A stretch of 64,000 bases of DNA. Source: Prevotella sp. Its GTDB lineage: Bacteria; Bacteroidota; Bacteroidia; Bacteroidales; Bacteroidaceae. The notes under the pieces were generated by a model that was given only the letters and a program-made list of their open reading frames with translations, was not told the origin of the DNA and made no database searches. This document shows positions 1 through 64,000 of this stretch, piece after piece (position 1 is the first letter of the stretch; every line of letters begins with the position of its first letter). The DNA is taken from NCBI GenBank assembly GCA_017524385.1, contig JAFWSS010000259.1, positions 1-64,000 on the forward strand, read 5' to 3'. The position numbers and the translations under genes were made by a program.

Positions 1-393
1 TATAGTCACGAACACGCTATCATCCTGTACCCATAAATGCTCTACACGTCCACTGCCTTCTTGGTAAGGACCTTTTTCTCGGATACATGCCGTTTCCGGC
101 ATATCGACAGCAGAAAGGTAGTGGCTTGCAGAAAGTGGTGCCTCCCAATAATCACCGAAGCCCAGGTCGACACCTTTCGTCTCGGAGATATACACACTTC
201 CGATAAGTCCCAACACGGCCTCCATACCAATGAACAAGGCAGGAGTGATGGCAGCCAGCAACACTATCAACCGTTTGTGGCTCCAGTTTCTTCTTCGTAC
301 AATCCTCCACGCCACTACGGAACTAAGGAGTCCGAGTACAGCGGCGACGATCAAAGCAATGATGGCAAAAATGATAAGGGAAATAATCAGCAT
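1..393 (-). CDS. Membrane protein, C-terminus cut off by the window edge
   Basis: A minus-strand frame opens at the ATG at 391-393 and stays open to base 1, so about 131 residues are visible and the C-terminus lies outside the window. Residues 1-26 are almost wholly hydrophobic (LIISLIIFAIIALIVAAV), followed by a basic stretch (RIVRRRNW) and a second hydrophobic segment at about 45-68. The rest is hydrophilic, with a run reading GSGRVEHLWVQDDSVFVTI at the edge. A purine-rich GATGAAAAG lies just before the start. It is divergent from the operon starting at 424, with 30 bases between the two starts. I do not recognise the family; an inner-membrane protein with a soluble tail is all that can be said. 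Confidence 0.6.
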   Translation of the reverse strand, partial: MLIISLIIFAIIALIVAAVLGLLSSVVAWRIVRRRNWSHKRLIVLLAAITPALFIGMEAVLGLIGSVYISETKGVDLGFGDYWEAPLSASHYLSAVDMPETACIREKGPYQEGSGRVEHLWVQDDSVFVTI

Positions 394-423
394 CTTTTCA
401 TCTGTAATTTGTGGAGGTAAAAA

Positions 424-555
424 ATGGGATTGTATGACTGCTACCCTCTGCAATTCATCAATGAGGAGCGGGTGCAAGACAACATCAGGAAAAACGCCGC
501 ACAGTGGGAAGCCTTCATCAAGTTTCTTGAGACAAAGGGCAAATTGAGGAAATGA
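424..555 (+). CDS. Small 43-residue protein, coupled to the next gene
   Basis: A short frame beginning MGLYDCYPLQFINEERVQ and ending in a basic tail KGKLRK. Support comes from a strong ribosome site GGAGG five bases before the ATG, and from a 4-base ATGA overlap with the next start at 552, typical of co-translated genes. It has no signal peptide or membrane segment and looks like a mixed helix. No family is recognised. It could be a leader frame that feeds ribosomes into the secreted protein downstream. Confidence 0.5.
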   Translation: MGLYDCYPLQFINEERVQDNIRKNAAQWEAFIKFLETKGKLRK

Positions 556-1052
556 CATATTCCATAATGAACAGAATCTTTTCAACCATCATCTTGGCTC
601 TATGTAGTCTGTCTGCTATTGCCCAAGACGTGGACTTGCGGCTACTTGGCAAGGAACAATGTGACGAATATCTCGTCAGGATGGGCAGGGAAGCAACACG
701 GACGTTCGGCCCCGAATGGTATGACCAAGGCCCGCTGACACCACAAGTCAATGACTCCTTGTTCGTCTTCAAGGACGATTACGACATGCGTCCGAAGGTG
801 CAGAGAAACGTTGGGCGTCCTTATTATACCGTGAGACTGCTGTATGACGAGGCGGCAAGGAAGAGAATCTGGAGGGATCTCGCTTCGACAGTGTCGGTAT
901 GGGCTGACAACGGTGAACCCTCGGAGATTTTTTTCGGAAACAACCTCGGATATAATTTCCTCTTCCGTGGCTATCGGGAATGGGTGAAGGCCGGGGTTGA
1001 GAAGGAAGACTTCATGCGTTTACAAATATTACCGGAAGGTTACGTTTACTAA
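552..1052 (+). CDS. Secreted protein of unknown function, 166 residues
   Basis: The N-terminus (MNRIFSTIILALCSLSAIAQ) is a clear signal peptide with a likely cut after SAIAQ, so the mature protein is periplasmic or outside. The mature part is mixed and acidic, with no Cys pairs and no motif I can name. The start at 552 overlaps the stop of the 43-residue frame as ATGA; the ATG at 567 would be the alternative and gives the same mature protein. Transcription probably ends in the next 200 bases, before the regulator gene, which has its own promoter at 1157-1218. Confidence 0.65.
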   Translation: MTYSIMNRIFSTIILALCSLSAIAQDVDLRLLGKEQCDEYLVRMGREATRTFGPEWYDQGPLTPQVNDSLFVFKDDYDMRPKVQRNVGRPYYTVRLLYDEAARKRIWRDLASTVSVWADNGEPSEIFFGNNLGYNFLFRGYREWVKAGVEKEDFMRLQILPEGYVY

Positions 1053-1156
1053 ATCGTTCTTCAGAACACAAACCGTGCCTCCTTCCATCCAAGAAAACCG
1101 ATGGGAGGGTTGCACCTTTTTGGTCATTTGTATATCACTATGATTCAGTTATTTGT

Positions 1157-1218
1157 GATTTTGTGTAAAAATGTGAAATCGTTTTTCTTGGTACATAACG
1201 TTCTTTTTCCTACATTTG
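1157..1218 (+). promoter_or_regulatory. Shared 62-bp promoter/operator module, copy A
   Basis: It reads GATTTTGTGTAAAAATGTG then AAATCG, then TTG at 1188-1190, 20 bases, and TACATTTG at 1211-1218. The last two match the Bacteroidota -33 TTG and -7 TAnnTTTG. The upstream part (GATTT...AAATC, a loose dyad) is kept almost base for base in four other copies, at 8984, 14146, 15945 and 18134. It drives the TPR/LuxR-type regulator at 1301. Confidence 0.75.
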
Positions 1219-1300
1219 CAAGATGAAACATCACAAGATAGAGCGATAGACACGGATTGATGCTTCTGCAGTGGTAAAAAGCAAAACTCAAATTACATAT

Positions 1301-2995
1301 ATGAGTCTTGAAAGAGGATTCTCCAAGTGGATGTCGATGATGAGTCGCAACATCATCACCATCCTTCTTGCTCTCGTAGCCTGCACAAGGGATGGGGGCT
1401 ATGATGCACCCCTGGCAAAGGCAGACTCGTTGATGAACATAGCTCCCGACTCCGCACTTTACATCCTTGACACCCTGGAAGCATCATCCCAAGATTTCCC
1501 ACAAAGCACTCTCCGACGCTGGCAACTCCTTCGCCTCATGGCTCAGAACAAGTGCGACACTGTCTTTCGTTCCGACAGCCTCCAGCTTGTTCTCGCGAAT
1601 TACTACGACCACCACGGAACTCCCAATGAAAGGATGGCAGCATATTATTTGCTGGGGCGTACTTACAGCGATATGGGCGAGGTTCCTCGTGCTCTTCAGT
1701 GCTATCAGGATGCCGTGGCTTGTGCCGACACGGCTTCTCTTGAATGTGATTACAATACCCTTTTCCGCATCTATGGACAGATTGCCCTAATATATCGGTC
1801 GCAGTGCATACCAGGAGAGGAGTTGGCTGCATGGAATCAGTACTGCCGTTTTGCTTTGAAAAGTGGTGACATATATGGTTATATCCATGGAATGGAACTG
1901 ACGGTAGGTCCATATTATGATATGGGTGACACTGTCTCTTGTCTTCGTATTACAGAACGATGTCGAAAGGAATATTTGGAGCAAAGCATGCCAGAAAAGG
2001 CGGCAAGCGTGTATCCTACTGCCATCTATATTCATCTGCTTAATGCCAATTACGAAAAAGCAAGAGAAATGATGGCGATGTTTGAAGGAGAATCTTGTCT
2101 TTTCGACTCCTGTGGTAACATTAGTAAAGGAAGAGAATCTTATTACTACAGCAAAGGCCTTTACTATTTGGGGATTCATCAAATTGATTCAGCCGAGTTA
2201 TATTTCAGAAAATTGCAGAAAGTCCATCTCAACAAGGATTTTCAGGCGAACAAAGGTTTGTTGTCGCTATATCTTCATCTTAACAACAAAGACTCCATAT
2301 CGAAATATGCAGCACTCTATGAGAAGAGTGTCGATGACCTTTTAAGCGAAAATCAAGCCGAAGCCGTAGCGCAAGCAGCGGCATCCAACAAATATGGTCG
2401 TTTACAGAAAGAGTCCAAGGAGATGGCAGTCATTACCGAGAAGTCGAAATGGACATCAACAATGTTGCTTTTGCTCATCTTGGTTCTCATCTGTACGTTC
2501 ATGACACTTTCTCTTTTAGCCCTATGCGGTTTTTACGTCCTCAGAAACAGGAAGAACAAAGTCATCAATCAGAAAATCCGGGAGATTGAGTTGCTACAGA
2601 GCACCATTGTGCGAATGGAAGAAGGAAAAGAATCCCCCAATGACCATTTGGAAGAGTTTGAAGAAAGCGACATCGTCATCCATCTACGACAAAAGGCGGA
2701 AAAAAAGGAAAGCGCGAATGTGGCCGAATTGACCGACTTGAAGGATGCCGCCATCAAGCACATTCCCGTTTTCATCCAAACATTGGGCAACACCTCCTAT
2801 GAATTACAAAGACACGAAACCTACCTGTGCATTCTCATCAAGGCTGGATTCCGCCCGTCGGAGATAGCCATCTTGATGAATATGACACCCCAGAACATCA
2901 GCAACCTACGTGCGAGATTGAACAAGAAGATGTTCCATACCGACAATGGGGCAAAGGATTTCAACGAGAAAATTATCAATCTTACATCATCTTGA
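1301..2995 (+). CDS. Membrane TPR regulator with C-terminal LuxR-type helix-turn-helix
   Basis: From the ATG at 1301 the protein has a signal segment ending in a lipobox (LVAC, Cys about 28), about 350 residues of TPR-like helices (for example AAYYLLGRTYSDMGEVPRAL), a transmembrane segment near 385-412 rich in Leu/Ile, a coiled coil, and a C-terminal HTH (GFRPSEIAILMNMTPQNISN, then LRARLNKKMF). The layout is an outside sensor, membrane anchor and cytoplasmic DNA-binding domain. An upstream GTG (1271) and an ATG at 1331 are other possible starts. Its paralog lies at 14182-15876, and broken copies lie at 8909-8951 and 19643-19945. Its promoter shares the 62-bp module with its paralog and three effector-like genes, so self-regulation and regulon control are likely but inferred. 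Confidence 0.8.
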   Translation: MSLERGFSKWMSMMSRNIITILLALVACTRDGGYDAPLAKADSLMNIAPDSALYILDTLEASSQDFPQSTLRRWQLLRLMAQNKCDTVFRSDSLQLVLANYYDHHGTPNERMAAYYLLGRTYSDMGEVPRALQCYQDAVACADTASLECDYNTLFRIYGQIALIYRSQCIPGEELAAWNQYCRFALKSGDIYGYIHGMELTVGPYYDMGDTVSCLRITERCRKEYLEQSMPEKAASVYPTAIYIHLLNANYEKAREMMAMFEGESCLFDSCGNISKGRESYYYSKGLYYLGIHQIDSAELYFRKLQKVHLNKDFQANKGLLSLYLHLNNKDSISKYAALYEKSVDDLLSENQAEAVAQAAASNKYGRLQKESKEMAVITEKSKWTSTMLLLLILVLICTFMTLSLLALCGFYVLRNRKNKVINQKIREIELLQSTIVRMEEGKESPNDHLEEFEESDIVIHLRQKAEKKESANVAELTDLKDAAIKHIPVFIQTLGNTSYELQRHETYLCILIKAGFRPSEIAILMNMTPQNISNLRARLNKKMFHTDNGAKDFNEKIINLTSS

Positions 2996-3010
2996 CAAAC
3001 ATCAATAATT

Positions 3011-3715
3011 ATGAAACAGATACTTGTAGTGCTGCTCATTTCCTTCTTCTTGGCAATTTCAACAAATGCGCAGGAAGAAAGTGAAATCATCCCTGTAAAC
3101 TGGAAAGAAGTGAAGGAAGTGGCAGAGAAGGATCCTCAACGGATAAAAGAGCTTGTGTCGAGGATGGCTTCAAGTGAAATCGACACCACCATGACGTGGA
3201 ATGAACGAATATTGGCATATTACGGACAGTCATACCTCACGCCCTTTGATGAATTCACCAAAGGACGAAACCTGGATGAACTGTTTGAAGAAGGAAAATA
3301 TGAGGAATGCCTTTCCGGAGCAAAAGAGCTTCTCAAGGAAAATCCATTGAGCCTTGAAGCACTCTCCAATGCCGGATTGTCCATAAGCATGATGTTGGAA
3401 GACTCAACGCATCATTATAACGTGACCGAGAACGAAGTGAAGGAATATTTCACCCGAATGTTCATCATCTTCGCCACCATAGCCCGAACGGGCGACGGGA
3501 CGAGCGAACGGCCCTTCAGCGTGACGATGGTTTCCGACGAATACATGTTCATGCACTATCATCTCGACATATGGGAGTTTGAATCGCAGTACCTGACAAG
3601 CAACAAGTGCGACGGTTTCGACCTGAAAGAGCCGTCGGAAGAGTATCCGCGCAAACAGATATTCTTTGATGTCTCCCGTGTGATGGAAATAGAGAGAGAA
3701 ATGTTTCTAAAGTAA
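3011..3715 (+). CDS. Secreted DUF4919-like protein
   Basis: It starts 15 bases after the regulator and is likely in the same transcript. MKQILVVLLISFFLAISTNAQ is a signal peptide. The mature part contains TMTWNERILAYYGQSYLTP and a helical pair resembling a tetratricopeptide unit (YEECLSGAKELLKENPLSLE, then ALSNAGLS). This layout resembles the Bacteroidota DUF4919 family as I remember it; the function of that family is not known to me. A partner or substrate of the upstream regulator is possible from operon context only. Confidence 0.7.
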   Translation: MKQILVVLLISFFLAISTNAQEESEIIPVNWKEVKEVAEKDPQRIKELVSRMASSEIDTTMTWNERILAYYGQSYLTPFDEFTKGRNLDELFEEGKYEECLSGAKELLKENPLSLEALSNAGLSISMMLEDSTHHYNVTENEVKEYFTRMFIIFATIARTGDGTSERPFSVTMVSDEYMFMHYHLDIWEFESQYLTSNKCDGFDLKEPSEEYPRKQIFFDVSRVMEIEREMFLK

Positions 3716-3967
3716 AACCAGCCTTACACTTCAACTACTGCGGTTTCTTATGGGAAGACATTGTAAACATAATCCGTTAAACGATTGATATTTGTAAAGC
3801 AAAACAGCAAACCGGCATAAAGTCGCAAAATGTATTAGTTAACCGCACATTAATCTGTCAACGATTATTAGGGATAGTCAATTTCCTGAAGACAAAATTC
3901 TAAAAATCAAAATTATTTGTCGGTTTTCTTTTGAAATACAAAACATATTTGTATCATTGCAACCGAA

Positions 3968-4267
3968 ATGAGAATAGTATCACATAGACGATTAGTTGAG
4001 TTCTATAGTTCAGAAGGACATGGAGACGCCCAGGCTGCACTTGAACGATGGTATGACATCGCAGAAAAGGCAGAGTGGAAGAACCTGTCGGATATAAAGG
4101 CTGATTTCCCTTCGACAGACTACGTTGGAAACCAACATTATGTATTTGACATCAGAGGCAACAAATACCGGCTTGTGGTGGTCGTGAAGTTCACAATCGG
4201 GCATATATTCATTCGATTTGTGGGTACGCATAGTGAATACGACAAGATCGACGTTTCAACAATATAA
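3968..4267 (+). CDS. higB: HigB-family mRNA interferase toxin
   Basis: A 99-residue basic protein. Features of the HigB/RelE fold include the N-terminal RIVSHRRLVEFY, the central DYVGNQHYVFDIRGNKYRLV, and the C-terminal IFIRFVGTHSEYDKI; the GNKYRL and THxEYD elements are usual in HigB toxins. These toxins cut mRNA on the ribosome. The gene is followed 16 bases later by an XRE antitoxin, in the toxin-first order typical of higBA. A promoter is expected in the AT-rich stretch 3900-3965, where TATCATTG is a weak -7 match. Confidence 0.85.
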   Translation: MRIVSHRRLVEFYSSEGHGDAQAALERWYDIAEKAEWKNLSDIKADFPSTDYVGNQHYVFDIRGNKYRLVVVVKFTIGHIFIRFVGTHSEYDKIDVSTI

Positions 4268-4283
4268 TAAAGGAGGTACGAAT

Positions 4284-4646
4284 ATGGCAAAGATTACAAA
4301 AGAACAATATGAGTTCGCATTGGCGCGGATCGAGGAACTGTTGCCAATGGTGGATGACAACACGCCTGCCAACGACCGCAATGCCGTGGAGTTGACAATG
4401 ATGTCTGATGTCGTCATAGACTACGAAAAGGAGCACTATCCCATAGGCAGACCTACCGTAGCCCAGTTGATACAGCTTTCTCTGGATGAGAAGAAGATGA
4501 GCCAGAAACAATTGGCTGAAGAGATCGGGGTCAGTCCTTCACGAATCAGTGACTACGTTTCCGGCAGGGCTGAGCCTACGCTGAAAATCGCCCGTTTGCT
4601 CTGTGTCACTTTAGGAATAACACCGGCAGCAATGCTGGGAATTTGA
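4284..4646 (+). CDS. higA: HigA-family antitoxin with XRE DNA-binding domain
   Basis: The start is the ATG at 4284 because AAAGGAGG sits 6-7 bases before it; the frame is open further upstream inside higB but has no reason to start there. The 120-residue product has an acidic N-terminal half and a C-terminal helix-turn-helix (MSQKQLAEEIGVSPSRISDY, then VSGRAEPTLKIARLL). HigA proteins bind and silence HigB and repress the operon. The pairing with the toxin just upstream makes the call firm. Confidence 0.85.
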   Translation: MAKITKEQYEFALARIEELLPMVDDNTPANDRNAVELTMMSDVVIDYEKEHYPIGRPTVAQLIQLSLDEKKMSQKQLAEEIGVSPSRISDYVSGRAEPTLKIARLLCVTLGITPAAMLGI

Positions 4647-4658
4647 ATTGCAAACAAG

Positions 4659-4757
4659 ATGAAACAACAACGATATGCAGTCGTCGTGCTTTTTACACTG
4701 ATTATCGCCTCGGGTCTGACAAGTATCGGCGTGTCGTTCTTGTATATTTCATTATAA
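4659..4757 (+). CDS. Possible 32-residue single-pass membrane peptide
   Basis: A short frame 12 bases after higA reads MKQQRYAVVVLFTLIIASG and then LTSIGVSFLYISL. It is a basic N-terminus followed by one hydrophobic span, the usual form of tiny bacterial membrane peptides. There is no clear ribosome site (GCAAACAAG precedes the ATG), so translation would depend on readthrough from higA. It may be chance coding. Confidence 0.3.
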   Translation: MKQQRYAVVVLFTLIIASGLTSIGVSFLYISL

Positions 4758-4920
4758 ACATACATTTTTTATATCGGATGTGATGGAACATATCCTACGA
4801 TTTCGCCTGTAAGATATTTTGCCATCAGTTTATCTGTATCAAAAAAATCCATGAACAGAGCTATTCCAAACGGGGGGAGCAACCAAACGAAACCGATATA
4901 CTGAAGTAATGATTCTTCAC

Positions 4921-4989
4921 ATAATAGTTGCGAATGCAACCATTATCTCTACTATTGCGCCATAATAGTTGGATTTACAACTGTTATGG
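4921..4989. promoter_or_regulatory. Two tandem dyads with the same half-site, operator-like
   Basis: In the otherwise empty stretch 4758-5074, two inverted repeats share a half-site. The first is ATAATAGTTGC-GAAT-GCAACCATTAT at 4921-4946. The second is CCATAATAGTTG-6 bases-CAACTGTTATGG at 4960-4989. Their centres are about 41 bases apart. They lie 85-150 bases before a good promoter at 5075-5104. They look like binding sites of a dimeric regulator or two RNA hairpins; nothing else is seen in the stretch. Confidence 0.45.
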
Positions 4990-5074
4990 ATGTATATATC
5001 ATAATTTAATCGAGAAAAATTTTTATACACAAAGTGTATAATCAAAAAGTCATGAAAAAAAATTTAGAAAGTCA

Positions 5075-5104
5075 TTGTGGATTCAGAAAAATATTTTATC
5101 TTCG
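5075..5104 (+). promoter_or_regulatory. Bacteroidota-type promoter
   Basis: TTG at 5075-5077, 19 bases, then TATCTTCG at 5097-5104, close to the TTG-N19-TAnnTTTG pattern. It would start a transcript at about 5111 that runs through a 59-residue frame to the terminator at 5349-5390, and possibly on into the RNA ligase gene. Confidence 0.55.
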
Positions 5105-5142
5105 CGGCCGATTTGAGAATTAGCTACCTAATAACAGCAGCA

Positions 5143-5322
5143 ATGCAGATACTAAAATTCTACATATTAGCAGGATGGAACATTCAGGGCTCACGGTGCC
5201 TTGAGTGCGATACCTATATGCCCCTGTCAGGCATTGCGCTAACAAGCAACTTGCGCACAAAAACACTTGGACTACCCATGTCAGCACGAGGATGGAACGA
5301 CAGGTTCCTCCTGTGGAATTAA
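5143..5322 (+). CDS. Small 59-residue frame inside a leader transcript, unknown
   Basis: It runs from the ATG at 5143, the first one after the promoter, to 5322. The product begins MQILKFYILAGWNIQGSRC and contains two Cys (CLEC) and several Trp. No family is recognised. It sits between a promoter (5097-5104) and a terminator (5349-5390), so the about 280-nt RNA might be a stand-alone small gene, a regulatory leader of the RNA ligase gene 140 bases on, or a non-coding RNA in which this frame is chance. Confidence 0.3.
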   Translation: MQILKFYILAGWNIQGSRCLECDTYMPLSGIALTSNLRTKTLGLPMSARGWNDRFLLWN

Positions 5323-5348
5323 GCTGATAACACACACAAGCAATAAAG

Positions 5349-5390
5349 GTGGTTGGGAAGTCCGTTAAGCTTTCCAACCACTTCTTTTTT
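5349..5390 (+). terminator. Rho-independent terminator or attenuator
   Basis: GTGGTTGGGAAG and CTTTCCAACCAC form a 12-bp stem (one G-T pair) with a 9-base loop, followed by TTCTTTTTT. It lies between the small frame and the RNA ligase gene, so it either ends the small transcript or attenuates the ligase. Confidence 0.75.
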
Positions 5391-5525
5391 GTGCCGATCA
5401 CAAACGATGAAAAACGCTGACTTACCACCAGCCCAACTTCTCCTCACCGCTCGGCCTAAGGCACAAACCAAACAATCATCATTCATTAACCGCGCAGCGA
5501 TGCGCACAAAAGAGGAAAAGAAAAA

Positions 5526-6566
5526 ATGTTAGAATTCAAGAAGTACAGCTCCATCGAGAACTCCTTCAGCAAGGAGTTCATGGAGAGGGTCGTGGCAGAG
5601 ATGCCCGCCGACCTGGAATACGTGGTGCAGGAAAAGGTGCATGGCGCCAACACCAGCTTCCTCTGTGATGGAGAGAGCGTGAGGTTCGCCAAGCGTACGT
5701 CCTTGCTGGAGCAGGACGAGAAGTTCTACGACTATGCCGAACTGCTCGAGAGGTACAGGGACAGGGTCGTCGCCCTCACCAAGGAGGTGATGGGCAAGTA
5801 TTCCGACACAAGGAGCGTCAGCATCTTCGGTGAGATGTTTGGTGGCACTTATCCTCACAAGGAAGTTCAGCCCAACCGCAAGATGACAGCCATCCAGAAG
5901 GGTGTGTGCTACACTCCTGGGCATGAGTTTTACGCCTTCGATATCTATGTCATCGGCGACGGGGGCGGCAGGTACCTGCCTGTTGACGAGGCGAACGAAC
6001 TCTTCGAGAGATATGGGTTCTTCTATGCCAGGACACTGTTCAAGGGTACCCTGACCGAGTGCTTGAAGCATCCCAACGCTTTCCAGAGCAAGATTGCCGA
6101 ATGGCTGGGGCTGCCCGCCATCGAGGACAACATCTGCGAGGGCATCGTCATCAGGCCTGTCGTGCCGATGTATCTCAGGAACAACAGCAGGGTGCTCATC
6201 AAGAGCAAGAACGAACGGTTCGCTGAAAAGAAGAGCGTAAGGAAGCGCATCAAACTGTTTGCCGAACCTGTTCCCTACAGCGATGCGCTGAAGGCTCTCA
6301 TCCCCGAAGTGGAGGCCTACGTCACCGAGCAGCGTCTTGCCAACGTGGTCAGCCATATCGGCGAGGTGCACGTCCCCAAGGACTTCGGCAAGATTATGGG
6401 GCTGTTCTCCAAGGACGTGCTCGAGGACTTCCTGAAGGAGCACGGCGCTGAGTATGGCAACCTTGAGAAGAGCGAACAGAAACTGCTCAACAAGGAGTTG
6501 AACAAGCTCGCCACCGCGCTGGTGAAGAAGGTCTATATGAGCCAGGCCTACATAATCGACGAGTGA
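5526..6566 (+). CDS. RNA ligase of the T4 Rnl2 family
   Basis: A 346-residue ATP-dependent ligase that would seal RNA ends. Nucleotidyltransferase motif I is EKVHGAN with the adenylated Lys at residue 37 (T4 Rnl2 uses Lys35). Further motifs are FGEMFGG, EFYAFDIYV (motif IIIa), EGIVIRP (motif IV) and VLIKSKN (motif V). The C-terminal about 100 residues are helical, as in Rnl2. The start is the ATG at 5526 after AAAAGAAAAA. A metallophosphoesterase gene follows 67 bases downstream, and a large unknown protein follows that. This grouping suggests an RNA end-healing and sealing cassette, with the phosphoesterase as a possible end-trimming partner; that role is inferred. Confidence 0.88.
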   Translation: MLEFKKYSSIENSFSKEFMERVVAEMPADLEYVVQEKVHGANTSFLCDGESVRFAKRTSLLEQDEKFYDYAELLERYRDRVVALTKEVMGKYSDTRSVSIFGEMFGGTYPHKEVQPNRKMTAIQKGVCYTPGHEFYAFDIYVIGDGGGRYLPVDEANELFERYGFFYARTLFKGTLTECLKHPNAFQSKIAEWLGLPAIEDNICEGIVIRPVVPMYLRNNSRVLIKSKNERFAEKKSVRKRIKLFAEPVPYSDALKALIPEVEAYVTEQRLANVVSHIGEVHVPKDFGKIMGLFSKDVLEDFLKEHGAEYGNLEKSEQKLLNKELNKLATALVKKVYMSQAYIIDE

Positions 6567-6577
6567 AACAATCAACA

Positions 6578-6615
6578 GACTCTCTCCGTGCCCCGATAGG
6601 GGTATGGGGAGAGTC
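6578..6615 (+). other. Hairpin between RNA ligase and phosphoesterase genes
   Basis: GACTCTCTCC and GGGGAGAGTC form a near-perfect 10-bp stem around GTGCCCCGATAGGGGTAT, which can form its own CCCC/GGGG stem. It is not followed by a T run, so it is more likely a processing or stability element than a terminator. It overlaps the ATG at 6604, a reason to prefer the ATG at 6634 for the next gene. Confidence 0.45.
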
Positions 6616-6633
6616 ATAAAACAGAAAGAGAAA

Positions 6634-7218
6634 ATGAATTTCAAGTTTAATGCGGAACATACGTTTTTCACTTCCGACACGCATTTCAACCATGCGAACA
6701 TCATCAGGTTTTGCAACCGACCGTTCAGGAATGTCGATGAGATGAACGAGACGATAGTCGCCAATTGGAACAAGACGGTCGGAGAGAACGACACTGTCTT
6801 CCATCTCGGCGACTTCTGCCTGGGGGGCGCGACAGAGTGGACAAGGTTTCTCGACCGCTTGAACGGCAAGATATACCTCATCCTCGGCAACCACGACCTG
6901 AAAAACATCCGCCAGGGATTTCTCGGACGGTTCGAGCACGTGGCCATGCAGATGCGTATAGAGATAGGCAAGCGGAAAATCTACCTTTGCCACTATCCCT
7001 TCCTGTGCTTCGAAGGCGGCTACAAGGATGTGTGGCAACTGTTTGGCCATGTACACACCAGGAAGAGCAATACGGGAATAGATGCCGGAAGACTCCAGTA
7101 TCTGTATCCCACGCAATATGACGTGGGAGTGGACAATAATGAGTTCAAGCCCGTTGCGTATGAGCAGGTGAGGGCGAGAATTTTGAAACAGATTGAACAA
7201 TCAAAGAGTGAACAATAA
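6634..7218 (+). CDS. Calcineurin-like metallophosphoesterase
   Basis: A 194-residue enzyme with all five metal-binding motifs in order: SDTHFNH (DxH), LGDF (GD), LGNHD (GNHD), CHYP (H) and FGHVH (GHxH). These bind two metals for phosphomonoester or diester cleavage. The size and the SDTHFNHxNII opening match small stand-alone phosphoesterases of the YfcE/ligase-associated type. The ATG at 6634 is chosen over 6604 because the extra residues lie in a hairpin and look non-homologous. It sits between the RNA ligase and the 516-residue gene, suggesting RNA end processing; the substrate cannot be told from sequence. Confidence 0.85.
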   Translation: MNFKFNAEHTFFTSDTHFNHANIIRFCNRPFRNVDEMNETIVANWNKTVGENDTVFHLGDFCLGGATEWTRFLDRLNGKIYLILGNHDLKNIRQGFLGRFEHVAMQMRIEIGKRKIYLCHYPFLCFEGGYKDVWQLFGHVHTRKSNTGIDAGRLQYLYPTQYDVGVDNNEFKPVAYEQVRARILKQIEQSKSEQ

Positions 7219-7232
7219 AAAAGACAAGCACA

Positions 7233-8783
7233 ATGAGTTTTAGAATGACACAACCCATATTCCACAGAGCACTTCATTCTGGATTCCATGATGAGGTATA
7301 TGTGGACGGAGAATCAAGAGAACTGATGCTGGAGATAAAGAAGGCTCTCTCGGTATTTGAACCGGTAGATGATGATGAGGCCAGGGTAATCTGGCTGGAG
7401 ATACCTCGCGGAACTGCCGAGGAATGGAGAGACTATGAAGAGAGTTGTTGGGGGAAAGAACATTTGGAAGATCTGGAGGCTTATCAAGAAACGTTGGATG
7501 AAGAATACCCATACGAGAAAGAATGGTTCTTCCTTTCAACCTCCGCATACAAAGAGAATACGTTTCTGAAGATTTCGGATGCATGCCATCGTTACGTAAT
7601 CATCTCCAATCGCAACCTGGACCACCATCAATATGCCGATGACATGACTTGGTTTCTGAAACCCCTGCTCGAACTGGTGAAACAACGTGTGGAGTTTATC
7701 GCAAGTGACACTGAGGCATACCACCGATACATAGAGAACAACCTTCCCTACCGCCAGCGTTCCGGCAAGATAAGGAGCAAGGAAATCAACAGGATTATAC
7801 CGGGGATGAAAATGCAGGTAGAAAACCGAGATTATTGCATCCGGGTGATGAAGGAATTGGTGAGGCGGAAACAGGCTTACGAATCCGTCAAAACCGGAGA
7901 ATCGGCGGACTGGAACGAATTGGGCGTGCCAGTCCCATTTGACTCCATGTCGATTCGGAGATTCTGCAAATATTTCCGCATTGCTGATACGATATACTGG
8001 TCGGGGGCTGATTATGACCGTGCAACGAAAGCCGTCAGCATCGAGGACGACGTGGAGTATTACACAAGCCATGGACTTCACCATCAACTGAATGAATACG
8101 ACCTGGACAGCGAGGAGGATTTCAGACGCTTCGCAAAGGACCATTACGGTGAACTCGGACTTTCGAGGATGAACGTGGGCGCATCACAATATTATGCGGG
8201 CGGCAAATGGCTTGTCACTTTCGGCATCAGCTATTCTGCAAGCGTGCCCTATGGTCTGAAGATAGCCATGGCTCTCTATGAGACTGGGGCGCCGTTCGTG
8301 TTTTATGATGCTGAGACGCTCCTGCATATCCTCGAGGAATCAGGAACGGTTCGTCTCTCACCATTCACTTATCACGATTATCTTGGCGGCGGTGACGCTG
8401 AGGGTGTCTTCAGCCTTCCCTATGTCGAGGACTGTGGAAGAGAGGGTGAGGTTACCCGTGAGCAATACGATGAAATTGTAAGACTCGCGGAGTGGGAGCC
8501 AAAGACCAAATTGAAGTTGGACGGCAATATTCCGCTTGACGATGCCATTTATGATATGGTGAGGGACGAGGTGACTGCACCGGCCACACTCAGTGAAATA
8601 CGCGACCAGATAGAGAAGAAGTTTGACACTTACCTTGCGGTGGAGAGAGTCACAGGCAACCGCGGCTACCGTTATGTAAACGCCCTAAGGAACCGAACAC
8701 TCTCCGTCAGCGAGAAAAGCTATGTTTTCCAACAGGAACATTTGCACAATTGGTTCAGCCATGTCAAGATGATTGAAGTCTGA
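7233..8783 (+). CDS. Unknown 516-residue cytoplasmic protein linked to the RNA ligase cassette
   Basis: It follows the phosphoesterase by 14 bases and is probably in the same transcript. It has no signal peptide or membrane span. It is rich in Asp, Glu, Tyr and His. The N-terminal part (MTQPIFHRALHSGFHDEVYV) and the C-terminal part (DEVTAPATLSEIRDQIEKKF, followed by a GNRGYRYVNALRNRTLS stretch) have the look of two separate domains. No catalytic motif is recognised. Position suggests a role with the ligase and phosphoesterase, but this is guilt by association only. Confidence 0.7.
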   Translation: MSFRMTQPIFHRALHSGFHDEVYVDGESRELMLEIKKALSVFEPVDDDEARVIWLEIPRGTAEEWRDYEESCWGKEHLEDLEAYQETLDEEYPYEKEWFFLSTSAYKENTFLKISDACHRYVIISNRNLDHHQYADDMTWFLKPLLELVKQRVEFIASDTEAYHRYIENNLPYRQRSGKIRSKEINRIIPGMKMQVENRDYCIRVMKELVRRKQAYESVKTGESADWNELGVPVPFDSMSIRRFCKYFRIADTIYWSGADYDRATKAVSIEDDVEYYTSHGLHHQLNEYDLDSEEDFRRFAKDHYGELGLSRMNVGASQYYAGGKWLVTFGISYSASVPYGLKIAMALYETGAPFVFYDAETLLHILEESGTVRLSPFTYHDYLGGGDAEGVFSLPYVEDCGREGEVTREQYDEIVRLAEWEPKTKLKLDGNIPLDDAIYDMVRDEVTAPATLSEIRDQIEKKFDTYLAVERVTGNRGYRYVNALRNRTLSVSEKSYVFQQEHLHNWFSHVKMIEV

Positions 8784-8908
8784 TGCATGTTCATCACATT
8801 GAATGTAACATAAACGATTTCGGGTGTAAACCAGCAGAAGGAACGAGTTTAAGACATCAACCTGAAGGAGAAAAGAGTCCTAAAGGGGAGATGGCATAGA
8901 ATATCATC

Positions 8909-8951
8909 AAGGGATTCCAATGAGAAGATCATCAATCTAACATTGTCTTGA
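8909..8951 (+). pseudogene. Tail remnant of a TPR/LuxR regulator
   Basis: The stretch reads FxNEKIINLTLS-stop. At the DNA level, GGATTCCAATGAGAAGATC and then ATCAATCTAACATTGTCTTGA differ from the 3' end of the regulator at 1301-2995 by only a few bases. Nothing upstream in 8784-8908 is recognisable. It marks where a third regulator copy once ended, just before promoter copy B. Confidence 0.6.
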
Positions 8952-8983
8952 CGATTGTATATCACAAGAATTCAGACTTTTAT

Positions 8984-9045
8984 GATTTTGTGTAAAAAAG
9001 TGAAATCGATTTGTTTGGAACATAACATAATTTTCCTTATCTTTG
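8984..9045 (+). promoter_or_regulatory. Shared 62-bp promoter/operator module, copy B
   Basis: GATTTTGTGTAAAAAAGTG then AAATCG, TTGGAACATAAC with TTG at 9015-9017, 20 bases, and TATCTTTG at 9038-9045. It has the same length and spacing as copy A. It drives the TonB-like gene at 9097. Confidence 0.75.
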
Positions 9046-9096
9046 ACCGACAAATTCCATTGTTTATAATTGAAACAACAATGACATAGTGTGCCA

Positions 9097-9828
9097 ATGA
9101 AAAGAGGAAAAAGGATATGCAACACCCTCAAGGAGGTGCGCATGCAGGTGGCGAAAGCCAACGACATCAGATATGCACCCACGGAGTGCTACCATGAGGG
9201 TGACTGCGCCGGCACTTGCCCGAAATGCGAGGCAGAGGTGCGCTGGCTCGAACAACAGCTTCAGCTGCGCCGACAACTGGGCAAAGCCGTTGCAGTGGTG
9301 GGAGTAAGCATGGGACTGGCCTCCCTCACGGCGTGTGGCGGGAAGACAACACCCCTTGACCCTGGCAGCGACAGCCTTTCTATAGCTGCTCAAACCGCTG
9401 GCTTCCTAGATCCCGTCCCCGACTCCTTGTTGACAATAAACCAAGCTTCCCAAGCCAATGAGACAGACCAGAACGATGAACACGGCACCCCTTCAGCTGT
9501 AAGCCAAGCTGTCGAACCAGAATATTCAGTTCCCGCCGTCGGTGAAGTCTTGCCAAGCCCATCATTCCCCGGTGGCGAGAAAGCACTGCTGGAGTTTTTG
9601 CAGAAAAACGTGAGATATCCCGAACAAGCGGTGAAAGACAGCGTTGAAGGTCGTGTTGTGGTGAGCTTTGAAGTCGAATCAGACGGCACCATCACCAACG
9701 CCCAGGTGGTCAAGAGTCTCCATCCCCTCCTCGATGCAGAAGCATTGCGGGTGGTCAATCTCATGCCCAAATGGGAGCCGGGATCCCTAAGCCGATACAA
9801 CCTTCCCATATACTTCAAAATGGATTAA
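9097..9828 (+). CDS. TonB-like energy-transducer protein with an N-terminal Cys cluster
   Basis: The 243-residue product begins MKRGKRICNTLKEVRMQVA and carries a four-Cys cluster (CYHEGDCAGTCPKCEAEV) that looks metal-binding, then one hydrophobic segment (GKAVAVVGVSMGLASLTACG), a linker, and a C-terminal TonB domain (GGEKALLEFLQKNVRYPEQA, then EGRVVVSFEVESDGTI and DAEALRVVNLMPKWEPG). TonB domains contact outer-membrane transporters. The same N-terminal cluster is common in Bacteroidota TonB-like proteins and probably faces the cytoplasm. A GTG at 9091 is the other possible start. Its promoter carries module copy B. Pieces of a second copy lie at 10360-10409 and 10465-10529. Confidence 0.85.
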   Translation: MKRGKRICNTLKEVRMQVAKANDIRYAPTECYHEGDCAGTCPKCEAEVRWLEQQLQLRRQLGKAVAVVGVSMGLASLTACGGKTTPLDPGSDSLSIAAQTAGFLDPVPDSLLTINQASQANETDQNDEHGTPSAVSQAVEPEYSVPAVGEVLPSPSFPGGEKALLEFLQKNVRYPEQAVKDSVEGRVVVSFEVESDGTITNAQVVKSLHPLLDAEALRVVNLMPKWEPGSLSRYNLPIYFKMD

Positions 9829-9998
9829 CACCACTCTCCCACCCAACCAACCGACAACTCAAAAGACAACTGAGGCATAAAGACTATGATGAAAAGAGGA
9901 AAGATATTCATAACCCATTCAATTGAGTAGATTGGAAGCCATTAAATATTTTTTTAATGGTATTCGCTGAACAGAATTACAAATTCGGTGAAAAAATG

Positions 9999-10006
9999 TA
10001 TATTTG
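9999..10006 (+). promoter_or_regulatory. -7 element TATATTTG
   Basis: An exact TAnnTTTG match about 60 bases before the start of the 90-residue gene. The -33 TTG is not obvious at the normal distance. The module shared by the neighbouring genes is absent here. Confidence 0.45.
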
Positions 10007-10067
10007 CATGCGAATGATGCGTGATACGATTTTACTTGTATGATTCAATCAATGATAATTTTCAATC

Positions 10068-10340
10068 ATGGGAAAAGAAAAAGACAGAGCCCTATACATG
10101 CGGATGTATCCCAAACTCAACAAATGGATTAACGAGTGTTGGCTATGCCATTGTCAAGGATATGACAGGTCTATTGTTGAAAGTCCGAATAACGAACAAA
10201 CAATAGCTGCTCGCCATATTAAGAGTTTTTTCCAGCCTTTGGATTTAGATGAAGATGGGTTATGTGAAGTGTGTTCGCGTTTGTACAAGAAACATTCATC
10301 TGATGATGAGGAATATGAAGGCGATGCAAGTGAGTTTTAG
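10068..10340 (+). CDS. Small Cys-rich protein, possibly zinc-binding
   Basis: A 90-residue protein starting MGKEKDRALYMRMYPKLNKW. It has CWLCHC near residues 25-30 and CEVC near 66-69, a spacing that could hold one zinc like a small HNH or zinc ribbon. RHIKSFFQPLDLDEDGLCEVC includes a His before the second pair. The C-terminus is acidic. An exact -7 element lies upstream. No known family is recognised. Confidence 0.55.
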   Translation: MGKEKDRALYMRMYPKLNKWINECWLCHCQGYDRSIVESPNNEQTIAARHIKSFFQPLDLDEDGLCEVCSRLYKKHSSDDEEYEGDASEF

Positions 10341-10351
10341 GGAAAAAGCCG

Positions 10352-10530
10352 ACAAGGAACTCGATGCCGAGGCATTGCGCGTGGTCTGTCTCATGCCCAA
10401 ATGGATTCCCGCAAAAGAGAAAGAAAAAATAAGAAATCAAAATTTTACTTGTCTATTTTGATAAAATGCCAATGAAAAGAGGAAAAAGGATATGCAACAC
10501 CCTCAAGGAGGTGCGCATGCAGGTGACAAA
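10352..10530 (+). pseudogene. Scrambled remnants of a second TonB-like gene
   Basis: Bases 10360-10409 encode LDAEALRVVCLMPKWIP, nearly the same as the TonB-domain end of the gene at 9097. Bases 10465-10529 repeat its first 60 bases (ATGCCAATGAAAAGAGGAAA onward, giving RICNTLKEVRMQV) and then lose the frame. The order is reversed (tail before head), so this is debris of a duplication followed by deletion. Nothing else is seen before the convergent gene that ends at 10634. Confidence 0.65.
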
Positions 10531-10633
10531 GACCTGGGCAGACCATAGGTAAGGATGAAAACCCTTCATGGCTTGATTTCATCAACTATAGTAAGGTGAG
10601 AAACTACAATACTATGTGCGAAATGGCTCACTT

Positions 10634-12031
10634 TCACTTGACATATTTCCTACCATTGCGGATGTAGAAGCCATGGTTGGGAACACCGTTGAGACGACGA
10701 CCGAAGAGGTCGTAGACAGGTGTATTGTCCTCGTCAAGGCTGATCGTTTCACGGATATCCAATGATTCCAATGCTGCGTCGCCGAACGAACTTTGGTCGG
10801 CAATCCGCTCACCGTTCAACTCGCAGTATAGGAAGCGTTCCGATGCCGCTGTTACCACATGCCACACGCTAAACATATCGTAACGGCCCCCTACGCCCTC
10901 AAGCCAATAGCCGAGTTGGCCATCGCCACGGTTTATGGCAACCCTTCGCCTGTCGCGACCGAAAGAACTGACATAACCCACCTCGTCAACTAGGAAATTC
11001 CCACTACCATAGGTCAGGATGTTGGTCACCGTGTCCCCCACCTGACAGGTGAAGTCAAACAGCAGCCACTTCTGCCACGGCTGGTTGGAATAATGGGAAT
11101 AATATGCCCAGACCTTGCCGTTTTCCTCACGGCAGGCACATGGGCTATAATTGTCAAAACCGGGACGTTCCTCCACAAGTTTCTTGCACAAATGACCGTC
11201 AACCACCGTGTCACCCTCAAAGAACACTTTATAGACATAGTAGTTATGGTGGTATTGATTATAATCGACATGCTCATAATACCACACCTTGCCGTCCACG
11301 ATGAATGGCTCATAATTGGGGTCTTTCAGGCCGTCGAGGATGGCCATTACCCATTGCGCCAAGTCCCAATTGGAAATGTAATAGATAATGCTTCCATCTG
11401 CATGGGAAAGTTGTTTCAGATGCCCCCATACCATGGCATTCTTCTTAGGGTTCAGGTAAAACATCGGACCAGCTACGGAATTGATACACCCCATGCCTTC
11501 TATGATTTTACAGCCATTGCTCAACAGGATGGTCTTGCGAGACACGCCATCTTGGGTGATGGTGTCACCACACTGCGTGACTACGATGTCCTCATAGCCG
11601 TCCACATGAGGGAAACGGTCACCCGGTTGCATATTGTAGTCGTACAGCACCAATTCACCTTCCTCAGTCTCCTCGTAAGGCAGGTGGGTGGCATCTCCAA
11701 CTTTATTCCATGTGGAATAGGCATCCATCAAGTCAAGGTATTCATCCTTCATCACATAGACCTTCCCTTGGTCTTCACGGATGCAGATGTTCTTCAGACT
11801 GAAATTATCAATAACAAAGTATCCTGTAATGATTCTTTTCAAATACATCACATGATAGAAATGGCCTTTATAGTACTTCCTCCCAGACAACCGGTAATAA
11901 TCCCAATAATCAGCATTGGCGTGGCCGACATGGTAACACCATTCCAGCCCGTCGATGCTGTCAGTGGCCTCTTGAGCAGAACAAGGAATCCACAGAAGCG
12001 CAAACAACAATGAAATCAGACATTTTCTCAT
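10634..12031 (-). CDS. Large secreted protein with GxYIxNGxK tail, 465 residues
   Basis: MRKCLISLLFALLWIPCSAQ is a signal peptide. The mature part is rich in Tyr, Trp and Gly and holds repeating WY-type units (for example GKVWYYEHVDYNQYHHNYYV, GKVWAYYSHYSNQPWQKWLL), which also occur in the next protein. The last residues (YDLFGRRLNGVPNHGFYIRN, GRKYVK) match the short C-terminal tail seen at three other secreted genes here, resembling Type A type IX sorting signals. It follows the 669-residue gene by 11 bases and is surely its operon partner. Function unknown; surface exposure is inferred. Confidence 0.72.
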   Translation of the reverse strand: MRKCLISLLFALLWIPCSAQEATDSIDGLEWCYHVGHANADYWDYYRLSGRKYYKGHFYHVMYLKRIITGYFVIDNFSLKNICIREDQGKVYVMKDEYLDLMDAYSTWNKVGDATHLPYEETEEGELVLYDYNMQPGDRFPHVDGYEDIVVTQCGDTITQDGVSRKTILLSNGCKIIEGMGCINSVAGPMFYLNPKKNAMVWGHLKQLSHADGSIIYYISNWDLAQWVMAILDGLKDPNYEPFIVDGKVWYYEHVDYNQYHHNYYVYKVFFEGDTVVDGHLCKKLVEERPGFDNYSPCACREENGKVWAYYSHYSNQPWQKWLLFDFTCQVGDTVTNILTYGSGNFLVDEVGYVSSFGRDRRRVAINRGDGQLGYWLEGVGGRYDMFSVWHVVTAASERFLYCELNGERIADQSSFGDAALESLDIRETISLDEDNTPVYDLFGRRLNGVPNHGFYIRNGRKYVK

Positions 12032-12042
12032 ATCTCATTACG

Positions 12043-14052
12043 TTATTTGACAACCATTTTCCTGCCATTGACGATGTAGATGCCGGGAGGAAGCGTACTC
12101 ATGTCATCAATGTCATCTGCGACCTTGATGCCATATATATTATAAGCGGCTTGGCAGGATTTGTCTGAAGATGAATCTGGAAGACAAACGCTATTGGCTA
12201 CACTTGTGACGACGTATGGCACCGCCTCGCCATAGATTTCATCACGTGTGACAGTTTCTCCGTCAGGCGTGGTGCAGGAGATGAAATCCCAATAGGGCAT
12301 GTAATAGTGGTAGGGATGGTCGGGGTAAAGCAGTCCGTTCATGCACCCCACGCCGTCGACCCAGAAGTTGCCTTCTTGATAGTTGTCGTCGATGAACAAG
12401 TAACGGTTGTGGTAACACTCGCCGGCCTTCACCACATCCTTGGCTGCCAAATAAATTGGCTCGTAGATTTCACCATGCCAGGTGTAGGGAGCCTGTCCCA
12501 AGTAGGGAAGTCCATAGTCATAGCACAGGCTGTCGGGTCTGCCGGGGTACGCGGCGTAAATCTTCATGCCGTCCTCGCGCCATGCGCTGTGGTAATTGCA
12601 CCTCCCTTCGTATTCTTCATACATCTTCATGTATTCCCTGCCGTCGATGATGGTGTCGCCACGTAGCGTGTAAGTCACGTCGTATGCAGTCTGCCAGAAC
12701 CCACCTGTTTCCATATCGGAATGGCCTTGCGTGAAGTGATACAGCCAAGACTTGCCTTCGACCAACATGGGATGGTAGTCGACCTCCCGCATTTCAGGAA
12801 TCGCATCCTCGGGTATTTGGAAATCATCGAACGTGAACAAGGTGTCGCCATCGAGCGTACAGCTCTCCAAGCGGTACTGTCGTGCAGGTGTCCAGCTGTA
12901 TGGCTTCACGAAGTGGGTGCTGCTGCCGACACCCTCCACCCACCAGTCCAATGGATGGTTGATGGGATTCCAAGAAGAGAGACCTCCCCAAGGCTCATAG
13001 CCCATCGCCTGCCGTCGGAGTGTGCCTCCGTCGTGCTGAATCTCATCACGCTCGATGGTGCGGACATTCCACGATGAGATGACCCCCAACCTTTCACCCG
13101 CTTCTGTCCCGAAGTCGTAGAGCAACGCCTGGTAGTCCATGTAGGGCAACCCAGTCCAGAGGGAATACACGCGCTTGTTTGACTCGACAAGGAGGCCAAG
13201 CATCTTCTCCCCTCCCTTGTTCTCATAGTTGTGGGCGTAAAGCTTGAAGTGCCTCACCCCGCAGATGGTGGTGTCGCCCTTGATCTCAAAGTCGAAGGTG
13301 TAGCCGTCACCGGGTGTGCACACATCGGTGTAGTTCTGGTTCCATTTCTTGCCCACGACCAGCAACCTGTGGTAGGGGGCGGGCTCCTCATCGGGGCATA
13401 TGAAGTAGGACTTCGAGAACACCTCTTCGCCATCCATCAGACATGAGAGCATGGGCCAGCTGTCTCTCAGGCCATGCCCGAACAAGCTGCTGCCGCCGAC
13501 ACCCTCCACCCAGACATCGACCAGTTGACCTTGCTCGTCGTTGACGAACTGCCTTTTGAACCTCCGTCCGTCCACGTTGATGTAATCCACGTGGTCGATG
13601 GTATAGGCCACCCTGCCTTCGTACCATGTCTCCTCGTGCTTCACCACGACATCTCCGGCCTCCGCCTTGAAGTCATAGAGCAGTTCGGGTTCGGTCATCC
13701 CTGACCTGAAAAGCCACACCTTGCCGTCCTCTTCATATACGGCGCAGTGATACGATGAATTGTCCCCTTGAGGCACGATCCTCCGTTCCATGACTTTCTT
13801 GTATAAATGAGAGCCGATGGTTGTCTCTCCTTCCACATAATAACAATACACCTTGCCGTCAGGCGTTCCGACCAACCATGACTTGTCATCGGCAATGAAT
13901 GTCTTACCCATTCCATCGGTGTCGGAAGGCAGACCGAGGTCGATGGCATGGGGATGGTAGTCATCGGGACAGGACAAGACGACATCATCCTGTGCCATGG
14001 ATGTCGTGAATGTCATAAGCGACAACAATAGGAGAATCTGTTTTCCTTTCAT
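12043..14052 (-). CDS. Large secreted repeat protein with GxYIxNGxK tail, 669 residues
   Basis: A signal peptide (MKGKQILLLLSLMTFTTSMA) is followed by three or four repeats of about 190 residues. Each has a line like KSWLxxxxxGKVYCYYVEG, an inner GDTTIxGxxxxKxY, and LLYDFxxxAGExL, and a line naming a WVEGVGSS. The end PGIYIVNGRKMVVK is the shared sorting-like tail. The repeats also recur once in the downstream protein, so the pair are paralogs. Promoter copy C lies 34-94 bases upstream. No enzyme motif is seen; it may be a surface or matrix protein. Confidence 0.75.
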   Translation of the reverse strand: MKGKQILLLLSLMTFTTSMAQDDVVLSCPDDYHPHAIDLGLPSDTDGMGKTFIADDKSWLVGTPDGKVYCYYVEGETTIGSHLYKKVMERRIVPQGDNSSYHCAVYEEDGKVWLFRSGMTEPELLYDFKAEAGDVVVKHEETWYEGRVAYTIDHVDYINVDGRRFKRQFVNDEQGQLVDVWVEGVGGSSLFGHGLRDSWPMLSCLMDGEEVFSKSYFICPDEEPAPYHRLLVVGKKWNQNYTDVCTPGDGYTFDFEIKGDTTICGVRHFKLYAHNYENKGGEKMLGLLVESNKRVYSLWTGLPYMDYQALLYDFGTEAGERLGVISSWNVRTIERDEIQHDGGTLRRQAMGYEPWGGLSSWNPINHPLDWWVEGVGSSTHFVKPYSWTPARQYRLESCTLDGDTLFTFDDFQIPEDAIPEMREVDYHPMLVEGKSWLYHFTQGHSDMETGGFWQTAYDVTYTLRGDTIIDGREYMKMYEEYEGRCNYHSAWREDGMKIYAAYPGRPDSLCYDYGLPYLGQAPYTWHGEIYEPIYLAAKDVVKAGECYHNRYLFIDDNYQEGNFWVDGVGCMNGLLYPDHPYHYYMPYWDFISCTTPDGETVTRDEIYGEAVPYVVTSVANSVCLPDSSSDKSCQAAYNIYGIKVADDIDDMSTLPPGIYIVNGRKMVVK

Positions 14053-14085
14053 AGCCGTGTGGATTTGGTTTCGTAATCAGTCGGA

Positions 14086-14146
14086 CAAAGATAAGAAAAA
14101 AATGGTCTCGTTCCAAATAAACCGATTACACTTTTTACACAAAATC
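14086..14146 (-). promoter_or_regulatory. Shared 61-bp promoter/operator module, copy C
   Basis: Read on the minus strand: GATTTTGTGTAAAAAGTG, TAATCGG, TTTGGAACGAG, then TATCTTTG (CAAAGATA at 14086-14093). One base shorter than copies A and B. It drives the 669-residue and 465-residue secreted pair. The convergent end of the second regulator lies just beyond, at 14182. Confidence 0.72.
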
Positions 14147-14181
14147 ACAAGAGACTGTATCCCATTCAAATACAAATGCTA

Positions 14182-15876
14182 TTATGATGTCAAGTTGATG
14201 ATTTTCTCATTGAAATCCTTTGCTCCTTTGTCGGTATGGAACATCTTCTTGTTAAGTCTTGCACGCAGGTTGGTGATGTTTTGTGGCGTCAGGTTCATCA
14301 ATACGGCTATCTCCGACGGGCGGAATCCAGCCTTGATGAGGATGCACAGGTTGGTCTCATGGCTTTGCAGCTCATAGCCGGTGTTGCTCAATGTCCCAAT
14401 GAAGACGGGAAGGTGCTTGATGGCTGCATCCCTCAATTCGCCCAGGTCGGCCAATCCTGCATGTTCATTGTTGCTTGCCTTCCGCTTGAGACGTTTGACG
14501 ATGTCGCTTTCCTCAAATTCGTTTAACCGGTCGTTGGTTGAAGTATTTCCTTCCTCCATATATGTAATGGTGTTCTGCAGCAGCTCTATCTCTTGGATTT
14601 TCTGATTGATAATCCTGTTCTTTCTGTTTCTGAGGATGAAAGAACCGCATAAGGCCAACAAAGAAAGCACAATGGATGTGAAGGTTGCAACCATGATGAG
14701 TTTGTCCTTTTTTGCGCTTGAAATCATAAGCCGTTGTTCATTCTCGACATGCCTGGAGTAATTGAACCGCTTTTGCAGCAAATGGATGTTGTCCTTGTAG
14801 TGCTCTTGATACAAAGTGTCATTGGAACTTTCGCTTAGCATGGCGTATTTCACCAAAGAGTCTTTCGGACCTGTAGTCAAATACTTCTTTCTCAAGCCCC
14901 AATAGGCCGCATGGGTTTCACTTATGCCTTGGGCTTTACTCAATAGTTTCCTAAACATACATTCTGCCGAGTCGGCTTGCCCTGCACCAAGGTAGTAGAT
15001 GCCTTTGCTGTAATAATACATCTCCCGGCCGTTTTCTATCTCATGGTTTTCATCGAAATAGTCCGAGCAACTCTCATAGTATCTGATGATTCGGGCGGCT
15101 TCTTCCAAATTGCCTTTCTCCACCTCGCTTTCTAACAAGAAGCCAGACATCTGTGATGCCAGATCATCCCTGCCGTAATCCTTGAAAAAACGGACAGCCT
15201 CCCTGATGACGATGGCTGACGAGTCTCTTAAATCCATCAATTCGTACACTTCCGACAACTTGGCAAAAGCGATAATCGAGGTGACGGTGTCTCTTGCATG
15301 CAAGGCACAAATGCGGGAGCGCTCCAATGCTTCCTTCTCCTCCATAGGCATGAACGACAAATAGTATTCATCCGCCAATTGAAGGTGTATCCTTGATAGG
15401 TTCCACCAATCGCAATCAACAGAACTGGTGTCGGCACAGGTTATGGCATCTTGATAGCATCGCATGGCTTCGGGTGTTTCACCCATGTCGCTTCTTGCCC
15501 TTCCGAGAAGGTAATGTGCCATCATTCGTTCGTTGGGTGTGCCGTGGTGGTCGTAGTAATCAGTAAGTATGAGTTGAAGGCTGTCGGAACTGAAGGCCGA
15601 AACGCATTTGTTCTGTGCCATAAGGCGAAGGAGCTGCCAACGACGGAGGTCGCTTTTTGAGAAATCCTTGGCTGACGGTTCCAGAGAATCGAGAATGGCC
15701 AAGGCTGAGTCGGGAGCCATGTTCATCAAAGAGTCGGCCCTGGCCAAGGACTCGTCATAGTCACCGTGCCTTGTGCAAGAACCAAGGGTCAGTATGAGGG
15801 CGACGAGGCAGCAACCCATCGCTGACATCCACTTCATACCTTCAACAATCATTGGTTTTATCGTTCTCTTATGCAT
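14182..15876 (-). CDS. Membrane TPR regulator with LuxR-type helix-turn-helix, second copy
   Basis: A paralog of the regulator at 1301-2995. It has a lipobox segment (LILTLGSC), TPR-like helices (MMAHYLLGRARSDMGETPEA), a membrane span (about 394-415), a coiled coil and the HTH (GFRPSEIAVLMNLTPQNITN, LRARLNKKMF). The two end in the same NEKIINLTS. The start at 15876 opens MHKRTIKPMIVEGMKWMSAM; a later Met (VEGM) is also possible. Its own promoter is module copy D, so both regulators share the element with three target-like genes. It is convergent with nothing and divergent from the lipoprotein at 16132. Confidence 0.8.
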   Translation of the reverse strand: MHKRTIKPMIVEGMKWMSAMGCCLVALILTLGSCTRHGDYDESLARADSLMNMAPDSALAILDSLEPSAKDFSKSDLRRWQLLRLMAQNKCVSAFSSDSLQLILTDYYDHHGTPNERMMAHYLLGRARSDMGETPEAMRCYQDAITCADTSSVDCDWWNLSRIHLQLADEYYLSFMPMEEKEALERSRICALHARDTVTSIIAFAKLSEVYELMDLRDSSAIVIREAVRFFKDYGRDDLASQMSGFLLESEVEKGNLEEAARIIRYYESCSDYFDENHEIENGREMYYYSKGIYYLGAGQADSAECMFRKLLSKAQGISETHAAYWGLRKKYLTTGPKDSLVKYAMLSESSNDTLYQEHYKDNIHLLQKRFNYSRHVENEQRLMISSAKKDKLIMVATFTSIVLSLLALCGSFILRNRKNRIINQKIQEIELLQNTITYMEEGNTSTNDRLNEFEESDIVKRLKRKASNNEHAGLADLGELRDAAIKHLPVFIGTLSNTGYELQSHETNLCILIKAGFRPSEIAVLMNLTPQNITNLRARLNKKMFHTDKGAKDFNEKIINLTS

Positions 15877-15883
15877 TCAGTGG

Positions 15884-15945
15884 CAAAAGTATGAATAAAT
15901 TCGTTATGCACCAAACAAAACCGATTACACATTTTACACAAAAAT
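15884..15945 (-). promoter_or_regulatory. Shared 62-bp promoter/operator module, copy D
   Basis: Minus strand: ATTTTTGTGTAAAATGTG, TAATCGG, TTTGGTGCATAACG, then TACTTTTG (15884-15891). It is the least conserved copy at the upstream edge and lies 8 bases before the regulator start, so the transcript would be nearly leaderless unless a later Met is used. Confidence 0.65.
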
Positions 15946-16131
15946 ATAAATGGCTGTAAACCATTTACATACAAGAGTGACGGCAAGGGTCGTTCAAACT
16001 AGAATGGCCCTGAACAAGAGGCTTAACGAAACTGTTTTAACTAAACAATTGTTGATTTTTCAACATTCTGGGATACAAGATTTTTCCTGTTTTCGCATTA
16101 TTATTAAAGAAACCATTCAAAATTGTTATCA

Positions 16132-16644
16132 ATGAAGAAACTCATATCACTATTGGTCGTTGCACTATGCGGCATGCTGCCATCGTGTTCCTCTGATGAT
16201 GCAGAGGACGATTCCAACAAGCCTATCACGCTCAGGAACCACACGGAGAGTGGATGTAAGGATATCTCTTCCGCGTCCAACTCGTCTCAGTTTGACGGGC
16301 AGTCCTCGAGGGTACAGAAATATATGGATCTAACAGAGCGTGTAATCCTCAAGGGAAATGACAAGGGAATGTTGAATGTTTCCCATGAGAACGCCACTTT
16401 CTGCTGTGAGGCGCAATTCAACTTTTCTGTCAACGTATCAGGGAATACGATCACTGTCAGTGAGGATGCACCGCCATTGACCAACTGCATATGCCTCTAT
16501 GACCTCACTTCGGAAGTCGGTCCTTTTGAGAACAGAACCTACACACTTGTCATCAAAGACAACAACATTACCGTCTTCACACACCAATTCCTTTATTCAA
16601 ACACCCTTGACGAGTCTTTCGACATCTCCAAGGGAAAAGATTGA
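16132..16644 (+). CDS. Lipoprotein of unknown function, 170 residues
   Basis: The ATG at 16132 opens MKKLISLLVVALCGMLPSCS; the lipobox (LPSC) puts a lipidated Cys near residue 19, followed by an acidic linker. The mature part has six Cys, some in pairs (FCCEAQFNF, NCICLYDL), which suggests disulfides. It is convergent with the 461-residue gene, with 15 bases between the stops. No family recognised. Confidence 0.65.
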   Translation: MKKLISLLVVALCGMLPSCSSDDAEDDSNKPITLRNHTESGCKDISSASNSSQFDGQSSRVQKYMDLTERVILKGNDKGMLNVSHENATFCCEAQFNFSVNVSGNTITVSEDAPPLTNCICLYDLTSEVGPFENRTYTLVIKDNNITVFTHQFLYSNTLDESFDISKGKD

Positions 16645-16659
16645 ATACACCGTCGCCAT

Positions 16660-18045
16660 TTATTTCATAATCTTCCTTCCATCCTTGATATAGACACCCT
16701 TCTGCGGGATGCCGTTCAGTTTTCGACCTTGCAAGTCGAAGAGCGAGCCTATATGCGCCTTTGTTACAGGAATCTCCGAAATGGCATCCGACTCTTCAAG
16801 GAACATCAACTTTGGCTGATCATCATAGATGGTTCCTGTATCATATCCTACTAAAAAAGCGCGGAACGCACCGACGCGAGGGAAGCCTATGGAGGTGTGA
16901 GCCTGACAGTCCGTTGTGCTGTCCAACAGCGAGACCGACAGGGAGTGCAGGCTGTACGCCAACCGACTCTGATACGTTCCAAAGAGTCCATACGGCATGT
17001 TTTCATCACAGTCGGGATACAGGAGACGACCGGCTTCTGGCAGGTTCTCAAAGTCATAGTTGGAAAGGTCGATGCTGAAATCCTTCTCGGAGAAGATGAC
17101 ATATGGAACGTTGGCTTGTGGTGTGTACTCGCGCACAAAGACGGCGGCATACTCATTGTTGCGACGATCCAGGCGGTAGTATCGTCCCCATGAGGGGTCT
17201 GGAGCCTCTGGCAAGATGATGGTGGCTTGTTGCCCGCCCTTGAAGTCGAGCCTGTTCGTCATGATGATGTCACCCGACGGAGCCGGCAGGAGAGTGCCGT
17301 CACATAGCTGGAAGGCCCAGTCCACCAAGTAATCAGGGTATCCGGCAGCAGAGACGGTGAGGCAATAACTGCGGCAGCCATGCTCCACCCTGACGGAATA
17401 GCCGCCTTCAGAATCGGTGTGGGTGACGTATGAGAGTGCTTCTCCCTCTTCCCGGTCGCGGTAGATGTCAACACATGCATCCTGCACGGCTCGACCGTCC
17501 TGGTCTTTCACCGTGCCTGAGAAATAAGCCACCTCTGCCTTCGCCGTGATGGTGGCGACGGGACGGCCTTCCTGCTGCTCAAAGACAAGGGGCTGCCCGG
17601 CAGGCTCGCCGCTGCTCTCTATCGTGATGATGGTAAGCTCTTCGCCTTGGTACGTGTAGGGCTCGTCGAAAGGCAAATCCAGGAGTGTGATGTTTTCCTC
17701 AGCAGACCCTCCGCGCGGGATGATGCAATCGGCATCAAACACGCATTTGGGATTATTGGACCAACGGTTGGACAGCCACACCTTCACGTGCCTTGTCAGA
17801 GTCTCGCCCGGATTATAGCCCTTGAAGGCAAGTTTTGCAATCACCTCGTTCCGGGTGATGTTTTCCTTGAGACGATTGAAGTTGTATTGCATCTTCACGG
17901 TGGAGGTTTCCGTCGTCACGTCAATAGGGTTCACCACATTGTTCCTTGTGGATTCCATGGTGGAGAATTCCCAATCGAAGAACTCCTGTGCCTGCGAGGG
18001 CAGTACGCCCAAGAACATCATAAAAAGGATTTTCATTGTTTTCAT
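16660..18045 (-). CDS. Secreted protein with a carboxypeptidase-regulatory-like domain and GxYIxNGxK tail
   Basis: A signal peptide (MKILFMMFLGVLPSQAQ) is followed by a beta-rich part, then a CarboxypepD_reg-like domain at about 175-240 (FSGTVKDQDGRAVQDACVDI, GGYSVRVEHG, LTVSAAGY), then a region naming ARLLYPDCDEN-type loops, and the sorting-like end LNGIPQKGVYIKDGRKIMK. Promoter module copy E lies 29-89 bases upstream. It is likely surface exposed; no catalytic motif is seen. Confidence 0.75.
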   Translation of the reverse strand: MKTMKILFMMFLGVLPSQAQEFFDWEFSTMESTRNNVVNPIDVTTETSTVKMQYNFNRLKENITRNEVIAKLAFKGYNPGETLTRHVKVWLSNRWSNNPKCVFDADCIIPRGGSAEENITLLDLPFDEPYTYQGEELTIITIESSGEPAGQPLVFEQQEGRPVATITAKAEVAYFSGTVKDQDGRAVQDACVDIYRDREEGEALSYVTHTDSEGGYSVRVEHGCRSYCLTVSAAGYPDYLVDWAFQLCDGTLLPAPSGDIIMTNRLDFKGGQQATIILPEAPDPSWGRYYRLDRRNNEYAAVFVREYTPQANVPYVIFSEKDFSIDLSNYDFENLPEAGRLLYPDCDENMPYGLFGTYQSRLAYSLHSLSVSLLDSTTDCQAHTSIGFPRVGAFRAFLVGYDTGTIYDDQPKLMFLEESDAISEIPVTKAHIGSLFDLQGRKLNGIPQKGVYIKDGRKIMK

Positions 18046-18073
18046 AATGGTTGACGTTTTTATGTAACATGGG

Positions 18074-18134
18074 CAAAGTTATGAATAATCTCGTTAAGTT
18101 CCAAATAAATCTATTTCACATTTTACACAAAATC
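18074..18134 (-). promoter_or_regulatory. Shared 61-bp promoter/operator module, copy E
   Basis: Minus strand: GATTTTGTGTAAAATGTG, AAATAGATTTATTTGGAAC, TTAACG, then TAACTTTG (18074-18081). Same layout as copies A-D. It drives the 461-residue secreted protein. Confidence 0.72.
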
Positions 18135-18287
18135 ACAATGAGTTGATTATAAATATACATACCAACATTTGACCTTTTGGCTAAACTTAGTTACTTCGAT
18201 TGCATCTCGTGGTGTTGTGTGCAGTTTTCACTACATTTCTGCATGTAAATTGTACTAATTCATTATGCTCAATTCACTTTTTTATCG

Positions 18288-18295
18288 TAACTTTG
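18288..18295 (+). promoter_or_regulatory. -7 element TAACTTTG
   Basis: An exact TAnnTTTG match 40 bases before the 63-residue gene, in AT-rich sequence (GTACTAATTCATTATGC upstream). It lacks the shared module, so the toxin-like pair is regulated separately. Confidence 0.55.
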
Positions 18296-18334
18296 CAAAA
18301 GAAAAAGAAAAACGGATAAAAAGACAAGGAACAA

Positions 18335-18526
18335 ATGACTGAGATTCACAAACAATACCGCCTGACCTCTTTGGAGGATCCCACGGATGAGATGCTGCTT
18401 GCACTTATGGAAGACGTGGCCAAGGCCGCCCGTGAGTCAAGTGCCAAAGCGGAGGCGGAAAAGAAGAGACGCTTGCAAATGGTGGCGAAAGAGGTAGAAA
18501 ACTGGAGAAAAACCATCAACCCATGA
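18335..18526 (+). CDS. Small charged protein paired with the P-loop kinase
   Basis: A 63-residue protein, MTEIHKQYRLTSLEDPTDEM then a long charged helix (AKAARESSAKAEAEKKRRL). Its stop overlaps the next start as ATGA (18523-18526). Small helical proteins before zeta-like kinases often act as antitoxins or chaperones, so that is the leading guess; there is no sequence motif that proves it. Confidence 0.6.
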   Translation: MTEIHKQYRLTSLEDPTDEMLLALMEDVAKAARESSAKAEAEKKRRLQMVAKEVENWRKTINP

Positions 18527-19122
18527 CCGACAGGAAACCGATACTGTGTGTTGTGGCAGGTCCCAACGGGTCTGGAAAGACCACGACAACAGAACAGCTA
18601 CTCAACGATGAATGGGCTGCTGACAGCATATACATCAATCCAGATAATATTGCACAGGAAACCTTCGGTGACTGGAATTCACCGGAGGCAGTCAGGAAGG
18701 CGGCAGAGTTGGCCACCCAAATGCGTTATGACTGCCTGGAAAGCAGAAAGAACTTTGTATTCGAAACTGTGTTCTCCAGCCCGGAAAAGTTGGAGTTCCT
18801 TCAACGAGCAAAGGATTATGGCTTCTTTATTCGTCTTTTTTACGTCTGCACGTCCGACCCCACCATCAACGTAGTCCGAATCACACAGCGTTATCTCAAC
18901 GGAGGGCATGAGGTGCCGATATCAAAGGTCATCAGCCGTTATTACAAGTCGTTACTCAACACTGCCAAAGCCATCCATTTCGTAGATCGTGCGTACATCT
19001 ACGACAACTCCATTGATGACCAATTGCCTAGCCTACTCTACCGCACCTCTGAGGGCAAACTAACAAAATGCTATACCGACAACATTCCCGAATGGGCAAA
19101 GACATTGATTGAACTACCTTGA
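18523..19122 (+). CDS. Zeta-toxin-like P-loop kinase, 199 residues
   Basis: Walker A is GPNGSGKTT at about residues 13-21, at the usual start of the zeta/AAA_33 fold. Other features are SIYINPDNIAQETFGDW (the zeta-type substrate loop with an Asp), RKNFVFETVFSSPEKLEF, and RVTQRYLNGGHEVPISKVIS (written RITQRYLNGGHEVP in the frame), matching the RxxxGGHxVP signature of small zeta-like proteins. Zeta toxins phosphorylate UDP-N-acetylsugars. Many short relatives are of unknown activity. Start fixed by ATGA overlap with the small gene. It lies just before the tRNA fragment. Confidence 0.75.
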   Translation: MTDRKPILCVVAGPNGSGKTTTTEQLLNDEWAADSIYINPDNIAQETFGDWNSPEAVRKAAELATQMRYDCLESRKNFVFETVFSSPEKLEFLQRAKDYGFFIRLFYVCTSDPTINVVRITQRYLNGGHEVPISKVISRYYKSLLNTAKAIHFVDRAYIYDNSIDDQLPSLLYRTSEGKLTKCYTDNIPEWAKTLIELP

Positions 19123-19369
19123 ATAAAAACTTCCATAAAAAGTAGTATCATATTGGTGTTATCATTACTCAAAATGTCACGAAATAAATTTACATATTGA
19201 GCAAACACCTTTTCCTACTCTCCACCTTGAAATCCTGAACGAATTTTGGTTTTTATTAAACGTATTTATAGATGTTTTTAGATATCTATAGATAGTCAAT
19301 ATTTCTTCATAAATCACATTATCAAGTAGTTATATATTCATAAATATTCTTACATTTTCACATTTGTTA

Positions 19370-19413
19370 ACTCTTAATCAGGGTGTCCAGGGTTCGAGCC
19401 CCTGCGGGTGTAC
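19370..19413 (+). repeat. 3' fragment of a tRNA gene (Lys-CTT type), likely attachment-site remnant
   Basis: CTCTTAATCAGGGTGTC gives the anticodon loop and 3' stem, CAGGG-TTCGAGC-CCCTG is a perfect T arm, and CGGGTGT-A is the 3' acceptor strand with a discriminator. The 5' half (D arm, acceptor 5' strand) is missing; upstream is AT-rich filler. Such 44-bp tRNA tails are the usual product of integration at a tRNA 3' end. No intact tRNA and no integrase are in the window. Confidence 0.65.
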
Positions 19414-19433
19414 ACGGTAACAAATTGAAAATC

Positions 19434-19478
19434 AAGGAGTTAAAGATGTTAAAAATCTTTAACTCCTTTTTTATTTTT
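19434..19478 (+). terminator. Strong rho-independent terminator
   Basis: AAGGAGTTAAAGAT and ATCTTTAACTCCTT form a perfect 14-bp stem with a 7-base loop, followed by TTTTATTTTT. It sits right after the tRNA fragment, where a tRNA transcript would end. The rest of 19123-19642 holds only AT-rich sequence and a doubled GTGGACATC at about 19485-19502. Confidence 0.85.
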
Positions 19479-19642
19479 CTTCTGTGGACATCTTGTGGAC
19501 ATCAAGGCCACCATTAGCAGGCTATCATAGAGGGTTAAGAATAAAGGGTTTATTTATTGCTAACATCCATGAATACATATGATTACGTATGATTATCTGT
19601 GTTTGAAATATACTTACTTTTTTATTAACGAACTATTGTCTT

Positions 19643-19945
19643 CTATACGGGTGGTAAAATCAGAATTATAATCCAAAGGGCCTTTGCTCCCTTGTCGGAA
19701 TGGAACATCTTCTTTTTGAGCCTTGCACACAGGTTGGTGATGTTCTGAGGTGAGAGGTTCATCAGTACGCCAATCTCCGAGGGGCGGAACTTGGCCTTGA
19801 TGAGGATGCACAGGATGGTCTCGTTGATTTGCAACTCATACCCGGTCTGGCTCAATGCCTCCCTTCCTTGTACATGACTCGAGGGTGAGCAGGAACGCGA
19901 TGATGCTGCAAATCACCATCGGCATCCACTTGGGAGATGAAGTCA
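19643..19945 (-). pseudogene. Deleted and frameshifted third TPR/LuxR regulator
   Basis: The head (SPKWMPMVICSIIAFLLTLE, SCTRKGG) matches the lipobox start of the two intact regulators; the tail (SQTGYELQINETILCILIKA, FRPSEIGVLMNLSPQNITNL) matches their HTH end. The whole TPR, membrane and coiled-coil middle (about 450 codons) is gone, and the junction near 19857 changes frame. The end also lacks the normal FNEKIINLTS. Confidence 0.75.
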
Positions 19946-19971
19946 GGTATGCCTTGTTTTTACAGTGTACC

Positions 19972-20632
19972 TCACATTTCAACTTTCCACTCCCCATTGA
20001 CAAAGGTGATGACAGGTGTCTCCGCCACCGCACGGCCACTATCACATTTGACGACAGCCTTCCAACGATCACCCCCGGATGGCCACCAACAGTCATCTTC
20101 CCAAATGCCATCGCTCGAGGGTTGATTGGTCAACAAGTTGACAATCGTCATCCGGTTGCCGTCAATGTCAATGATGCCAAAATGTCCTTCGTCTTCCTTT
20201 GAGTAATTGATGAAATTGTATGTGTCACCATAACCGACGTAATCTTTTTCCAGTGAAGAACTGAAGATATGACTCACTTTCTGTTCTAAAAACTTGACAC
20301 GTGAAATACCCTGCCCGTCGTATTTCGACAAATATGTGCTGTCCTTGTATGTCTCAAGCATTTGAATCGCGTCATTATGCATGAAAAAGGCATTCAACAA
20401 TATGTCAGGGTCTGATGGAGAAAAAAGAATCTCCGGGTCTGAAACAGGTGCATTCCAATAACTTGTGTCGAAGAAGTGTCCGACTGTGTCTTTTGTATGA
20501 ACTAGACCTTCTTTTGGGTTTGCTATTCTGCAGATAGCCTCATTGCTGCATAGGTAATATCCGTCATGTCGCTTGATGGTTCTTTCACTGAAATCCTTCG
20601 ATTTCCGGATACGTAAAAGGCGGATTCCATAG
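19972..20632 (-). pseudogene. N-terminally truncated unknown frame
   Basis: The frame is open from the stop at about 20632 down to 19972 (about 219 codons) but has no ATG near its start; the first in-frame ATG codes residue FFMHND. Upstream residues still read like protein (HDGYYLCSNEAICRIANPKE). The stop region is TPVITFVNGEWKVEM. It starts right at the terminator of the next operon, so it may be the tail of a deleted gene. No family is recognised; use of TTG at 20400 would give a 142-residue product. Confidence 0.45.
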
Positions 20633-20652
20633 GTTTATGAAATCCGCCTGTT
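20614..20652 (-). terminator. Terminator at the end of the minus-strand gene set
   Basis: On the minus strand, AGGCGGATTT and AATCCGCCT pair over a 14-base loop and run into TTTTACG. It lies 104-140 bases after the stop of the 411-residue gene and marks the end of the long minus-strand block that fills the right two-thirds of the window. Confidence 0.6.
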
Positions 20653-20755
20653 GGACGAAATCAGTATTCATCCTATGGGCTTCAATATCTCAATGCGAAT
20701 GCCAAGCAGCTCATGGCGAGGCGATCAATAGGTCCCCAAAAGTCATCTGCTATCT

Positions 20756-21991
20756 TTATTTCTGATGCCTTATCACAGTTTGCACTTGGTCGCGTTTGCG
20801 TTCACCTACATAGAATCTATTGGATTCATCCTTGTGTATTTCCTTAACCTTATCCTTTTCAAATTGCACCCTGTCAATATTGTGGTTGACGGTTCCCGAA
20901 TACACGAAAGCAATGCCCTTGTCTGTTCGGGTTGAAATGGCGAGCATTCCATCCAATATGCTTCCCATTTCGCCCACGCCATCAGTGAAATGTGGCCTGA
21001 CATACGTTGTGTCCAACATGGATTTGTCAATCTTGTATTTTGAGTCATCATACGCAAGCCACAACGATACATATTGCGAGTCCACCACCACATCCTTCAC
21101 TCTCAAAAGCCTATCGTTTCTGAAATGCCTTCTCGCGTAGTCCAACACCTCCACCCTTTTGTTGTTGACGAAATAGTCAAGCCCCGTTTTCTTCTGTTCC
21201 TCCTCCTCGATGAGCTGTCTCAGCTGTTCGGAAGTCAAGTCAATGGAAAAATTTGTTGACATACTTGAGAGAGCGACAGAGAGTTTGCCATCCGCCTCCT
21301 CCAACCTGTTGCAGAACGCCTTCCACCGAGCGGGTTCGATAGCAATAAGCGACATCAATTCGAGTTTGACGATGGAATCGATTTGTTCTTTCAACTTGTC
21401 CTTGCCGTATTTCACATCCTTCTTATCTAATTCAACGGAATCATTGCCATCCATGTAATTGGCAAGCATGTCAATTGCTGTCAACTGGCTGTTTTTTGTC
21501 TCCAACACCAAAGTGATTTCCTTGCCATCAGCGTCTAGGCGTTCAAATTCCAGGTAATCCATGGTCTTGTCAGTCGATAAATACATCAACTCTGACTTTG
21601 CCAGCAACATCGATTCGTCATTCCTTTGTGATTTCCAATAGCGATAGCCGAACCACCCGCCGGCAATGACAGCGACGGCCACCAGGATTAACCATGTCAC
21701 CGTAAACCAGTCAGTTGACCTTACATTCTTCATCGACACGCCTTCCTCCCCTTCCACAAGGTTGCGGGTTGACAATTGGGGATTATTGCGTACCTTCTGA
21801 CCTTTTGTTTCAGTTCCCTCCATTGATGCCATTTCGGAAGTCTTTTCAGACGTGTCACTTGTGACATTTTCTTCGGCCTTGTTCTTCTTGCATGGCGTGT
21901 CATCAAATTCGACTTGCTCCCAAGAATATGCACACAGCATCATCCCTTTTCGAAAGTCCTTGCAATTCTCACACTGTTCTCTGATTGGCAT
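20756..21991 (-). CDS. Membrane protein with an N-terminal Cys cluster, 411 residues
   Basis: Residues 1-40 hold CENCKDF, MLCAYSWEQ and TPCKK, a possible four-Cys metal site. A Glu/Ser/Thr-rich linker follows, then one membrane span (TWLILVAVAVIAGGWFGY, about 99-117), then about 290 residues of mainly helical outer domain (LLAKSELMYLSTDKTMDYLE; QLRQLIEEEEQKKTG; DYARRHFRNDRLLRV). No family recognised. It has the cytoplasmic-Cys plus one-span plus outer-domain layout seen in anti-sigma-like or TonB-like anchors, but no motif supports either. Confidence 0.65.
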   Translation of the reverse strand: MPIREQCENCKDFRKGMMLCAYSWEQVEFDDTPCKKNKAEENVTSDTSEKTSEMASMEGTETKGQKVRNNPQLSTRNLVEGEEGVSMKNVRSTDWFTVTWLILVAVAVIAGGWFGYRYWKSQRNDESMLLAKSELMYLSTDKTMDYLEFERLDADGKEITLVLETKNSQLTAIDMLANYMDGNDSVELDKKDVKYGKDKLKEQIDSIVKLELMSLIAIEPARWKAFCNRLEEADGKLSVALSSMSTNFSIDLTSEQLRQLIEEEEQKKTGLDYFVNNKRVEVLDYARRHFRNDRLLRVKDVVVDSQYVSLWLAYDDSKYKIDKSMLDTTYVRPHFTDGVGEMGSILDGMLAISTRTDKGIAFVYSGTVNHNIDRVQFEKDKVKEIHKDESNRFYVGERKRDQVQTVIRHQK

Positions 21992-22135
21992 GATAAAAAA
22001 TATGATTAATGAAGTAGGATGTCCAATTTGATAATCTACAACCCCTTGCCCTCAAATCTTAGAGAGGGAGTATATTGTACATGTTTTAAAAAGGTTTTTT
22101 AATTTGTTGGGGGATGGATTATCACGGAGCAAGTC

Positions 22136-24121
22136 CTATTTAACAACCACTTTCTTTCCGTTTTTGATATAGACCCCGTGTTTTGGCGACTTGACGGGGA
22201 TGCCTTGCAGGTTGTATGCAGGCTGTTCGTCTTGGTTGTTGAGCGCAGGGGTGTGAATGTCATCCGGGTATGTGAAATAACCCGATTTCCATTTGAAATA
22301 AGCCCCGGCAGGCACAGCACCTGTCAAGTCGGAATAGGAGACATTCAATCCGCAAGGTTTTTCAGGCGTCCCCACCCCATCACAAGCTTTCTCTCCAATG
22401 TTTCCCATGGTGGATGAGATGAGGAGTGAGGTCAAAGCTTTGCATCCTTGGAAGATGATGTCGTTTTCACTCTGCTCCAGGTTTGAGGTGTCGAAAGAAC
22501 TGACATCGAGCACCTTGAGAGCAGAGCATCCATAGAACATCGACTTCATACGGGTCACCTTGGAAGTGTCGAAATGGCGCAAGTCAATTGAAGAAAGAAT
22601 GGAGCAATTATAAAACATATTTCGCATGGAAGTCACCTTGGAAGTGTTGAAATGACCGAGGTCGATGTTTTCCAAGCTCTTGCAACCAGAGAACATGGCC
22701 TGCATGGATGTCACCTCTGAGGTGTTTAGATATTCCAGGCCATCTATGGTGGAAAGGTTTTCCATATGGTAGAACCATCTGTAGGTGCTGGTGGGTTTTG
22801 CATCACTAAACGAAGGGTCAAACGTCACCTTGTTCACCTCTTTGGCCAAGTTGTCCTTGAGACCTTGATAGTCATCGAGTTTGATGGGCTTTCCCTGGCG
22901 CTCACCCTTCTTGGAATCATAGTAGAAGGTGATGGTTGTCGTGTCTTCCGACAGGATCAAGTAGGAGCAGGCAGTAAAGAATGCAGTGTATGCGTAATCG
23001 CTTTCCCCGTCATCATACAAGCCACAAACCATGACATGATATTTCTTGTCAGGCTGCAATCCATCCAAAGTCAAAGTCGTGGTTTGAACTATGGACTCGT
23101 TCTGATCCCAATGGTTGAGGTTATCCGTCCATGCCACCTTCCAAGAATTAGTACTGGCATCCACCCAGGAGACTATGGCAGAAGTCTCTGTGACATTGTC
23201 GACGACAAGATTCTCAGGAGCATCATACTGATTTTTTTCTATATGGAACCATCCACATTTCCATTGGAAGGTGTTGCTGGTGTCGATGCCATCCCCAAAG
23301 TTGAAGCCCACCGGTGCGTGGATAAGGCAGGGATTCTCCTTCTTGCCCACACCATTGCATGCGCTCTCGTTCAGATTGTCCATCGTGGCGCTAATGGAGA
23401 GTCTCATCAAGCAGGTGTCGTTGTCGAACATATAGGCAGTTTTGGTGGTTTTCGACATGTCGAAATTGGAGAGGTCAAGTTCTTTGAGTCTGTTGCACTC
23501 GTTGAACATAAATCGCATATCATTCACCTTTGATGTATTGAACCCTCTCACATTGATGGCCTCTAGTGCGTGGCAGTAATTGAACATATACTCCATGGTT
23601 GTCACCTTGGAGGTGTTGAAGCCAGAGACATCGAGCGAGGCAAGGTTGGTACAATCGCTGAACATACTATACATCGAAGTCACGTTCGAAGTGTCGAAGT
23701 TGTCCCCCAAGACAAGAGAGGTGAGACTGGTGCATTTGTAGAACATATAGGTCATATCGATCACGTTCCGCGTGTCGAAGTTGCTCACGTCGAGCAACTT
23801 GAGTTTGGAGCAGGCATTGAACATACCAAACATCGTATCGACCTTTGAAGTGTTGAAGCTACTTACGTCGAGCGACTCAAGGCTACTGCAGCCCCTGAAC
23901 ATATTTCTCATAGACGTCACCTTTGACGTGTTGAAGCCGCTCACGTCGACGCTTTTCAGGCTGTTGCATGATGAGAACATGGCTCGCATATTGGTCACGT
24001 CCGAAGTGTTCAAATATTTCATCCCCTCGATGGAGGCCAGTTTTTTCATCCCATAGAACCAGCAGTAGGTACTGGTGGGCCTTGCTGCTTGAAATGACTC
24101 ATCAAACACCACTTTCTGCAC
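22136..24121 (-). pseudogene. BspA-type gene, third segment (modules 5-6, fibronectin III, tail)
   Basis: This is the C-terminal third of one gene spanning 22136-27909. It begins in mid-module (QKVVFDESFQAARPTSTYCW) after a frameshift near 24135. It carries DUF285 repeats (LKSVDVSGFNTSKVTSMRNM type, 24-25 residues each), a fibronectin III domain (PENLVVDNVTETSAIVSWVD), another DUF285 block and the sorting-like end HGVYIKNGKKVVVK. BspA-type leucine-rich proteins are surface proteins that bind host or other cells. The GTG at 24121 could start translation but no ribosome site is obvious. Confidence 0.75.
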
Positions 24122-24630
24122 CTTCTCGGCCTTGCCTTTTCAGTGTCAATATTAATATCAAATCCTTCATAGTCGACAAGGTTGATGGCATTCCCCTGAC
24201 GAAATGGCATTTGGTTGTCGAAATAGAAAGTCATGGTTTTTCCATCATCTGACAGTACGACGTATGACTCTTTGTCTGTCATACGGAAATAACCACCCTT
24301 CCATTCAAAAACTTCAGCCGTGGGGTCAACACCTTCACCAAAATCGAAACCGTCGGGTACGAAAAGACGACATGGGTTACTTGGTGTACCTACACCTAAA
24401 CAAGAACTAGGTTCATCCACCCATCCACCGATGTCATAACTCCAATCATCAGTTCTTATTAAATTAGACATAGATTTGGAGAGGGCTAAAGAACTTAATT
24501 TTCTACAATCATACAACAATCCGAGAGTACCCCATTTTCCTTCGTACCATTCTTCCGCATCATCCATACTATCCGTTAAAATGAAGTTGCTAAGATCGAA
24601 GTAGGTCAAATTATGACAATGAGCAAACAT
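24046..24630 (-). pseudogene. BspA-type gene, middle segment between a stop and a frameshift
   Basis: In frame with the 1091-residue segment but cut from it by a TAA at 24634-24636. The segment finishes module 4 (CHNLTYFDLSNFILTDSMDD; LGVGTPSNPCRLFVPDGFDF) and starts module 5 (ESYVVLSDDGKTMTFYFDNQ). After INIDTEKA it runs into a wrong frame (RPRRCRKWCL) where the paralogous modules read AEKVQKVVFD; losing one base near 24135 explains the switch. Confidence 0.75.
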
Positions 24631-24633
24631 AAA

Positions 24634-27600
24634 TTACATATCCGTCACTTTAGAAGTGTCAAAATTGCCGAGGTTAAGGCTTGCCAGGTTCAAACAAAAG
24701 TCAAACATATGACTCATATCCGTCACCTTGGAAGTGTCAAAATTGCCGAGATCGAAAGTGGTCAGGCTACGACAACTGCTAAACATATAACTCATATCGG
24801 TCACATTGGAAGTGTTGAAATTGCCGAGATCGAGAGTGGTCAGGCTACTGCAACTGCTAAACATAGAACTCATATCCGTCACATTGGAAGTGTCGAAATT
24901 GCCGAGATCGAGAGTGGTCAAGCTATTGCAACTGCTAAACATAGAACTCATATCCGTCACATTGGAAGTGTCGAAATTGCCGAGGTCGAGGCTGGTCAGG
25001 CTACTGCAACCGCTAAACATAGAACTCATATCCGTCACCTTGGAAGTGTCGAAATTGCCGAGGTCGAGGCTGGTCAGGCTACTGCAACTGCTAAACATAG
25101 ATTTCATATTTGTTACCTCTGACGTGTTCAAGTATTCCAAGCCTACAATACTAGAAAGATTATCAGAACCACTAAACCAACGAGAAACGTCTTTTGGTCT
25201 TGTCTCCTTGAAGGACGGGTCAAAGATAGCAGTCTTTATATGGAAATGTGATATGGAAGCCAATTCATCCAATTCATAAACACTACCTTTTCTGATTTTT
25301 TTAAGTTGGTCATTATAGAAAGAGAGCCTTTTATGATCATCTGAAAGCACCACATAAGCCATTTTCTCAAGTCCTTCTATGTTTATAATGAAATGACCGT
25401 TTTTCCACGTAAAACAATCGTCTGAAGTATCAACTCCAAAATTGAAGTTTTCCGGTGCGACAATAAGGCAAGGCGACTGTGGCGTTCCCACTTCAACGCA
25501 TGCGTCTTCGGAAATGTTTTCCATGGTTTTGCTGACCTTAAGTATTTCTAGGTTGGCACAACCATTGAACATCCCACTCGTATTGGTGCCAGCATTGGTG
25601 ACATCAAATTTTGAGGCATCGATGTAAGTCAGTTCATCACAACCTTTAAACATATCAGTCATATCTGTCACCTCAGAGGTGTCAAGCCATTCCAATCCAT
25701 CAATATCCATCAGGTTGTAAAGTCCCATGAACCAATTTTTTGTCGTTTTTGGCTTTGCTTTGGAAAAGGAAGGGTCGATGACTACATTATATAATTGATT
25801 TATGATATATCCATTTACTATGCCGTTATAGTTTTCCATCTCGCAAAACGTGCCCTTGCGTGTTCTTTTCTTGTTGTCATAGTAGAATCGCAGTTCGCCA
25901 TCATCATACACAATATAAGATATTTCAGCCTTGTCCTTACTCCTTATCTCGTCGGAAAGACGGAAGTTCCCTGATTTCCATATGAAAGAATCATTATCAG
26001 CGTCCACCCCCAACAAGAAATTTTCAGGAATTTCGAGGATACAAGGTGTGTTTGTTCCTATTCCCTCACAAGCGTCCCTTCCAATATTTTGCAGGGATGA
26101 ACTGAGTGAAAGTCTCGCCAAACTGCTGCACCCCATGAACACACTCTCGGTGTAAAATAAACCATCCCCATAAATAAGGACCCCATCATCATCATCAAAA
26201 TCATAATCATCATCAAATTCATTATCATCATCAAAATCATAATCAAAATCCACATAAGCATCACCATATCTGTGGAAATTACTTAAATTCAATGATTTAA
26301 TGTTTTTACACCCCTTGAACATCTTGTCCATATCCCATAAGCTATACGCGGAGAAATGGTTCAAGTGTATTTCTTCAAGCTTTTCGCATCCTTCAAACAT
26401 ACTTTTCATAATCTGCACACTTTCTGTGTCGAATGAGCTCAAGTCAATAGATGCAAGGTTTTTGCATTCTCTGAACATACCTCCCATGGTTAGCACTCTT
26501 CCAGTCTTGAAATGGCTCAAGTCAATGGAAGCAAGTTTTTCGCAATTAAAGAACATATTTTGCATTTCCTTGACATATTCAGTATTGAGTATTGACAATC
26601 CCTCGATATCTGTCAGGTTTTCCATATTGGCAAACCACATGGCAGTGCTAAGGGGGCGTACATTTCTAAACGAAGGGTCAAAGACAACTTTTTTCACTTT
26701 GGATGCCAAGCTTTTTTCCAACTGCCAGTCTGTCCCTGGATTATAATCATAATAATTATCATTATAATAATCATCAGCATCATCAACACCAACATGACCG
26801 CTCTCATCAACAGTAAACCCATCGATGGAATGATAGTCGCCCTCTCTTAAAAAATGCTCGTTGTCATCATAAAACATCATAGTACCATTAGCAATAGAGA
26901 GCAACATATAGGGTGCTGGCTCCAAATGATTCAATGTTTCTATCTTCTCTGGTGTGATGTAAAACCATCCAGACTTCCATTTGAAATTCCCATTTCTTGG
27001 GTCAAAACCATAAAGGAACGACGATGGGGCATCAAAGACACAAGGGTTGCTTTCCGTTCCAACGTCTTTGCATGCATTATCGCTTAGTTTTCCCATTCCA
27101 CTGCTAACTTTCAACAGTTTCAGCCCTTTGCATTTGTATATCATACAATCAGTATTGATACCAATATTTGCCATACTGAAAGAGCTTAAGTCAAGGGAAT
27201 CCAGTTTGCTACATTCACAAAACATTTCATCCATATTGCTGACATTGGATGTATGAAAGGGAACATTCAAGTATGACAAGTTTGTGCAACCACGAAACAT
27301 TTGTTTCATGGTAACCACGTTATCCGTACGAAATACCTTCAGGTCCAGGCTTTCCAAACTGCTGCAGTTGTAAAACATACTTTCCATAGTTTTCACATGA
27401 AACGTACGAAAACCACTCAGGTCCAGGCTTTCCAAACTGCTGCAATTATAGAACATGCTTCCCATATCAGTAACAGCAGATGTGTCCAAGTTGTCAATCC
27501 CCTCTATTACCTTCAAATTGGTCATATTTTGGAACCAACCTTTTGTGCTAAAGGGTTCCTCATACCAAAAAGAATCATCGAAGGTCACCTTCTCCACTTT

Positions 27601-27909
27601 GGCAGCGGCCTCTTTCCCCAGCCCATTGTATTTTTCAAGAGGTATGACTACATCTTCTTCACTTGCGTATTTCACTGTCTTTGGAGCCATGGACGATTGG
27701 TTTGCCCAATCATAGTAATCGTCATCGTCATAATCTTCTTCACCCCCATAAAAGGTTAGGTGCGTTCCGTTTTCAGAGATGACGACAACAGCCTTTTCAT
27801 ATTCATTTTTCATGCCCGCTTTTGCGGATGTAACAAAAAACAAAAGCGCCAGAATCATCAATCCTGCATCAATCAATGAGGATGGTTTTCTCAAGTTAAA
27901 AGGTTTCAT
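24634..27909 (-). CDS. BspA/DUF285 leucine-rich surface protein, first segment (modules 1-4), ends at a premature stop
   Basis: A signal peptide (LMILALLFFVTSAKA) leads into four modules. Each has a beta start (YVVLSDDxKxxxFYxD), a KVxFDPSFxxxRPxST line, 4-8 DUF285 units (SLDLGNFDTSKVTDMSSMFS), and an end of type DACxxVGTxxxPC...FxWKSGxF. Acidic Asp-rich insertions (DYDFDDDDGV, YYNDNYYDYNP) decorate modules 1-3. It ends at VTDM-stop, where every other repeat has VTDM followed by Ser or Tyr, so the stop is a nonsense change. A 1091-residue product could still be made and exported but would lack the C-terminal anchor tail. Confidence 0.8.
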   Translation of the reverse strand: MKPFNLRKPSSLIDAGLMILALLFFVTSAKAGMKNEYEKAVVVISENGTHLTFYGGEEDYDDDDYYDWANQSSMAPKTVKYASEEDVVIPLEKYNGLGKEAAAKVEKVTFDDSFWYEEPFSTKGWFQNMTNLKVIEGIDNLDTSAVTDMGSMFYNCSSLESLDLSGFRTFHVKTMESMFYNCSSLESLDLKVFRTDNVVTMKQMFRGCTNLSYLNVPFHTSNVSNMDEMFCECSKLDSLDLSSFSMANIGINTDCMIYKCKGLKLLKVSSGMGKLSDNACKDVGTESNPCVFDAPSSFLYGFDPRNGNFKWKSGWFYITPEKIETLNHLEPAPYMLLSIANGTMMFYDDNEHFLREGDYHSIDGFTVDESGHVGVDDADDYYNDNYYDYNPGTDWQLEKSLASKVKKVVFDPSFRNVRPLSTAMWFANMENLTDIEGLSILNTEYVKEMQNMFFNCEKLASIDLSHFKTGRVLTMGGMFRECKNLASIDLSSFDTESVQIMKSMFEGCEKLEEIHLNHFSAYSLWDMDKMFKGCKNIKSLNLSNFHRYGDAYVDFDYDFDDDNEFDDDYDFDDDDGVLIYGDGLFYTESVFMGCSSLARLSLSSSLQNIGRDACEGIGTNTPCILEIPENFLLGVDADNDSFIWKSGNFRLSDEIRSKDKAEISYIVYDDGELRFYYDNKKRTRKGTFCEMENYNGIVNGYIINQLYNVVIDPSFSKAKPKTTKNWFMGLYNLMDIDGLEWLDTSEVTDMTDMFKGCDELTYIDASKFDVTNAGTNTSGMFNGCANLEILKVSKTMENISEDACVEVGTPQSPCLIVAPENFNFGVDTSDDCFTWKNGHFIINIEGLEKMAYVVLSDDHKRLSFYNDQLKKIRKGSVYELDELASISHFHIKTAIFDPSFKETRPKDVSRWFSGSDNLSSIVGLEYLNTSEVTNMKSMFSSCSSLTSLDLGNFDTSKVTDMSSMFSGCSSLTSLDLGNFDTSNVTDMSSMFSSCNSLTTLDLGNFDTSNVTDMSSMFSSCSSLTTLDLGNFNTSNVTDMSYMFSSCRSLTTFDLGNFDTSKVTDMSHMFDFCLNLASLNLGNFDTSKVTDM
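24640..25110 (-). repeat. Tandem 75-bp repeats encoding 25-residue DUF285 units
   Basis: About six near-identical units, each coding for SSLTSLDLGNFDTSKVTDMS plus SMFSG or a close variant. Neighbouring units differ by only a few bases, for example GTGGTCAGGCTACTGCAAC versus GCTGGTCAGGCTACTGCAAC. Such runs let the array expand or shrink by recombination or slippage. They lie directly beside the premature stop at 24634. Confidence 0.85.
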
Positions 27910-28142
27910 ACTACAGTGTATTATTAGATTGAAAAATATAAGAATGATATGATGATTTGAAGTTTTCTCATCTTTTTAGGTTTTGTAACGAACACGAAGT
28001 AGGCGAATTACACAAATGAATTGCACTTGATTGACGAAGGCGGCAGGCCGCCACAAATTACAGGACGATTCCCCCTACAAGAGGGTGATTCACTGATTAC
28101 GGGTTGCTTTATGCTCGTTTTAAGGGAGGGAAACTTCAGTCA

Positions 28143-29972
28143 TCAATTAGTAGGGATTATTATAGGTGTTGGTTTTGGTCTTGGTTTTGGTCTTGGTTGA
28201 GACTTGGTAGGTATTATGGGATATTGTTTTTGTATCTTAACCACATATGGATTCCCCGAGCTAGTTGAGACATTTCCTGAAGGTTTGTCTTTAACGGGCT
28301 TTGTGTACTTCATAACGAAATCGACACCAATTGTCGGGCATCCTTCTTCAGTAACTTGTGCAGTAATGGTGTTCTCCCCTTCATGTTTTAGGAACACAGT
28401 ATAGTCGTGCAATAATGTCTGATGATTTTCGTACACGATGGAGTCAGCTATAAGTTTGACCTGAATGTCATAAGTGTTTGGCTCATTGTGCACTTCAATG
28501 TTCAGTTTGAAGGAATGCTTTTCTTTGTCATTTTTCTCATCAGAAATACGAACGTCAAAGTAATTGAAATACTGTACATTTTTCTTGGTTTCCACTATAG
28601 AAGATACGAGATCCCCATACTCCACCCAAGCCTGATAGGTAACTTCAAAGTCTGTTTTTGGTTCAAGATTAAACAGCGTGTCAGGGATTAATATTTCACA
28701 AGGGTATTCGACATAATTTTTGTCACGCCCGGAAATGCCACCAGTAATCTTGACATCATCAGAGGCCATCACCAGATTGATGTCTTCTATCGGAATTTGT
28801 TTTGGGAAATAAAGTCTTATTTTTGGTGTACATTTCTTATGCAAGAATTTCAAGTCATCATTTCCGCCGATTTCCAACCTGAACTCTTCATTTTCCATTA
28901 CCTCCATCATTCCATATTTCCCATTATGCTTGATGAAAGCCATATTGTCGAAAATCTCCTTCACCTCTTCGAAGCATGGCGGTATCACTTCCTTTCCATT
29001 CTTCATGGAGATTCCATACAAGTCATCCTCTTCCACCACCTTTAGCAAGCGCGATTGTTGTGTTTTTTTCTCCTGTGTTCTATTATATAGCACTTCTTCT
29101 GTTCCCGACACCTTTTTGAAAAGAAAGTTTTGCGAGTCAAAACAGAAGGTGATATATTCATTTTTCTTAAATTTCGCTCGAACGTGCATGGTATTGTCAT
29201 CATCAATAATGCAACATTTTTCAAAATCATCATCCTCCAACTTCGCTTGATATTTGTGTTCAGCATCGTTTTTAGCAAAGACGGGGTCAAGATATAATTG
29301 TTTGACATTTCCATTGGAATTCGACTTTCCACTAAAGGTATATACCTTTTTGTCCACCACGATAACGCCCACATCTTCATCGTTGACTTGTGAAATAAAC
29401 ATGATTTTCTCCACATTCACAATCTTTTTTTGCTCGATGATGAACCTCACTTCATTGCCTTTTGTATCAATGAGCAGTGGGTATGGTCCGCTCTTTTTTT
29501 TGATGTTTTGGTAAGACCAACAAGAGGCATAGCCGTTAGCGAAATCATTAGCATCCCGATAATGTCCATCCAGGAGTTCTCCATTCTCATCCACGAATCG
29601 CTCATAGTCACCATCATGCACCCTCAATAATCCATTGGAGAAATGTGTGGACACCATATGAAGGGATTGAGACGAGAGGGGATGAGAAGTTCCATTTCCT
29701 TTTACCAATCTATCAATAACCCCATCTCTTCTTACCACGAAAGACTTACCCTCTACAAAATTCATCAATGAATCACCTTTGGTTATTTCATTGAGCCGTA
29801 TTCCATCCTTGCTCCAGATGGTATTGAAACCAGCCGAGTCAGTTATAACCAATTGATTATCCAACCTGATGTCATCATATCGAGGTGGTATGAGCCATCT
29901 ACCCACTTGTGCTTGAACCATACTAGCGAAAAGTATGGATGACAAGAGTATGATTTTTCTTTTCATCTTCAT
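28143..29972 (-). CDS. Secreted WG-repeat protein paired with kinase 1
   Basis: MKRKIILLSSILFASMVQAQ is a signal peptide. It has weak WG/KWG repeats (DLYGISMKNGKEVIPPCFEE; GKYGMMEVMENEEF; ERFVDENGELLDGHY), a beta-sandwich-like second half, and a Pro/Lys tail (PRPKPRPKPTPIIIPTN). WG repeats form beta-propeller-like blades that bind other proteins. It follows kinase 1 by 48 bases. Another WG protein follows kinase 2 at 35314-36903, so the kinase-WG pairing is doubled. The 27910-28142 gap holds the promoter region of the BspA gene and a small GGCGGC-AG-GCCGCC hairpin. Confidence 0.75.
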   Translation of the reverse strand: MKMKRKIILLSSILFASMVQAQVGRWLIPPRYDDIRLDNQLVITDSAGFNTIWSKDGIRLNEITKGDSLMNFVEGKSFVVRRDGVIDRLVKGNGTSHPLSSQSLHMVSTHFSNGLLRVHDGDYERFVDENGELLDGHYRDANDFANGYASCWSYQNIKKKSGPYPLLIDTKGNEVRFIIEQKKIVNVEKIMFISQVNDEDVGVIVVDKKVYTFSGKSNSNGNVKQLYLDPVFAKNDAEHKYQAKLEDDDFEKCCIIDDDNTMHVRAKFKKNEYITFCFDSQNFLFKKVSGTEEVLYNRTQEKKTQQSRLLKVVEEDDLYGISMKNGKEVIPPCFEEVKEIFDNMAFIKHNGKYGMMEVMENEEFRLEIGGNDDLKFLHKKCTPKIRLYFPKQIPIEDINLVMASDDVKITGGISGRDKNYVEYPCEILIPDTLFNLEPKTDFEVTYQAWVEYGDLVSSIVETKKNVQYFNYFDVRISDEKNDKEKHSFKLNIEVHNEPNTYDIQVKLIADSIVYENHQTLLHDYTVFLKHEGENTITAQVTEEGCPTIGVDFVMKYTKPVKDKPSGNVSTSSGNPYVVKIQKQYPIIPTKSQPRPKPRPKPTPIIIPTN

Positions 29973-30020
29973 TTCATTTATATGTTATTGATAGGTTTCC
30001 TTCCTGCTTATCCTGCCATG

Positions 30021-31550
30021 CTAGAAGTTTTCACTTTTAAATTGTTTCAATTCCTTTACTGATTTATCGATTATCTTGATTCTTTTGTGAATACTGTCGA
30101 TATTATTACAAGTATCTTTAAGAGCCTCATAGGCCCATGACCTGGACTTTTCCAAGTTTGATATGGTATTGTTGACAGCGTTTAGGTATGTCCTGTTATA
30201 ATAAACCCCCAATTGATATGCTGCATCCATATTGATTTTCGGATACGAGGAGTCATTTATTTCAAGGATACGTTCAAGCAGGTTGGCCATTGTAGTGCCA
30301 TATTTGGGATCTTTGGTAATTCCCGATTCGTCAACTTCGATACCCAAGATCCTCTTTCTGTTTTTAGAATCTTCATTTCCAAACCATCCTAAGGTGAGAG
30401 CCACCTGATACATAGCCGGAATGTATTTCGTCGCGGCGAGGCTGTCCATCAAGGCGAGACCTTTTTCCACGGTTTCCTTGTTGTCTTCATTCAGGTCTTT
30501 CAAAGCGATTTGGTATAGTTCCTCAGTACTGGGTTTAGGTTCAGTTTCAAGTTCCGTATTCACGTCTCTTTCTTTGTTGGCGATATAGTAAGCCCCTGCC
30601 GCAATCAGACAGAGGATGAGGATTTGCAGCGGTATTCTCCACCATTTTTTCCTTGGAGGCATGATGGGGTATTGCCTGACGTTTGCCGCCTCCATGAGAT
30701 ATGCGGCAGTGGGTCTTTCCCTCGGGTTGTATGCGAGACATGCGAGTATGAGCCTTCTGAAATGTTCCGGCACCTCCTTGAGTTCGGGCATGTTGTCACC
30801 GTTAGGGTGTTGTGCATGCCCCCCGTTCACTCCAAATGGTGCATTTCCAGTGAGTATCTCACATAGTGTCGCCCCGAATGCCCAGATGTCGCTCTCAGGT
30901 ATGGGTTCTGCATCATATACGAATCTTTCTGGAGCCATATAGGCAAAGGTTCCGCTTCTCTCTCCGTCGGGATAATAGCCATGCACATCCCCATTCTTCG
31001 AACTGATGCCGAAATCAGTGATGGCGAAATGATTGTTATTGTCGATTAACACATTGGCAGGTTTTATGTCTTGGTGAACAATCATTGGGTTGTTGTTGTG
31101 CAACTTGTCAAGTCCTGCACTCACGTCAGCCACAAATTGCCAGACCTTTGCATCCGGCAATTTCTTGCCAATGAATTTCTCCGACGAGCCTTGCCGACAG
31201 TAGGGCAAGACCAAATATGGAATACCCTTGAAGATGGAGAAGCTTGTGGGTTGCACGAGGTTTGAATGCCTGCATTCATAGACGATTTTGAACTCCTCCC
31301 TGAATTGCTGTTCTCCATCGATGTCTAGTGCGTTTTTGGGTCGGTAGATTTTGATGGCCACGAGCATTCCCGTGTCCTCGCTGGCCTGTTTGCTCTCCCC
31401 CTCCTCTTCGTCCAGTTCCCAATCAATGGTGTTCATATCGAGCGCCAACCACACGTCTGCCGACCCACCAGCTGTACTCAGCGGTCTCAGCAGTTTGTAG
31501 TGGCTGTCAAACATTTCACCCTTGGAAGCAATATCTTCAATCTTGTACAT
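30021..31550 (-). CDS. Membrane Ser/Thr protein kinase with TPR/Sel1-like outer domain (kinase 1)
   Basis: The ATG at 31550 gives MYKIEDIASKGEMFDSHYKL, which aligns with the start of kinase 2; the longer TTG-type start does not. Kinase motifs are a glycine loop (STAGGSADVW), VAIK with Lys67, a Glu near 86, HQD (159-161) in place of HRD, DFG (179-181), and MAPE (206-209). Losing the Arg before the catalytic Asp makes it non-RD. One membrane span (about 302-320, ILILCLIAAGAYYIA) leads to a helical outer domain with Sel1/TPR-like pairs (GLALMDSLAATKYIPAMYQV). The kinase side is cytoplasmic. It resembles PknB/PpkA kinases that control T6SS and cell-envelope functions. Confidence 0.88.
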   Translation of the reverse strand: MYKIEDIASKGEMFDSHYKLLRPLSTAGGSADVWLALDMNTIDWELDEEEGESKQASEDTGMLVAIKIYRPKNALDIDGEQQFREEFKIVYECRHSNLVQPTSFSIFKGIPYLVLPYCRQGSSEKFIGKKLPDAKVWQFVADVSAGLDKLHNNNPMIVHQDIKPANVLIDNNNHFAITDFGISSKNGDVHGYYPDGERSGTFAYMAPERFVYDAEPIPESDIWAFGATLCEILTGNAPFGVNGGHAQHPNGDNMPELKEVPEHFRRLILACLAYNPRERPTAAYLMEAANVRQYPIMPPRKKWWRIPLQILILCLIAAGAYYIANKERDVNTELETEPKPSTEELYQIALKDLNEDNKETVEKGLALMDSLAATKYIPAMYQVALTLGWFGNEDSKNRKRILGIEVDESGITKDPKYGTTMANLLERILEINDSSYPKINMDAAYQLGVYYNRTYLNAVNNTISNLEKSRSWAYEALKDTCNNIDSIHKRIKIIDKSVKELKQFKSENF

Positions 31551-31645
31551 AAACGAGAAGACGTTTATTTGCAAGTGCTTTTTACGGTTTCGTCACAATC
31601 ATTTCACCCATCAACTGCTTGCCATCATCGCCAACATATTACTCA

Positions 31646-32557
31646 TTACTCATCCCAAATCTCCAACTCTTTAGATTCATCCATCAGTTCTTTGATGAAT
31701 TGAGTTGGTATGGAATAGCGTTTGGCCTTTTCAATTTCATCAATTGTTGGAGGCATGGCATTAACCACTGGTTCTTCGTGGTATCTGCTGATGGTTCCCG
31801 ACATATTCCCCTCGGCATCCATGGCCCATGTGATGATATCAAAATGGGAGTCCAACTCATCTATGACTTTCCGAAACGAGTTGAAGTCAGTCCACCTTGG
31901 CAAGGATTCCTTATGTCTGTTGATGAGGAATGCGATAACCACATCTTTCTTATCCTTTAATTTGAGAGTATCTCCTTTATAGACAAAATCTCCCACATTC
32001 ACCATCATGTAATATGCTTTAGCCCCATCCTTTGTATCAACATTCCATTTCAACAGATTGTTGCCATGGCTTACATTACTGATTTCGGCCAATGGTTGGG
32101 CACTTTTCTTAGGTGTCTTGACAAAGCATTTTGCCATTCTGCCATAATTACCTTCCTCGTCCATAGGCAATACCATGATTACGTATTCTGTGTTAGCGCT
32201 AGGAGAATTGTGGATTAATTCCAGACCATTGATATCAGTCTTTTTTTCTTTTTTCAATAGCTCAAACCAATCATCATCATTTTTCGACTCATATTTGGCT
32301 TTTGTTGTGCAGTACCATTTGTATGCAGTTACATCATCAGATGGAACCAATAGTAATTTGAAGCCATTGTTCAAGGCAGTCACATAGGCAAAATCCACAG
32401 CAATGGCATCGTTGCCTTTTCTGAAATCAATGTATTCCACCTGCGCAGTAGGAATGGTAACACATGTGTCGCTAGCGTTCACCACGACATTTTGTTGAGC
32501 CAACACCTGTGTGACGCAGCTCGCCATCAGTACCAAGCAAAAAACAGTTTTTTTCAT
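31646..32557 (-). CDS. Secreted protein of unknown function, 303 residues
   Basis: Signal peptide MKKTVFCLVLMASCVTQVLA. The mature part mixes beta strands (VEYIDFRKGNDAIAVDFAYV; NTEYVIMVLPMDEEGNYGRM) with a fibronectin-like WTDFNSFRKVIDEL region. It overlaps the 169-residue gene by the ATGA at 32554-32557 and belongs to the string 31646-34541. No family recognised. Confidence 0.65.
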   Translation of the reverse strand: MKKTVFCLVLMASCVTQVLAQQNVVVNASDTCVTIPTAQVEYIDFRKGNDAIAVDFAYVTALNNGFKLLLVPSDDVTAYKWYCTTKAKYESKNDDDWFELLKKEKKTDINGLELIHNSPSANTEYVIMVLPMDEEGNYGRMAKCFVKTPKKSAQPLAEISNVSHGNNLLKWNVDTKDGAKAYYMMVNVGDFVYKGDTLKLKDKKDVVIAFLINRHKESLPRWTDFNSFRKVIDELDSHFDIITWAMDAEGNMSGTISRYHEEPVVNAMPPTIDEIEKAKRYSIPTQFIKELMDESKELEIWDE

Positions 32558-33063
32558 TTTTTCAAGATTTTGAGAGTTTGGACAGCGTCTATTTTAATCA
32601 GATAGACATCGGAAGGTAAGTTGCCAAGGTCGATGGAAACCACTCCATTGTCACCAATATGATGATGGGAAACGGCCTTGCCCGAAGAATTGAAAACTGT
32701 AATTTCATTCAGCTTAACTCCCGTGACTTCATATTTGTCATCTCCTATCTTATTGAAAACGATTGAGGTTTTCTTAATGTCTTCTATCTTGTCGGGTGTT
32801 TCCTCAAAATAGAATCTCTTCACATTACTGATTTCAGCCTCGAAATCCCCTATCTCCGACTTAACAACAAGGTTGTTTTGGGTGAATGTTACAATGGGTT
32901 TGTCGTAATAGACCAAAAACGACACTGCGTCGGCATTGTTTCTCTCGATGACCAGCAAGAGCGTGGTATCCTGCCCTTTGGCTGAAGTTATGGACAGTAG
33001 AGCCATAACAAAAACCATCAAACACTTTTCATATACATTCATAGTTAAAAATCTTAGGTTCAT
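32554..33063 (-). CDS. Secreted protein with a type IX-like sorting end, 169 residues
   Basis: Coupled to both neighbours by ATGA overlaps (33060-33063 and 32554-32557), which supports the start at 33063 although MNVYEKCLMV at 33042 is the other choice. There is a signal segment (CLMVFVMALLSITSAKGQ). The C-terminal 75 residues read VTGVKLNEITVFNSSGKAVS, GVVSIDLGNLPSDVYLIKID and end TLKILKK, like type A sorting domains (GxYxxKI..KxxxxK). Function unknown. Confidence 0.65.
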   Translation of the reverse strand: MNLRFLTMNVYEKCLMVFVMALLSITSAKGQDTTLLLVIERNNADAVSFLVYYDKPIVTFTQNNLVVKSEIGDFEAEISNVKRFYFEETPDKIEDIKKTSIVFNKIGDDKYEVTGVKLNEITVFNSSGKAVSHHHIGDNGVVSIDLGNLPSDVYLIKIDAVQTLKILKK

Positions 33064-34541
33064 TCTGAATATTCTGATTGTTGTATGCGAATGGCATCAT
33101 TTGCCCAAAAAGAAGGTATCCTTTCAAAAGAGTCTGCACCCATGGCTCTGACATTGGCAGCGGCAGTCTTGGGAAGGTATCGAATGGCGTTTTTCTTGGA
33201 ATTATTATATGGATAGTCGATAATAATTGTGGCTACCGTATTTCCCAATTCGTACTTATAATATTTTCTTTCCTTAACTATACCCTCTCCCACGTATTCG
33301 AATCCCCAATCCGTCAGATGTTTTATTATCATATCATATGTATTTTGTGTATCGAGAAAGACGAATACCTCGGTGAGATCGCTTTCATCCGAATTGAAAA
33401 AATATTGGTAATCCACTCTCAAACCGATGTTGTCGAGAGCGTGATAGCCCATATAATAGTCTCCATATCCTGTTGGAGCAATGTCATAAGAAAGGGAAGC
33501 GAATGTCATGTAAGATTTGACGTCACTCACCGTTGCGCCCCAACTGATACAAGGATTTTTAAACAAACTTGGAACGAGGTTCTTGTACCAGTCATCCAGT
33601 TTCTTCTGGGAGTCACCCATGAAAGCCTCACATAAGAATCCCGTCCAATATATGCCCGCATAGCAAGTTCCACCATCTTTCAAAATGTATTCATTGGTGT
33701 TGTCTGGAGAATTGCTGGGAAAAATGTCTTGGAAAGTGAATTGCTGACTACCCGTCTCTTGCAAAGGAGCAATTCCCCAATAGATTTTTCCTTGTTCCAG
33801 GAGATATATCCGGAAGATGTCGTTGTCGTCCTTATTCATTTTTGCTTGGTAACGCATCTCCCACGTCTTGGTTTTGTTGTACTCGTCCAACACATATCTA
33901 TCATCCTTATTGATGGCCGGATCCAGTTTGACCCCGACAGGTTTGTTGTGTGTGGCAAAACCGATGTGCGTGAATGTTGAATTTTGGAAATTCTTACAGG
34001 ACAGATAGACGATTGAGCCGATGGGCGAAGGACTGGCATTCAACGCCTGGTTTCCATAGACTTCTATCTTCTTTGTGCTTATTCCCAACACTCCAGCCTC
34101 AGACACCCATGTGTTGTCGGATTTGACCCTTACCTGGCAAGTAGCCAACTTTTCCGTATTGACAAAAGACCAGAAGTCCGACTTGTAGCTTAGGTTTCCA
34201 TTGACGATGGTCTCTATGGTGACAATTGTGTACATTCCCGCCTTCACATTGAAATTTTGTTGGACAGGTTCAAAAGTAAGGGTATGCGAGAACGAGGAAT
34301 CCACCCTTTCTCCATCTTTGTCATAGATGTAGGTGAACACCCCAACTTGATTATTATTCCCTTTGCTCAGATAATTGGTTTCAAAATTTTCTTTTCCGAA
34401 AGGTTCATAGGTGGAAGAGGTGTTGACATTGTATGAGATGGACACGTTCTTGACCACCTCTATTTCATCGTTGCCGCACGCAGCCATGAAGAGTGCCGCG
34501 ATGGCGATGTAGCCTATATGGATTTTGTTCATATTGTTCAT
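33060..34541 (-). CDS. Lipoprotein of unknown function, 493 residues
   Basis: MNKIHIGYIAIAALFMAACG has a lipobox (MAAC), so the protein is lipidated at the start of a beta-rich domain with fibrillar/fimbrial flavour (VSISYNVNTSSTYEPFG; VGVFTYIYDKDGERVDSSFS). A later ATG (34532) gives the same mature protein. It is the second gene after the barrel protein at 34560 and overlaps the next gene. It may be a fimbrial or surface lipoprotein; no enzyme motif. Confidence 0.68.
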   Translation of the reverse strand: MNNMNKIHIGYIAIAALFMAACGNDEIEVVKNVSISYNVNTSSTYEPFGKENFETNYLSKGNNNQVGVFTYIYDKDGERVDSSFSHTLTFEPVQQNFNVKAGMYTIVTIETIVNGNLSYKSDFWSFVNTEKLATCQVRVKSDNTWVSEAGVLGISTKKIEVYGNQALNASPSPIGSIVYLSCKNFQNSTFTHIGFATHNKPVGVKLDPAINKDDRYVLDEYNKTKTWEMRYQAKMNKDDNDIFRIYLLEQGKIYWGIAPLQETGSQQFTFQDIFPSNSPDNTNEYILKDGGTCYAGIYWTGFLCEAFMGDSQKKLDDWYKNLVPSLFKNPCISWGATVSDVKSYMTFASLSYDIAPTGYGDYYMGYHALDNIGLRVDYQYFFNSDESDLTEVFVFLDTQNTYDMIIKHLTDWGFEYVGEGIVKERKYYKYELGNTVATIIIDYPYNNSKKNAIRYLPKTAAANVRAMGADSFERIPSFWANDAIRIQQSEYSE

Positions 34542-34559
34542 AATGATTAAGGTTAGACA

Positions 34560-35270
34560 TTAGAAAGCTCCGAGTTTGAACATCCAGGCGATGGAGAGGT
34601 CCAAGACGCACATCTTCACCGGCAGGGCGTTTTCCGACAATTCGCTTGTTCCGATATGGTATCTTGCGTTGAAGCCCAGCCCTGTGTTGGGAACGGTGTA
34701 CCCCACTCCGACCACCATCCTGAGGTCTCCCCCCTTAAGGTCTCCAGTGTGGTATGCCAAGCTTTGGTAGGCGGCAGAGAGGCTGTTGTTTTGAACAGTC
34801 ATCACGTCCGGGCTTTTAGACATGAGCATGGCGAATTCGGGGCCCGCCTCTATGTACAGACCGTTCAAGGCTTTCCTTGTAGCCGCAGGGTAACACTTGA
34901 AGAGGACGGGCACCTCGAGATATCCCAAACTGAGGTCATCGTCAGCGATGGTCTTTGCCATAGCCTGACGGTAGTTCAACTCCACCGCCGCGCCAAGCAT
35001 GCCAGTTCCCTGCGGTGAGGAGGCCGTAGCCTTGCCCCATCTAGCGTTTAAGGCCACTCCAGCTTCGAAGCCAATGCTTCCCCCATCGAAGAGGTCGCAT
35101 TCCGATGGCTGACCAGAAAAAGAAGTCATTCCCACTCCGACTTTGGGCCCGAAAAAGAGAAGGTTGTTCCGAGTTTTTTTGCTAATCGCAATTTTACCAC
35201 CACTGCTCTGGGCGAAACATATTTGCCCGAGCAAGATGCCTAACGCAAAAAGAATTGTTTTTTTCATCAT
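34560..35270 (-). CDS. PorT-type outer-membrane beta-barrel protein
   Basis: Signal peptide MKKTILFALGILLGQICFAQ. The mature part is made of alternating strands typical of an 8-stranded barrel (GPKVGVGMTSFSG; IGFEAGVALNARWG; GAAVELNYRQAMA; LGYLEVPVLFKCYPA; LYIEAGPEFAMLMS; LRMVVGVGYTVPNTGLGFNA). This matches outer-membrane proteins of the PorT/OmpA-barrel class in Bacteroidota. It lies 18 bases before the lipoprotein gene and is probably its membrane partner. Confidence 0.8.
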   Translation of the reverse strand: MMKKTILFALGILLGQICFAQSSGGKIAISKKTRNNLLFFGPKVGVGMTSFSGQPSECDLFDGGSIGFEAGVALNARWGKATASSPQGTGMLGAAVELNYRQAMAKTIADDDLSLGYLEVPVLFKCYPAATRKALNGLYIEAGPEFAMLMSKSPDVMTVQNNSLSAAYQSLAYHTGDLKGGDLRMVVGVGYTVPNTGLGFNARYHIGTSELSENALPVKMCVLDLSIAWMFKLGAF

Positions 35271-35313
35271 ATGTTTTTTTAAATATTTTTTTTTTCAGTC
35301 ATTTTGTATCACA

Positions 35314-36903
35314 TCAATCAAAAATCTCAATATCCTCAGATTCTTCTGAGTCATCCTTTTTACCAACACTAACTTTTTTAGTATTTTGAGGATAAGGTAT
35401 TAAATCCACTCCGTTTCTTGTTTCTGCCTTCCCATTGCTTGTTGTCACAGTAACATATTGGTTATGAAGTGTACTATTAACCCCATAGAATGAAGTATTA
35501 AATATTTTTGATTGCCCTCCTTTTATTGTTACCTCTTCGATTTTTTTTTGGTGGAAAGAAGCATTACCACCATCTATGGTGATGGTAGTGGATATGGAGG
35601 AGATGTTGGGATTGGATACTTCTACCGAAACACCCACCTTCCCATTTTTGTCAGCTTGCTGATTTACTGAGATTGTGATGACAAGTGGTCTCATCTTTTT
35701 CTCAAAAGCATAAGTTAATGTTTTCTTAAAAAGAATCAAATCCTCGCAAATGATTTCCACCTCAAAATCATGCTTCTCTCTTTGAGGAGCATATGAAAAT
35801 GCATAATGACGTCCGTTTTCTTCCAAAGGTATTCCTTTTGTTCCTTCTATGGTCTTTACTTTCAGGGGATGCTTTCCCCACACCTCAGGAGTATTCACAT
35901 CGAAAGTGCAATCAGCCAAATCTCCATCCCAATATTCAACAGACTCTTTTTCAGGAATAACATCGAAAGGATTGGTGTCTTCAATCATTCTGACTATCCC
36001 ATATTTTCCGTTTTTTCTTACGACAGCCAATCCGTCTTCCACTTGGGTTGCATAGTCAAACTGTGGTGGCAAGACAGTTATGCCCTTAGACACATACCCC
36101 CAAAGTCCATTTTCCACAGTTGGAGCCATACCCATCACTCCTCTCGGACCTTCTTGAAAAGGCACTTTCGACGCTCTTTTCGTCACTTCGGAAAAACAAT
36201 AGAGATAGTCACTTTCATCAGAATTTATGCTTTTCTTTGTGCATTTTTTCGTTTCTACATTGTAAACTTGAATCGTTTTATCTTCATCCCAAACATACGC
36301 TTCTCCTTCGAACACATTAGTACCACCCCATAATTTCCCAACGTCCACGAGGGTGATATTTTCTTTCTTTCCTGTCTTGTTTATCAAGAAATATTTGTCA
36401 TTTTTGAAAACAGCGGCATAACCTTCTGTAAAGGGTTTGATGATGTCGTAACCTTCCTTGAAAATTTCCTCAACTCGTTGGCCTTTTTCATCGATGTATC
36501 CTTTTCTCCCGTTCTCATCCATTACCGACAATAGACCGTCGGAATAGAAGTATTGTCCTTCTAAAGCATAATATACGCTGTCGTAAAGGTTGTATTCTCC
36601 TGTATCGGTGATGTTTCCCAAAACGCGTGTCTGACCTTTCTCTTTGGCCAACAATAAAGCATGGTGGTCGTAAAAAAGTGTGATTTCCGTGCAAACGGCA
36701 TCGACGAGGATTGTTCCGTCCTCCTTGACGAGCCCCTTTTTCCCATTTTTCTCCATCTGAAAGATGTGGGGGGCAAATCTTGTCAGCGAAACGCATTCGA
36801 TGGGCTTCATTTGCCATTCTGCAATTTGTGAAGTTCCACTCAAAGGAATAAAAGTGAAGACAACCAAACCTAACATGAAGTAGGGAACAAGTCTATTTCT
36901 CAT
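35314..36903 (-). CDS. Secreted WG-repeat protein paired with kinase 2
   Basis: The ATG at 36903 opens MRNRLVPYFMLGLVVFTFIP, a signal peptide, and overlaps the kinase stop by 11 bases, so translation is coupled; the longer start does not look like a signal. WG units include NGKKGLVKEDGTILVDAV, NGRKGYIDEKGQRVEEIF, NDKYFLINKTGKKENITL and NGKYGIVRMIEDTNPFDVIP. The second half is beta-rich and ends acidic. Paired with kinase 2 as the other WG protein is with kinase 1, it could be an outside ligand or scaffold of the kinase, which is inferred. Confidence 0.78.
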   Translation of the reverse strand: MRNRLVPYFMLGLVVFTFIPLSGTSQIAEWQMKPIECVSLTRFAPHIFQMEKNGKKGLVKEDGTILVDAVCTEITLFYDHHALLLAKEKGQTRVLGNITDTGEYNLYDSVYYALEGQYFYSDGLLSVMDENGRKGYIDEKGQRVEEIFKEGYDIIKPFTEGYAAVFKNDKYFLINKTGKKENITLVDVGKLWGGTNVFEGEAYVWDEDKTIQVYNVETKKCTKKSINSDESDYLYCFSEVTKRASKVPFQEGPRGVMGMAPTVENGLWGYVSKGITVLPPQFDYATQVEDGLAVVRKNGKYGIVRMIEDTNPFDVIPEKESVEYWDGDLADCTFDVNTPEVWGKHPLKVKTIEGTKGIPLEENGRHYAFSYAPQREKHDFEVEIICEDLILFKKTLTYAFEKKMRPLVITISVNQQADKNGKVGVSVEVSNPNISSISTTITIDGGNASFHQKKIEEVTIKGGQSKIFNTSFYGVNSTLHNQYVTVTTSNGKAETRNGVDLIPYPQNTKKVSVGKKDDSEESEDIEIFD

Positions 36904-38422
36904 TTTTACGTTTCCATTTACCACTCTTCAAAGAGTCAAGTTTATTCTCGCACATTCTCACCATTTCAGTGTTGTTGATTTTATTTGCATCCCCCAGGGT
37001 AATCTGCAAATACTTCTTGATTAAATGGATTTGATCCGACTTCGGCATATTTGGCACAATAGCCTTTCTACTATAATATTTAGCCATAAGGTAGGCGGCT
37101 TCCATATGCATCTGCTCAAATCCCGGAACATCAGAATTGGCTAATGATGTGAAATAGTTCATAGCTTTGAGATTGATGTCTAAGTTAAGAGGCAATGATG
37201 GATGGTCTTTATTCATTTCAATGTTAAGCAATCTTTTCCTACTAAGTGCAATTGAGTCATCCATCCACCCATACGTGCGTCCGAGTTCATATAGTGCCGG
37301 GACATACGGTGTTTTCTTTTGGGCAAGATTTTCCAGTTGTTTAAGGCCATATTTCAAGCTATCGGCATTGTTGGCGTTGACCCACACCATAGCCTTTGTG
37401 AAAAGTTCCTTGTCTGTCGGCTGCGCTTCGGGAAGTTCCTCTTTCTTATTGAAATAATATATTCCCATACCTATGACCATTAAGGCGAGAGCAGCGGAGA
37501 GGGAGGCAGCGGCTATTTTCACCCATTTCGTGGAAGAGCGCTTTTCTTTAGCCATTTTGGCCAATTCCTCCGCCGTGGGTCTTTTTGCTGGGTCGTAGTC
37601 GAGACAAGCCGCAATGACACGCTGCACGTCGGCTGCCACCCCCTTACGATATGCAAGTTTCACCTTTCCCTCCGACTGTGCATACCCCCCTTCCTCTCCG
37701 AATGGCGGTTTTCCCATGACGAGTTCGTAAATGGTGGCTCCAAAGGCCCAGATGTCGCTTTCCTTGGAAGGTTCAAAGGCAAGGTCGAACCTTTCCGGCG
37801 CCATATAAGCAGCCGTTCCGCTGAAGCGTTTCTCTTGGTCGTCCTTGTCGTCATCGGTGTACTGAGTACTGATGCCAAAGTCGGTGATGGCATAATTGCC
37901 GTGCTCATCGAGCAGCACATTGGCGGGTTTGATATCCAGATGTATGATGGGCGGTTCGCAACTGTGCAGATAAGCGAGTCCTGAAGCCACATCCTCCACA
38001 TATTTCCACACATCCTTGCTTTCCACCATATAGCCCGCCATCTTCTCTGACGACTCCTGTGGGCAATAGGGCAGTACGAGATATGGTATGTCTTCGAAGA
38101 TAGAGAAATGCGTGGGATGGATGAGGTTGGCGTGATTACAGTTGTAAACGATGGTGAACTCGTCTCTGAATCGCTCCCTCCCCTCGTCATCGAGGGCGTT
38201 TTTCGGTCTGTAGGTCTTGATGGCAACAAGCAACCCCATTTGGCTGAGTTGCTCGTCGTCCATGATGAGAACCCTCTTCTTGTCCTCCTTGTTTTTCACC
38301 GTATCCCAGTCGAGCGCGAGCCATACGTCAGCCGAACCACCCTCCGTGCTGAGCGATTTCACCAACAGGTAACGGTTGTCGAAAAGTTGGGCGCTTGCCG
38401 CCAGTTGTTCAATGTCGATCAT
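36893..38422 (-). CDS. Membrane Ser/Thr protein kinase with TPR-like outer domain (kinase 2)
   Basis: The glycine loop is STEGGSADVW; Lys69 is in VAIK; the catalytic loop is HLD (161-163), so it is non-RD like kinase 1; DFG is 181-183; the AYMAPERFDL stretch is the APE motif. A membrane span at about 303-325 (AAASLSAALALMVIGMGIYY) separates the kinase from a helical outer domain (TPYVPALYELGRTYGWMDDS). It starts with an ATGA overlap to the serpin stop. The same transcript continues into its WG partner. Likely a sensor kinase that responds to envelope signals. Confidence 0.88.
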   Translation of the reverse strand: MIDIEQLAASAQLFDNRYLLVKSLSTEGGSADVWLALDWDTVKNKEDKKRVLIMDDEQLSQMGLLVAIKTYRPKNALDDEGRERFRDEFTIVYNCNHANLIHPTHFSIFEDIPYLVLPYCPQESSEKMAGYMVESKDVWKYVEDVASGLAYLHSCEPPIIHLDIKPANVLLDEHGNYAITDFGISTQYTDDDKDDQEKRFSGTAAYMAPERFDLAFEPSKESDIWAFGATIYELVMGKPPFGEEGGYAQSEGKVKLAYRKGVAADVQRVIAACLDYDPAKRPTAEELAKMAKEKRSSTKWVKIAAASLSAALALMVIGMGIYYFNKKEELPEAQPTDKELFTKAMVWVNANNADSLKYGLKQLENLAQKKTPYVPALYELGRTYGWMDDSIALSRKRLLNIEMNKDHPSLPLNLDINLKAMNYFTSLANSDVPGFEQMHMEAAYLMAKYYSRKAIVPNMPKSDQIHLIKKYLQITLGDANKINNTEMVRMCENKLDSLKSGKWKRKNEK

Positions 38423-39933
38423 GGCAAAGCTTTAGCTAAATCGTTGATGCAACAAGCGAATGCAATGAAATTCTTATCCTTGTCCTTGATAAACACGGCG
38501 AAAGGACGGTTGACATGGAATACAAAAGTTTCAGGATAGTCATCTACATCAATCCCGACTTCTTCTGTATCTCCTACTAAATCATCACCTCCATTGTCTG
38601 GTTCGTATGTCTCCATATCTATCGTCTGAGTTTTGACGGAAGTGCCTGTCTCATCCATACTGATGCTGTAAGCTTGATATACATCGTCAAGTTTGAATTT
38701 CTTGTTTGAAGGAGAAGCCTCAGGGATGTCAGTCAGGAAGAATTGGCGTGCGTCGAAAGGAATATCGTCATTACTAGAATTAAGTCCCCAAACCCCTTCC
38801 ATTTTGAATTTAGGGATGGCAATGTCCATAGAAAAAATGTGTCCACTTGAATCTTTCTGTATTCTCACCTCGTCCAGACAGCGGTCAATCCCCAGTCTCC
38901 TCACCTCTGTGAGGCACTCCTCCAAGCTAACATCCTCATGAGGTAAAAACACATAGGTTGAAAATCTCTCATTCCCGTTTCGATTGTATTCCATTTCCAG
39001 TATGTCAAATTTGTTAGATATGACAAATGGCAGAGGATCTTCAGATGTGTCGAAGGTGAATGCTTCGAAGAAGACATCACCCTGTTCCACCTCGACATTG
39101 TCAAAAGTCACATGGTTATTATCATCATTACCACTTACATACGCAGAAGCCCCCCATGCATATTGGAAGTCCATGGATGACGTGACGATGGAAGAGACAT
39201 TGTCCCATGAAGGTCTCTCCAGATTGTAGGTTCCGTCCTCCAATAGGATATTTATGTCCTGTGCTTCACTGATGATATCTTCAGCAGTCATCGAATCAAT
39301 GCCTCTCACATTGACATTGTAAGCATCAGCCACTTTAAGGAATGAATTATAAATGGTGTCGTTTTTCTGCAACCACATATTGTTTTCCATAATAAATCTG
39401 CCAGGTTTGTTTTGATAATAATCCTGACTATATTGTGTCACATCCCTTAGTTTTGAATTCAACCTCAAGCAACATTTGTTGACTTGTTCGATGGTGAATT
39501 GTTCCAGTCCCATACAGTTCAGTATGTTCGTCATGGTTTCCTGGTCAGTAAAATTTGATACCATGGAATAGAGCATGGTAGCACTGAGAGGCGATACCAA
39601 AATGTTGTTACTTTGATGGCTATATTGGATTAACATGTCCAATGCATAATTGTCAAGACATCTCAGGATATCTTTATCAATTTCCGCTGAAGGCCCGGGG
39701 TCTTCCAGGTCTGCTTCGCTGAACACCTCTTTTCCTCCCTCTGCGATAAAGACCGAATGGTCCTGGTTGTACACCACTGTCGGAGCCTCATCTTCCTTGA
39801 ATTCCACGGTTGATTCCGTTGAGATTTCGTATTTCTTGATGTTCTCCTTGGAGTGAACAAGAATATAGTCTTGTGCATGGGCAAATGCTCCACCTAAGAA
39901 CATGAACAATGTGATGGCGAATGATTTTTTCAT
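38419..39933 (-). CDS. Secreted serpin (protease inhibitor), 504 residues
   Basis: A signal peptide (MKKSFAITLFMFLGGAFAHA) and an N-terminal extension of about 85 residues precede a serpin fold: SNNILVSPLSATMLYSMVSN is the classic B-helix/strand motif, the shutter-region FYQN-like stretch follows, then FETFDTSEDPLPFVISN-type strands, and the C-terminal NRPFAVFIKDKDKNFIAFAC is the diagnostic serpin end. The reactive loop should lie about 30-45 residues before that end, around VKTQTIDMETYEPDNG; it is unusually acidic and lacks the usual small hinge residues, so it may not inhibit proteases. It is in the same operon as kinase 2. Confidence 0.75.
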   Translation of the reverse strand: MKKSFAITLFMFLGGAFAHAQDYILVHSKENIKKYEISTESTVEFKEDEAPTVVYNQDHSVFIAEGGKEVFSEADLEDPGPSAEIDKDILRCLDNYALDMLIQYSHQSNNILVSPLSATMLYSMVSNFTDQETMTNILNCMGLEQFTIEQVNKCCLRLNSKLRDVTQYSQDYYQNKPGRFIMENNMWLQKNDTIYNSFLKVADAYNVNVRGIDSMTAEDIISEAQDINILLEDGTYNLERPSWDNVSSIVTSSMDFQYAWGASAYVSGNDDNNHVTFDNVEVEQGDVFFEAFTFDTSEDPLPFVISNKFDILEMEYNRNGNERFSTYVFLPHEDVSLEECLTEVRRLGIDRCLDEVRIQKDSSGHIFSMDIAIPKFKMEGVWGLNSSNDDIPFDARQFFLTDIPEASPSNKKFKLDDVYQAYSISMDETGTSVKTQTIDMETYEPDNGGDDLVGDTEEVGIDVDDYPETFVFHVNRPFAVFIKDKDKNFIAFACCINDLAKALP

Positions 39934-40065
39934 ATCGTTTGTTTTTAATGATTGTACTCTAAACCGTTTTTTCTTCTTTACTTTCCTTGCTTTGCAGATT
40001 TGCGAAACAGGGTGACGAAATGATTATCAGGATTTTCCCAATGTGTCTTATAACGACTGTCAACT

Positions 40066-41130
40066 CTATTTCACCCAGAGTATGTCGTCCTCCTTGAGTT
40101 GTGTCTCCAAGGTAATGCCGTTGATTTTAGCGAGTGAAGCCATTCTTACTCCGAAGATTTGTGAGACATCGTGCAGATTCTCCCCTTCCCTCACCCTATA
40201 CTGTTCTTGAGAATCGCGGTATCTCTTTCTTTTCTTTTCAAGGAACACGGTGTCTCCCGTCTTGATTTGGTCTTCTCCGTTCACCTCGTTGAACTCCAAG
40301 AGCTGCATTTTGGAAATATGATACTTCTCTACGATGTCGTCCAAAGTCTGCCCTGGATAAAGGATGGTGCACCCGAGGCCATTGATAGGCCCTTTCCAAT
40401 AGGGTGGGTCCTCCTGCTCTACCATCTCCTCCACGAATTTCTCGTTGAGTTGAATCTGCTCCACGGTCTCATCCACGTCGATGGTTTCGGTGACTTCATA
40501 ATAGATGGTGTCGTAGCGTATCACTTCCTTTTTAACAATGGTATATGTGATGCGAGTGCCCTGTTGGGTGGGCGTATATGCCCCTGGAGGAATGAGACCA
40601 CCTCCGGTGAGATTGTATAATTGATAGGTCTCAATATAATTGATAAGCGACTCTGCATAATTCGGTGCGCTGGCATACCCGCATTTCTTCAGCATGTAGG
40701 CCCACGCCCTGTAGTTGCTCACGGGATAATTAAAGCAAGGACGATAATACCCTTTGGGGTCAAGAAGAAGTTTTGCATGGTCTTCGTATGATGCCTCTAC
40801 TGAGGGATAAGCTCTGAATTGACTGTCTATCAACTTGCCATTTTTAAACTCGTCGTCCTTCGCTGGACAGGTGGGTCTTTTACCCCAGCTGCTTCCCGCC
40901 TTGATGCCGAAATGGTTGTTGGCTTTCCTTGCCAGTCCGCTCTGTCCAGCATTCGACTCCAAGATACCCTGTGCCATGGTGATGGAAGCCGGAATGCCAT
41001 AGAGACGCTCATGCTGTATGGCGATGTGTTTATACCGCTCGATATAGTTCCAAATGACATTGTTCCTTCTCTGGGCTTGTGCTGAGAGTGCAAGCAAAGC
41101 CAATGAACAAAGTAAAAATATTTTCTTCAT
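40066..41130 (-). CDS. N-acetylglucosaminidase with two LysM domains
   Basis: Signal peptide MKKIFLLCSLALLALSAQA. A FlgJ/glucosaminidase domain fills residues about 30-165 (IPASITMAQGILESNAGQSG; NNHFGIKAGSSWGKRPTCPA; YRAWAYMLKKCGYASAPNYA). The catalytic Glu is in ILESNAG. Two LysM domains follow, at about 250-295 (YPGQTLDDIVEKYHISKMQL) and 308-354 (YRVREGENLHDVSQIFGVRM), which hold it to peptidoglycan. It would open the wall to let large machines through. It sits 7 bases after the 266-residue gene, next to the baseplate genes. Confidence 0.88.
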   Translation of the reverse strand: MKKIFLLCSLALLALSAQAQRRNNVIWNYIERYKHIAIQHERLYGIPASITMAQGILESNAGQSGLARKANNHFGIKAGSSWGKRPTCPAKDDEFKNGKLIDSQFRAYPSVEASYEDHAKLLLDPKGYYRPCFNYPVSNYRAWAYMLKKCGYASAPNYAESLINYIETYQLYNLTGGGLIPPGAYTPTQQGTRITYTIVKKEVIRYDTIYYEVTETIDVDETVEQIQLNEKFVEEMVEQEDPPYWKGPINGLGCTILYPGQTLDDIVEKYHISKMQLLEFNEVNGEDQIKTGDTVFLEKKRKRYRDSQEQYRVREGENLHDVSQIFGVRMASLAKINGITLETQLKEDDILWVK

Positions 41131-41137
41131 TTTTTCA

Positions 41138-41938
41138 TTATTTATTGAGATTAATCTGAGTTTTATGAGTAGTGAGGTCTCCTAATTTGCCATTCATTTT
41201 GTATGAAGTCGCTGTTTGGATTGTATTAGGTTTCATGACTTGTTCTTGCATCATATGTTTTCCCGTCTTGCCAACTTGTTTGGAGATTACCTCGGGATTC
41301 CTCACTGGGAATTTCATCATGACTTTGGCAAACTCATTAATGAACTCAGGGATGAATACATTTTTACCTTCCACTGCTATGGCTTCAGACAAAGAAGGCA
41401 ATAGTTTTTCCAATTGTTCCCTGATGACGATATAGCATTTATGATAGCTCAATGAAGGTATTGAATTCTTCATCAAAGTTATTTTTTTGCCAAGTGCTTT
41501 GGTGAAATCGAGGAAATGTTTTGGCTTGAATCTCTTAAGAATTTCCACGAAGAATTTCTCAAACCCTTTCCCCGCCAATTTGAATCCGGGAATAGGTATG
41601 CATGCCAAGATAGCCACCGCACATCCCAGCCAGTTTCCCAACAAAAAGCAAAATATGGCATCAATAATATTAAACGCAATACCTGCAGCGGGCACACAAC
41701 CGCCAACGAAAAGCAATGGTTCCACAATCTTGTAAATGTCTCTGATGAGACTTTTATCCAAGGAAAAGAGATGCAAGACGAAATCTCCATACAGCGTTTT
41801 TGAAGCCGTTTTTCCCACTGCAAATTTCTTAAACACAGGCAGTTGGTCGATTTTCAGCTTCTTGACAGCAGTCTCGAGCAAAGGCTCCGGTATGTCCTGA
41901 AGCGTCTTCTTGAAGAAAGATGGAATGGGAACAGCCAT
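41138..41938 (-). CDS. Hydrophobic toxin-like or effector-like protein, 266 residues
   Basis: The ATG at 41938 is 2 bases after the TssF stop and gives MAVPIPSFFKKTLQDIPEPL. Residues about 80-130 are a hydrophobic pair with NIIDAIFCFLLGNWLGCAVA and ILACIPIPGFKLAGKGFEKF, which resembles the pretoxin helices in polymorphic toxins (DAINxxLxLxxGxWxxAxLSxxAxIPxxGxxAG). The C-terminal 100 residues are basic and helical (VRNPEVISKQVGKTGKHMMQ). No catalytic motif is visible. A cargo or adaptor of the T6SS-like machine is a fair guess; a structural membrane part is the other option. Confidence 0.55.
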   Translation of the reverse strand: MAVPIPSFFKKTLQDIPEPLLETAVKKLKIDQLPVFKKFAVGKTASKTLYGDFVLHLFSLDKSLIRDIYKIVEPLLFVGGCVPAAGIAFNIIDAIFCFLLGNWLGCAVAILACIPIPGFKLAGKGFEKFFVEILKRFKPKHFLDFTKALGKKITLMKNSIPSLSYHKCYIVIREQLEKLLPSLSEAIAVEGKNVFIPEFINEFAKVMMKFPVRNPEVISKQVGKTGKHMMQEQVMKPNTIQTATSYKMNGKLGDLTTHKTQINLNK

Positions 41939-41940
41939 AC

Positions 41941-43722
41941 TTATTCCAAATTGACCAACGTGATGATTACCGGCAGAGCAATGCATCCCTTTGCCTCGAT
42001 GTTTTGCTCCAAATATCTGACAAATCCGTCATTGACGGCCTTCTCATGGTTTTTCTTGTCCTTGAATTCAAGGACGACATACATCGCCCTCTTGACATTT
42101 GTGTCGGCTCCAATTCCCTCGATGGTAATCCGTACATGTATGCGGTCGAACTCGCTCTTCCCGAATTTGGCCATGACTTCCTTTCTGACAAATGCATCGA
42201 CATCCATCTTGGTGTATAGGCGGTCGTTGGTGAGCGAGTAATATCTCAAGAGTTCGTATCTCTCGTCGGCCGAAGCCTTGTCGGCCCCTCCCCTTGCCCT
42301 CATCATCACCTCCATCTCCTTTTCCACATCGGGGAGCGACTTGTTCTCCATCATGTCGCCTTCGTCAGGCATGTTTCCCTTTTTCCCCTGGGTAGAGATG
42401 TAATTCACCTTGGTGACCGTTGTGCCCTGTTGCTCTTGTGTGATGTTTTTCATCACATAGGTGCCACTGTTGAACAGTTTGCCGGTTTGGTTGACACTCG
42501 TCCCAATCTCATTGACAACTTCGCGGAGCTGCTTGAGCAAAGCACCGCTCTTGACACCGTTGTATTCGATGAAAGAGTAGTAGTCGTCGATGAATTTGTT
42601 GTACAGGTTCCTGACATCCCTGTAAAGGTCCTCGTTGTTGTAGCATGCACTGTCGAAGTCGCGAATGATGACCTCCTCCCTATAGGAGTTCAATTCCATT
42701 TTTCGTGCAGCGGATGTCGTTTCAAGGACGGAAAGGAAGAAGTTGCCTTTCCTGAGCAGTTTTGCTATGGGCTGGGATGGTGTGAGGATGACGGAATCCA
42801 CCTCTACGTTGGCCACAGGTACGATGTTGACCTCCACATCGCATTTGTCTCCCAACACGACACCTTTCGGGAACTCCAGGCAGAGCCATAGCGTGTCATC
42901 GTCAAGGCAAGGCAAGTCGATGTAACCTGTTTGCGTCTTGCCAGCCATTGGGAAGCGTCTTGGCTTGAACAGGTCCCTGTCGTTCGTTTCATCAGTGATG
43001 TAGATGAGCGTGGTATCTTCGATATTGAGCATCTCCCTTTTCCACATTTCCATCATGTCAAACATCTTCAGCGAGGCCTGCTGCGCATCGAAAGGATGTA
43101 CCATCTCCAACTGGTGCATCTGCCAGAAAGACGCAAACTGCAGTTCGTCCATGTTCGCGCCCACCCTGACTCTTTCCGGTGTGACGCCTTTCGTCCCCTT
43201 TATCATGACGGACAGTCCCTTGAGCGTCTCCACCTGTGTCTTGGTGGTGATGCCCACCCATGCCACGTTGGCATTCTCGCTCCCCCACTCCACATCCCAT
43301 GTCTTACCATTGGTCTTCAATTTGTCTTGAGTGAGCACCATGATGCAGCCATGAGGTATTAGCGTGGTCTTGAAGATGGGCATGTATGACAAGGGCTGGG
43401 TTCGCTCCGTTGTCTTGAAGGAGAATGTCGCCCCTTGCCCCACCTTTACCAGTCCCATGTCTTTCTTGGGTTTGGGATGGACGAGCGTAATTGCCGGCAT
43501 GGCTTCGATTTTCTCTCTTGGTATGAATTGCGTACAGAATCTCTCCATCACCTTGTATGGCATGGCCTCCACGCTGTCGTTGATTTTCTTCGCCTCATGG
43601 AGGAGCGCCACGAGCATCATTTTGGCGATGGGGTCCATCTTCCTTGCATCGAAGTCGGCGTCAGAGATTTGGTTGAGTTTCTCGAGAGCCTCCCTTACAC
43701 TTTTTTCCAATTCAATGTCCAT
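41941..43722 (-). CDS. tssF: TssF-type T6SS baseplate protein
   Basis: The N-terminal part matches TssF: MDPIAKMMLVALLHEAKKIN then DSVEAMPYKVMERFCTQFIP and AMPAITLVHPKPK, the TssF pattern of DPxxxxLxxAxxxLxxxI followed by a Pro-rich LxP. The middle has beta domains (FSFKTTERTQPLSYMPIFKT), and the C-terminal Ig-like part ends RITIEGIGADTNVKRAMYVV. At 593 residues it is within the TssF range. It links baseplate wedges in the T6SS. It is followed at 12 bases by TssE. The start at 43722 is kept because MDIELEKSVREALEKLNQIS precedes the motif. Confidence 0.78.
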   Translation of the reverse strand: MDIELEKSVREALEKLNQISDADFDARKMDPIAKMMLVALLHEAKKINDSVEAMPYKVMERFCTQFIPREKIEAMPAITLVHPKPKKDMGLVKVGQGATFSFKTTERTQPLSYMPIFKTTLIPHGCIMVLTQDKLKTNGKTWDVEWGSENANVAWVGITTKTQVETLKGLSVMIKGTKGVTPERVRVGANMDELQFASFWQMHQLEMVHPFDAQQASLKMFDMMEMWKREMLNIEDTTLIYITDETNDRDLFKPRRFPMAGKTQTGYIDLPCLDDDTLWLCLEFPKGVVLGDKCDVEVNIVPVANVEVDSVILTPSQPIAKLLRKGNFFLSVLETTSAARKMELNSYREEVIIRDFDSACYNNEDLYRDVRNLYNKFIDDYYSFIEYNGVKSGALLKQLREVVNEIGTSVNQTGKLFNSGTYVMKNITQEQQGTTVTKVNYISTQGKKGNMPDEGDMMENKSLPDVEKEMEVMMRARGGADKASADERYELLRYYSLTNDRLYTKMDVDAFVRKEVMAKFGKSEFDRIHVRITIEGIGADTNVKRAMYVVLEFKDKKNHEKAVNDGFVRYLEQNIEAKGCIALPVIITLVNLE

Positions 43723-43734
43723 GGACGGTATTTG

Positions 43735-44256
43735 TTATAATATGATTCTTTTCACGGTTGGTTCCATAAGGAACACCACCTCTTTCTTATAAGGTATCCT
43801 GGTGTTCAGTCCGTCGCCTATGCTGCCCTCCACGACGATGGTCACCATGCACCTTGAATGTATCTTCCTTTTCGCACTCGTTTCCATCTCCACGTTGTTG
43901 AGTTCGATGGCGATGTTCACATCCATGAGTTGGGGTGCATAGACAGCCAGGCTTCTCTCCAATCCTTCCTGGCATTCCTTTTTTGACACGTCGTCTTTCT
44001 TTTCCTGCGACCCATCATAGTCGGAACCATAGCCCGTGTGCCCATTGTTGAAAGCCCAGTAATCGACGTTGGCATACTCGTGGTTCCAATATTCAAAGCC
44101 AAAGTCCGGGTCTGCCTCAAAGCTTCCCTTGGGCGTGAAGATAAGGAGTTCGACGAGGTTGTCAATCATGGCCTTTTTTTGGCTGATGTCCCTCGTGATG
44201 TGGAGCGTGTCTTCTTGGATTTCCTGGAAGGTCAACGGTGTGCCTATGAATTCCAT
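43735..44256 (-). CDS. tssE: TssE / gp25-like baseplate protein
   Basis: A 173-residue gp25-type lysozyme-like fold without catalytic residues. The core is IDNLVELLIFTPKGSFEADP and DFGFEYWNHEY, then ECQEGLERSLAVYAPQLMDV and a final beta hairpin (EVVFLMEPTVKRI). T4 gp25 and TssE join the sheath to the baseplate. Its usual partners TssF (downstream) and TssK (upstream, 7 bases) flank it. At this length it carries an insertion (DYDGSQEKKDDVSKK) not found in short TssE proteins. Confidence 0.72.
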   Translation of the reverse strand: MEFIGTPLTFQEIQEDTLHITRDISQKKAMIDNLVELLIFTPKGSFEADPDFGFEYWNHEYANVDYWAFNNGHTGYGSDYDGSQEKKDDVSKKECQEGLERSLAVYAPQLMDVNIAIELNNVEMETSAKRKIHSRCMVTIVVEGSIGDGLNTRIPYKKEVVFLMEPTVKRIIL

Positions 44257-44263
44257 AACTTAT

Positions 44264-45493
44264 TTAGATGATGGGGCCCAACCACACTTTACTGTCTTTG
44301 ACAAGAGTGACCTTGAAAGTGTTCACCTTGCTAGTCCTTCCTCCCATACAGGCCATCAATTTGACAGTGAAGTATTTAGGAGGTTCCTCCGACTTGTCGT
44401 TTCTGAATCCGCTTTCAAGTATGACGGTTGGCCCCTTCTTCGAGTTGGCGTCGGGATCTGTCCCGTCCAAGGTGTAATAAACAACGGCTTCCCTTGCAAT
44501 GTTGACGATGGGGATTTTGACTTTTGGTTGTCGGATTTTCTTCATCAAGTCGTTTTCACTGATGGCAGGAGCTTCCAGCTCGGTCACAGGTTCCTTCCTC
44601 TCCTTTCTTTCCGTCCCCTTCAGCTTGTCCATCTTCAAGCAGATGTCTTGAATGATGTCCAAGCCCATTTTGATGTCTTGATATGCATTCTTGTAGTTGT
44701 ATGGTGCCATTGCAAATTCATCGAACAAGTCGGCATCTTCCAAGTCAAGGCTGTCATCCAACGCACAGGCACAAGTGAAGGTGCCCACACATTGCTGCAC
44801 CTTTGAGAGCAGAGCCATTGGCGTCATCGTGTCACATTCCTTGTCTGCAGCAATGGCCAGTTGTCTTACCACAGGCCAGAAGGCCGTCACGACCGTCCTG
44901 CCTTTCGCTTTCCTACATTTGCCATCCAGTTCACGGAGTATGCGAACAAGTCGCTGCAGTTGTTCCAGGAACCAGACATGCGATTTGACAAAGAGGCATG
45001 GCGGCACGAACAGTTCCTCGTCCATTTTCCATCCATCGTCATAGACGAGCCTAGCGATGGGAACCGCCCTTTCCGGCACGGGCGTGTCGGTTCTTATGAT
45101 GATGAACGAATAGCATGGTGTCTCGTATCCGTCGTTGGTTTCTCGCCAAGGCTCGTCGGTAGCCTCTATGGCAAGCAACATCACATCGGCATTCCTTCTT
45201 TCCGGCATCCTCACACGGGTGTCGTAGGCGTTGGTGTATGTCGTGTCGAAACGTGCGTCAATCAATTCCCCACTTTTTGTAAGGGCGAGGCAAGAGAGCG
45301 TTGTCACTTCCACGAATCCGTCGGCGATGTGCAAAGTCAGTTGGAATGGCTCAGTCGAGGGCAAAAGTCCGAAACGGCCAACGGCTGCCATGGCGTATGC
45401 ATGCCTTACCCATGCCATCGTGCATGCATCTGCATCCCTGAACAGTTCGTCGGTAAGTATCATGCCCTTTTTCCAGTTGATTCTCTTATGCAT
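44264..45493 (-). CDS. tssK: TssK-like baseplate protein
   Basis: The ATG at 45493 gives MHKRINWKKGMILTDELFRD, which mirrors the TssK opening VxWxxGMxLxPxHF; a TTG at 45511 overlaps the previous stop and is less likely. A beta-sandwich (FQLTLHIADGFVEVTTLSCL, LLAIEATDEPWRETNDG) is followed by a helical middle and a C-terminal beta domain (YYTLDGTDPDANSKKGPTVI). TssK trimers dock the baseplate to the membrane complex. The C-terminal YTLDGTDP also looks like a chitobiase/CHU-like fold, so the assignment rests on the N-terminus and the neighbours. Confidence 0.6.
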   Translation of the reverse strand: MHKRINWKKGMILTDELFRDADACTMAWVRHAYAMAAVGRFGLLPSTEPFQLTLHIADGFVEVTTLSCLALTKSGELIDARFDTTYTNAYDTRVRMPERRNADVMLLAIEATDEPWRETNDGYETPCYSFIIIRTDTPVPERAVPIARLVYDDGWKMDEELFVPPCLFVKSHVWFLEQLQRLVRILRELDGKCRKAKGRTVVTAFWPVVRQLAIAADKECDTMTPMALLSKVQQCVGTFTCACALDDSLDLEDADLFDEFAMAPYNYKNAYQDIKMGLDIIQDICLKMDKLKGTERKERKEPVTELEAPAISENDLMKKIRQPKVKIPIVNIAREAVVYYTLDGTDPDANSKKGPTVILESGFRNDKSEEPPKYFTVKLMACMGGRTSKVNTFKVTLVKDSKVWLGPII

Positions 45494-45507
45494 GGTCTTT
45501 TTGAGTG

Positions 45508-46392
45508 TCAAAGGTTGGTGTTATAGCTAAGATAATTGTAAACGATATCGTCGGAGAGCTTTGGTGGAGGCGCATCCTTGACAATGTTGAAAGACAGGAG
45601 GTCCCCTACGGCGAGGAAGTAGTCCTCCACGAAAGTGCAGAATTGTCGCACTTGTTCCAAGAAGTTCGGGAAATCCTTGTCACACCTTTCGTCCGACCAG
45701 AAATGGATGACAAAAGCATGTGTGTTTTCCTCAAAGACGTTTCCTGCAAAGCATTCTCCCAAAGTGCTCCCCACAGTGAAGTCGTAATGCGTGGGTTCCG
45801 TGTCTTCAAACGTGACAGGCCGTCGGGACTCCTCCATGTTCAATCCTTCCTCCAAGAATATCTTTCTCATCATCAACGTCAAGAGCATGTGATTTCCCCT
45901 GATGTCCCTGCATTTGGGAAGGAAGGCGACGGCACTTTTAATGAGTGGGTTTTCCTTCTGCTCTTCGGTGAGTCTGTCGGCAAGGATGTCGATGAGCACC
46001 TTGTTGGAGTCGGTCCACTCCCTCATCTTCCGCCGCACCTTCATCCTCATCTGCAGAAGCATGAGATCGACAGGCTCGAAAAACTTCCTTGCATTTTCCC
46101 TCTCCTTCTCCTGTTTCTCCAACTCTTCCTTGAACCTCTCCTTCTCCTCCAGTTTGGGTAGGTTGTCGAAGCGGTCGATACGATGGAAGAGGTATTCCGG
46201 GAGATAGTGATAGATGCTGTTTCTCGCGAGGCTCAACTGCATCCTACCCTCGGGCGAAACATCCATGTCGACGATGTCGCCAAAGGCGTTTCTTGCATGG
46301 AGCCCCTTGAACATGACGCTGCACGTCTTCTCTGGCAGGAAGTCGAGCAGTTCCTCCACATCGAGGTCTCCGGGAATGAATTGCAAGGTCAT
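45508..46392 (-). CDS. TssG-like baseplate candidate, 294 residues
   Basis: The ATG at 46392 lies 4 bases after the E1 stop, and MTLQFIPGDLDVEELLDFLP looks like a true start; longer starts overlap the E1 gene. The protein has NSIYHYLPEYLFHRIDRFDN, a long coiled-coil (LEEKERFKEELEKQEKEREN) and a C-terminal RxxFCTFVEDYFLAVGDLLS. Order and size suit TssG, which pairs with TssF in the wedge, but the sequence has no firm TssG signature. It may be another T6SS iii-specific baseplate part. Confidence 0.5.
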   Translation of the reverse strand: MTLQFIPGDLDVEELLDFLPEKTCSVMFKGLHARNAFGDIVDMDVSPEGRMQLSLARNSIYHYLPEYLFHRIDRFDNLPKLEEKERFKEELEKQEKERENARKFFEPVDLMLLQMRMKVRRKMREWTDSNKVLIDILADRLTEEQKENPLIKSAVAFLPKCRDIRGNHMLLTLMMRKIFLEEGLNMEESRRPVTFEDTEPTHYDFTVGSTLGECFAGNVFEENTHAFVIHFWSDERCDKDFPNFLEQVRQFCTFVEDYFLAVGDLLSFNIVKDAPPPKLSDDIVYNYLSYNTNL

Positions 46393-46396
46393 GGGT

Positions 46397-47599
46397 TTAG
46401 AGGTAGAGGCTGGCATCGCCGGTGAGTTCGATGTGGAATTGTCCCTTCTCCGTTGCGACTTGGATGACATCGAATGGCGGTATGCCCACTTGCTGCAATG
46501 AGAGATTTTTGTAGGGGAATTCGTCGTCGATATCCTCGTAGAACGACTTGTGGAAGAGCGTGTGGTAACGCATCTGCTTCAATTCGGGATCGGTCTTGAT
46601 ATGATCCTCCAATTTCGAGTCGGGCATCATGACCTGGAACTCCTTGTTGTTTTTGTCGGCGACGATGACATCTACGAACTTGTTGTTGAGCATGTTGATT
46701 TCCACGCTGTCCACCTCCAGCATCTTCTTGAGTGCATCGAGTGTTTCCTCCACGGTCATGTTGGCCGACAACCCCTCTCCCTTCATCACATCCTGCCAGA
46801 TGTCGTGTGCGTTGCAGTTTTTCTTCCAAGAGGCAAAATTATAGATGCGTGTCATATTGGTCATTCCCTCATACCTGAACATCTTGCCGTGCAGCGTCTT
46901 GAAAGGTGATGGCTCGCCAGGCTCGTCATGTATGATTTTCATAGCCTCCTGCACCTGCATGGCCCCTATGATAGAAGCGCTGATGGGGGTGGTTGCCACC
47001 CTTCCCGCTTTCTCCGATACTCTGACGACATCGGCGCACCCTGTACGCAGCATGATGTGGTTGAACTGGTCCCTGGAGAGTCCGCATTCATAACAATTGA
47101 TACCAGGTGCGAAGACACGGAGCATGCCGGTGAGGTTTTCTATGCTGCCATCCACCCAAGCCTTTCCCGCTCTCATACAGAGGCGGTTGAGCAGATAACG
47201 TGCGATGTAGCTGTCAAGACATCCCACCACCACGTCGCACGAACGGTAAAGCCCCAGCCCTACTTCAGAAAAAAGGTTTCCTATGATAGGCATCACCTTG
47301 ATTTGAGGGTTGATTTCCATAGCCCTTTGCGCCACGACTTCCGCCTTCCATTTGTGCTTGAAGGCGTCGTCCTCGCGGAAGAGGATGGAGCGGGTGAGGT
47401 TTGACACCTCAATACGGTCGAAATCCACCACATAGATGTTTCCCACACCGAAGAGCGCCATATCCTTCACCACCTCGTTGCCCAATGCTCCGGCTCCCGC
47501 TACGAGCACACGGGCGTTCTTCACCTTCTCTTTCTTGAACCAGGAGAGCAGGTTGAATACACCCTCCCCCCATTCATATCTTTCTTTCCTTACTGGCAT
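46397..47599 (-). CDS. E1-like ubiquitin-activating enzyme (ThiF/MoeB fold)
   Basis: 400 residues. The ATP site is VLVAGAGALGNEVV (GxGxxG, 34-40) and VVDFDRIEVSNLTR (58-70), the D-x-D-x-x-E-x-S-N-L-x-R signature that binds ATP and Mg; DVVVGCLDS (122-130) is the D-x-x-D-Asp/Ser loop. A CYEC pair (169/172) is half of a zinc site; the normal second pair is missing. Cys188 (RTGCADVV) sits where ThiF has its thioester Cys, before PISASIIGAMQVQEAMKII. The last about 130 residues could be a UFD-like E2-docking domain (LSLQQVGIPPFDVIQVAT). It should adenylate and transfer a ubiquitin-like C-terminus to the E2. It directly abuts the TssG-like gene. Confidence 0.88.
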   Translation of the reverse strand: MPVRKERYEWGEGVFNLLSWFKKEKVKNARVLVAGAGALGNEVVKDMALFGVGNIYVVDFDRIEVSNLTRSILFREDDAFKHKWKAEVVAQRAMEINPQIKVMPIIGNLFSEVGLGLYRSCDVVVGCLDSYIARYLLNRLCMRAGKAWVDGSIENLTGMLRVFAPGINCYECGLSRDQFNHIMLRTGCADVVRVSEKAGRVATTPISASIIGAMQVQEAMKIIHDEPGEPSPFKTLHGKMFRYEGMTNMTRIYNFASWKKNCNAHDIWQDVMKGEGLSANMTVEETLDALKKMLEVDSVEINMLNNKFVDVIVADKNNKEFQVMMPDSKLEDHIKTDPELKQMRYHTLFHKSFYEDIDDEFPYKNLSLQQVGIPPFDVIQVATEKGQFHIELTGDASLYL

Positions 47600-47670
47600 G
47601 GATTGAAAATGAAAAATTAAAAATGAAAAATTAAAAATGTCCCTACAAACGTAACAACATCATGGACATT

Positions 47671-48465
47671 TCAGAACACGAAGCCGACATTTCCACCTAC
47701 GAAGAAGTGTCCGATGCGATCGGCGAAGATGTCGCCGCCCTCGGTGGAGAAGTTGATATCATACTGCCCGAAGAGGCCCACCCGCACAAGCTGCTTGCCT
47801 GCCGGTATGTATCCGCCAAAATCCAAACGTGGAGCCACGAAGAGGCCGGAACGGCTCTCGTCGGTGTAAGTCACCTTCTTGTTCTCGTCCTCCACCTCCT
47901 TGCCTTTTGCACCGGAATAAAAAGTGGGGACTATTCCCACACCGAAATAGAGGGCAGCCTTCTTACGGTCGAGCCGTGTCCATTCCACAGAGACAGGCAC
48001 GCCCACCTCGAAGATGCTTTCGTTGTAGGTGGCATCTTCCTCCCATCCGGGCTTGTTCTTCCATGGGGCCACATACTTACCGGTGGAAAGCGCTAGTGAA
48101 AGTCCGATGTTGAGCCAAGTGGTCTCGCCAATGGCTTTCTTCCATGCCCCATCCACACCAAAGACGTTGGAGGTGCCATTGGCCACGAATCTCGGCATGG
48201 AGAACGAGGCATTGAGCATCCAGGCGGTTTTCAGCGGCTCCGTCTCTTCCTTCCATTTGACCACCGTGTCTTTCTTGATTTTGAAATCATCATAAAGGAT
48301 TTCCAAAATCTCCTCACGACTGATGTCCTTCCTCGGTTGGAAGTTGTATTCCGTCTCGTCAATGAATCTCACATCATAAGGACCGACTTTGAATTCTTTC
48401 ACTTCTTGTGCCATTCCATCCAAAGCGACGGTCAACAAGAGCAGCATAGATAAGATTTTTTTCAT
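47671..48465 (-). CDS. Outer-membrane beta-barrel protein, 264 residues
   Basis: Signal peptide MKKILSMLLLLTVALDGMAQ, an N-terminal soluble part (YDVRFIDETEYNFQPRKDIS), then alternating barrel strands (TAWMLNASFSMPRFVANG; GIVPTFYSGAKG; FVAPRLDFGGYIPA; VRVGLFGQYDINF) and a terminal Phe (VGGNVGFVF), the usual end of an outer-membrane strand. It sits between the RING protein and the E1 in the same operon. It could be the outer-membrane exit or anchor of the apparatus; that is inferred. Confidence 0.75.
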   Translation of the reverse strand: MKKILSMLLLLTVALDGMAQEVKEFKVGPYDVRFIDETEYNFQPRKDISREEILEILYDDFKIKKDTVVKWKEETEPLKTAWMLNASFSMPRFVANGTSNVFGVDGAWKKAIGETTWLNIGLSLALSTGKYVAPWKNKPGWEEDATYNESIFEVGVPVSVEWTRLDRKKAALYFGVGIVPTFYSGAKGKEVEDENKKVTYTDESRSGLFVAPRLDFGGYIPAGKQLVRVGLFGQYDINFSTEGGDIFADRIGHFFVGGNVGFVF

Positions 48466-48494
48466 GTTTTAATTTTTTAAGGTTGATTGGATAG

Positions 48495-50987
48495 TTACTC
48501 GTTCTCTACATATTGGAAGGTGGTGTCGCCGATGCGGAAGGTGTCGCCATTGGACAGCACCTGTTCCTTGTTGGTGGCAAGTTCCGCCCTCATGTTATAG
48601 TTGATACCAGCGGCCATGGGTTTCAGCACGGGAAGGAAGCGTTCCGGGTCGATGAAGAGCAGCGCGTGCTCCTTGGCCACCTTGTTGCTCTTCTCCCAGT
48701 TCATTTGTATCTCGCAGTCGCCAGCCATTCCGATGCTCACCCTGTTGCCCACTTGCATCCATTTGTGGATGGGGATTTTCAGACCTTCACGCACACCATT
48801 CAATACGACAAGGAAGTATTTCTCCGCCAACATCCTGACGGTGACGAGCGATGCTCCCAGTCCTCCACCATAGATGATGAAGTTGAGCAGCATGGGCATC
48901 CAGCCTGTTTTGGTGAATTTGGAAAAATATAGTACGAAGAAGCCTATGACGGCGGAACAAAGACCTCCTATGAGCGCGTTTTTCAGCGGTATGGATGACT
49001 TGATGGCGAGACTTGCCGTCATACAAATGGAGAAAAGTATGTATGCCGGCAGCGAGAAATACCATGGTATGCTTGTCGCCCCAGTGGCTGACACAAGAAG
49101 GCATAGGATGAGTCCTCCGATGGCGAAAGCCGCCATACCGATGAGTGCGGAAAGCAATGATAGCCCTATTATGCGCAACATCACCTTCCAGTCCTTCTCC
49201 CTATACTCGTCATTGTATCTGAATACAAAGGAGAGGAAGAATCCCAACAGCAATCCAATGGCCAGGAAAGCTGCAACCTTGCCAACACAATTAGTGAAAA
49301 TCCCTATAGGTTCACCATTTGGCTGCATCCACTGCTCTCCCCTTAACACGATGTTGGCTATTCCTTTTGCCAATCCTTTGAAAGGCGCGTCACATTTTGT
49401 CAGGACGAAAATCAAGTCGTACAACACCCATCCCACGAGTCCCGCTCCGATGCCGGAGAGGGTCTGGAAGCAGTCCTTGAACGATGTCTTGGTAAACAAG
49501 TGATTCATATCAACGTGTTCCTGTATGCCACTGACACAATTTTGTCCATACTCACCGCAGTGGTATCCACCTTGTTTCCAGCAGCCCACGTGCATGATGT
49601 GCTTGCACTTGGTCACCACCATCTGTCCGGGTTTGATTTCACCCCTACATCCCGAGCAGATGCGCCTTTTGACATTGGGCTCCTGGACGTAGGGTTTGTA
49701 ATACTTCACCTCGAACCTCTTTGACTTGATGTAGGGGATAAGCACCTTTACAATCAAGAAAAAAACGACAAAGGCGAGGGCGGCCAACAGCAATGCCCAA
49801 AGGTATTTACTCAGTTGTTCGCCCAAGGTTACCTCTTTTTGGGGCCAAGGGAGTTCCTCCGACCCAATGGCAAAGTCTGCCTTGCCGGCGGAAGAGTCTT
49901 GCCAGAAAGCCTCAAAACTGGTGTTTCCACTATAGGATTCATCTTCAGAAACCTTGTAAACCAAGGCGTAGTCGTACATCCAGTCTTCCATAAGTTTGTT
50001 CAACTCATCAAACATCTTGTCGATCTGGCCTACTGGCATGTATTTGCCCTGACGGTCTACGATGAGAGCGCCTACCTCTTCTCCCGGTTTTAGAGAAGCG
50101 CGAGGTTGGCAAATGGCCTTGAGCGTCTCAGCCACATCACTATCATCCTCCATTTTCACCCCTCCAGGCAAATGATAAAAGGCATATACTTTCGGGACGA
50201 AATGGGTAGTATCATTTTGAAAATTGTAAAAATCTAAGTAATTCAAACCTCCACTTTCGTAGTCCGCATCCTTAGCCCCATCAATGAAGAGCAGCAGTAT
50301 GTTCTTATCCTTGTTCTTGTTTGCCCTGTACGCAATGGCCTCGTTCATCACATATCCCTCTTGTTTCCTGACTTTATCCTTCAACGATGCATAGTCAGGA
50401 CAGAATTCCGCCAATTTTGCATATACTGCGCTGTAGAAGCATTTGTCAGAACTTGTCGCATCAAACTCCCCCTTGAATTCTCCGATGTTATTTTTGCTAA
50501 TGAGTTGGGATGATGTGACTTCATTGCCAAAGAAAGATAGATAGACGCAACTGTCTGGGGCGTTCATCACTAATTTTTCCATTGCCTCATAGACCATGTT
50601 CTTTCCCTCCGGAGACAGTCCCCTGTCCACCACGATGGAGAATGTGAAGCCTTGAGGCACGCGTTGTTCACCCAACTTCAAGGGCATCACTTTCATATCG
50701 GCGGCCCGCACTTTCTTTCCATTCGCCTCGATGTAGAATTTTTTCTCCAACTCCGCATCTTTGATGTCCTTGACATGCTTGTTGTCTTTGTCGAGGAAGT
50801 TGAAGTATAGTGTCACACTGTCTTTTCCCAGTCCATATTCGTAATTGTAATCACAAAACTGCACTTTCACATCCTGCGCTTGCAATGTAAGCGTAGCCAG
50901 CGTGGCAGAAATTGCCAACACCATCTTGTGCAATGCCGGGAAGCTTAGCCTCCTTGTACGCCAACTCATCTTTTTCTTCTTGTCCAT
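48495..50987 (-). CDS. Multi-pass membrane vWA-RING-FHA protein (candidate E3)
   Basis: Residues 1-38 hold a signal/anchor; about 112-350 is a von Willebrand A-like domain (FTFSIVVDRGLSPEGKNMVY; ILLLFIDGAKD) outside; a span at 396-420 leads to a cytoplasmic RING-like domain at 444-484: Cys444, Cys447, Cys461, His463, His466, Cys469, Cys477, Cys484. This is C-x2-C-x13-C-x-H-x2-H-x2-C-x7-C-x6-C, the C2-C-H-H-C-C-C order of RING-H2 with a long last spacing. About five further spans fill 505-735. Residues 745-828 look like an FHA domain (NRVSIGMAGDCEIQM; GDTFRIGDTTF), which binds phosphothreonine. It starts 22 bases inside the JAMM gene. It would be the ligase of this pathway, with kinase input through FHA; both roles are inferred. 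Confidence 0.8.
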   Translation of the reverse strand: MDKKKKMSWRTRRLSFPALHKMVLAISATLATLTLQAQDVKVQFCDYNYEYGLGKDSVTLYFNFLDKDNKHVKDIKDAELEKKFYIEANGKKVRAADMKVMPLKLGEQRVPQGFTFSIVVDRGLSPEGKNMVYEAMEKLVMNAPDSCVYLSFFGNEVTSSQLISKNNIGEFKGEFDATSSDKCFYSAVYAKLAEFCPDYASLKDKVRKQEGYVMNEAIAYRANKNKDKNILLLFIDGAKDADYESGGLNYLDFYNFQNDTTHFVPKVYAFYHLPGGVKMEDDSDVAETLKAICQPRASLKPGEEVGALIVDRQGKYMPVGQIDKMFDELNKLMEDWMYDYALVYKVSEDESYSGNTSFEAFWQDSSAGKADFAIGSEELPWPQKEVTLGEQLSKYLWALLLAALAFVVFFLIVKVLIPYIKSKRFEVKYYKPYVQEPNVKRRICSGCRGEIKPGQMVVTKCKHIMHVGCWKQGGYHCGEYGQNCVSGIQEHVDMNHLFTKTSFKDCFQTLSGIGAGLVGWVLYDLIFVLTKCDAPFKGLAKGIANIVLRGEQWMQPNGEPIGIFTNCVGKVAAFLAIGLLLGFFLSFVFRYNDEYREKDWKVMLRIIGLSLLSALIGMAAFAIGGLILCLLVSATGATSIPWYFSLPAYILFSICMTASLAIKSSIPLKNALIGGLCSAVIGFFVLYFSKFTKTGWMPMLLNFIIYGGGLGASLVTVRMLAEKYFLVVLNGVREGLKIPIHKWMQVGNRVSIGMAGDCEIQMNWEKSNKVAKEHALLFIDPERFLPVLKPMAAGINYNMRAELATNKEQVLSNGDTFRIGDTTFQYVENE

Positions 50988-53179
50988 ATTTTCAAATCTT
51001 GTAGTTGTTGTTGTCCATGATAATTTTCATCCATGCAGGGTCTGCCTTGCTCGACGGGGAGGACTGTAACCTTGTCGTTGTCGGTGTTGAGCACCATCAA
51101 GTAGTGCAAGCCAGACAAATCTTCGCCCATCATCTTTTCCACCTTCTGGATGTCGGAGGTGACGATGAACGCGCCGTCGGGCTTATGTCCCACAAGTTCC
51201 TCCTTTTTCTTCACTTCATTGGCCACATATCGAGTCTTGCCTTGCAACTTTGTGGCGAATCCTTGCACGAAAGCCACCAACTCGCCCGTCCCTTCCGTCG
51301 CCAATGCCGCCATATCGATGATGGCTCCGTTGGAGAGGTGCAAGCCGAGGCAGTCGTCGTGGTGTGCCTTGGCATTATCGAGAATATCGAAATGGTCTTC
51401 CGGTTTGAAAGCCCATCTGTCACATCCTACCGCCCATTGGTACCATTCCTCCAGCGAATAGGTTTTCTTGAGGTCGCTTTTGGAGATGATGCTTCCGTCG
51501 CGCTTGAAGGTGAAGATACCCAATTCCTGCTCAGGTGTGAGGATGTCTATGACCAGTGCTGTTAGGAACCTGGGATGGTCGTGGCGTTTGAGGCTCAGAT
51601 GCACATTGTTGTCATCGTTGCTGAAAAACACGCCGAGTCCGGGATGTGAATGCACCCAACAAGTGTTGTCATATTGCAGTTTCGTCTCGATTCTCAATCG
51701 TTTCAAGCGCTCCCTCAACTTGATTTTGATTTTTGCCCCGAAATTGAAGTCGTACTCTCCAAAGACCGCATCGTCGCCGGGAAACACCACCTGTTCATAG
51801 GTGACATCATAAACTTTGTCACTCTCGTCATACACCCACCTGCCAAGCACCAAGCAGCCATCCTCCTTGGGATTTTCGGGGTTGCGCAGATCCTCGGCAT
51901 ACATGTTGTAGATGTCCTTCACGACGGTGTTTTTCACATAGATGAACCTGACGGCAGAGTCATCGCAGAATTCCGACGTGTCAATCCTCATATATTGTTC
52001 ATCATCCCTTACGTCGTCAATGTTCTGCAGTCTGAGGATGATTTGCGTGGTGTTTACCCTGCTAATGCCGGAATCAGAGCCTCGATTAGGCTCGCGGGTG
52101 GGTCTCAACCTTGTATTATTGGTAGGCCTATTGGGTACCGGTGCTGGCTTTTTCGGTCTTCTCATATTTTTTGTTCCCCACTTCCACCATGCAAAGGCAC
52201 AAAGAGCAACCAAAGCAAGTGGTATCAACCACCACCACTTGTTGGAAGCCTTGTCGCCATGGTCCAGATGTATGGTTTCCTCGCCCAACTCTTTCGCCAA
52301 CATATTGAGGTTTTCCTCACGCGACTTGAGTTTTTGCGCCAAAATGTTCGACATTTCCTCCATACACTCCTCCTTGTTTTCCACCTTCATGCCACCATAG
52401 TAGTCCTCTATGAAACTTTCTAACATGGCATCTGTATGGTCATTGTAATAAAAGAGTGAATCCTGCTGTTTTTTCAGCAAGGAGCGGAGGTTGTTTTCCT
52501 CTGCATATAGTTCCTTGTCCTTCCATTGTTGCAAATTCTTGACATAATCGGAAATCTCAACTTCTTCAGAGGCGATTTCATCAGAAGAGAAATAGCTGAT
52601 GTTCTCGATGTAAAGTTTGAACTGTTCCAACACATCGTCCTTGCTGACAGTGGGAACGGAAACGTCCCCCTTGTAAGGTTTTGAGTCAGGGTCTATAACG
52701 ACCTTTTTACCCGGCTCATCACCCTTGTGGTTATCCACTATATCCTTTTTGGGGGAAGGCGAATCATTTCCCGGGTCAGAAGGAGTGGGAGAAGGAGTGG
52801 GACCTTCTTTTATTTCAGGCTTTGGCTCGGGCTTTGGCTTTACAACAACCTCTTTAAGTTTTGTAAAAGTACCACCACTCCCATTGCTGTAAATCGAGAC
52901 TTTGGTACAGACTACATCTAATGGCAGACTTTCTTTATGAGCTTTAACACTTATTTCTGGAATATCCCCATTTTTGAACTTGACGTCAATATCATAGTCA
53001 GAATTATTTTTCACACCAGTCACATGATAACTGCCATCATCAGTTTTGACATGAATGACCTCTACATTAGTCACGTCAGGTTTGACTTTGTGGTTTTGTT
53101 GTGCAAAAGCATGATGTCCAAGCAAAAACGCTCCCAAAAGCAGGGTTAACTTTAGCATGGTTATAGACTTATTTCTCAT
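50966..53179 (-). CDS. Membrane-anchored JAMM/MPN protease (deubiquitinase-like)
   Basis: A signal segment (LTLLLGAFLLGHHAFAQ), a beta-rich outer domain (about 30-110), a Pro-rich linker (KPKPEPKPEIKEGPTPSPTP), a helical outer domain, one span at 315-333, and a cytoplasmic JAMM domain. The zinc set is complete: Glu439 (KEDGCLVLG), then HSHPGLGVFFSNDD with His510, His512, Ser520 and Asp523 (H-x-H-x7-S-x2-D). JAMM proteases cut isopeptide bonds or trim ubiquitin-like precursors. Its start overlaps the coiled-coil gene by ATGA and its end overlaps the RING gene by 22 bases, so all three are co-translated. The C-terminal about 150 residues after the JAMM are also soluble. Confidence 0.88.
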   Translation of the reverse strand: MRNKSITMLKLTLLLGAFLLGHHAFAQQNHKVKPDVTNVEVIHVKTDDGSYHVTGVKNNSDYDIDVKFKNGDIPEISVKAHKESLPLDVVCTKVSIYSNGSGGTFTKLKEVVVKPKPEPKPEIKEGPTPSPTPSDPGNDSPSPKKDIVDNHKGDEPGKKVVIDPDSKPYKGDVSVPTVSKDDVLEQFKLYIENISYFSSDEIASEEVEISDYVKNLQQWKDKELYAEENNLRSLLKKQQDSLFYYNDHTDAMLESFIEDYYGGMKVENKEECMEEMSNILAQKLKSREENLNMLAKELGEETIHLDHGDKASNKWWWLIPLALVALCAFAWWKWGTKNMRRPKKPAPVPNRPTNNTRLRPTREPNRGSDSGISRVNTTQIILRLQNIDDVRDDEQYMRIDTSEFCDDSAVRFIYVKNTVVKDIYNMYAEDLRNPENPKEDGCLVLGRWVYDESDKVYDVTYEQVVFPGDDAVFGEYDFNFGAKIKIKLRERLKRLRIETKLQYDNTCWVHSHPGLGVFFSNDDNNVHLSLKRHDHPRFLTALVIDILTPEQELGIFTFKRDGSIISKSDLKKTYSLEEWYQWAVGCDRWAFKPEDHFDILDNAKAHHDDCLGLHLSNGAIIDMAALATEGTGELVAFVQGFATKLQGKTRYVANEVKKKEELVGHKPDGAFIVTSDIQKVEKMMGEDLSGLHYLMVLNTDNDKVTVLPVEQGRPCMDENYHGQQQLQDLKIWTRRKR

Positions 53180-54969
53180 ATTGAAACGTTGTTTTTTCCG
53201 TTATTGTTTTTGTTTCTTTTCCAAAATTCCCAAAACCTTTTGGGCTTGGTGGCAGTGGCAGCTCCTCCGGCGTGCTTTGGATTTCGAGAAGAGATTGGTG
53301 TTTTGGTAGTATTTGACGCCCTACGTGATTGTGATGATTGTGAAGTTTGTGAAGTTTTTGGATTTTTGTGAGACATAGGCGGCGGAGCATTGTTGGTTCT
53401 TGCCTTTTTAGCGGTCGTCCTTCCTGCCGCGACATTTCCCGTTGATCCTGAGTCCTTGTCGTTGTTGTTGGGAGAATCCGTGGGAGTGTTTGCCCTTGAC
53501 CTGTTAGTGCTTCCAGCGGTCTTTTTCTGTTTCGCCGGTTCTTCAGAAGCAGGAGTTTCCGGTTCTGTGTTGTCCTGCCGGGAGGTTCCTTGCTGGGCCA
53601 TGGTTTCCGCCTTGCGTCGCAAGGAATACTCCGCATTGCTCTTATATCGTCCGAAAATCCTGCCAAAGAACCCTCCGGCTTGTTGGGAAGGACCTGTTGA
53701 CATGGCTTCTCCCGTGGCCAAGCCACGCGCCTCTCGCTCGGCTTCATTCATAAGTTCTCTATTAAACTTACTTCCCCACTTTTTATTCAGATAAGAGAAC
53801 AAGAACATCAGAATGATAGCCAATAAACCGAGGAGTCCACGTAAGATCCATTTTATAACGTTCTCCTTTTTCAAAGCTGCTTCTTTTTCCTCTGAGATGC
53901 TTTCAAGTTCATTGTACACCGCATTCAACCCTGTGTCATCTTTATAACTCACACTGACTATGGGTGCCAAATCAAACATCTCTTGTTTATACCCTTCCAA
54001 TTCCTCAGTGGATTTCGCATTACGCATTTTTAAACGGAGAGATTCGATTTTGATGTACAACTCTTGCTTTTTCTCGTCTTTTTCCTTGGCAATCAAATCT
54101 TGTTTCTTGTCATCATAAGCCTTTTCCAATTTATTGTAGTCATCTTTAAGACTCGCATCATTTTCCGCCCAAACTCCTAATTCTGTAATTTGATTTTTTA
54201 AACCAACCAACTTCTCTTGTGAATCAGCGTCATCGATTTGTCTTTTTAACGCTTCTATCCTATATCTTAATCCTTCTGTCGAAGAAGGAGGATATGGGAT
54301 TTCAGGACCAATAATAGGTTCCTCATGTGGTATGGTTTCATTCACGACATCTTTTTTTTGAATGACCTCATAACCTAGTTCATTGAGTTTCTGTGATTTC
54401 TGCGGCTTGGAAATATCTGTCTTAGGTTGATTAATTGCGACCTGTTGTTTTTGCAAATGTAGGCGGAGGTCATCCTGAGTATGAGCGAAGAGTTTGTATT
54501 CTGTTTTTTTACCTTTTGACGGTATCTTAAATATCGGTTTTTTATAAAGAGCCAGAAAAATAGGTATTTCAATGTCTGCAGCATCTGAGTTCAATTGGAA
54601 TTTGAGTTTTAAATTCCCGTCATCTCTGAGATTGTAAAAGTCATTAGATTGTTTGAAATCATACGCCACAGATGATGGAATTCTCATTGCATTTGGCTTT
54701 AGCCCTTTTTTATCTAGGACGATGGTTTTAAATTGGGTTTTATCGAAAAACATCACTTTGACGTCGTTGGTAGGATGACCTCTGTAATAATTTTCGCCAC
54801 TGAATTCTGCTTTGGAAAATATCACAGTGACGACATCACCCTCCACCGACATTTCGTAATTGATGATTACCTTGTTGGAATCATCCAATTTCAACGTGTC
54901 ACGAACCACCTCGGCATGAAGCGATAAACACAGCAGTTCTATGGTTAACAAAAAAAGAAGTTTCTTCAT
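53176..54969 (-). CDS. Coiled-coil single-pass membrane protein, 597 residues
   Basis: Signal peptide MKKLLFLLTIELLCLSLHAE. Residues 25-160 are a beta-rich outer domain; 230-370 is a coiled coil (STEGLRYRIEALKRQIDDAD; KKQELYIKIESLRLKMRNAK); the membrane span is 372-394 (VIKWILRGLLGLLAIILMFL). The cytoplasmic tail (400-597) is a basic, Thr/Asn/Gln/Ser-rich, low-complexity stretch (SGSTGNVAAGRTTAKKARTN), possibly a scaffold or substrate. It overlaps both neighbours by ATGA. No family recognised; in a T6SS lacking TssJLM it could serve as a membrane-complex part. Confidence 0.68.
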   Translation of the reverse strand: MKKLLFLLTIELLCLSLHAEVVRDTLKLDDSNKVIINYEMSVEGDVVTVIFSKAEFSGENYYRGHPTNDVKVMFFDKTQFKTIVLDKKGLKPNAMRIPSSVAYDFKQSNDFYNLRDDGNLKLKFQLNSDAADIEIPIFLALYKKPIFKIPSKGKKTEYKLFAHTQDDLRLHLQKQQVAINQPKTDISKPQKSQKLNELGYEVIQKKDVVNETIPHEEPIIGPEIPYPPSSTEGLRYRIEALKRQIDDADSQEKLVGLKNQITELGVWAENDASLKDDYNKLEKAYDDKKQDLIAKEKDEKKQELYIKIESLRLKMRNAKSTEELEGYKQEMFDLAPIVSVSYKDDTGLNAVYNELESISEEKEAALKKENVIKWILRGLLGLLAIILMFLFSYLNKKWGSKFNRELMNEAEREARGLATGEAMSTGPSQQAGGFFGRIFGRYKSNAEYSLRRKAETMAQQGTSRQDNTEPETPASEEPAKQKKTAGSTNRSRANTPTDSPNNNDKDSGSTGNVAAGRTTAKKARTNNAPPPMSHKNPKTSQTSQSSQSRRASNTTKTPISSRNPKHAGGAATATKPKRFWEFWKRNKNNNGKNNVSI

Positions 54970-56378
54970 TTAGTCTCCGAAATGATTGTATCGTAAAATC
55001 TCTTTATATCATTTTGTTCGCTTTTTGTAATATTTCCTTTATGCTTCGGACAATTAAGTATATTATTCATCTCGGTAAGATACGTATTTGCGTCATTTCT
55101 CGCTTTTGTTTTTGAAATACTACCATTGCGAAGTTTTATAAGCACTTTGTTTTGTATATCTTTACAAATTTCCGACCCTTTTCTATGTGTACAACCTATA
55201 CATCTAGGTTCAAATTTAGTACATTTAGGGCATATATTTCCTTTTCCATGGAAATTTATCCCACATTTACTACATGTTTTACCTGGACAATCACCATGGT
55301 TATTTGTTCCACATCGATTACAGTATTTTACTTTAGGGCAATTATTCCTTCCTGGATAAGATTTATTACATATTTTGCAATAATATTCTGGTGGATTAAC
55401 AGGACATTTTGGACATTTATTTCCATGGTATGGTCCATGTTCTTTACATTTTTTTTCTTTGGGGCATTTGCCATTGATTAATTTTTCCCCACATCCAGGA
55501 ACCGGGCATCTTTTTTCACATTTTCCGCAATCCCCTATATGCTGATTAAAGTCAATATTATTAAGAGACTCTTGTAGTTTTTGAAATTTTTCGGCTATGC
55601 CAAAACCACTTTTTCCCCATCCTTTATTTTCAAATAAATCCTCAATCAGCTTTACGAGTGTATCTCTTTTATGGATTAGTTCTTGGCGAGCGGTTTCCGG
55701 TTTCCAGATTTTTTCATCTATTTTGATATCTTCTTTGTGTGAAGGATTGTTGCAGAATGAATACTCTGAGATTTGGTTTTTGATGTTATCATATTCGTTT
55801 TTCCACTGGTTGTATAGCTCATTAAGTTTGGTATTCACCTCCATCGTGATGTTGAGGGGAACAACGCGCTTTTCAATTATAGAGAATTTCTTGTTTTTTT
55901 TATTCTCAGCTATATAGATTGGTATTTTTTTTCTTGTCGTTGTATTATTATCCATATTAAAAGAGACAAGGGGTCTGAAACCATCCGTGGGGCCGATAAT
56001 CTTTTCACTTTCCATCTCAGGAAAACCCTCAATGTTTTTATCCCCATAATAGTTATTATCAAAAAGTAATCTCCACCAGAGGCCAAAAGCTTCGACCTTT
56101 TTGTTCTTCAGCTCTTTTTCCGATAATTGCTTAAGGAAAACAATCAAATATTGTGTACCATTATCATATACTTTCTTTAATTCAATGGTCACTTTAGCCT
56201 CTTTTTGGTCCTCATCGAACTGATCTTTGTCATACTTCACCTTGATGTGAAACCCACCTAAATTCAATAGAGTATCAGTGTTCGTTTCATTAAGTTTCAC
56301 ATCAAAATCCTCACTTTGCGCCGAGGAAAGCATGGCCACCATCAGTAGCGTGACCATGAAAAACAATCGTTTTTTCAT
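54966..56378 (-). CDS. Secreted protein with a tandem zinc-finger-like Cys cluster, 470 residues
   Basis: Signal peptide MKKRLFFMVTLLMVAMLSSA, a beta/helical part to about 275, then a strip of 21 Cys at 284-405 in CxxC pairs (CGKCEKRCPVPGCGEK; CKICNKSYPGRNNC; CNRCGTNNHGDCPGKTCSKC; CPKCTKFEPRCIGC), probably four to five zinc ribbons or treble clefs. If the signal peptide works, the cluster is outside the cytoplasm, which is unusual for zinc ribbons. The last 65 residues are a basic helix. Coupled by ATGA to E2 and to the coiled-coil gene. It could be a docking protein of the pathway; no function is known. Confidence 0.72.
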   Translation of the reverse strand: MKKRLFFMVTLLMVAMLSSAQSEDFDVKLNETNTDTLLNLGGFHIKVKYDKDQFDEDQKEAKVTIELKKVYDNGTQYLIVFLKQLSEKELKNKKVEAFGLWWRLLFDNNYYGDKNIEGFPEMESEKIIGPTDGFRPLVSFNMDNNTTTRKKIPIYIAENKKNKKFSIIEKRVVPLNITMEVNTKLNELYNQWKNEYDNIKNQISEYSFCNNPSHKEDIKIDEKIWKPETARQELIHKRDTLVKLIEDLFENKGWGKSGFGIAEKFQKLQESLNNIDFNQHIGDCGKCEKRCPVPGCGEKLINGKCPKEKKCKEHGPYHGNKCPKCPVNPPEYYCKICNKSYPGRNNCPKVKYCNRCGTNNHGDCPGKTCSKCGINFHGKGNICPKCTKFEPRCIGCTHRKGSEICKDIQNKVLIKLRNGSISKTKARNDANTYLTEMNNILNCPKHKGNITKSEQNDIKRFYDTIISETK

Positions 56379-57067
56379 ATTTTCATTCTTGTTTTTGATT
56401 TTGTTTTTACAGATGCCTCACTATCGCTATCGTCTGCATCTTCCTTTTTTCCTGCCTCCTTTTTTGAAGAAACCGGTGGCGTGTCGCCGGGGGTGTTTTG
56501 GGGGAACTTGGTCCACCCATTGGGTTCGGCTTCCTCTCGCACCCACTCGGCCACTTCGAGATCCTCCGGGTAAGGATAGATGTTCTTGGCATGGTAGGAC
56601 TCATATTTGAGGTATTTTTCCACTCTCAGGACAAGGTCGCGTAGCGATGCCATTACTCCGAGGTCCTTGATGGTAAGACATACATGGCCTTTGAAACTAC
56701 CCGAATGGCGTATGTTGGGATGCCAGATGTCCGTACGGAAAGTGAAAATGGGGTTTCCGTCTGCAGCGGGGTAGTTGTTGGGCAACTTGATGAGCATCTT
56801 GTGCAAATTGCCGAAAACGGGTTTTCTTGGAGGTTCGGTTTCCTCCACTCCAACGATGGACCTGACGCGATACCATATCTCGTAAACCACGGGCAGTCCG
56901 ATGATGTTTTTCTTCTTGATGGTGTAAGCGATGGTTGCTGCCAGGGGATTGGAACTCTCCGCCCTCCGCTTGGAGCATAGGGCGTCGAGTTTTTCCCATT
57001 CCTTCAGCAATGCCGAGTCTCGTGGTCCCAGTTCCTTCTGGTTGAACTTCTTGATCAGGTTGTTCAT
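56375..57067 (-). CDS. E2-like ubiquitin-conjugating enzyme
   Basis: 230 residues with the UBC fold. The active-site line is DIWHPNIRHSGSFKGHVCLT: the HPN is residues 116-118 and the catalytic Cys is 130, with four more residues in the loop than in typical eukaryotic E2 (HPN...G-x-x-CL). MLIKLPNNYPAADGNPIFTF is the strand before it (PxxYPxxxPxxxF). The following helix LRDLVLRVEKYLKYESYHAK matches the later E2 helices. An N-terminal 40 residues and a C-terminal basic tail (TPPVSSKKEAGKKEDADDSD) are extra. It overlaps the Cys-rich gene by ATGA. It should accept the ubiquitin-like protein from the E1. Confidence 0.9.
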   Translation of the reverse strand: MNNLIKKFNQKELGPRDSALLKEWEKLDALCSKRRAESSNPLAATIAYTIKKKNIIGLPVVYEIWYRVRSIVGVEETEPPRKPVFGNLHKMLIKLPNNYPAADGNPIFTFRTDIWHPNIRHSGSFKGHVCLTIKDLGVMASLRDLVLRVEKYLKYESYHAKNIYPYPEDLEVAEWVREEAEPNGWTKFPQNTPGDTPPVSSKKEAGKKEDADDSDSEASVKTKSKTRMKI

Positions 57068-57104
57068 ATTGTTTTTTTTATAAATCGAAAATAGTCATAC
57101 ATGC

Positions 57105-57428
57105 TCAACCGGCAATGATATTGCGCACGAGTGACAGGTGGTCACCAGGCTTCACATCATAGTCAAGCAGGCAGAGTTCGTAACCATCCTCATCCTCAAA
57201 ATGGAAGATTTTTGGTTCTTCCTCGTCAGGCAGCACTTGTCCAAGCATATATTCAATGGGAGCGCCGCCATTGTCCATCTTTGGCAGTTCAAACTCACGA
57301 ACGATATTGTTGATCAAATCGCGAATGTTGCGGTTGGGGTCTTCCACCTTCACTTCCACTTCCTCGAACGAGGAACCTTCAATCGACAAATTGATGATGA
57401 AATCATCTTCGTAATCATTGTTTTCCAT
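57105..57428 (-). CDS. Free ubiquitin-like protein, 107 residues
   Basis: A beta-grasp protein: DDFIINLSIEGSSFEEVEVK is the beta1-beta2 hairpin, NIRDLINNIVREFELP the helix, IEYMLGQ the third strand, and LLDYDVKPGDHLSLVR mirrors ubiquitin's LSDYNIQKESTLHLVLR. It ends IIAG, one Gly instead of Gly-Gly and no extra tail, so it needs no trimming to expose a C-terminal Gly. It lies 37 bases before the E2, and a paralogous domain sits in the protein upstream. It would be the modifier conjugated by this pathway. Confidence 0.85.
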   Translation of the reverse strand: MENNDYEDDFIINLSIEGSSFEEVEVKVEDPNRNIRDLINNIVREFELPKMDNGGAPIEYMLGQVLPDEEEPKIFHFEDEDGYELCLLDYDVKPGDHLSLVRNIIAG

Positions 57429-57584
57429 AATTTCAAGTTTTTAGTTAGTATTTATTGTTATTATTGTTTGGAGTTAAGAGGAGTTAAAGGGACGTATGTC
57501 CAAATATTAATCACCTACTTATGATAATTATACGGAAATAATATGTTTAACAAAACCAAGAGTCAAATGCAACTGTTTCTATTG

Positions 57585-58400
57585 CTAACTAACAGGTTTG
57601 CGAACAAGTAACAGATGTATTCCTGGTTTCACATCGTAGTCGAGAAGGCAGAACTTATGATCATTCTCATCCTTCGCCTCAAGAATCCCTGGCTCACCCT
57701 CTATGAAAAGACAATACTCTATTGGCGCACCTGCTTCATTCATCCTTGGTAGTGAAAACTCTCGAATGATATTGTTGATCAAGTCGTGGATGGGAAGTCC
57801 TGGGTCAGTCACTTGCACTTCCACGTTTTCATAATTGGTTCCTTCAATCGACAATTTGACGATGAAATCATCATCCTTGCTCTGGCCTAATAATGTTTCC
57901 AACTGAAACAAGCGGTCATTGAAAGCATTGATTTTAGACCTTATGGATTTGATTTTGTATCCAAGAATCCCATCCTGTCCTTTCAAGGAACTGATTTTCG
58001 CATCCAATTCATTGATTCTATTTGCATTTTCTTGTTCCAATTTATTGTTAGCCCAACTGTGCCAATCGTTTTTCATCAATATGATGATTGTCATGGCCAC
58101 GATGCACAAGACATAGAAAACATAATGAGCAGTTGAAAGTGGTATGATATGCGTGAAGAATGGGTTTACTAAAAAAGGCATGGATATTATCATTATGGCT
58201 ATAAGATAACCCCAAAAGTTTTTTTTGCCTACATAACCAATGGTTGAAATAAGAATGCAACAAAACAATGGAATAACCATAAAAACATCATTGAATTTCC
58301 AAAACTTAGCCACCAATGTACATGCAATAGGAATCAAAGCAGTGGCAAGCCACCCTATCATCCTTGTCAAATCTTGTCTTTTCTGCATGGTCGTTATCAT
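57585..58400 (-). CDS. Membrane-anchored ubiquitin-like protein with four spans
   Basis: Residues about 14-110 are four transmembrane segments (IGWLATALIPIACTLVAKFW; FMVIPLFCCILISTIGYVG; YLIAIMIISMPFLVN; YVFYVLCIVAMTIIILM), then a coiled coil (NRINELDAKISSLKGQ; IRSKINAFNDRLFQLETLLG) and a ubiquitin-like domain (175-271) about 60% alike to the free one (DDDFIVKLSIEGTNYENVEV; LLDYDVKPGIHLLLVRKPVS). It ends in PVS with no Gly, so it is unlikely to be conjugated. It may be a membrane receptor or decoy for the E1/E2/JAMM enzymes. The two ubiquitin-like genes share clear DNA similarity and come from a duplication. Confidence 0.82.
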   Translation of the reverse strand: MITTMQKRQDLTRMIGWLATALIPIACTLVAKFWKFNDVFMVIPLFCCILISTIGYVGKKNFWGYLIAIMIISMPFLVNPFFTHIIPLSTAHYVFYVLCIVAMTIIILMKNDWHSWANNKLEQENANRINELDAKISSLKGQDGILGYKIKSIRSKINAFNDRLFQLETLLGQSKDDDFIVKLSIEGTNYENVEVQVTDPGLPIHDLINNIIREFSLPRMNEAGAPIEYCLFIEGEPGILEAKDENDHKFCLLDYDVKPGIHLLLVRKPVS

Positions 58401-58456
58401 TGATATGAAAATGATACAGGAAATGATATGTCAAGCTATTCGCAGAATGGTTACAA

Positions 58457-59374
58457 TCAATCTCTTTTTTTGAAAATTTTCTTAATTGACGCTCCGATAG
58501 CAATCACAGCTACTGCTATCAATTTCCAAAATTTTACCAGAAGTACACCCAATTTAGCAAAAAAACCGGTTTTTGCAAGTACGCCACCAGCTATCAAGCC
58601 ACCTATTGTCCAGTCAGAAATCCGATCACGTTTGGGATCAAAATCCGAATAAGCATAACCATTATCAAAAGTCACGCTATTCATCATCATAGAACCCGTA
58701 GAGACTATTTCATCTAAAGCGGTAGGATCTGCAACAGCATTCAAAGACACCAATCCATCCTTGCCAAGTATTCGCATATCATAATTTACGGATTCACCAT
58801 CTACGGAACCAACAGTCTTGGCCCATATAAGCGTATGCGATGATTTCAAATATTGTGGTGTGACAGCCCACCCTTTTATGGTGAGTCGTTGCTCTACAGG
58901 AAGCGACTCATTCGCTTCTGCCGAAGCCTTTTGAATTTGTTTCATCAGTTCATCATAGTCAATAGAACTAGCGTCATCGTCCTTAATATATCCACAATTC
59001 TCGTATGAAATAATATAGGCTACAGCTATTTGGTAAAAGGCCTCACAACTTGCTGGCACGAGAGAACCTATGACATCCTCCATCCTGTCTTCGGGATTTC
59101 CCCAATAGTCAACCAGCAGCTTTTTGGTTTGCTCTATATCCATAAAGACAAAACCTTGAGGAACTGTAACATGTGCATGGCATACAGGAAAATCAATGTC
59201 ACCCGTTCGTGGAGAAATGACATCCGCTTTCAGTTCTTGCAAAACTTCCGATGTTGCACCCATCGAAATCATTTCCTCATCAGTCACGTTCTCAAAAGAA
59301 CACAGGAAAAGAACCAAAAAAATCATATATATAAATTTGGCCTTTCTCAACATTTTATTCAAATAATTACCCAT
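58457..59374 (-). CDS. DUF2167 membrane protein
   Basis: The 305-residue protein has the DUF2167 pattern: GDIDFPVCHAHVTVPQGFVF (strand plus VPxxF), DYWGNPEDRMEDVIGSLVPA (WGNPxxxxxGxxxP), CGYIKDDDASSIDYDELMKQ (GYIKDDDAxxIDYDELL), KGWAVTPQYLKSSHTLIWAK, VNYDMRILGKDGLVSLNAVA, and GLIAGGVLAKTGF with a C-terminal hydrophobic part (LLVKFWKLIAVAVIAIGASI). An N-terminal signal segment (FIYMIFLVLFLCSF) is present. DUF2167 proteins are usually membrane proteins of unknown function. It lies between the BatD/vWA gene and the anchored ubiquitin-like gene. Confidence 0.82.
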   Translation of the reverse strand: MGNYLNKMLRKAKFIYMIFLVLFLCSFENVTDEEMISMGATSEVLQELKADVISPRTGDIDFPVCHAHVTVPQGFVFMDIEQTKKLLVDYWGNPEDRMEDVIGSLVPASCEAFYQIAVAYIISYENCGYIKDDDASSIDYDELMKQIQKASAEANESLPVEQRLTIKGWAVTPQYLKSSHTLIWAKTVGSVDGESVNYDMRILGKDGLVSLNAVADPTALDEIVSTGSMMMNSVTFDNGYAYSDFDPKRDRISDWTIGGLIAGGVLAKTGFFAKLGVLLVKFWKLIAVAVIAIGASIKKIFKKRD

Positions 59375-59422
59375 ATTGATCGTGCTTAAATATTTATCAA
59401 ATCATTTATAATCCATCATCTA

Positions 59423-61120
59423 TCAGAAAGGAGTTGTAGCATCCTTCAATAATTCCTTGTATATCGTGTTCAACAATATCGGATTTGGTGAGAAATCATC
59501 TTCAGGATGCCTTTCAGGAATAAGTCCATTTGCCATAGCTTCTTTGGTCTTGTTAACAGCATCTTGTATTTGCTTTGGGTCGTCAATCACAAGGAACAGA
59601 CCATTAGTTGCTTCAGCAATCCTTTGCAAATTTGCATAATCCTTGCTGGGTTTCCAAGTCATCCATTGTTTACTAACTATACCATTCTCATCTGGAATGG
59701 AGACATCATAGAAAAGGCTATCCCTTTGGGTAGTGAAAACAACGACATCCACACGTATTTGATGCCTTAACAAAAGATTGGTCAAAGTCTTTTCCGAAAT
59801 ACGACTATGGTTATCAGAACCATCGGTAAGAAGCAAAACGGAAAAAGGCTGATGTCCTGAGACCATAGCTCCTTCATGTATAGCACTTGCCAAAATGGCA
59901 TCATAGATAGCAGAACCGTCATTATCAGCTGATGGAAATACATTCATCAAGGAGTCGATTTCCGATGGTGTGGGGAAATGGGGTATGCCGGCAAAAAGCG
60001 TGATGCCATTATTGTTAATCTCTTTGCCTTCAAACAAAAGGTCTAAAAATTCTTTTTCCAATCCAAAGTATGACAATGACAAATCACATGTATCAAGAGT
60101 ACAATTCATACTAGTTGACCGATCTATGCAAATACCTAACGAGTGAGGGGTTGGACAAAGTTCAAATGTGTAGTCTCTCTCAGGAACATTCTTCTTGTCG
60201 ACCAAAATAGTTATTGGATTTGAATAGATAACAGTGTCTTTTTCCATATAAGCACTTCCTCCATTGAAAAAGCGTTCAAACGGATCGCCATCAGGATCAC
60301 GAATAACATAAATACCTTTTAATTCTACTGGGTTGATGCATATTTCACCTGCTTGAAGTGGAATGACAGCGTATTTACTGCATAAAACAGATTTTACGGA
60401 GTCTCCCTCATAAAACACCATTTCAAAAGACTTTTCCGAAGGCAATTCTATTTCTTTCCAACATGCATTATCTATGATGGGATTAAATCCATTTAATTGC
60501 GTAAGATCCAAATTCGTATAGATACGGTATTCACATTCTACAGTGTCACCCAAATTGACGTGTTTTTTGTCAACCGAAGTTTTGAGAACAAGGTATTTCT
60601 TTTCTGGAACAACAGACCTTTTCTCTTGTTGCATCAGCGGGTCCTCCATCATAGAAAGGACTTCCACATGAAAATCTGGAGAGATGACTTCCCCATCCGG
60701 CGTATCTATCGACACCACAGGAAAAATGAAGGTTCCTTTCTTATTGAATTGCAAGACATAAGTATAAGTCAAGCTCTTACTTTCTGAAGCATGTCCATCC
60801 TTCACTGTGTACGATTGTTGTTTAGAAACAGATGGGCCGTAAATAATTGTGATATGTTTTCTCCTAAATAAATCTTCAAACTTAGATGTAATTTGTTTTA
60901 AATATTGATCAGCATTGTCTAAAGAAGAAGAATGAGAAGTCGAAACACTATCCTTATAAATAATGTGCAAATGATAGTTTGTGCCAACATATGCATATTT
61001 GTTATGTTCAATTTCAATTTTTATTCCTTTATCTGTAATGGTTTGGCCATAAGCACTGAAACTCATCATCAAACAGAATAAAGAAAGAAAAAATAAACTG
61101 ATTTTGCGTTTAGCATCCAT
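59423..61120 (-). CDS. BatD-like protein with a von Willebrand A domain
   Basis: The ATG at 61120 opens MDAKRKISLFFLSLFCLMMS, a signal peptide; longer starts precede it without one. The N-terminal about 340 residues are BatD-like beta domains (KGIKIEIEHNKYAYVGTNYH; LTYTYVLQFNKKGTFIFPVV; VNLGDTVECEYRIYTNLDLT). The C-terminal about 200 are a vWA domain with a complete MIDAS: CIDRSTSM (D-x-S-x-S), a Thr in the second loop region, and LLLTDGSDNHS. vWA domains bind metal and partner proteins. With the vWA of the RING protein it is the second such domain in the operon. It may help assemble the apparatus. Confidence 0.78.
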   Translation of the reverse strand: MDAKRKISLFFLSLFCLMMSFSAYGQTITDKGIKIEIEHNKYAYVGTNYHLHIIYKDSVSTSHSSSLDNADQYLKQITSKFEDLFRRKHITIIYGPSVSKQQSYTVKDGHASESKSLTYTYVLQFNKKGTFIFPVVSIDTPDGEVISPDFHVEVLSMMEDPLMQQEKRSVVPEKKYLVLKTSVDKKHVNLGDTVECEYRIYTNLDLTQLNGFNPIIDNACWKEIELPSEKSFEMVFYEGDSVKSVLCSKYAVIPLQAGEICINPVELKGIYVIRDPDGDPFERFFNGGSAYMEKDTVIYSNPITILVDKKNVPERDYTFELCPTPHSLGICIDRSTSMNCTLDTCDLSLSYFGLEKEFLDLLFEGKEINNNGITLFAGIPHFPTPSEIDSLMNVFPSADNDGSAIYDAILASAIHEGAMVSGHQPFSVLLLTDGSDNHSRISEKTLTNLLLRHQIRVDVVVFTTQRDSLFYDVSIPDENGIVSKQWMTWKPSKDYANLQRIAEATNGLFLVIDDPKQIQDAVNKTKEAMANGLIPERHPEDDFSPNPILLNTIYKELLKDATTPF

Positions 61121-61148
61121 ATAGTAAAATTTCAAAGATAATTCGTTT

Positions 61149-62192
61149 TCACCACACCCATGCACCACTTGGCTGGTTGTAGTTTTCGCTTCTAAACCGC
61201 TCAAAACCATCCTTGAAGACTATGAGCTGATAGGTGTCGGCAGAGATGTACATAGGATGACGCATTCCTTCCCTGAAGAGGGAGAACTCGAAGATGGAAC
61301 GCTCGTAGTCGATATGTAGTTCCAGGTCGGCTTGTGTGTCTGTATGTACGCCGTAGAATCGCTCAAAGATGTCGGCAATGATGTCTTCATCCATCCAGAA
61401 ATAGGCAGTGTATTGAGCCTTTTTCACATGCCATTTGACAGCCAGTTTCTTGGGCTTTCCCGCCGAATGGTATTTCATCAGCCCTCCGTCGTGGAGTTTG
61501 TCGTGCGTACCGTCGAAAAGTGCCTCCTCAATGTAGTCGAACTCCGGCTCCAGCTCACCCTCTTCGTAAGGCATCCAGTCTTCTTGTCCGTCATCCCAAT
61601 GCATGAAGCGCGGGACATAACGATAGTTGAACTGCTGCATGTATTTGTCGAAAAGGTCGCGAGGAGGGAGGCCGAATTGTTGCAGGTGAACTCCCGCCGG
61701 CGTCCCCTCCCGGAAATAGTAATCGCAATATTGGTCGAGAGTGAGACCGGGATTGTCGGGCCTGAAATCGCTCATATCCAGTTTTATTTCAACAGCCTTT
61801 TCCCATACCACAAGGACAGACTTCCTCTCCCCCCTGAGCCAGAGTGCCACCCTGCCGTATGGCGCGAATCCCACTACGATGTTTTGGTAGTCGATGTGCT
61901 TGTCGTTTAAATCCTTCCCATTCCACCACTGCAACATCTTTTCGGTGGGCAGCTGCTTCTCCAAGGAATAGAACTTCCCCTCTGCCAGCGACAGATAAAC
62001 CAAGTCGATGTATTCGGGCATGAAAGCATCGTCCTCTTCTGCCATTTGCGTGGAGAGCACCTCACCCCACTCCCCGGCCATGGGACTAACTGGCGGCAGC
62101 GCCATGGTGTTGTCATCGGCATCGCCCAGCAGGGCAAAGTGGAAGTCACAAGGATACAACAGATGGGCATTGCCCGAAACAAGAATGTTCAT
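61149..62192 (-). CDS. DUF2931-like protein, candidate immunity protein
   Basis: The ATG at 62192 is chosen over a TTG at 62198. It has several aromatic beta-strand lines (LYPCDFHFALLGDADDNTMA; NIVVGFAPYGRVALWLRGER; VEIKLDMSDFRPDN; QLIVFKDGFERFRSENY). The FAPYGRVALWLRG and W-rich layout match DUF2931 proteins, which are often found next to T6SS lipase effectors. It lacks a signal peptide here, so it may work in the cytoplasm. It lies 42 bases after the DUF2235 gene. Confidence 0.6.
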   Translation of the reverse strand: MNILVSGNAHLLYPCDFHFALLGDADDNTMALPPVSPMAGEWGEVLSTQMAEEDDAFMPEYIDLVYLSLAEGKFYSLEKQLPTEKMLQWWNGKDLNDKHIDYQNIVVGFAPYGRVALWLRGERKSVLVVWEKAVEIKLDMSDFRPDNPGLTLDQYCDYYFREGTPAGVHLQQFGLPPRDLFDKYMQQFNYRYVPRFMHWDDGQEDWMPYEEGELEPEFDYIEEALFDGTHDKLHDGGLMKYHSAGKPKKLAVKWHVKKAQYTAYFWMDEDIIADIFERFYGVHTDTQADLELHIDYERSIFEFSLFREGMRHPMYISADTYQLIVFKDGFERFRSENYNQPSGAWVW

Positions 62193-62234
62193 ATACAAAG
62201 TATCATGTTATGAGTAGCTATTGATGCTCATAAC

Positions 62235-64000
62235 CTAGTTATTCAGATGGACGCAGTCCTGATTGTAGTCATGCATGTAGTGCATCTTATGGTCATCCTC
62301 CTCAGTATTTCCCCCATGGTAAACGATACGGCTCATCACATGATCGATTGCGTTGGGCACATTCCACATTCTTGAGTAACCCCAATTCTGCTCAGAGGTG
62401 AAATGGAGATAGTTAATCCTGAACTTCCTATAAGCCTCGGTAGAATAACCATCGCCTGGGAAAAAGAACAATTTCTTTTGATATTCAGACATCGCTTTCG
62501 AACGCACTGCATCATAGAATTCTTGCAAGCCTTCAGGAATATTGTAAAACGACGTGTCATTCTTGCCGCCACCAATGTCCAACTCCTTTTTGAAGAGTTC
62601 GCGTTTCGTTTCCTGCTTTGCCCTTTCCACCATCAACCTTAGTGGGAGGTTGCTGAAGAACGACGGTGTGACACGCTTGAACCCCACCCTTTTGTTGTCC
62701 TCCCAAAATTCGAATTCAGCCTTTGCAACCTTAACTTTCTTCACTTCGTCATACTTTGTGAAATTGCCTTTCATTGTTGCTTCCAGCCTGTCAGTCATTC
62801 CATGTGTTCCTTGAACATTCTGCCCATCATCTGCCAAGGTCTCATGCGCAAATTGATGGCTTGACCACGACTTTTCCTTATCCCCTTCCGCAACAGGAAT
62901 CCATCCCAAAATCTTCAGGGTTTCCAAGTTGGCCAGGGTACATTTACATTTTTGTTTATTCTGAGGATTTTCCACAATCATTGACAGTTTCTCTTTTTTG
63001 TAAACCTTCTCTGTGTCGGCAGCAAAGAATGAGGCGTATTTGTTGATGACACTCCTGGTTTCGTCTCCACAAACATATCCCCCACCAAGGTCGGAATGAC
63101 AGCCGGGCAAGAACACCTCAAGACAATCAGGTGGAACATTTTTCCCGATATCCACCAGTGCGAAATTCTCCCTGAACTCATCCATCGCACATATATGGAG
63201 TGTCTTTATCCCGAGCGATGGCGAGTAAAGCCCATACTCCTTGGCGTTAAGGTCGTGCAAATTACCCCAAAAATCCTTGTTCAATGACATACCAAGCCTG
63301 AGCGGATTGATGATGTTGTCTCCTTTCAAGAAGTGGTTGTCCTCAGGGCCACCAGTCCCGATTATTTTTCTCAAATTCTTTTGTACTATTTCCAAAATCT
63401 CATTCAAAATTTTATGAGCCAAATCGGCAGCCAGGACGATGGACTTGTTTTCAATGGAAATCAACAATTCTCCCTCATCTTCCATTCCAAGTTGCTTCCA
63501 TACCATGGACCGTATGGAATTCATATTTTTCCTTATGCCTTCAACATCCATATCGGATATGAAGGAAACGACTTTATGGGCAATTATTTGTCTGACATCT
63601 TCCACACCCACGTCTGTTTCCATTTTTTTCCTACGCAGCAGTCCGATGGATGCCACGGTGTCGAAAATGCCGAGGAAATCCACTTTCTTGGTCTTTTTTC
63701 CATCAGCAGGTTCGCCATAGGCATAATCGTCAAGGAAGCTCAACCTTTTCTCATTTTCTTTGTAGTACGCCTTGGCAGAAAACTTGCCAAACTCATATTC
63801 CCTTACATCGAGTTTTTCTTTTTTACCTCTCCTAACCAAATAGGCAAACAGCCGCGCACTGGTAGCCCCCCTGCTAAAGCCAAAGACATCGAAATGCAAT
63901 TCCACGGTATCGTAACCACCATAACAACTCAAAATAGAGTGAACGGCAACAACGGCTTTTGATGCCAATGAGACAACTCCTGTTTTCCCAAGTCCAAAAC
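62235..64000 (-). CDS. DUF2235 (Tle1-type) lipase, N-terminus cut off by the window edge
   Basis: The frame is open to base 64000: upstream of a TTG it still reads FGLGKTGVVSLASKAVV, so the real start is outside. The lipase nucleophile elbow is DVFGFSRGATSARLF, G-F-S-R-G-A with Ser in GxSxG, the DUF2235/Tle1 motif. Other parts are FLGIFDTVASIGLLRRKK (the D-T-V-A/G line) and EVFLPGCHSDLGGGY with His and Asp that would complete the catalytic triad (PGxHxDLGGGY is diagnostic). The C-terminus is long and charged. Tle1 proteins are phospholipase effectors of T6SS. The DUF2931 gene follows it. Confidence 0.85.
   Translation of the reverse strand, partial: FGLGKTGVVSLASKAVVAVHSILSCYGGYDTVELHFDVFGFSRGATSARLFAYLVRRGKKEKLDVREYEFGKFSAKAYYKENEKRLSFLDDYAYGEPADGKKTKKVDFLGIFDTVASIGLLRRKKMETDVGVEDVRQIIAHKVVSFISDMDVEGIRKNMNSIRSMVWKQLGMEDEGELLISIENKSIVLAADLAHKILNEILEIVQKNLRKIIGTGGPEDNHFLKGDNIINPLRLGMSLNKDFWGNLHDLNAKEYGLYSPSLGIKTLHICAMDEFRENFALVDIGKNVPPDCLEVFLPGCHSDLGGGYVCGDETRSVINKYASFFAADTEKVYKKEKLSMIVENPQNKQKCKCTLANLETLKILGWIPVAEGDKEKSWSSHQFAHETLADDGQNVQGTHGMTDRLEATMKGNFTKYDEVKKVKVAKAEFEFWEDNKRVGFKRVTPSFFSNLPLRLMVERAKQETKRELFKKELDIGGGKNDTSFYNIPEGLQEFYDAVRSKAMSEYQKKLFFFPGDGYSTEAYRKFRINYLHFTSEQNWGYSRMWNVPNAIDHVMSRIVYHGGNTEEDDHKMHYMHDYNQDCVHLNN

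What the first reader, a model, noticed from the sequence alone, without database searches (positions are those of the whole stretch)
46397..58400. A full ubiquitin-type pathway (E1, E2, RING, JAMM, two ubiquitin-like proteins) in one bacterial operon
Each class has its own signature: E1 with GxGxxG, D-x-D-x-x-E-x-S-N-L and Cys188; E2 with HPN and Cys130; RING with eight Cys/His ligands; JAMM with Glu439/His510/His512/Ser520/Asp523; two ubiquitin-like domains, one ending in Gly. Bacterial E1/E2/JAMM sets are known (Cap2/Cap3 in CBASS, Bil operons, and sets described by Burroughs, Iyer and Aravind), but RING plus JAMM plus E2 plus two Ubl and several membrane parts in a single T6SS-like operon is uncommon as far as I know.
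Basis: partly seen in the sequence, partly recalled or inferred. Interest (0 to 1): 0.95.

Follow-up and report, generated by a model that had tools for sequence, protein, structure and literature searches.

The report
Secretion machine with built-in ubiquitin-like tagging
In Prevotella-related bacteria, the gene cluster for a toxin-injecting nanomachine (a type VI secretion system) contains the genes of a ubiquitin-like tagging pathway, which is predicted to attach a small protein tag to parts of the machine and so likely controls how it is anchored or fired.

Summary
At 46397-57428 (- strand) one gene run encodes an E1, an E2, a ubiquitin-fold protein ending in Gly (UblA), a membrane JAMM protease and a membrane VWA-RING-FHA protein, inside a type VI secretion (T6SS) cluster: ClpV-like, sheath, Hcp, VgrG upstream; TssG-K-E-F downstream. 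This is not local chance: E1 lies next to tssG in 20 of 21 readable T6SS-type loci, in two gene-block orders; all 9 E2-positive genomes of 251 in the family have the T6SS sheath gene, which 22 have; three further families show the E2 in T6SS loci. In the window genome I found neither TssN nor TssR, parts of the known Bacteroidota T6SS membrane complex; TssN's cytoplasmic domain is itself ubiquitin-like and docks the baseplate. Best explanation: a membrane-bound E3 puts UblA on a T6SS part (likely baseplate or membrane protein), JAMM removes it, controlling docking or reuse. Conjugation and target are untested. Another T6SS group has neither TssN nor the cassette, and one cassette group lacks JAMM, so simple TssN replacement is unproven. 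My searches listed no paper joining such a pathway to a T6SS, but the key 2011 paper was not readable.

The parts
57105..57428 (-). UblA, single ubiquitin-fold protein (107 aa) ending ...IIAG; the predicted tag
   Evidence: AlphaFold2 pLDDT 83.7; fold matches to USP15 UBL, ubiquitin variants, NEDD8, archaeal Ub, EccD; terminal Gly in 23 of 23 T6SS-type UblA read
56375..57067 (-). E2 (UBC-like), HPN116-118, Cys130
   Evidence: PF00179 over cut-off; solved E2s at 3.3e-9; motif 16/16
54966..56378 (-). exported protein with signal peptide (by sequence reading); window copy has an extra Cys-rich C-terminal part
   Evidence: relatives in the same slot
53176..54969 (-). signal peptide, periplasmic part, one TM helix, cytoplasmic tail (predicted)
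   Evidence: hydropathy; same slot in relatives
50966..53179 (-). membrane-anchored JAMM protease, predicted cytoplasmic JAMM domain; TM helix near residue 320 by sequence reading
   Evidence: alignment A4; solved Rpn11/CSN5 at 1.7e-5 to 0.0066; clade III relative passes PF01398. My hydropathy cut-off did not flag the Trp-rich TM of the window copy.
48495..50987 (-). predicted E3: VWA - TM - RING (C444,C447,C461,H463,H466,C469,C477,C484) - about 6 TM - FHA
   Evidence: alignment A5; model; FHA and VWA folds by Foldseek; hydropathy
47671..48465 (-). probable outer-membrane beta-barrel-like protein (inferred), optional
   Evidence: matched in some relatives only: L007, L012, L045; assignment by sequence reading, no family hit
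46397..47599 (-). E1 (ThiF fold), Cys188, putative Zn ligands C169/C172/C262/H265; overlaps the tssG frame
   Evidence: PF00899 5.4e-49; UBA7, UBA6, UBA3 in solved structures, 7.6e-23 and weaker; residues 11/11
45508..46470 (-). TssG (baseplate)
   Evidence: profile matches the gene in the tssG position of a TssN/TssR-bearing T6SS at 9.2e-10; no Pfam or NCBIfam hit
44264..45511 (-). TssK (baseplate)
   Evidence: TIGR03353 6e-7 (below its cut-off); T6SS_VasE 0.019
43735..44256 (-). TssE (baseplate, gp25-like)
   Evidence: PF04965 0.0047, below cut-off; profile 2.6e-5 to the tssE of a canonical locus
41941..43722 (-). TssF (baseplate)
   Evidence: sequence match to the gene beside tssE of a canonical locus, 2.8e-8; position
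57585..58400 (-). UblB: 4 TM helices, coiled coil, Ubl domain without terminal Gly; accessory paralogue
   Evidence: alignment A2; hydropathy
62235..64000 (-). Tle1-like lipase effector (runs to C6:64463)
   Evidence: PF09994 3.8e-15; L005:2235-4463
61149..62198 (-). DUF2931 protein, directly upstream of UblA in 6 of 11 related loci
   Evidence: PF11153 7.2e-14; relatives
36893..38422 (-). Ser/Thr protein kinase; possible source of phospho-sites for the FHA domain (inferred)
   Evidence: PF00069 1.1e-42; a kinase near tssF in 3 of 4 clade I genomes read downstream

Best explanation
This is a ubiquitin-like conjugation cassette encoded inside a T6SS gene cluster, in a genome where TssN and TssR were not found, and its enzymes are predicted to attach UblA to a part of the secretion machine, likely a baseplate or membrane protein, to control docking or reuse. 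Shown at sequence level: E1, E2, a Ubl with terminal Gly, a membrane JAMM and a membrane VWA-RING-FHA protein lie in one gene run with tssG-K-E-F, and this arrangement is conserved. Inferred: E1 activates UblA at Gly107 and passes it from Cys188 to E2 Cys130; the RING protein in the inner membrane recruits the loaded E2 where the baseplate docks; its FHA domain reads phosphorylation by the cluster's kinases; the JAMM protein removes UblA where it is present. Untested: the reaction itself, the target, and the effect on firing.
For: Gene overlaps, taking the longest frames: 4-22 nt from E2 to RING, 74 nt E1/tssG, 4 nt tssG/tssK. E1 is next to tssG in 20 of 21 T6SS-type loci where E1 and its downstream gene could be read; the other (L042) has an open frame of the right size that my profile did not match; no two of the cassette loci compared share over 1 kb at 93% DNA identity, so they are not copies of one another. 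Two block orders keep the link: Ubl-E2-..-RING-E1-TssG-K-E-F (clade I; G683, G812) and E1-TssG-K-E-F-Ubl-E2-..-RING (clade II). 9 of 9 E2-positive genomes among 251 of the family have TssC, which 22 have (Fisher 5e-11, genomes not independent). In the order sample 6 of 393 have the E2: G000, G420, G683, G812, G876 in T6SS loci, G653 not. TssN is not found over the cut-off in 8 of 9 E2-positive family genomes (G633 has one weak match, 24.6 bits against 30.3, in a 698-residue frame); the ninth (G611) has a second TssC, and its TssN and TssR lie on a contig other than the cassette's. Active-site residues and the terminal Gly are conserved. The UblA model resembles ubiquitin and EccD. TssN has an EccD-like Ub-fold domain that docks TssK (PMC10781749, sections read).
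Against: No conjugate or target is shown. A related T6SS group (clade IV: G340, G583, G555 with complete loci, G428 truncated) has neither TssN nor the cassette, so such a T6SS can do without it. Clade II has no JAMM by profile (0 of 4 genomes, three of them 79-88% complete). UblA shows no sequence homology to TssN (hhalign 0.5% at most). RING and JAMM of the window are below Pfam cut-offs. In clade III the same gene set lies outside a T6SS and its RING region has lost 5 of 8 ligands. The assembly has 6.56% estimated contamination.
Confidence: 0.5

Rival explanations
1. The cassette is an anti-phage or conflict system (like CBASS Cap2/Cap3, Bil or Bub) that happens to sit in a T6SS cluster; it tags phage or invader proteins.
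For: Known bacterial E1/E2/JAB sets act in defence (recalled; PMC10097602 seen in search listing). The clade III version of G064, outside a T6SS, adjoins an nSTAND NTPase and an ion-channel gene, a conflict-system look.
Against: E1 is wedged against tssG in 20 of 21 T6SS-type loci and in two block orders; PADLOC matches only the generic ThiF part of E1, and nothing for E2, UblA, UblB, RING or JAMM of the window.
Confidence: 0.15
2. UblA is attached to effectors, VgrG or Hcp and marks cargo for loading or export rather than docking the baseplate.
For: UblA lies directly downstream of a DUF2931 gene, often beside a Tle1-like effector, in 6 of 11 related loci, and one to three unassigned genes after VgrG in G683, G812 and G876.
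Against: The genes upstream of UblA vary between loci while the cassette stays with TssG-K-E-F; in clade II UblA follows tssF, not an effector. RING and JAMM are membrane proteins.
Confidence: 0.2
3. UblA works non-covalently, like YukD or EccD in type VII secretion, as a structural part; E1 and E2 homologues serve as scaffolds.
Against: E1 Cys188, E2 HPN and Cys130 and the UblA terminal Gly are invariant in the sets examined; two of three clade III Ubls carry a tail after the Gly, near a JAMM gene, as if processed.
Confidence: 0.12

Closest known systems
Prokaryotic E1/E2/JAB/RING operons with YukD-like Ubls (Burroughs, Iyer and Aravind 2011; recalled, not readable here; cited in PMC7159879 passages)
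   Same: Separate E1, E2, JAB/JAMM, RING and Ubl genes in one operon; RING proteins with TM helices (recalled); RING of L039 matches Prok-RING_1 weakly (1.3e-4, below cut-off)
   Different: Here the set is encoded inside a T6SS with the baseplate genes, and the RING protein also has VWA and FHA domains. Whether the 2011 paper saw this context I could not check.
Canonical Bacteroidota T6SS-iii with TssNQOPR membrane complex (PMC10781749, sections 6, 11 and part 1 of 12 read)
   Same: TssB, C, D, E, F, G, H, I, K homologues in one cluster; a Ub-fold domain at the baseplate-membrane interface (TssN)
   Different: TssN and TssR not found; Ub-like conjugation enzymes and unrelated membrane proteins beside the baseplate genes. 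The paper reports the membrane complex or part of it in all 443 T6SS-iii found in 1253 complete genomes, with TssN and TssP nearly ubiquitous and TssO, Q, R unidentified in 27, 23 and 31%.
CBASS Cap2/Cap3, Bil and Bub conjugation systems
   Same: ThiF-type E1 and JAMM-type protease (recalled); solved BubCD matches E1 at 2.5e-9
   Different: Those are defence operons (recalled), with E1-E2 fusions in many; here E1 and E2 are separate, a RING-type protein is present, and the partner is a T6SS
Type VII secretion YukD/EccD
   Same: Ub-fold part of a secretion machine; EccD domain among the closest folds to UblA
   Different: No E1/E2 there (recalled); YukD reported as not conjugated (PMC1779556, passage)

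Membership tests
Ubiquitin-like conjugation pathway | E1: ThiF adenylation fold with catalytic Cys | tested here: met
   PF00899 5.4e-49; Cys188 11/11; UBA7 7.6e-23. Thioester role of Cys188 is inferred.
Ubiquitin-like conjugation pathway | E2: UBC fold with HPN and Cys | tested here: met
   PF00179 27.9 vs 27 bits; HPN and Cys130 16/16; aligned to the active Cys region of UBE2K
Ubiquitin-like conjugation pathway | Ubl: beta-grasp fold with C-terminal Gly | tested here: met
   Model and fold search; Gly in 23/23
Ubiquitin-like conjugation pathway | RING E3 with eight zinc ligands | tested here: met
   19/19 of clades I and II keep all eight; family hits sub-threshold; the last pair is spaced C-x6-C rather than C-x2-C, so the fold and E3 role are not certain; clade III keeps 3 of 8
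Ubiquitin-like conjugation pathway | JAMM protease residues | tested here: met
   E/H/H/S/D as aligned; solved Rpn11/CSN5 matches; not found in clade II
Ubiquitin-like conjugation pathway | Covalent conjugation to a target | not testable with these tools
   needs biochemistry
T6SS | Sheath, tube, spike, ClpV and baseplate genes | tested here: met
   TssC PF17541 6.2e-81, TssD PF17642 1.8e-33; VgrG TIGR01646 4.5e-33, ClpV-like, TssK sub-threshold; TssF/G/E by profile to a canonical locus
Canonical T6SS-iii (Bacteroidota) | TssN | tested here: not met
   PF17555: 0 in own genome; the same search rings over cut-off in 9 of 251 family genomes and 23 of 392 of the phylum sample
Canonical T6SS-iii (Bacteroidota) | TssR (not strictly defining: unidentified in 31% of published T6SS-iii) | tested here: not met
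   PF17643: 0 in own genome, present in G636, G619, G467 as controls
Canonical T6SS-iii (Bacteroidota) | TssO, TssP, TssQ | tested here: inconclusive
   hhalign of cassette membrane proteins to single TssO/P/Q sequences under 2%; single-sequence profiles match only the canonical loci among the fetched stretches; no genome-wide family search, and TssP is the near-ubiquitous one
CBASS / Bil / Bub defence systems | Defence-type E1-E2/JAB protein models | tested here: not met
   PADLOC: E1 only, ThiF part, at most 54.5 bits; E2, JAMM, RING, UblA, UblB none
CBASS / Bil / Bub defence systems | CD-NTase (CBASS) or tandem-Ubl BilA (recalled) | not tested
   no dedicated search; UblA is a single Ubl domain

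The most novel reading that the evidence does not exclude
A T6SS that is built and unbuilt by ubiquitination: UblA, a free Ub-fold tag, does in trans and covalently what TssN's fixed Ub-fold domain does in the canonical Bacteroidota T6SS, gluing the baseplate to a membrane complex made of the RING, JAMM and coiled-coil membrane proteins, with the E3 and the deubiquitinase built into the membrane anchor.
Probability: 0.25. Interest if true: 0.95.

Novelty: new variant of a known kind. Interest (0 to 1): 0.86.

Why it matters
Known bacterial ubiquitin-like conjugation systems act mostly in defence or sulfur transfer (recalled). A conjugation cascade with E1, E2, RING-type and JAMM proteins encoded within a secretion nanomachine would be a different use of ubiquitin-like tagging in bacteria and a simple system in which to study how RING-type E3s and tagging evolved. 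It also bears on the published view that Bacteroidota T6SSs share one TssN-based membrane complex: two kinds of T6SS here, with and without the cassette, occur in genomes where TssN was not found. The hypothesis is directly testable with about five genes in a laboratory strain.

Tried and rejected
Homology of UblA, UblB, RING, JAMM and the other membrane proteins to TssN/O/P/Q/R: none at sequence level (18 of the 34 hhalign pairs run compare a cassette or clade II protein with a Tss protein beyond the Ubl/UblB pairs; the highest of all Tss pairs is 4.1%, UblB-TssN). UblB has a TssN-like plan (TM helices then a Ub-fold domain) but is not conserved.

Strict rule 'a T6SS has either TssN or the cassette': rejected. 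Of 22 TssC-positive family genomes, 8 have TssN only, 8 the E2 only, 1 both (two TssC loci), 5 neither; of the 5, G340, G583 and G555 have complete T6SS loci with neither, G428 and G485 stop at contig ends. The TssN-E2 exclusion among the 22 gives Fisher P=0.03.

Homology of clade I exported/coiled-coil proteins to the clade II ones (p400, p280): not supported (3.7% and 3.3%). G876 has one protein matching the clade II p400 profile (5e-7) and a neighbour matching the clade I profile (9e-4), so a link is possible but unproven. The two clade I proteins are related to each other (96.3%).

JAMM as an obligatory part: rejected for now, 0 of 4 clade II genomes (three incomplete). Mobile element: no E2 match in 72,556 plasmid or 50,697 phage records. 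No Rfam or tRNA feature in the window.

Trees: TssH, TssC, TssK and TssG all give the unrooted split {I, IV} against {II, canonical} (94/92, 94/92, 82/74, 78/79); the tool flags long branches for three of them, and the TssG tree does not recover clade I as one side of a branch. Canonical rows are few (1 in TssC, 2 in TssH). The root is unknown, so 'ancestral cassette lost in clade IV' against 'two gains' is open.

Clade III as T6SS: rejected; G064 and G158 have no TssC and carry a phage-like/eCIS-type marker (CIS_TMP) on the same contig about 37 and 60 kb away and a TssR-family gene 21 and 26 kb away (further CIS genes scanned in G064 only), proximity only; G653 shows no match to my T6SS profiles on its 43-kb contig (not scanned with Pfam).

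A VIA-align listing cannot exclude other folds for UblA; talin F0, USP UBL, EccD and ubiquitin domains are tied in Z.

Literature: searches for a T6SS- or CIS-linked ubiquitin-like system listed no such paper: 2 of 2 listed; 2 of 2; 20 of 260; 5 of 5; 12 of 48. Most I saw as listings only. Read: PMC10781749 outline, sections 6 and 11, part 1 of section 12, passages; passages of PMC1779556, PMC3482391, PMC7159879 and PMC11354881. Burroughs 2011 is not held.


Full report
WHAT IS THERE. The window is bases 1-64000 of contig C6 (76,158 bp) of a 5.05-Mb assembly (99.9% complete, 6.56% contamination estimate). All genes discussed are on the - strand. Reading with transcription: a ClpV/TssH-like gene, two TssC genes (PF17541: 6.2e-81 for L005:9851-11284; 418 and 273 bits), a TssB-like gene, TssD/Hcp (1.8e-33), VgrG (4.5e-33) (L005 = C6:60001-76158), a Tle1-like lipase, DUF2931, a BatD-like protein, DUF2167, UblB, then UblA, E2, two exported/membrane proteins, JAMM, RING, an OMP-like protein, E1, TssG, TssK, TssE, TssF, then a 282-residue protein, a LysM-glucosaminidase, a serpin and Ser/Thr kinases. 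With the longest frames, overlaps are 4-22 nt from E2 to RING, 74 nt E1/tssG and 4 nt tssG/tssK, which points to one transcription unit.

CONSERVATION AND CONTEXT. One scan of GTDB contigs with the E2 gave 11 loci, titled Prevotella, Prevotellaceae, Bacteroidales, Bacteroidia or Muribaculaceae. In 10 of 11 (L006 ends earlier) the order is Ubl-E2-x-x-JAMM-RING-(OMP)-E1-TssG, followed by TssK in the 9 that reach it. A sample of 393 genomes of the order gave 6 with the E2: the window genome, G420, and G683, G812, G876, each of another family and each in a T6SS locus, plus G653, a clade III type. In all, E1 directly precedes tssG in 20 of 21 T6SS-type loci where both are readable; in L042 (G609) an unmatched open frame of about 270 residues fills the slot. 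No pair of the 23 cassette stretches compared shares more than 1 kb at 93% or more DNA identity.

LINK TO T6SS IN GENOMES. In 251 genomes of the family: E2 in 9, TssC in 22, TssN over cut-off in 9 (5 more below it, one of them in the E2 genome G633). All 9 E2 genomes have TssC (Fisher 5e-11; related genomes, so only indicative). TssC scores fall in bands: 737-759 bits (9 loci, exactly the 9 TssN genomes), 418-441 bits (10 genomes) and 338-347 bits (4 clade II loci); the window's second TssC scores 273. G611 has both kinds, on different contigs. TssR is not found in 8 of the 9 E2 genomes of the family and is found in G611, in three canonical controls, and in both clade III genomes tested. In the phylum sample of 392, E2 rings in 3 and TssN over cut-off in 23, with no overlap. 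Five TssC genomes of the family have neither TssN nor E2; three of them (clade IV) have complete T6SS loci rich in kinase and FHA genes, two stop at contig ends (G428 of clade IV type, G485 of clade I type by TssC). Four trees agree on the unrooted split {I, IV} against {II, canonical}, with modest support (94/92 for TssH and TssC, 82/74 TssK, 78/79 TssG). Without a root I cannot tell an ancestral cassette lost in clade IV (and, depending on the root, in canonical systems) from two gains.

CLADE III. G064 and G158 carry E1-Ubl-E2-JAMM-RING; in G064 the neighbours are an nSTAND and an ion-channel gene, and G158 has genes of like size there. They have no TssC but a contractile-injection marker (CIS_TMP) about 37 and 60 kb away and a TssR-family gene 21 and 26 kb away on the same contig; in G064 gp25, gp19 and sheath genes were also seen. 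Their RING region keeps only 3 of 8 ligands. Their Ubls end PG and PGGK, and that of G653 ends IAGYLVV, as if some need trimming, a plausible JAMM job (inference).

HOW IT PROBABLY WORKS. In the canonical Bacteroidota T6SS, TssN (5 TM, EccD-like Ub-fold domain) is the only membrane-complex part that reaches the cytoplasm and it recruits TssK (PMC10781749, sections read). In this T6SS, TssN and TssR were not found, while the cassette brings membrane proteins with predicted cytoplasmic RING, FHA and JAMM domains, and a free Ub-fold protein. I therefore propose that the E1 and E2 load UblA, that the RING protein passes it to a T6SS part at the inner membrane, and that this sets docking, firing or reuse of the baseplate; JAMM reverses it where present. 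Steps up to the gene set, residues and context are shown; all chemistry, the target and the outcome are inferred. Against a pure 'TssN replacement' stand clade IV, the lack of JAMM in clade II, and the lack of sequence homology between UblA and TssN. TssO, TssP and TssQ were not searched genome-wide; single-sequence profiles of them match only canonical loci among the fetched stretches.

KNOWN OR NEW. E1/E2/JAB/RING operons in bacteria are known from comparative genomics (Burroughs 2011, recalled; PMC7159879 passages). T6SS is known. Their union is not in the papers that my searches listed (two of these listings were capped), and the 2011 paper, the most likely place, is not held. PMC10781749 has no 'JAB', 'ThiF' or 'RING' as whole words and uses 'ubiquitin' twice, for the fold of EccD and TssN.

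Noticed in passing
L005:9851-11284 (C6:69851-71284): A second TssC with a long branch whose N-terminus resembles the TssB next to it, as if a fused or degenerate sheath duplicate.
   Followed up: partly
L054-L060 (G340, G583, G555, G428): T6SS loci with neither TssN nor the ubiquitin-like cassette; Ser/Thr kinases in three of them, and FHA, WG-repeat, M23 and peptidoglycan-binding proteins where scanned (G583; M23 also G340); their membrane complex is unknown.
   Followed up: partly
L050:472-2994 (G064) and G158:C11:654917-655156: TssR-family gene on the same contig as a CIS_TMP-type contractile system in genomes with no TssC, although PMC10781749 found no membrane-complex homologues outside T6SS loci.
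   Followed up: partly
window 57585-58400: UblB: four TM helices, coiled coil, Ub-fold domain without terminal Gly; plan like TssN (TM bundle plus Ub fold) without detectable homology.
   Followed up: partly
L013:8713-9633: A second Ubl copy continued by about 200 residues of unknown function.
   Followed up: no
L082:9945-10793 (G653): A second JAMM-like gene (8e-25) about 17 kb from the first on the clade III-type contig.
   Followed up: no
window 58457-61210: DUF2167 and BatD-like genes between effector and Ubl genes; phmmer found no copy in the flanks of the 11 related loci.
   Followed up: no
window 38419-39933: Serpin gene in the T6SS cluster; a weaker serpin match also lies upstream of the T6SS in G609.
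   Followed up: no
window 28143-38422: Two Ser/Thr kinases near WG-repeat proteins, a pairing also seen next to a clade IV T6SS.
   Followed up: no
window 54966-56378: Window copy of the exported protein has a C-terminal Cys-rich tail (23 Cys in all) and is longer than its relatives (470 against about 343-380 residues).
   Followed up: no
window 22136-27909: Two BspA-type leucine-rich-repeat proteins (DUF285/LRR_5) downstream of the cluster.
   Followed up: no
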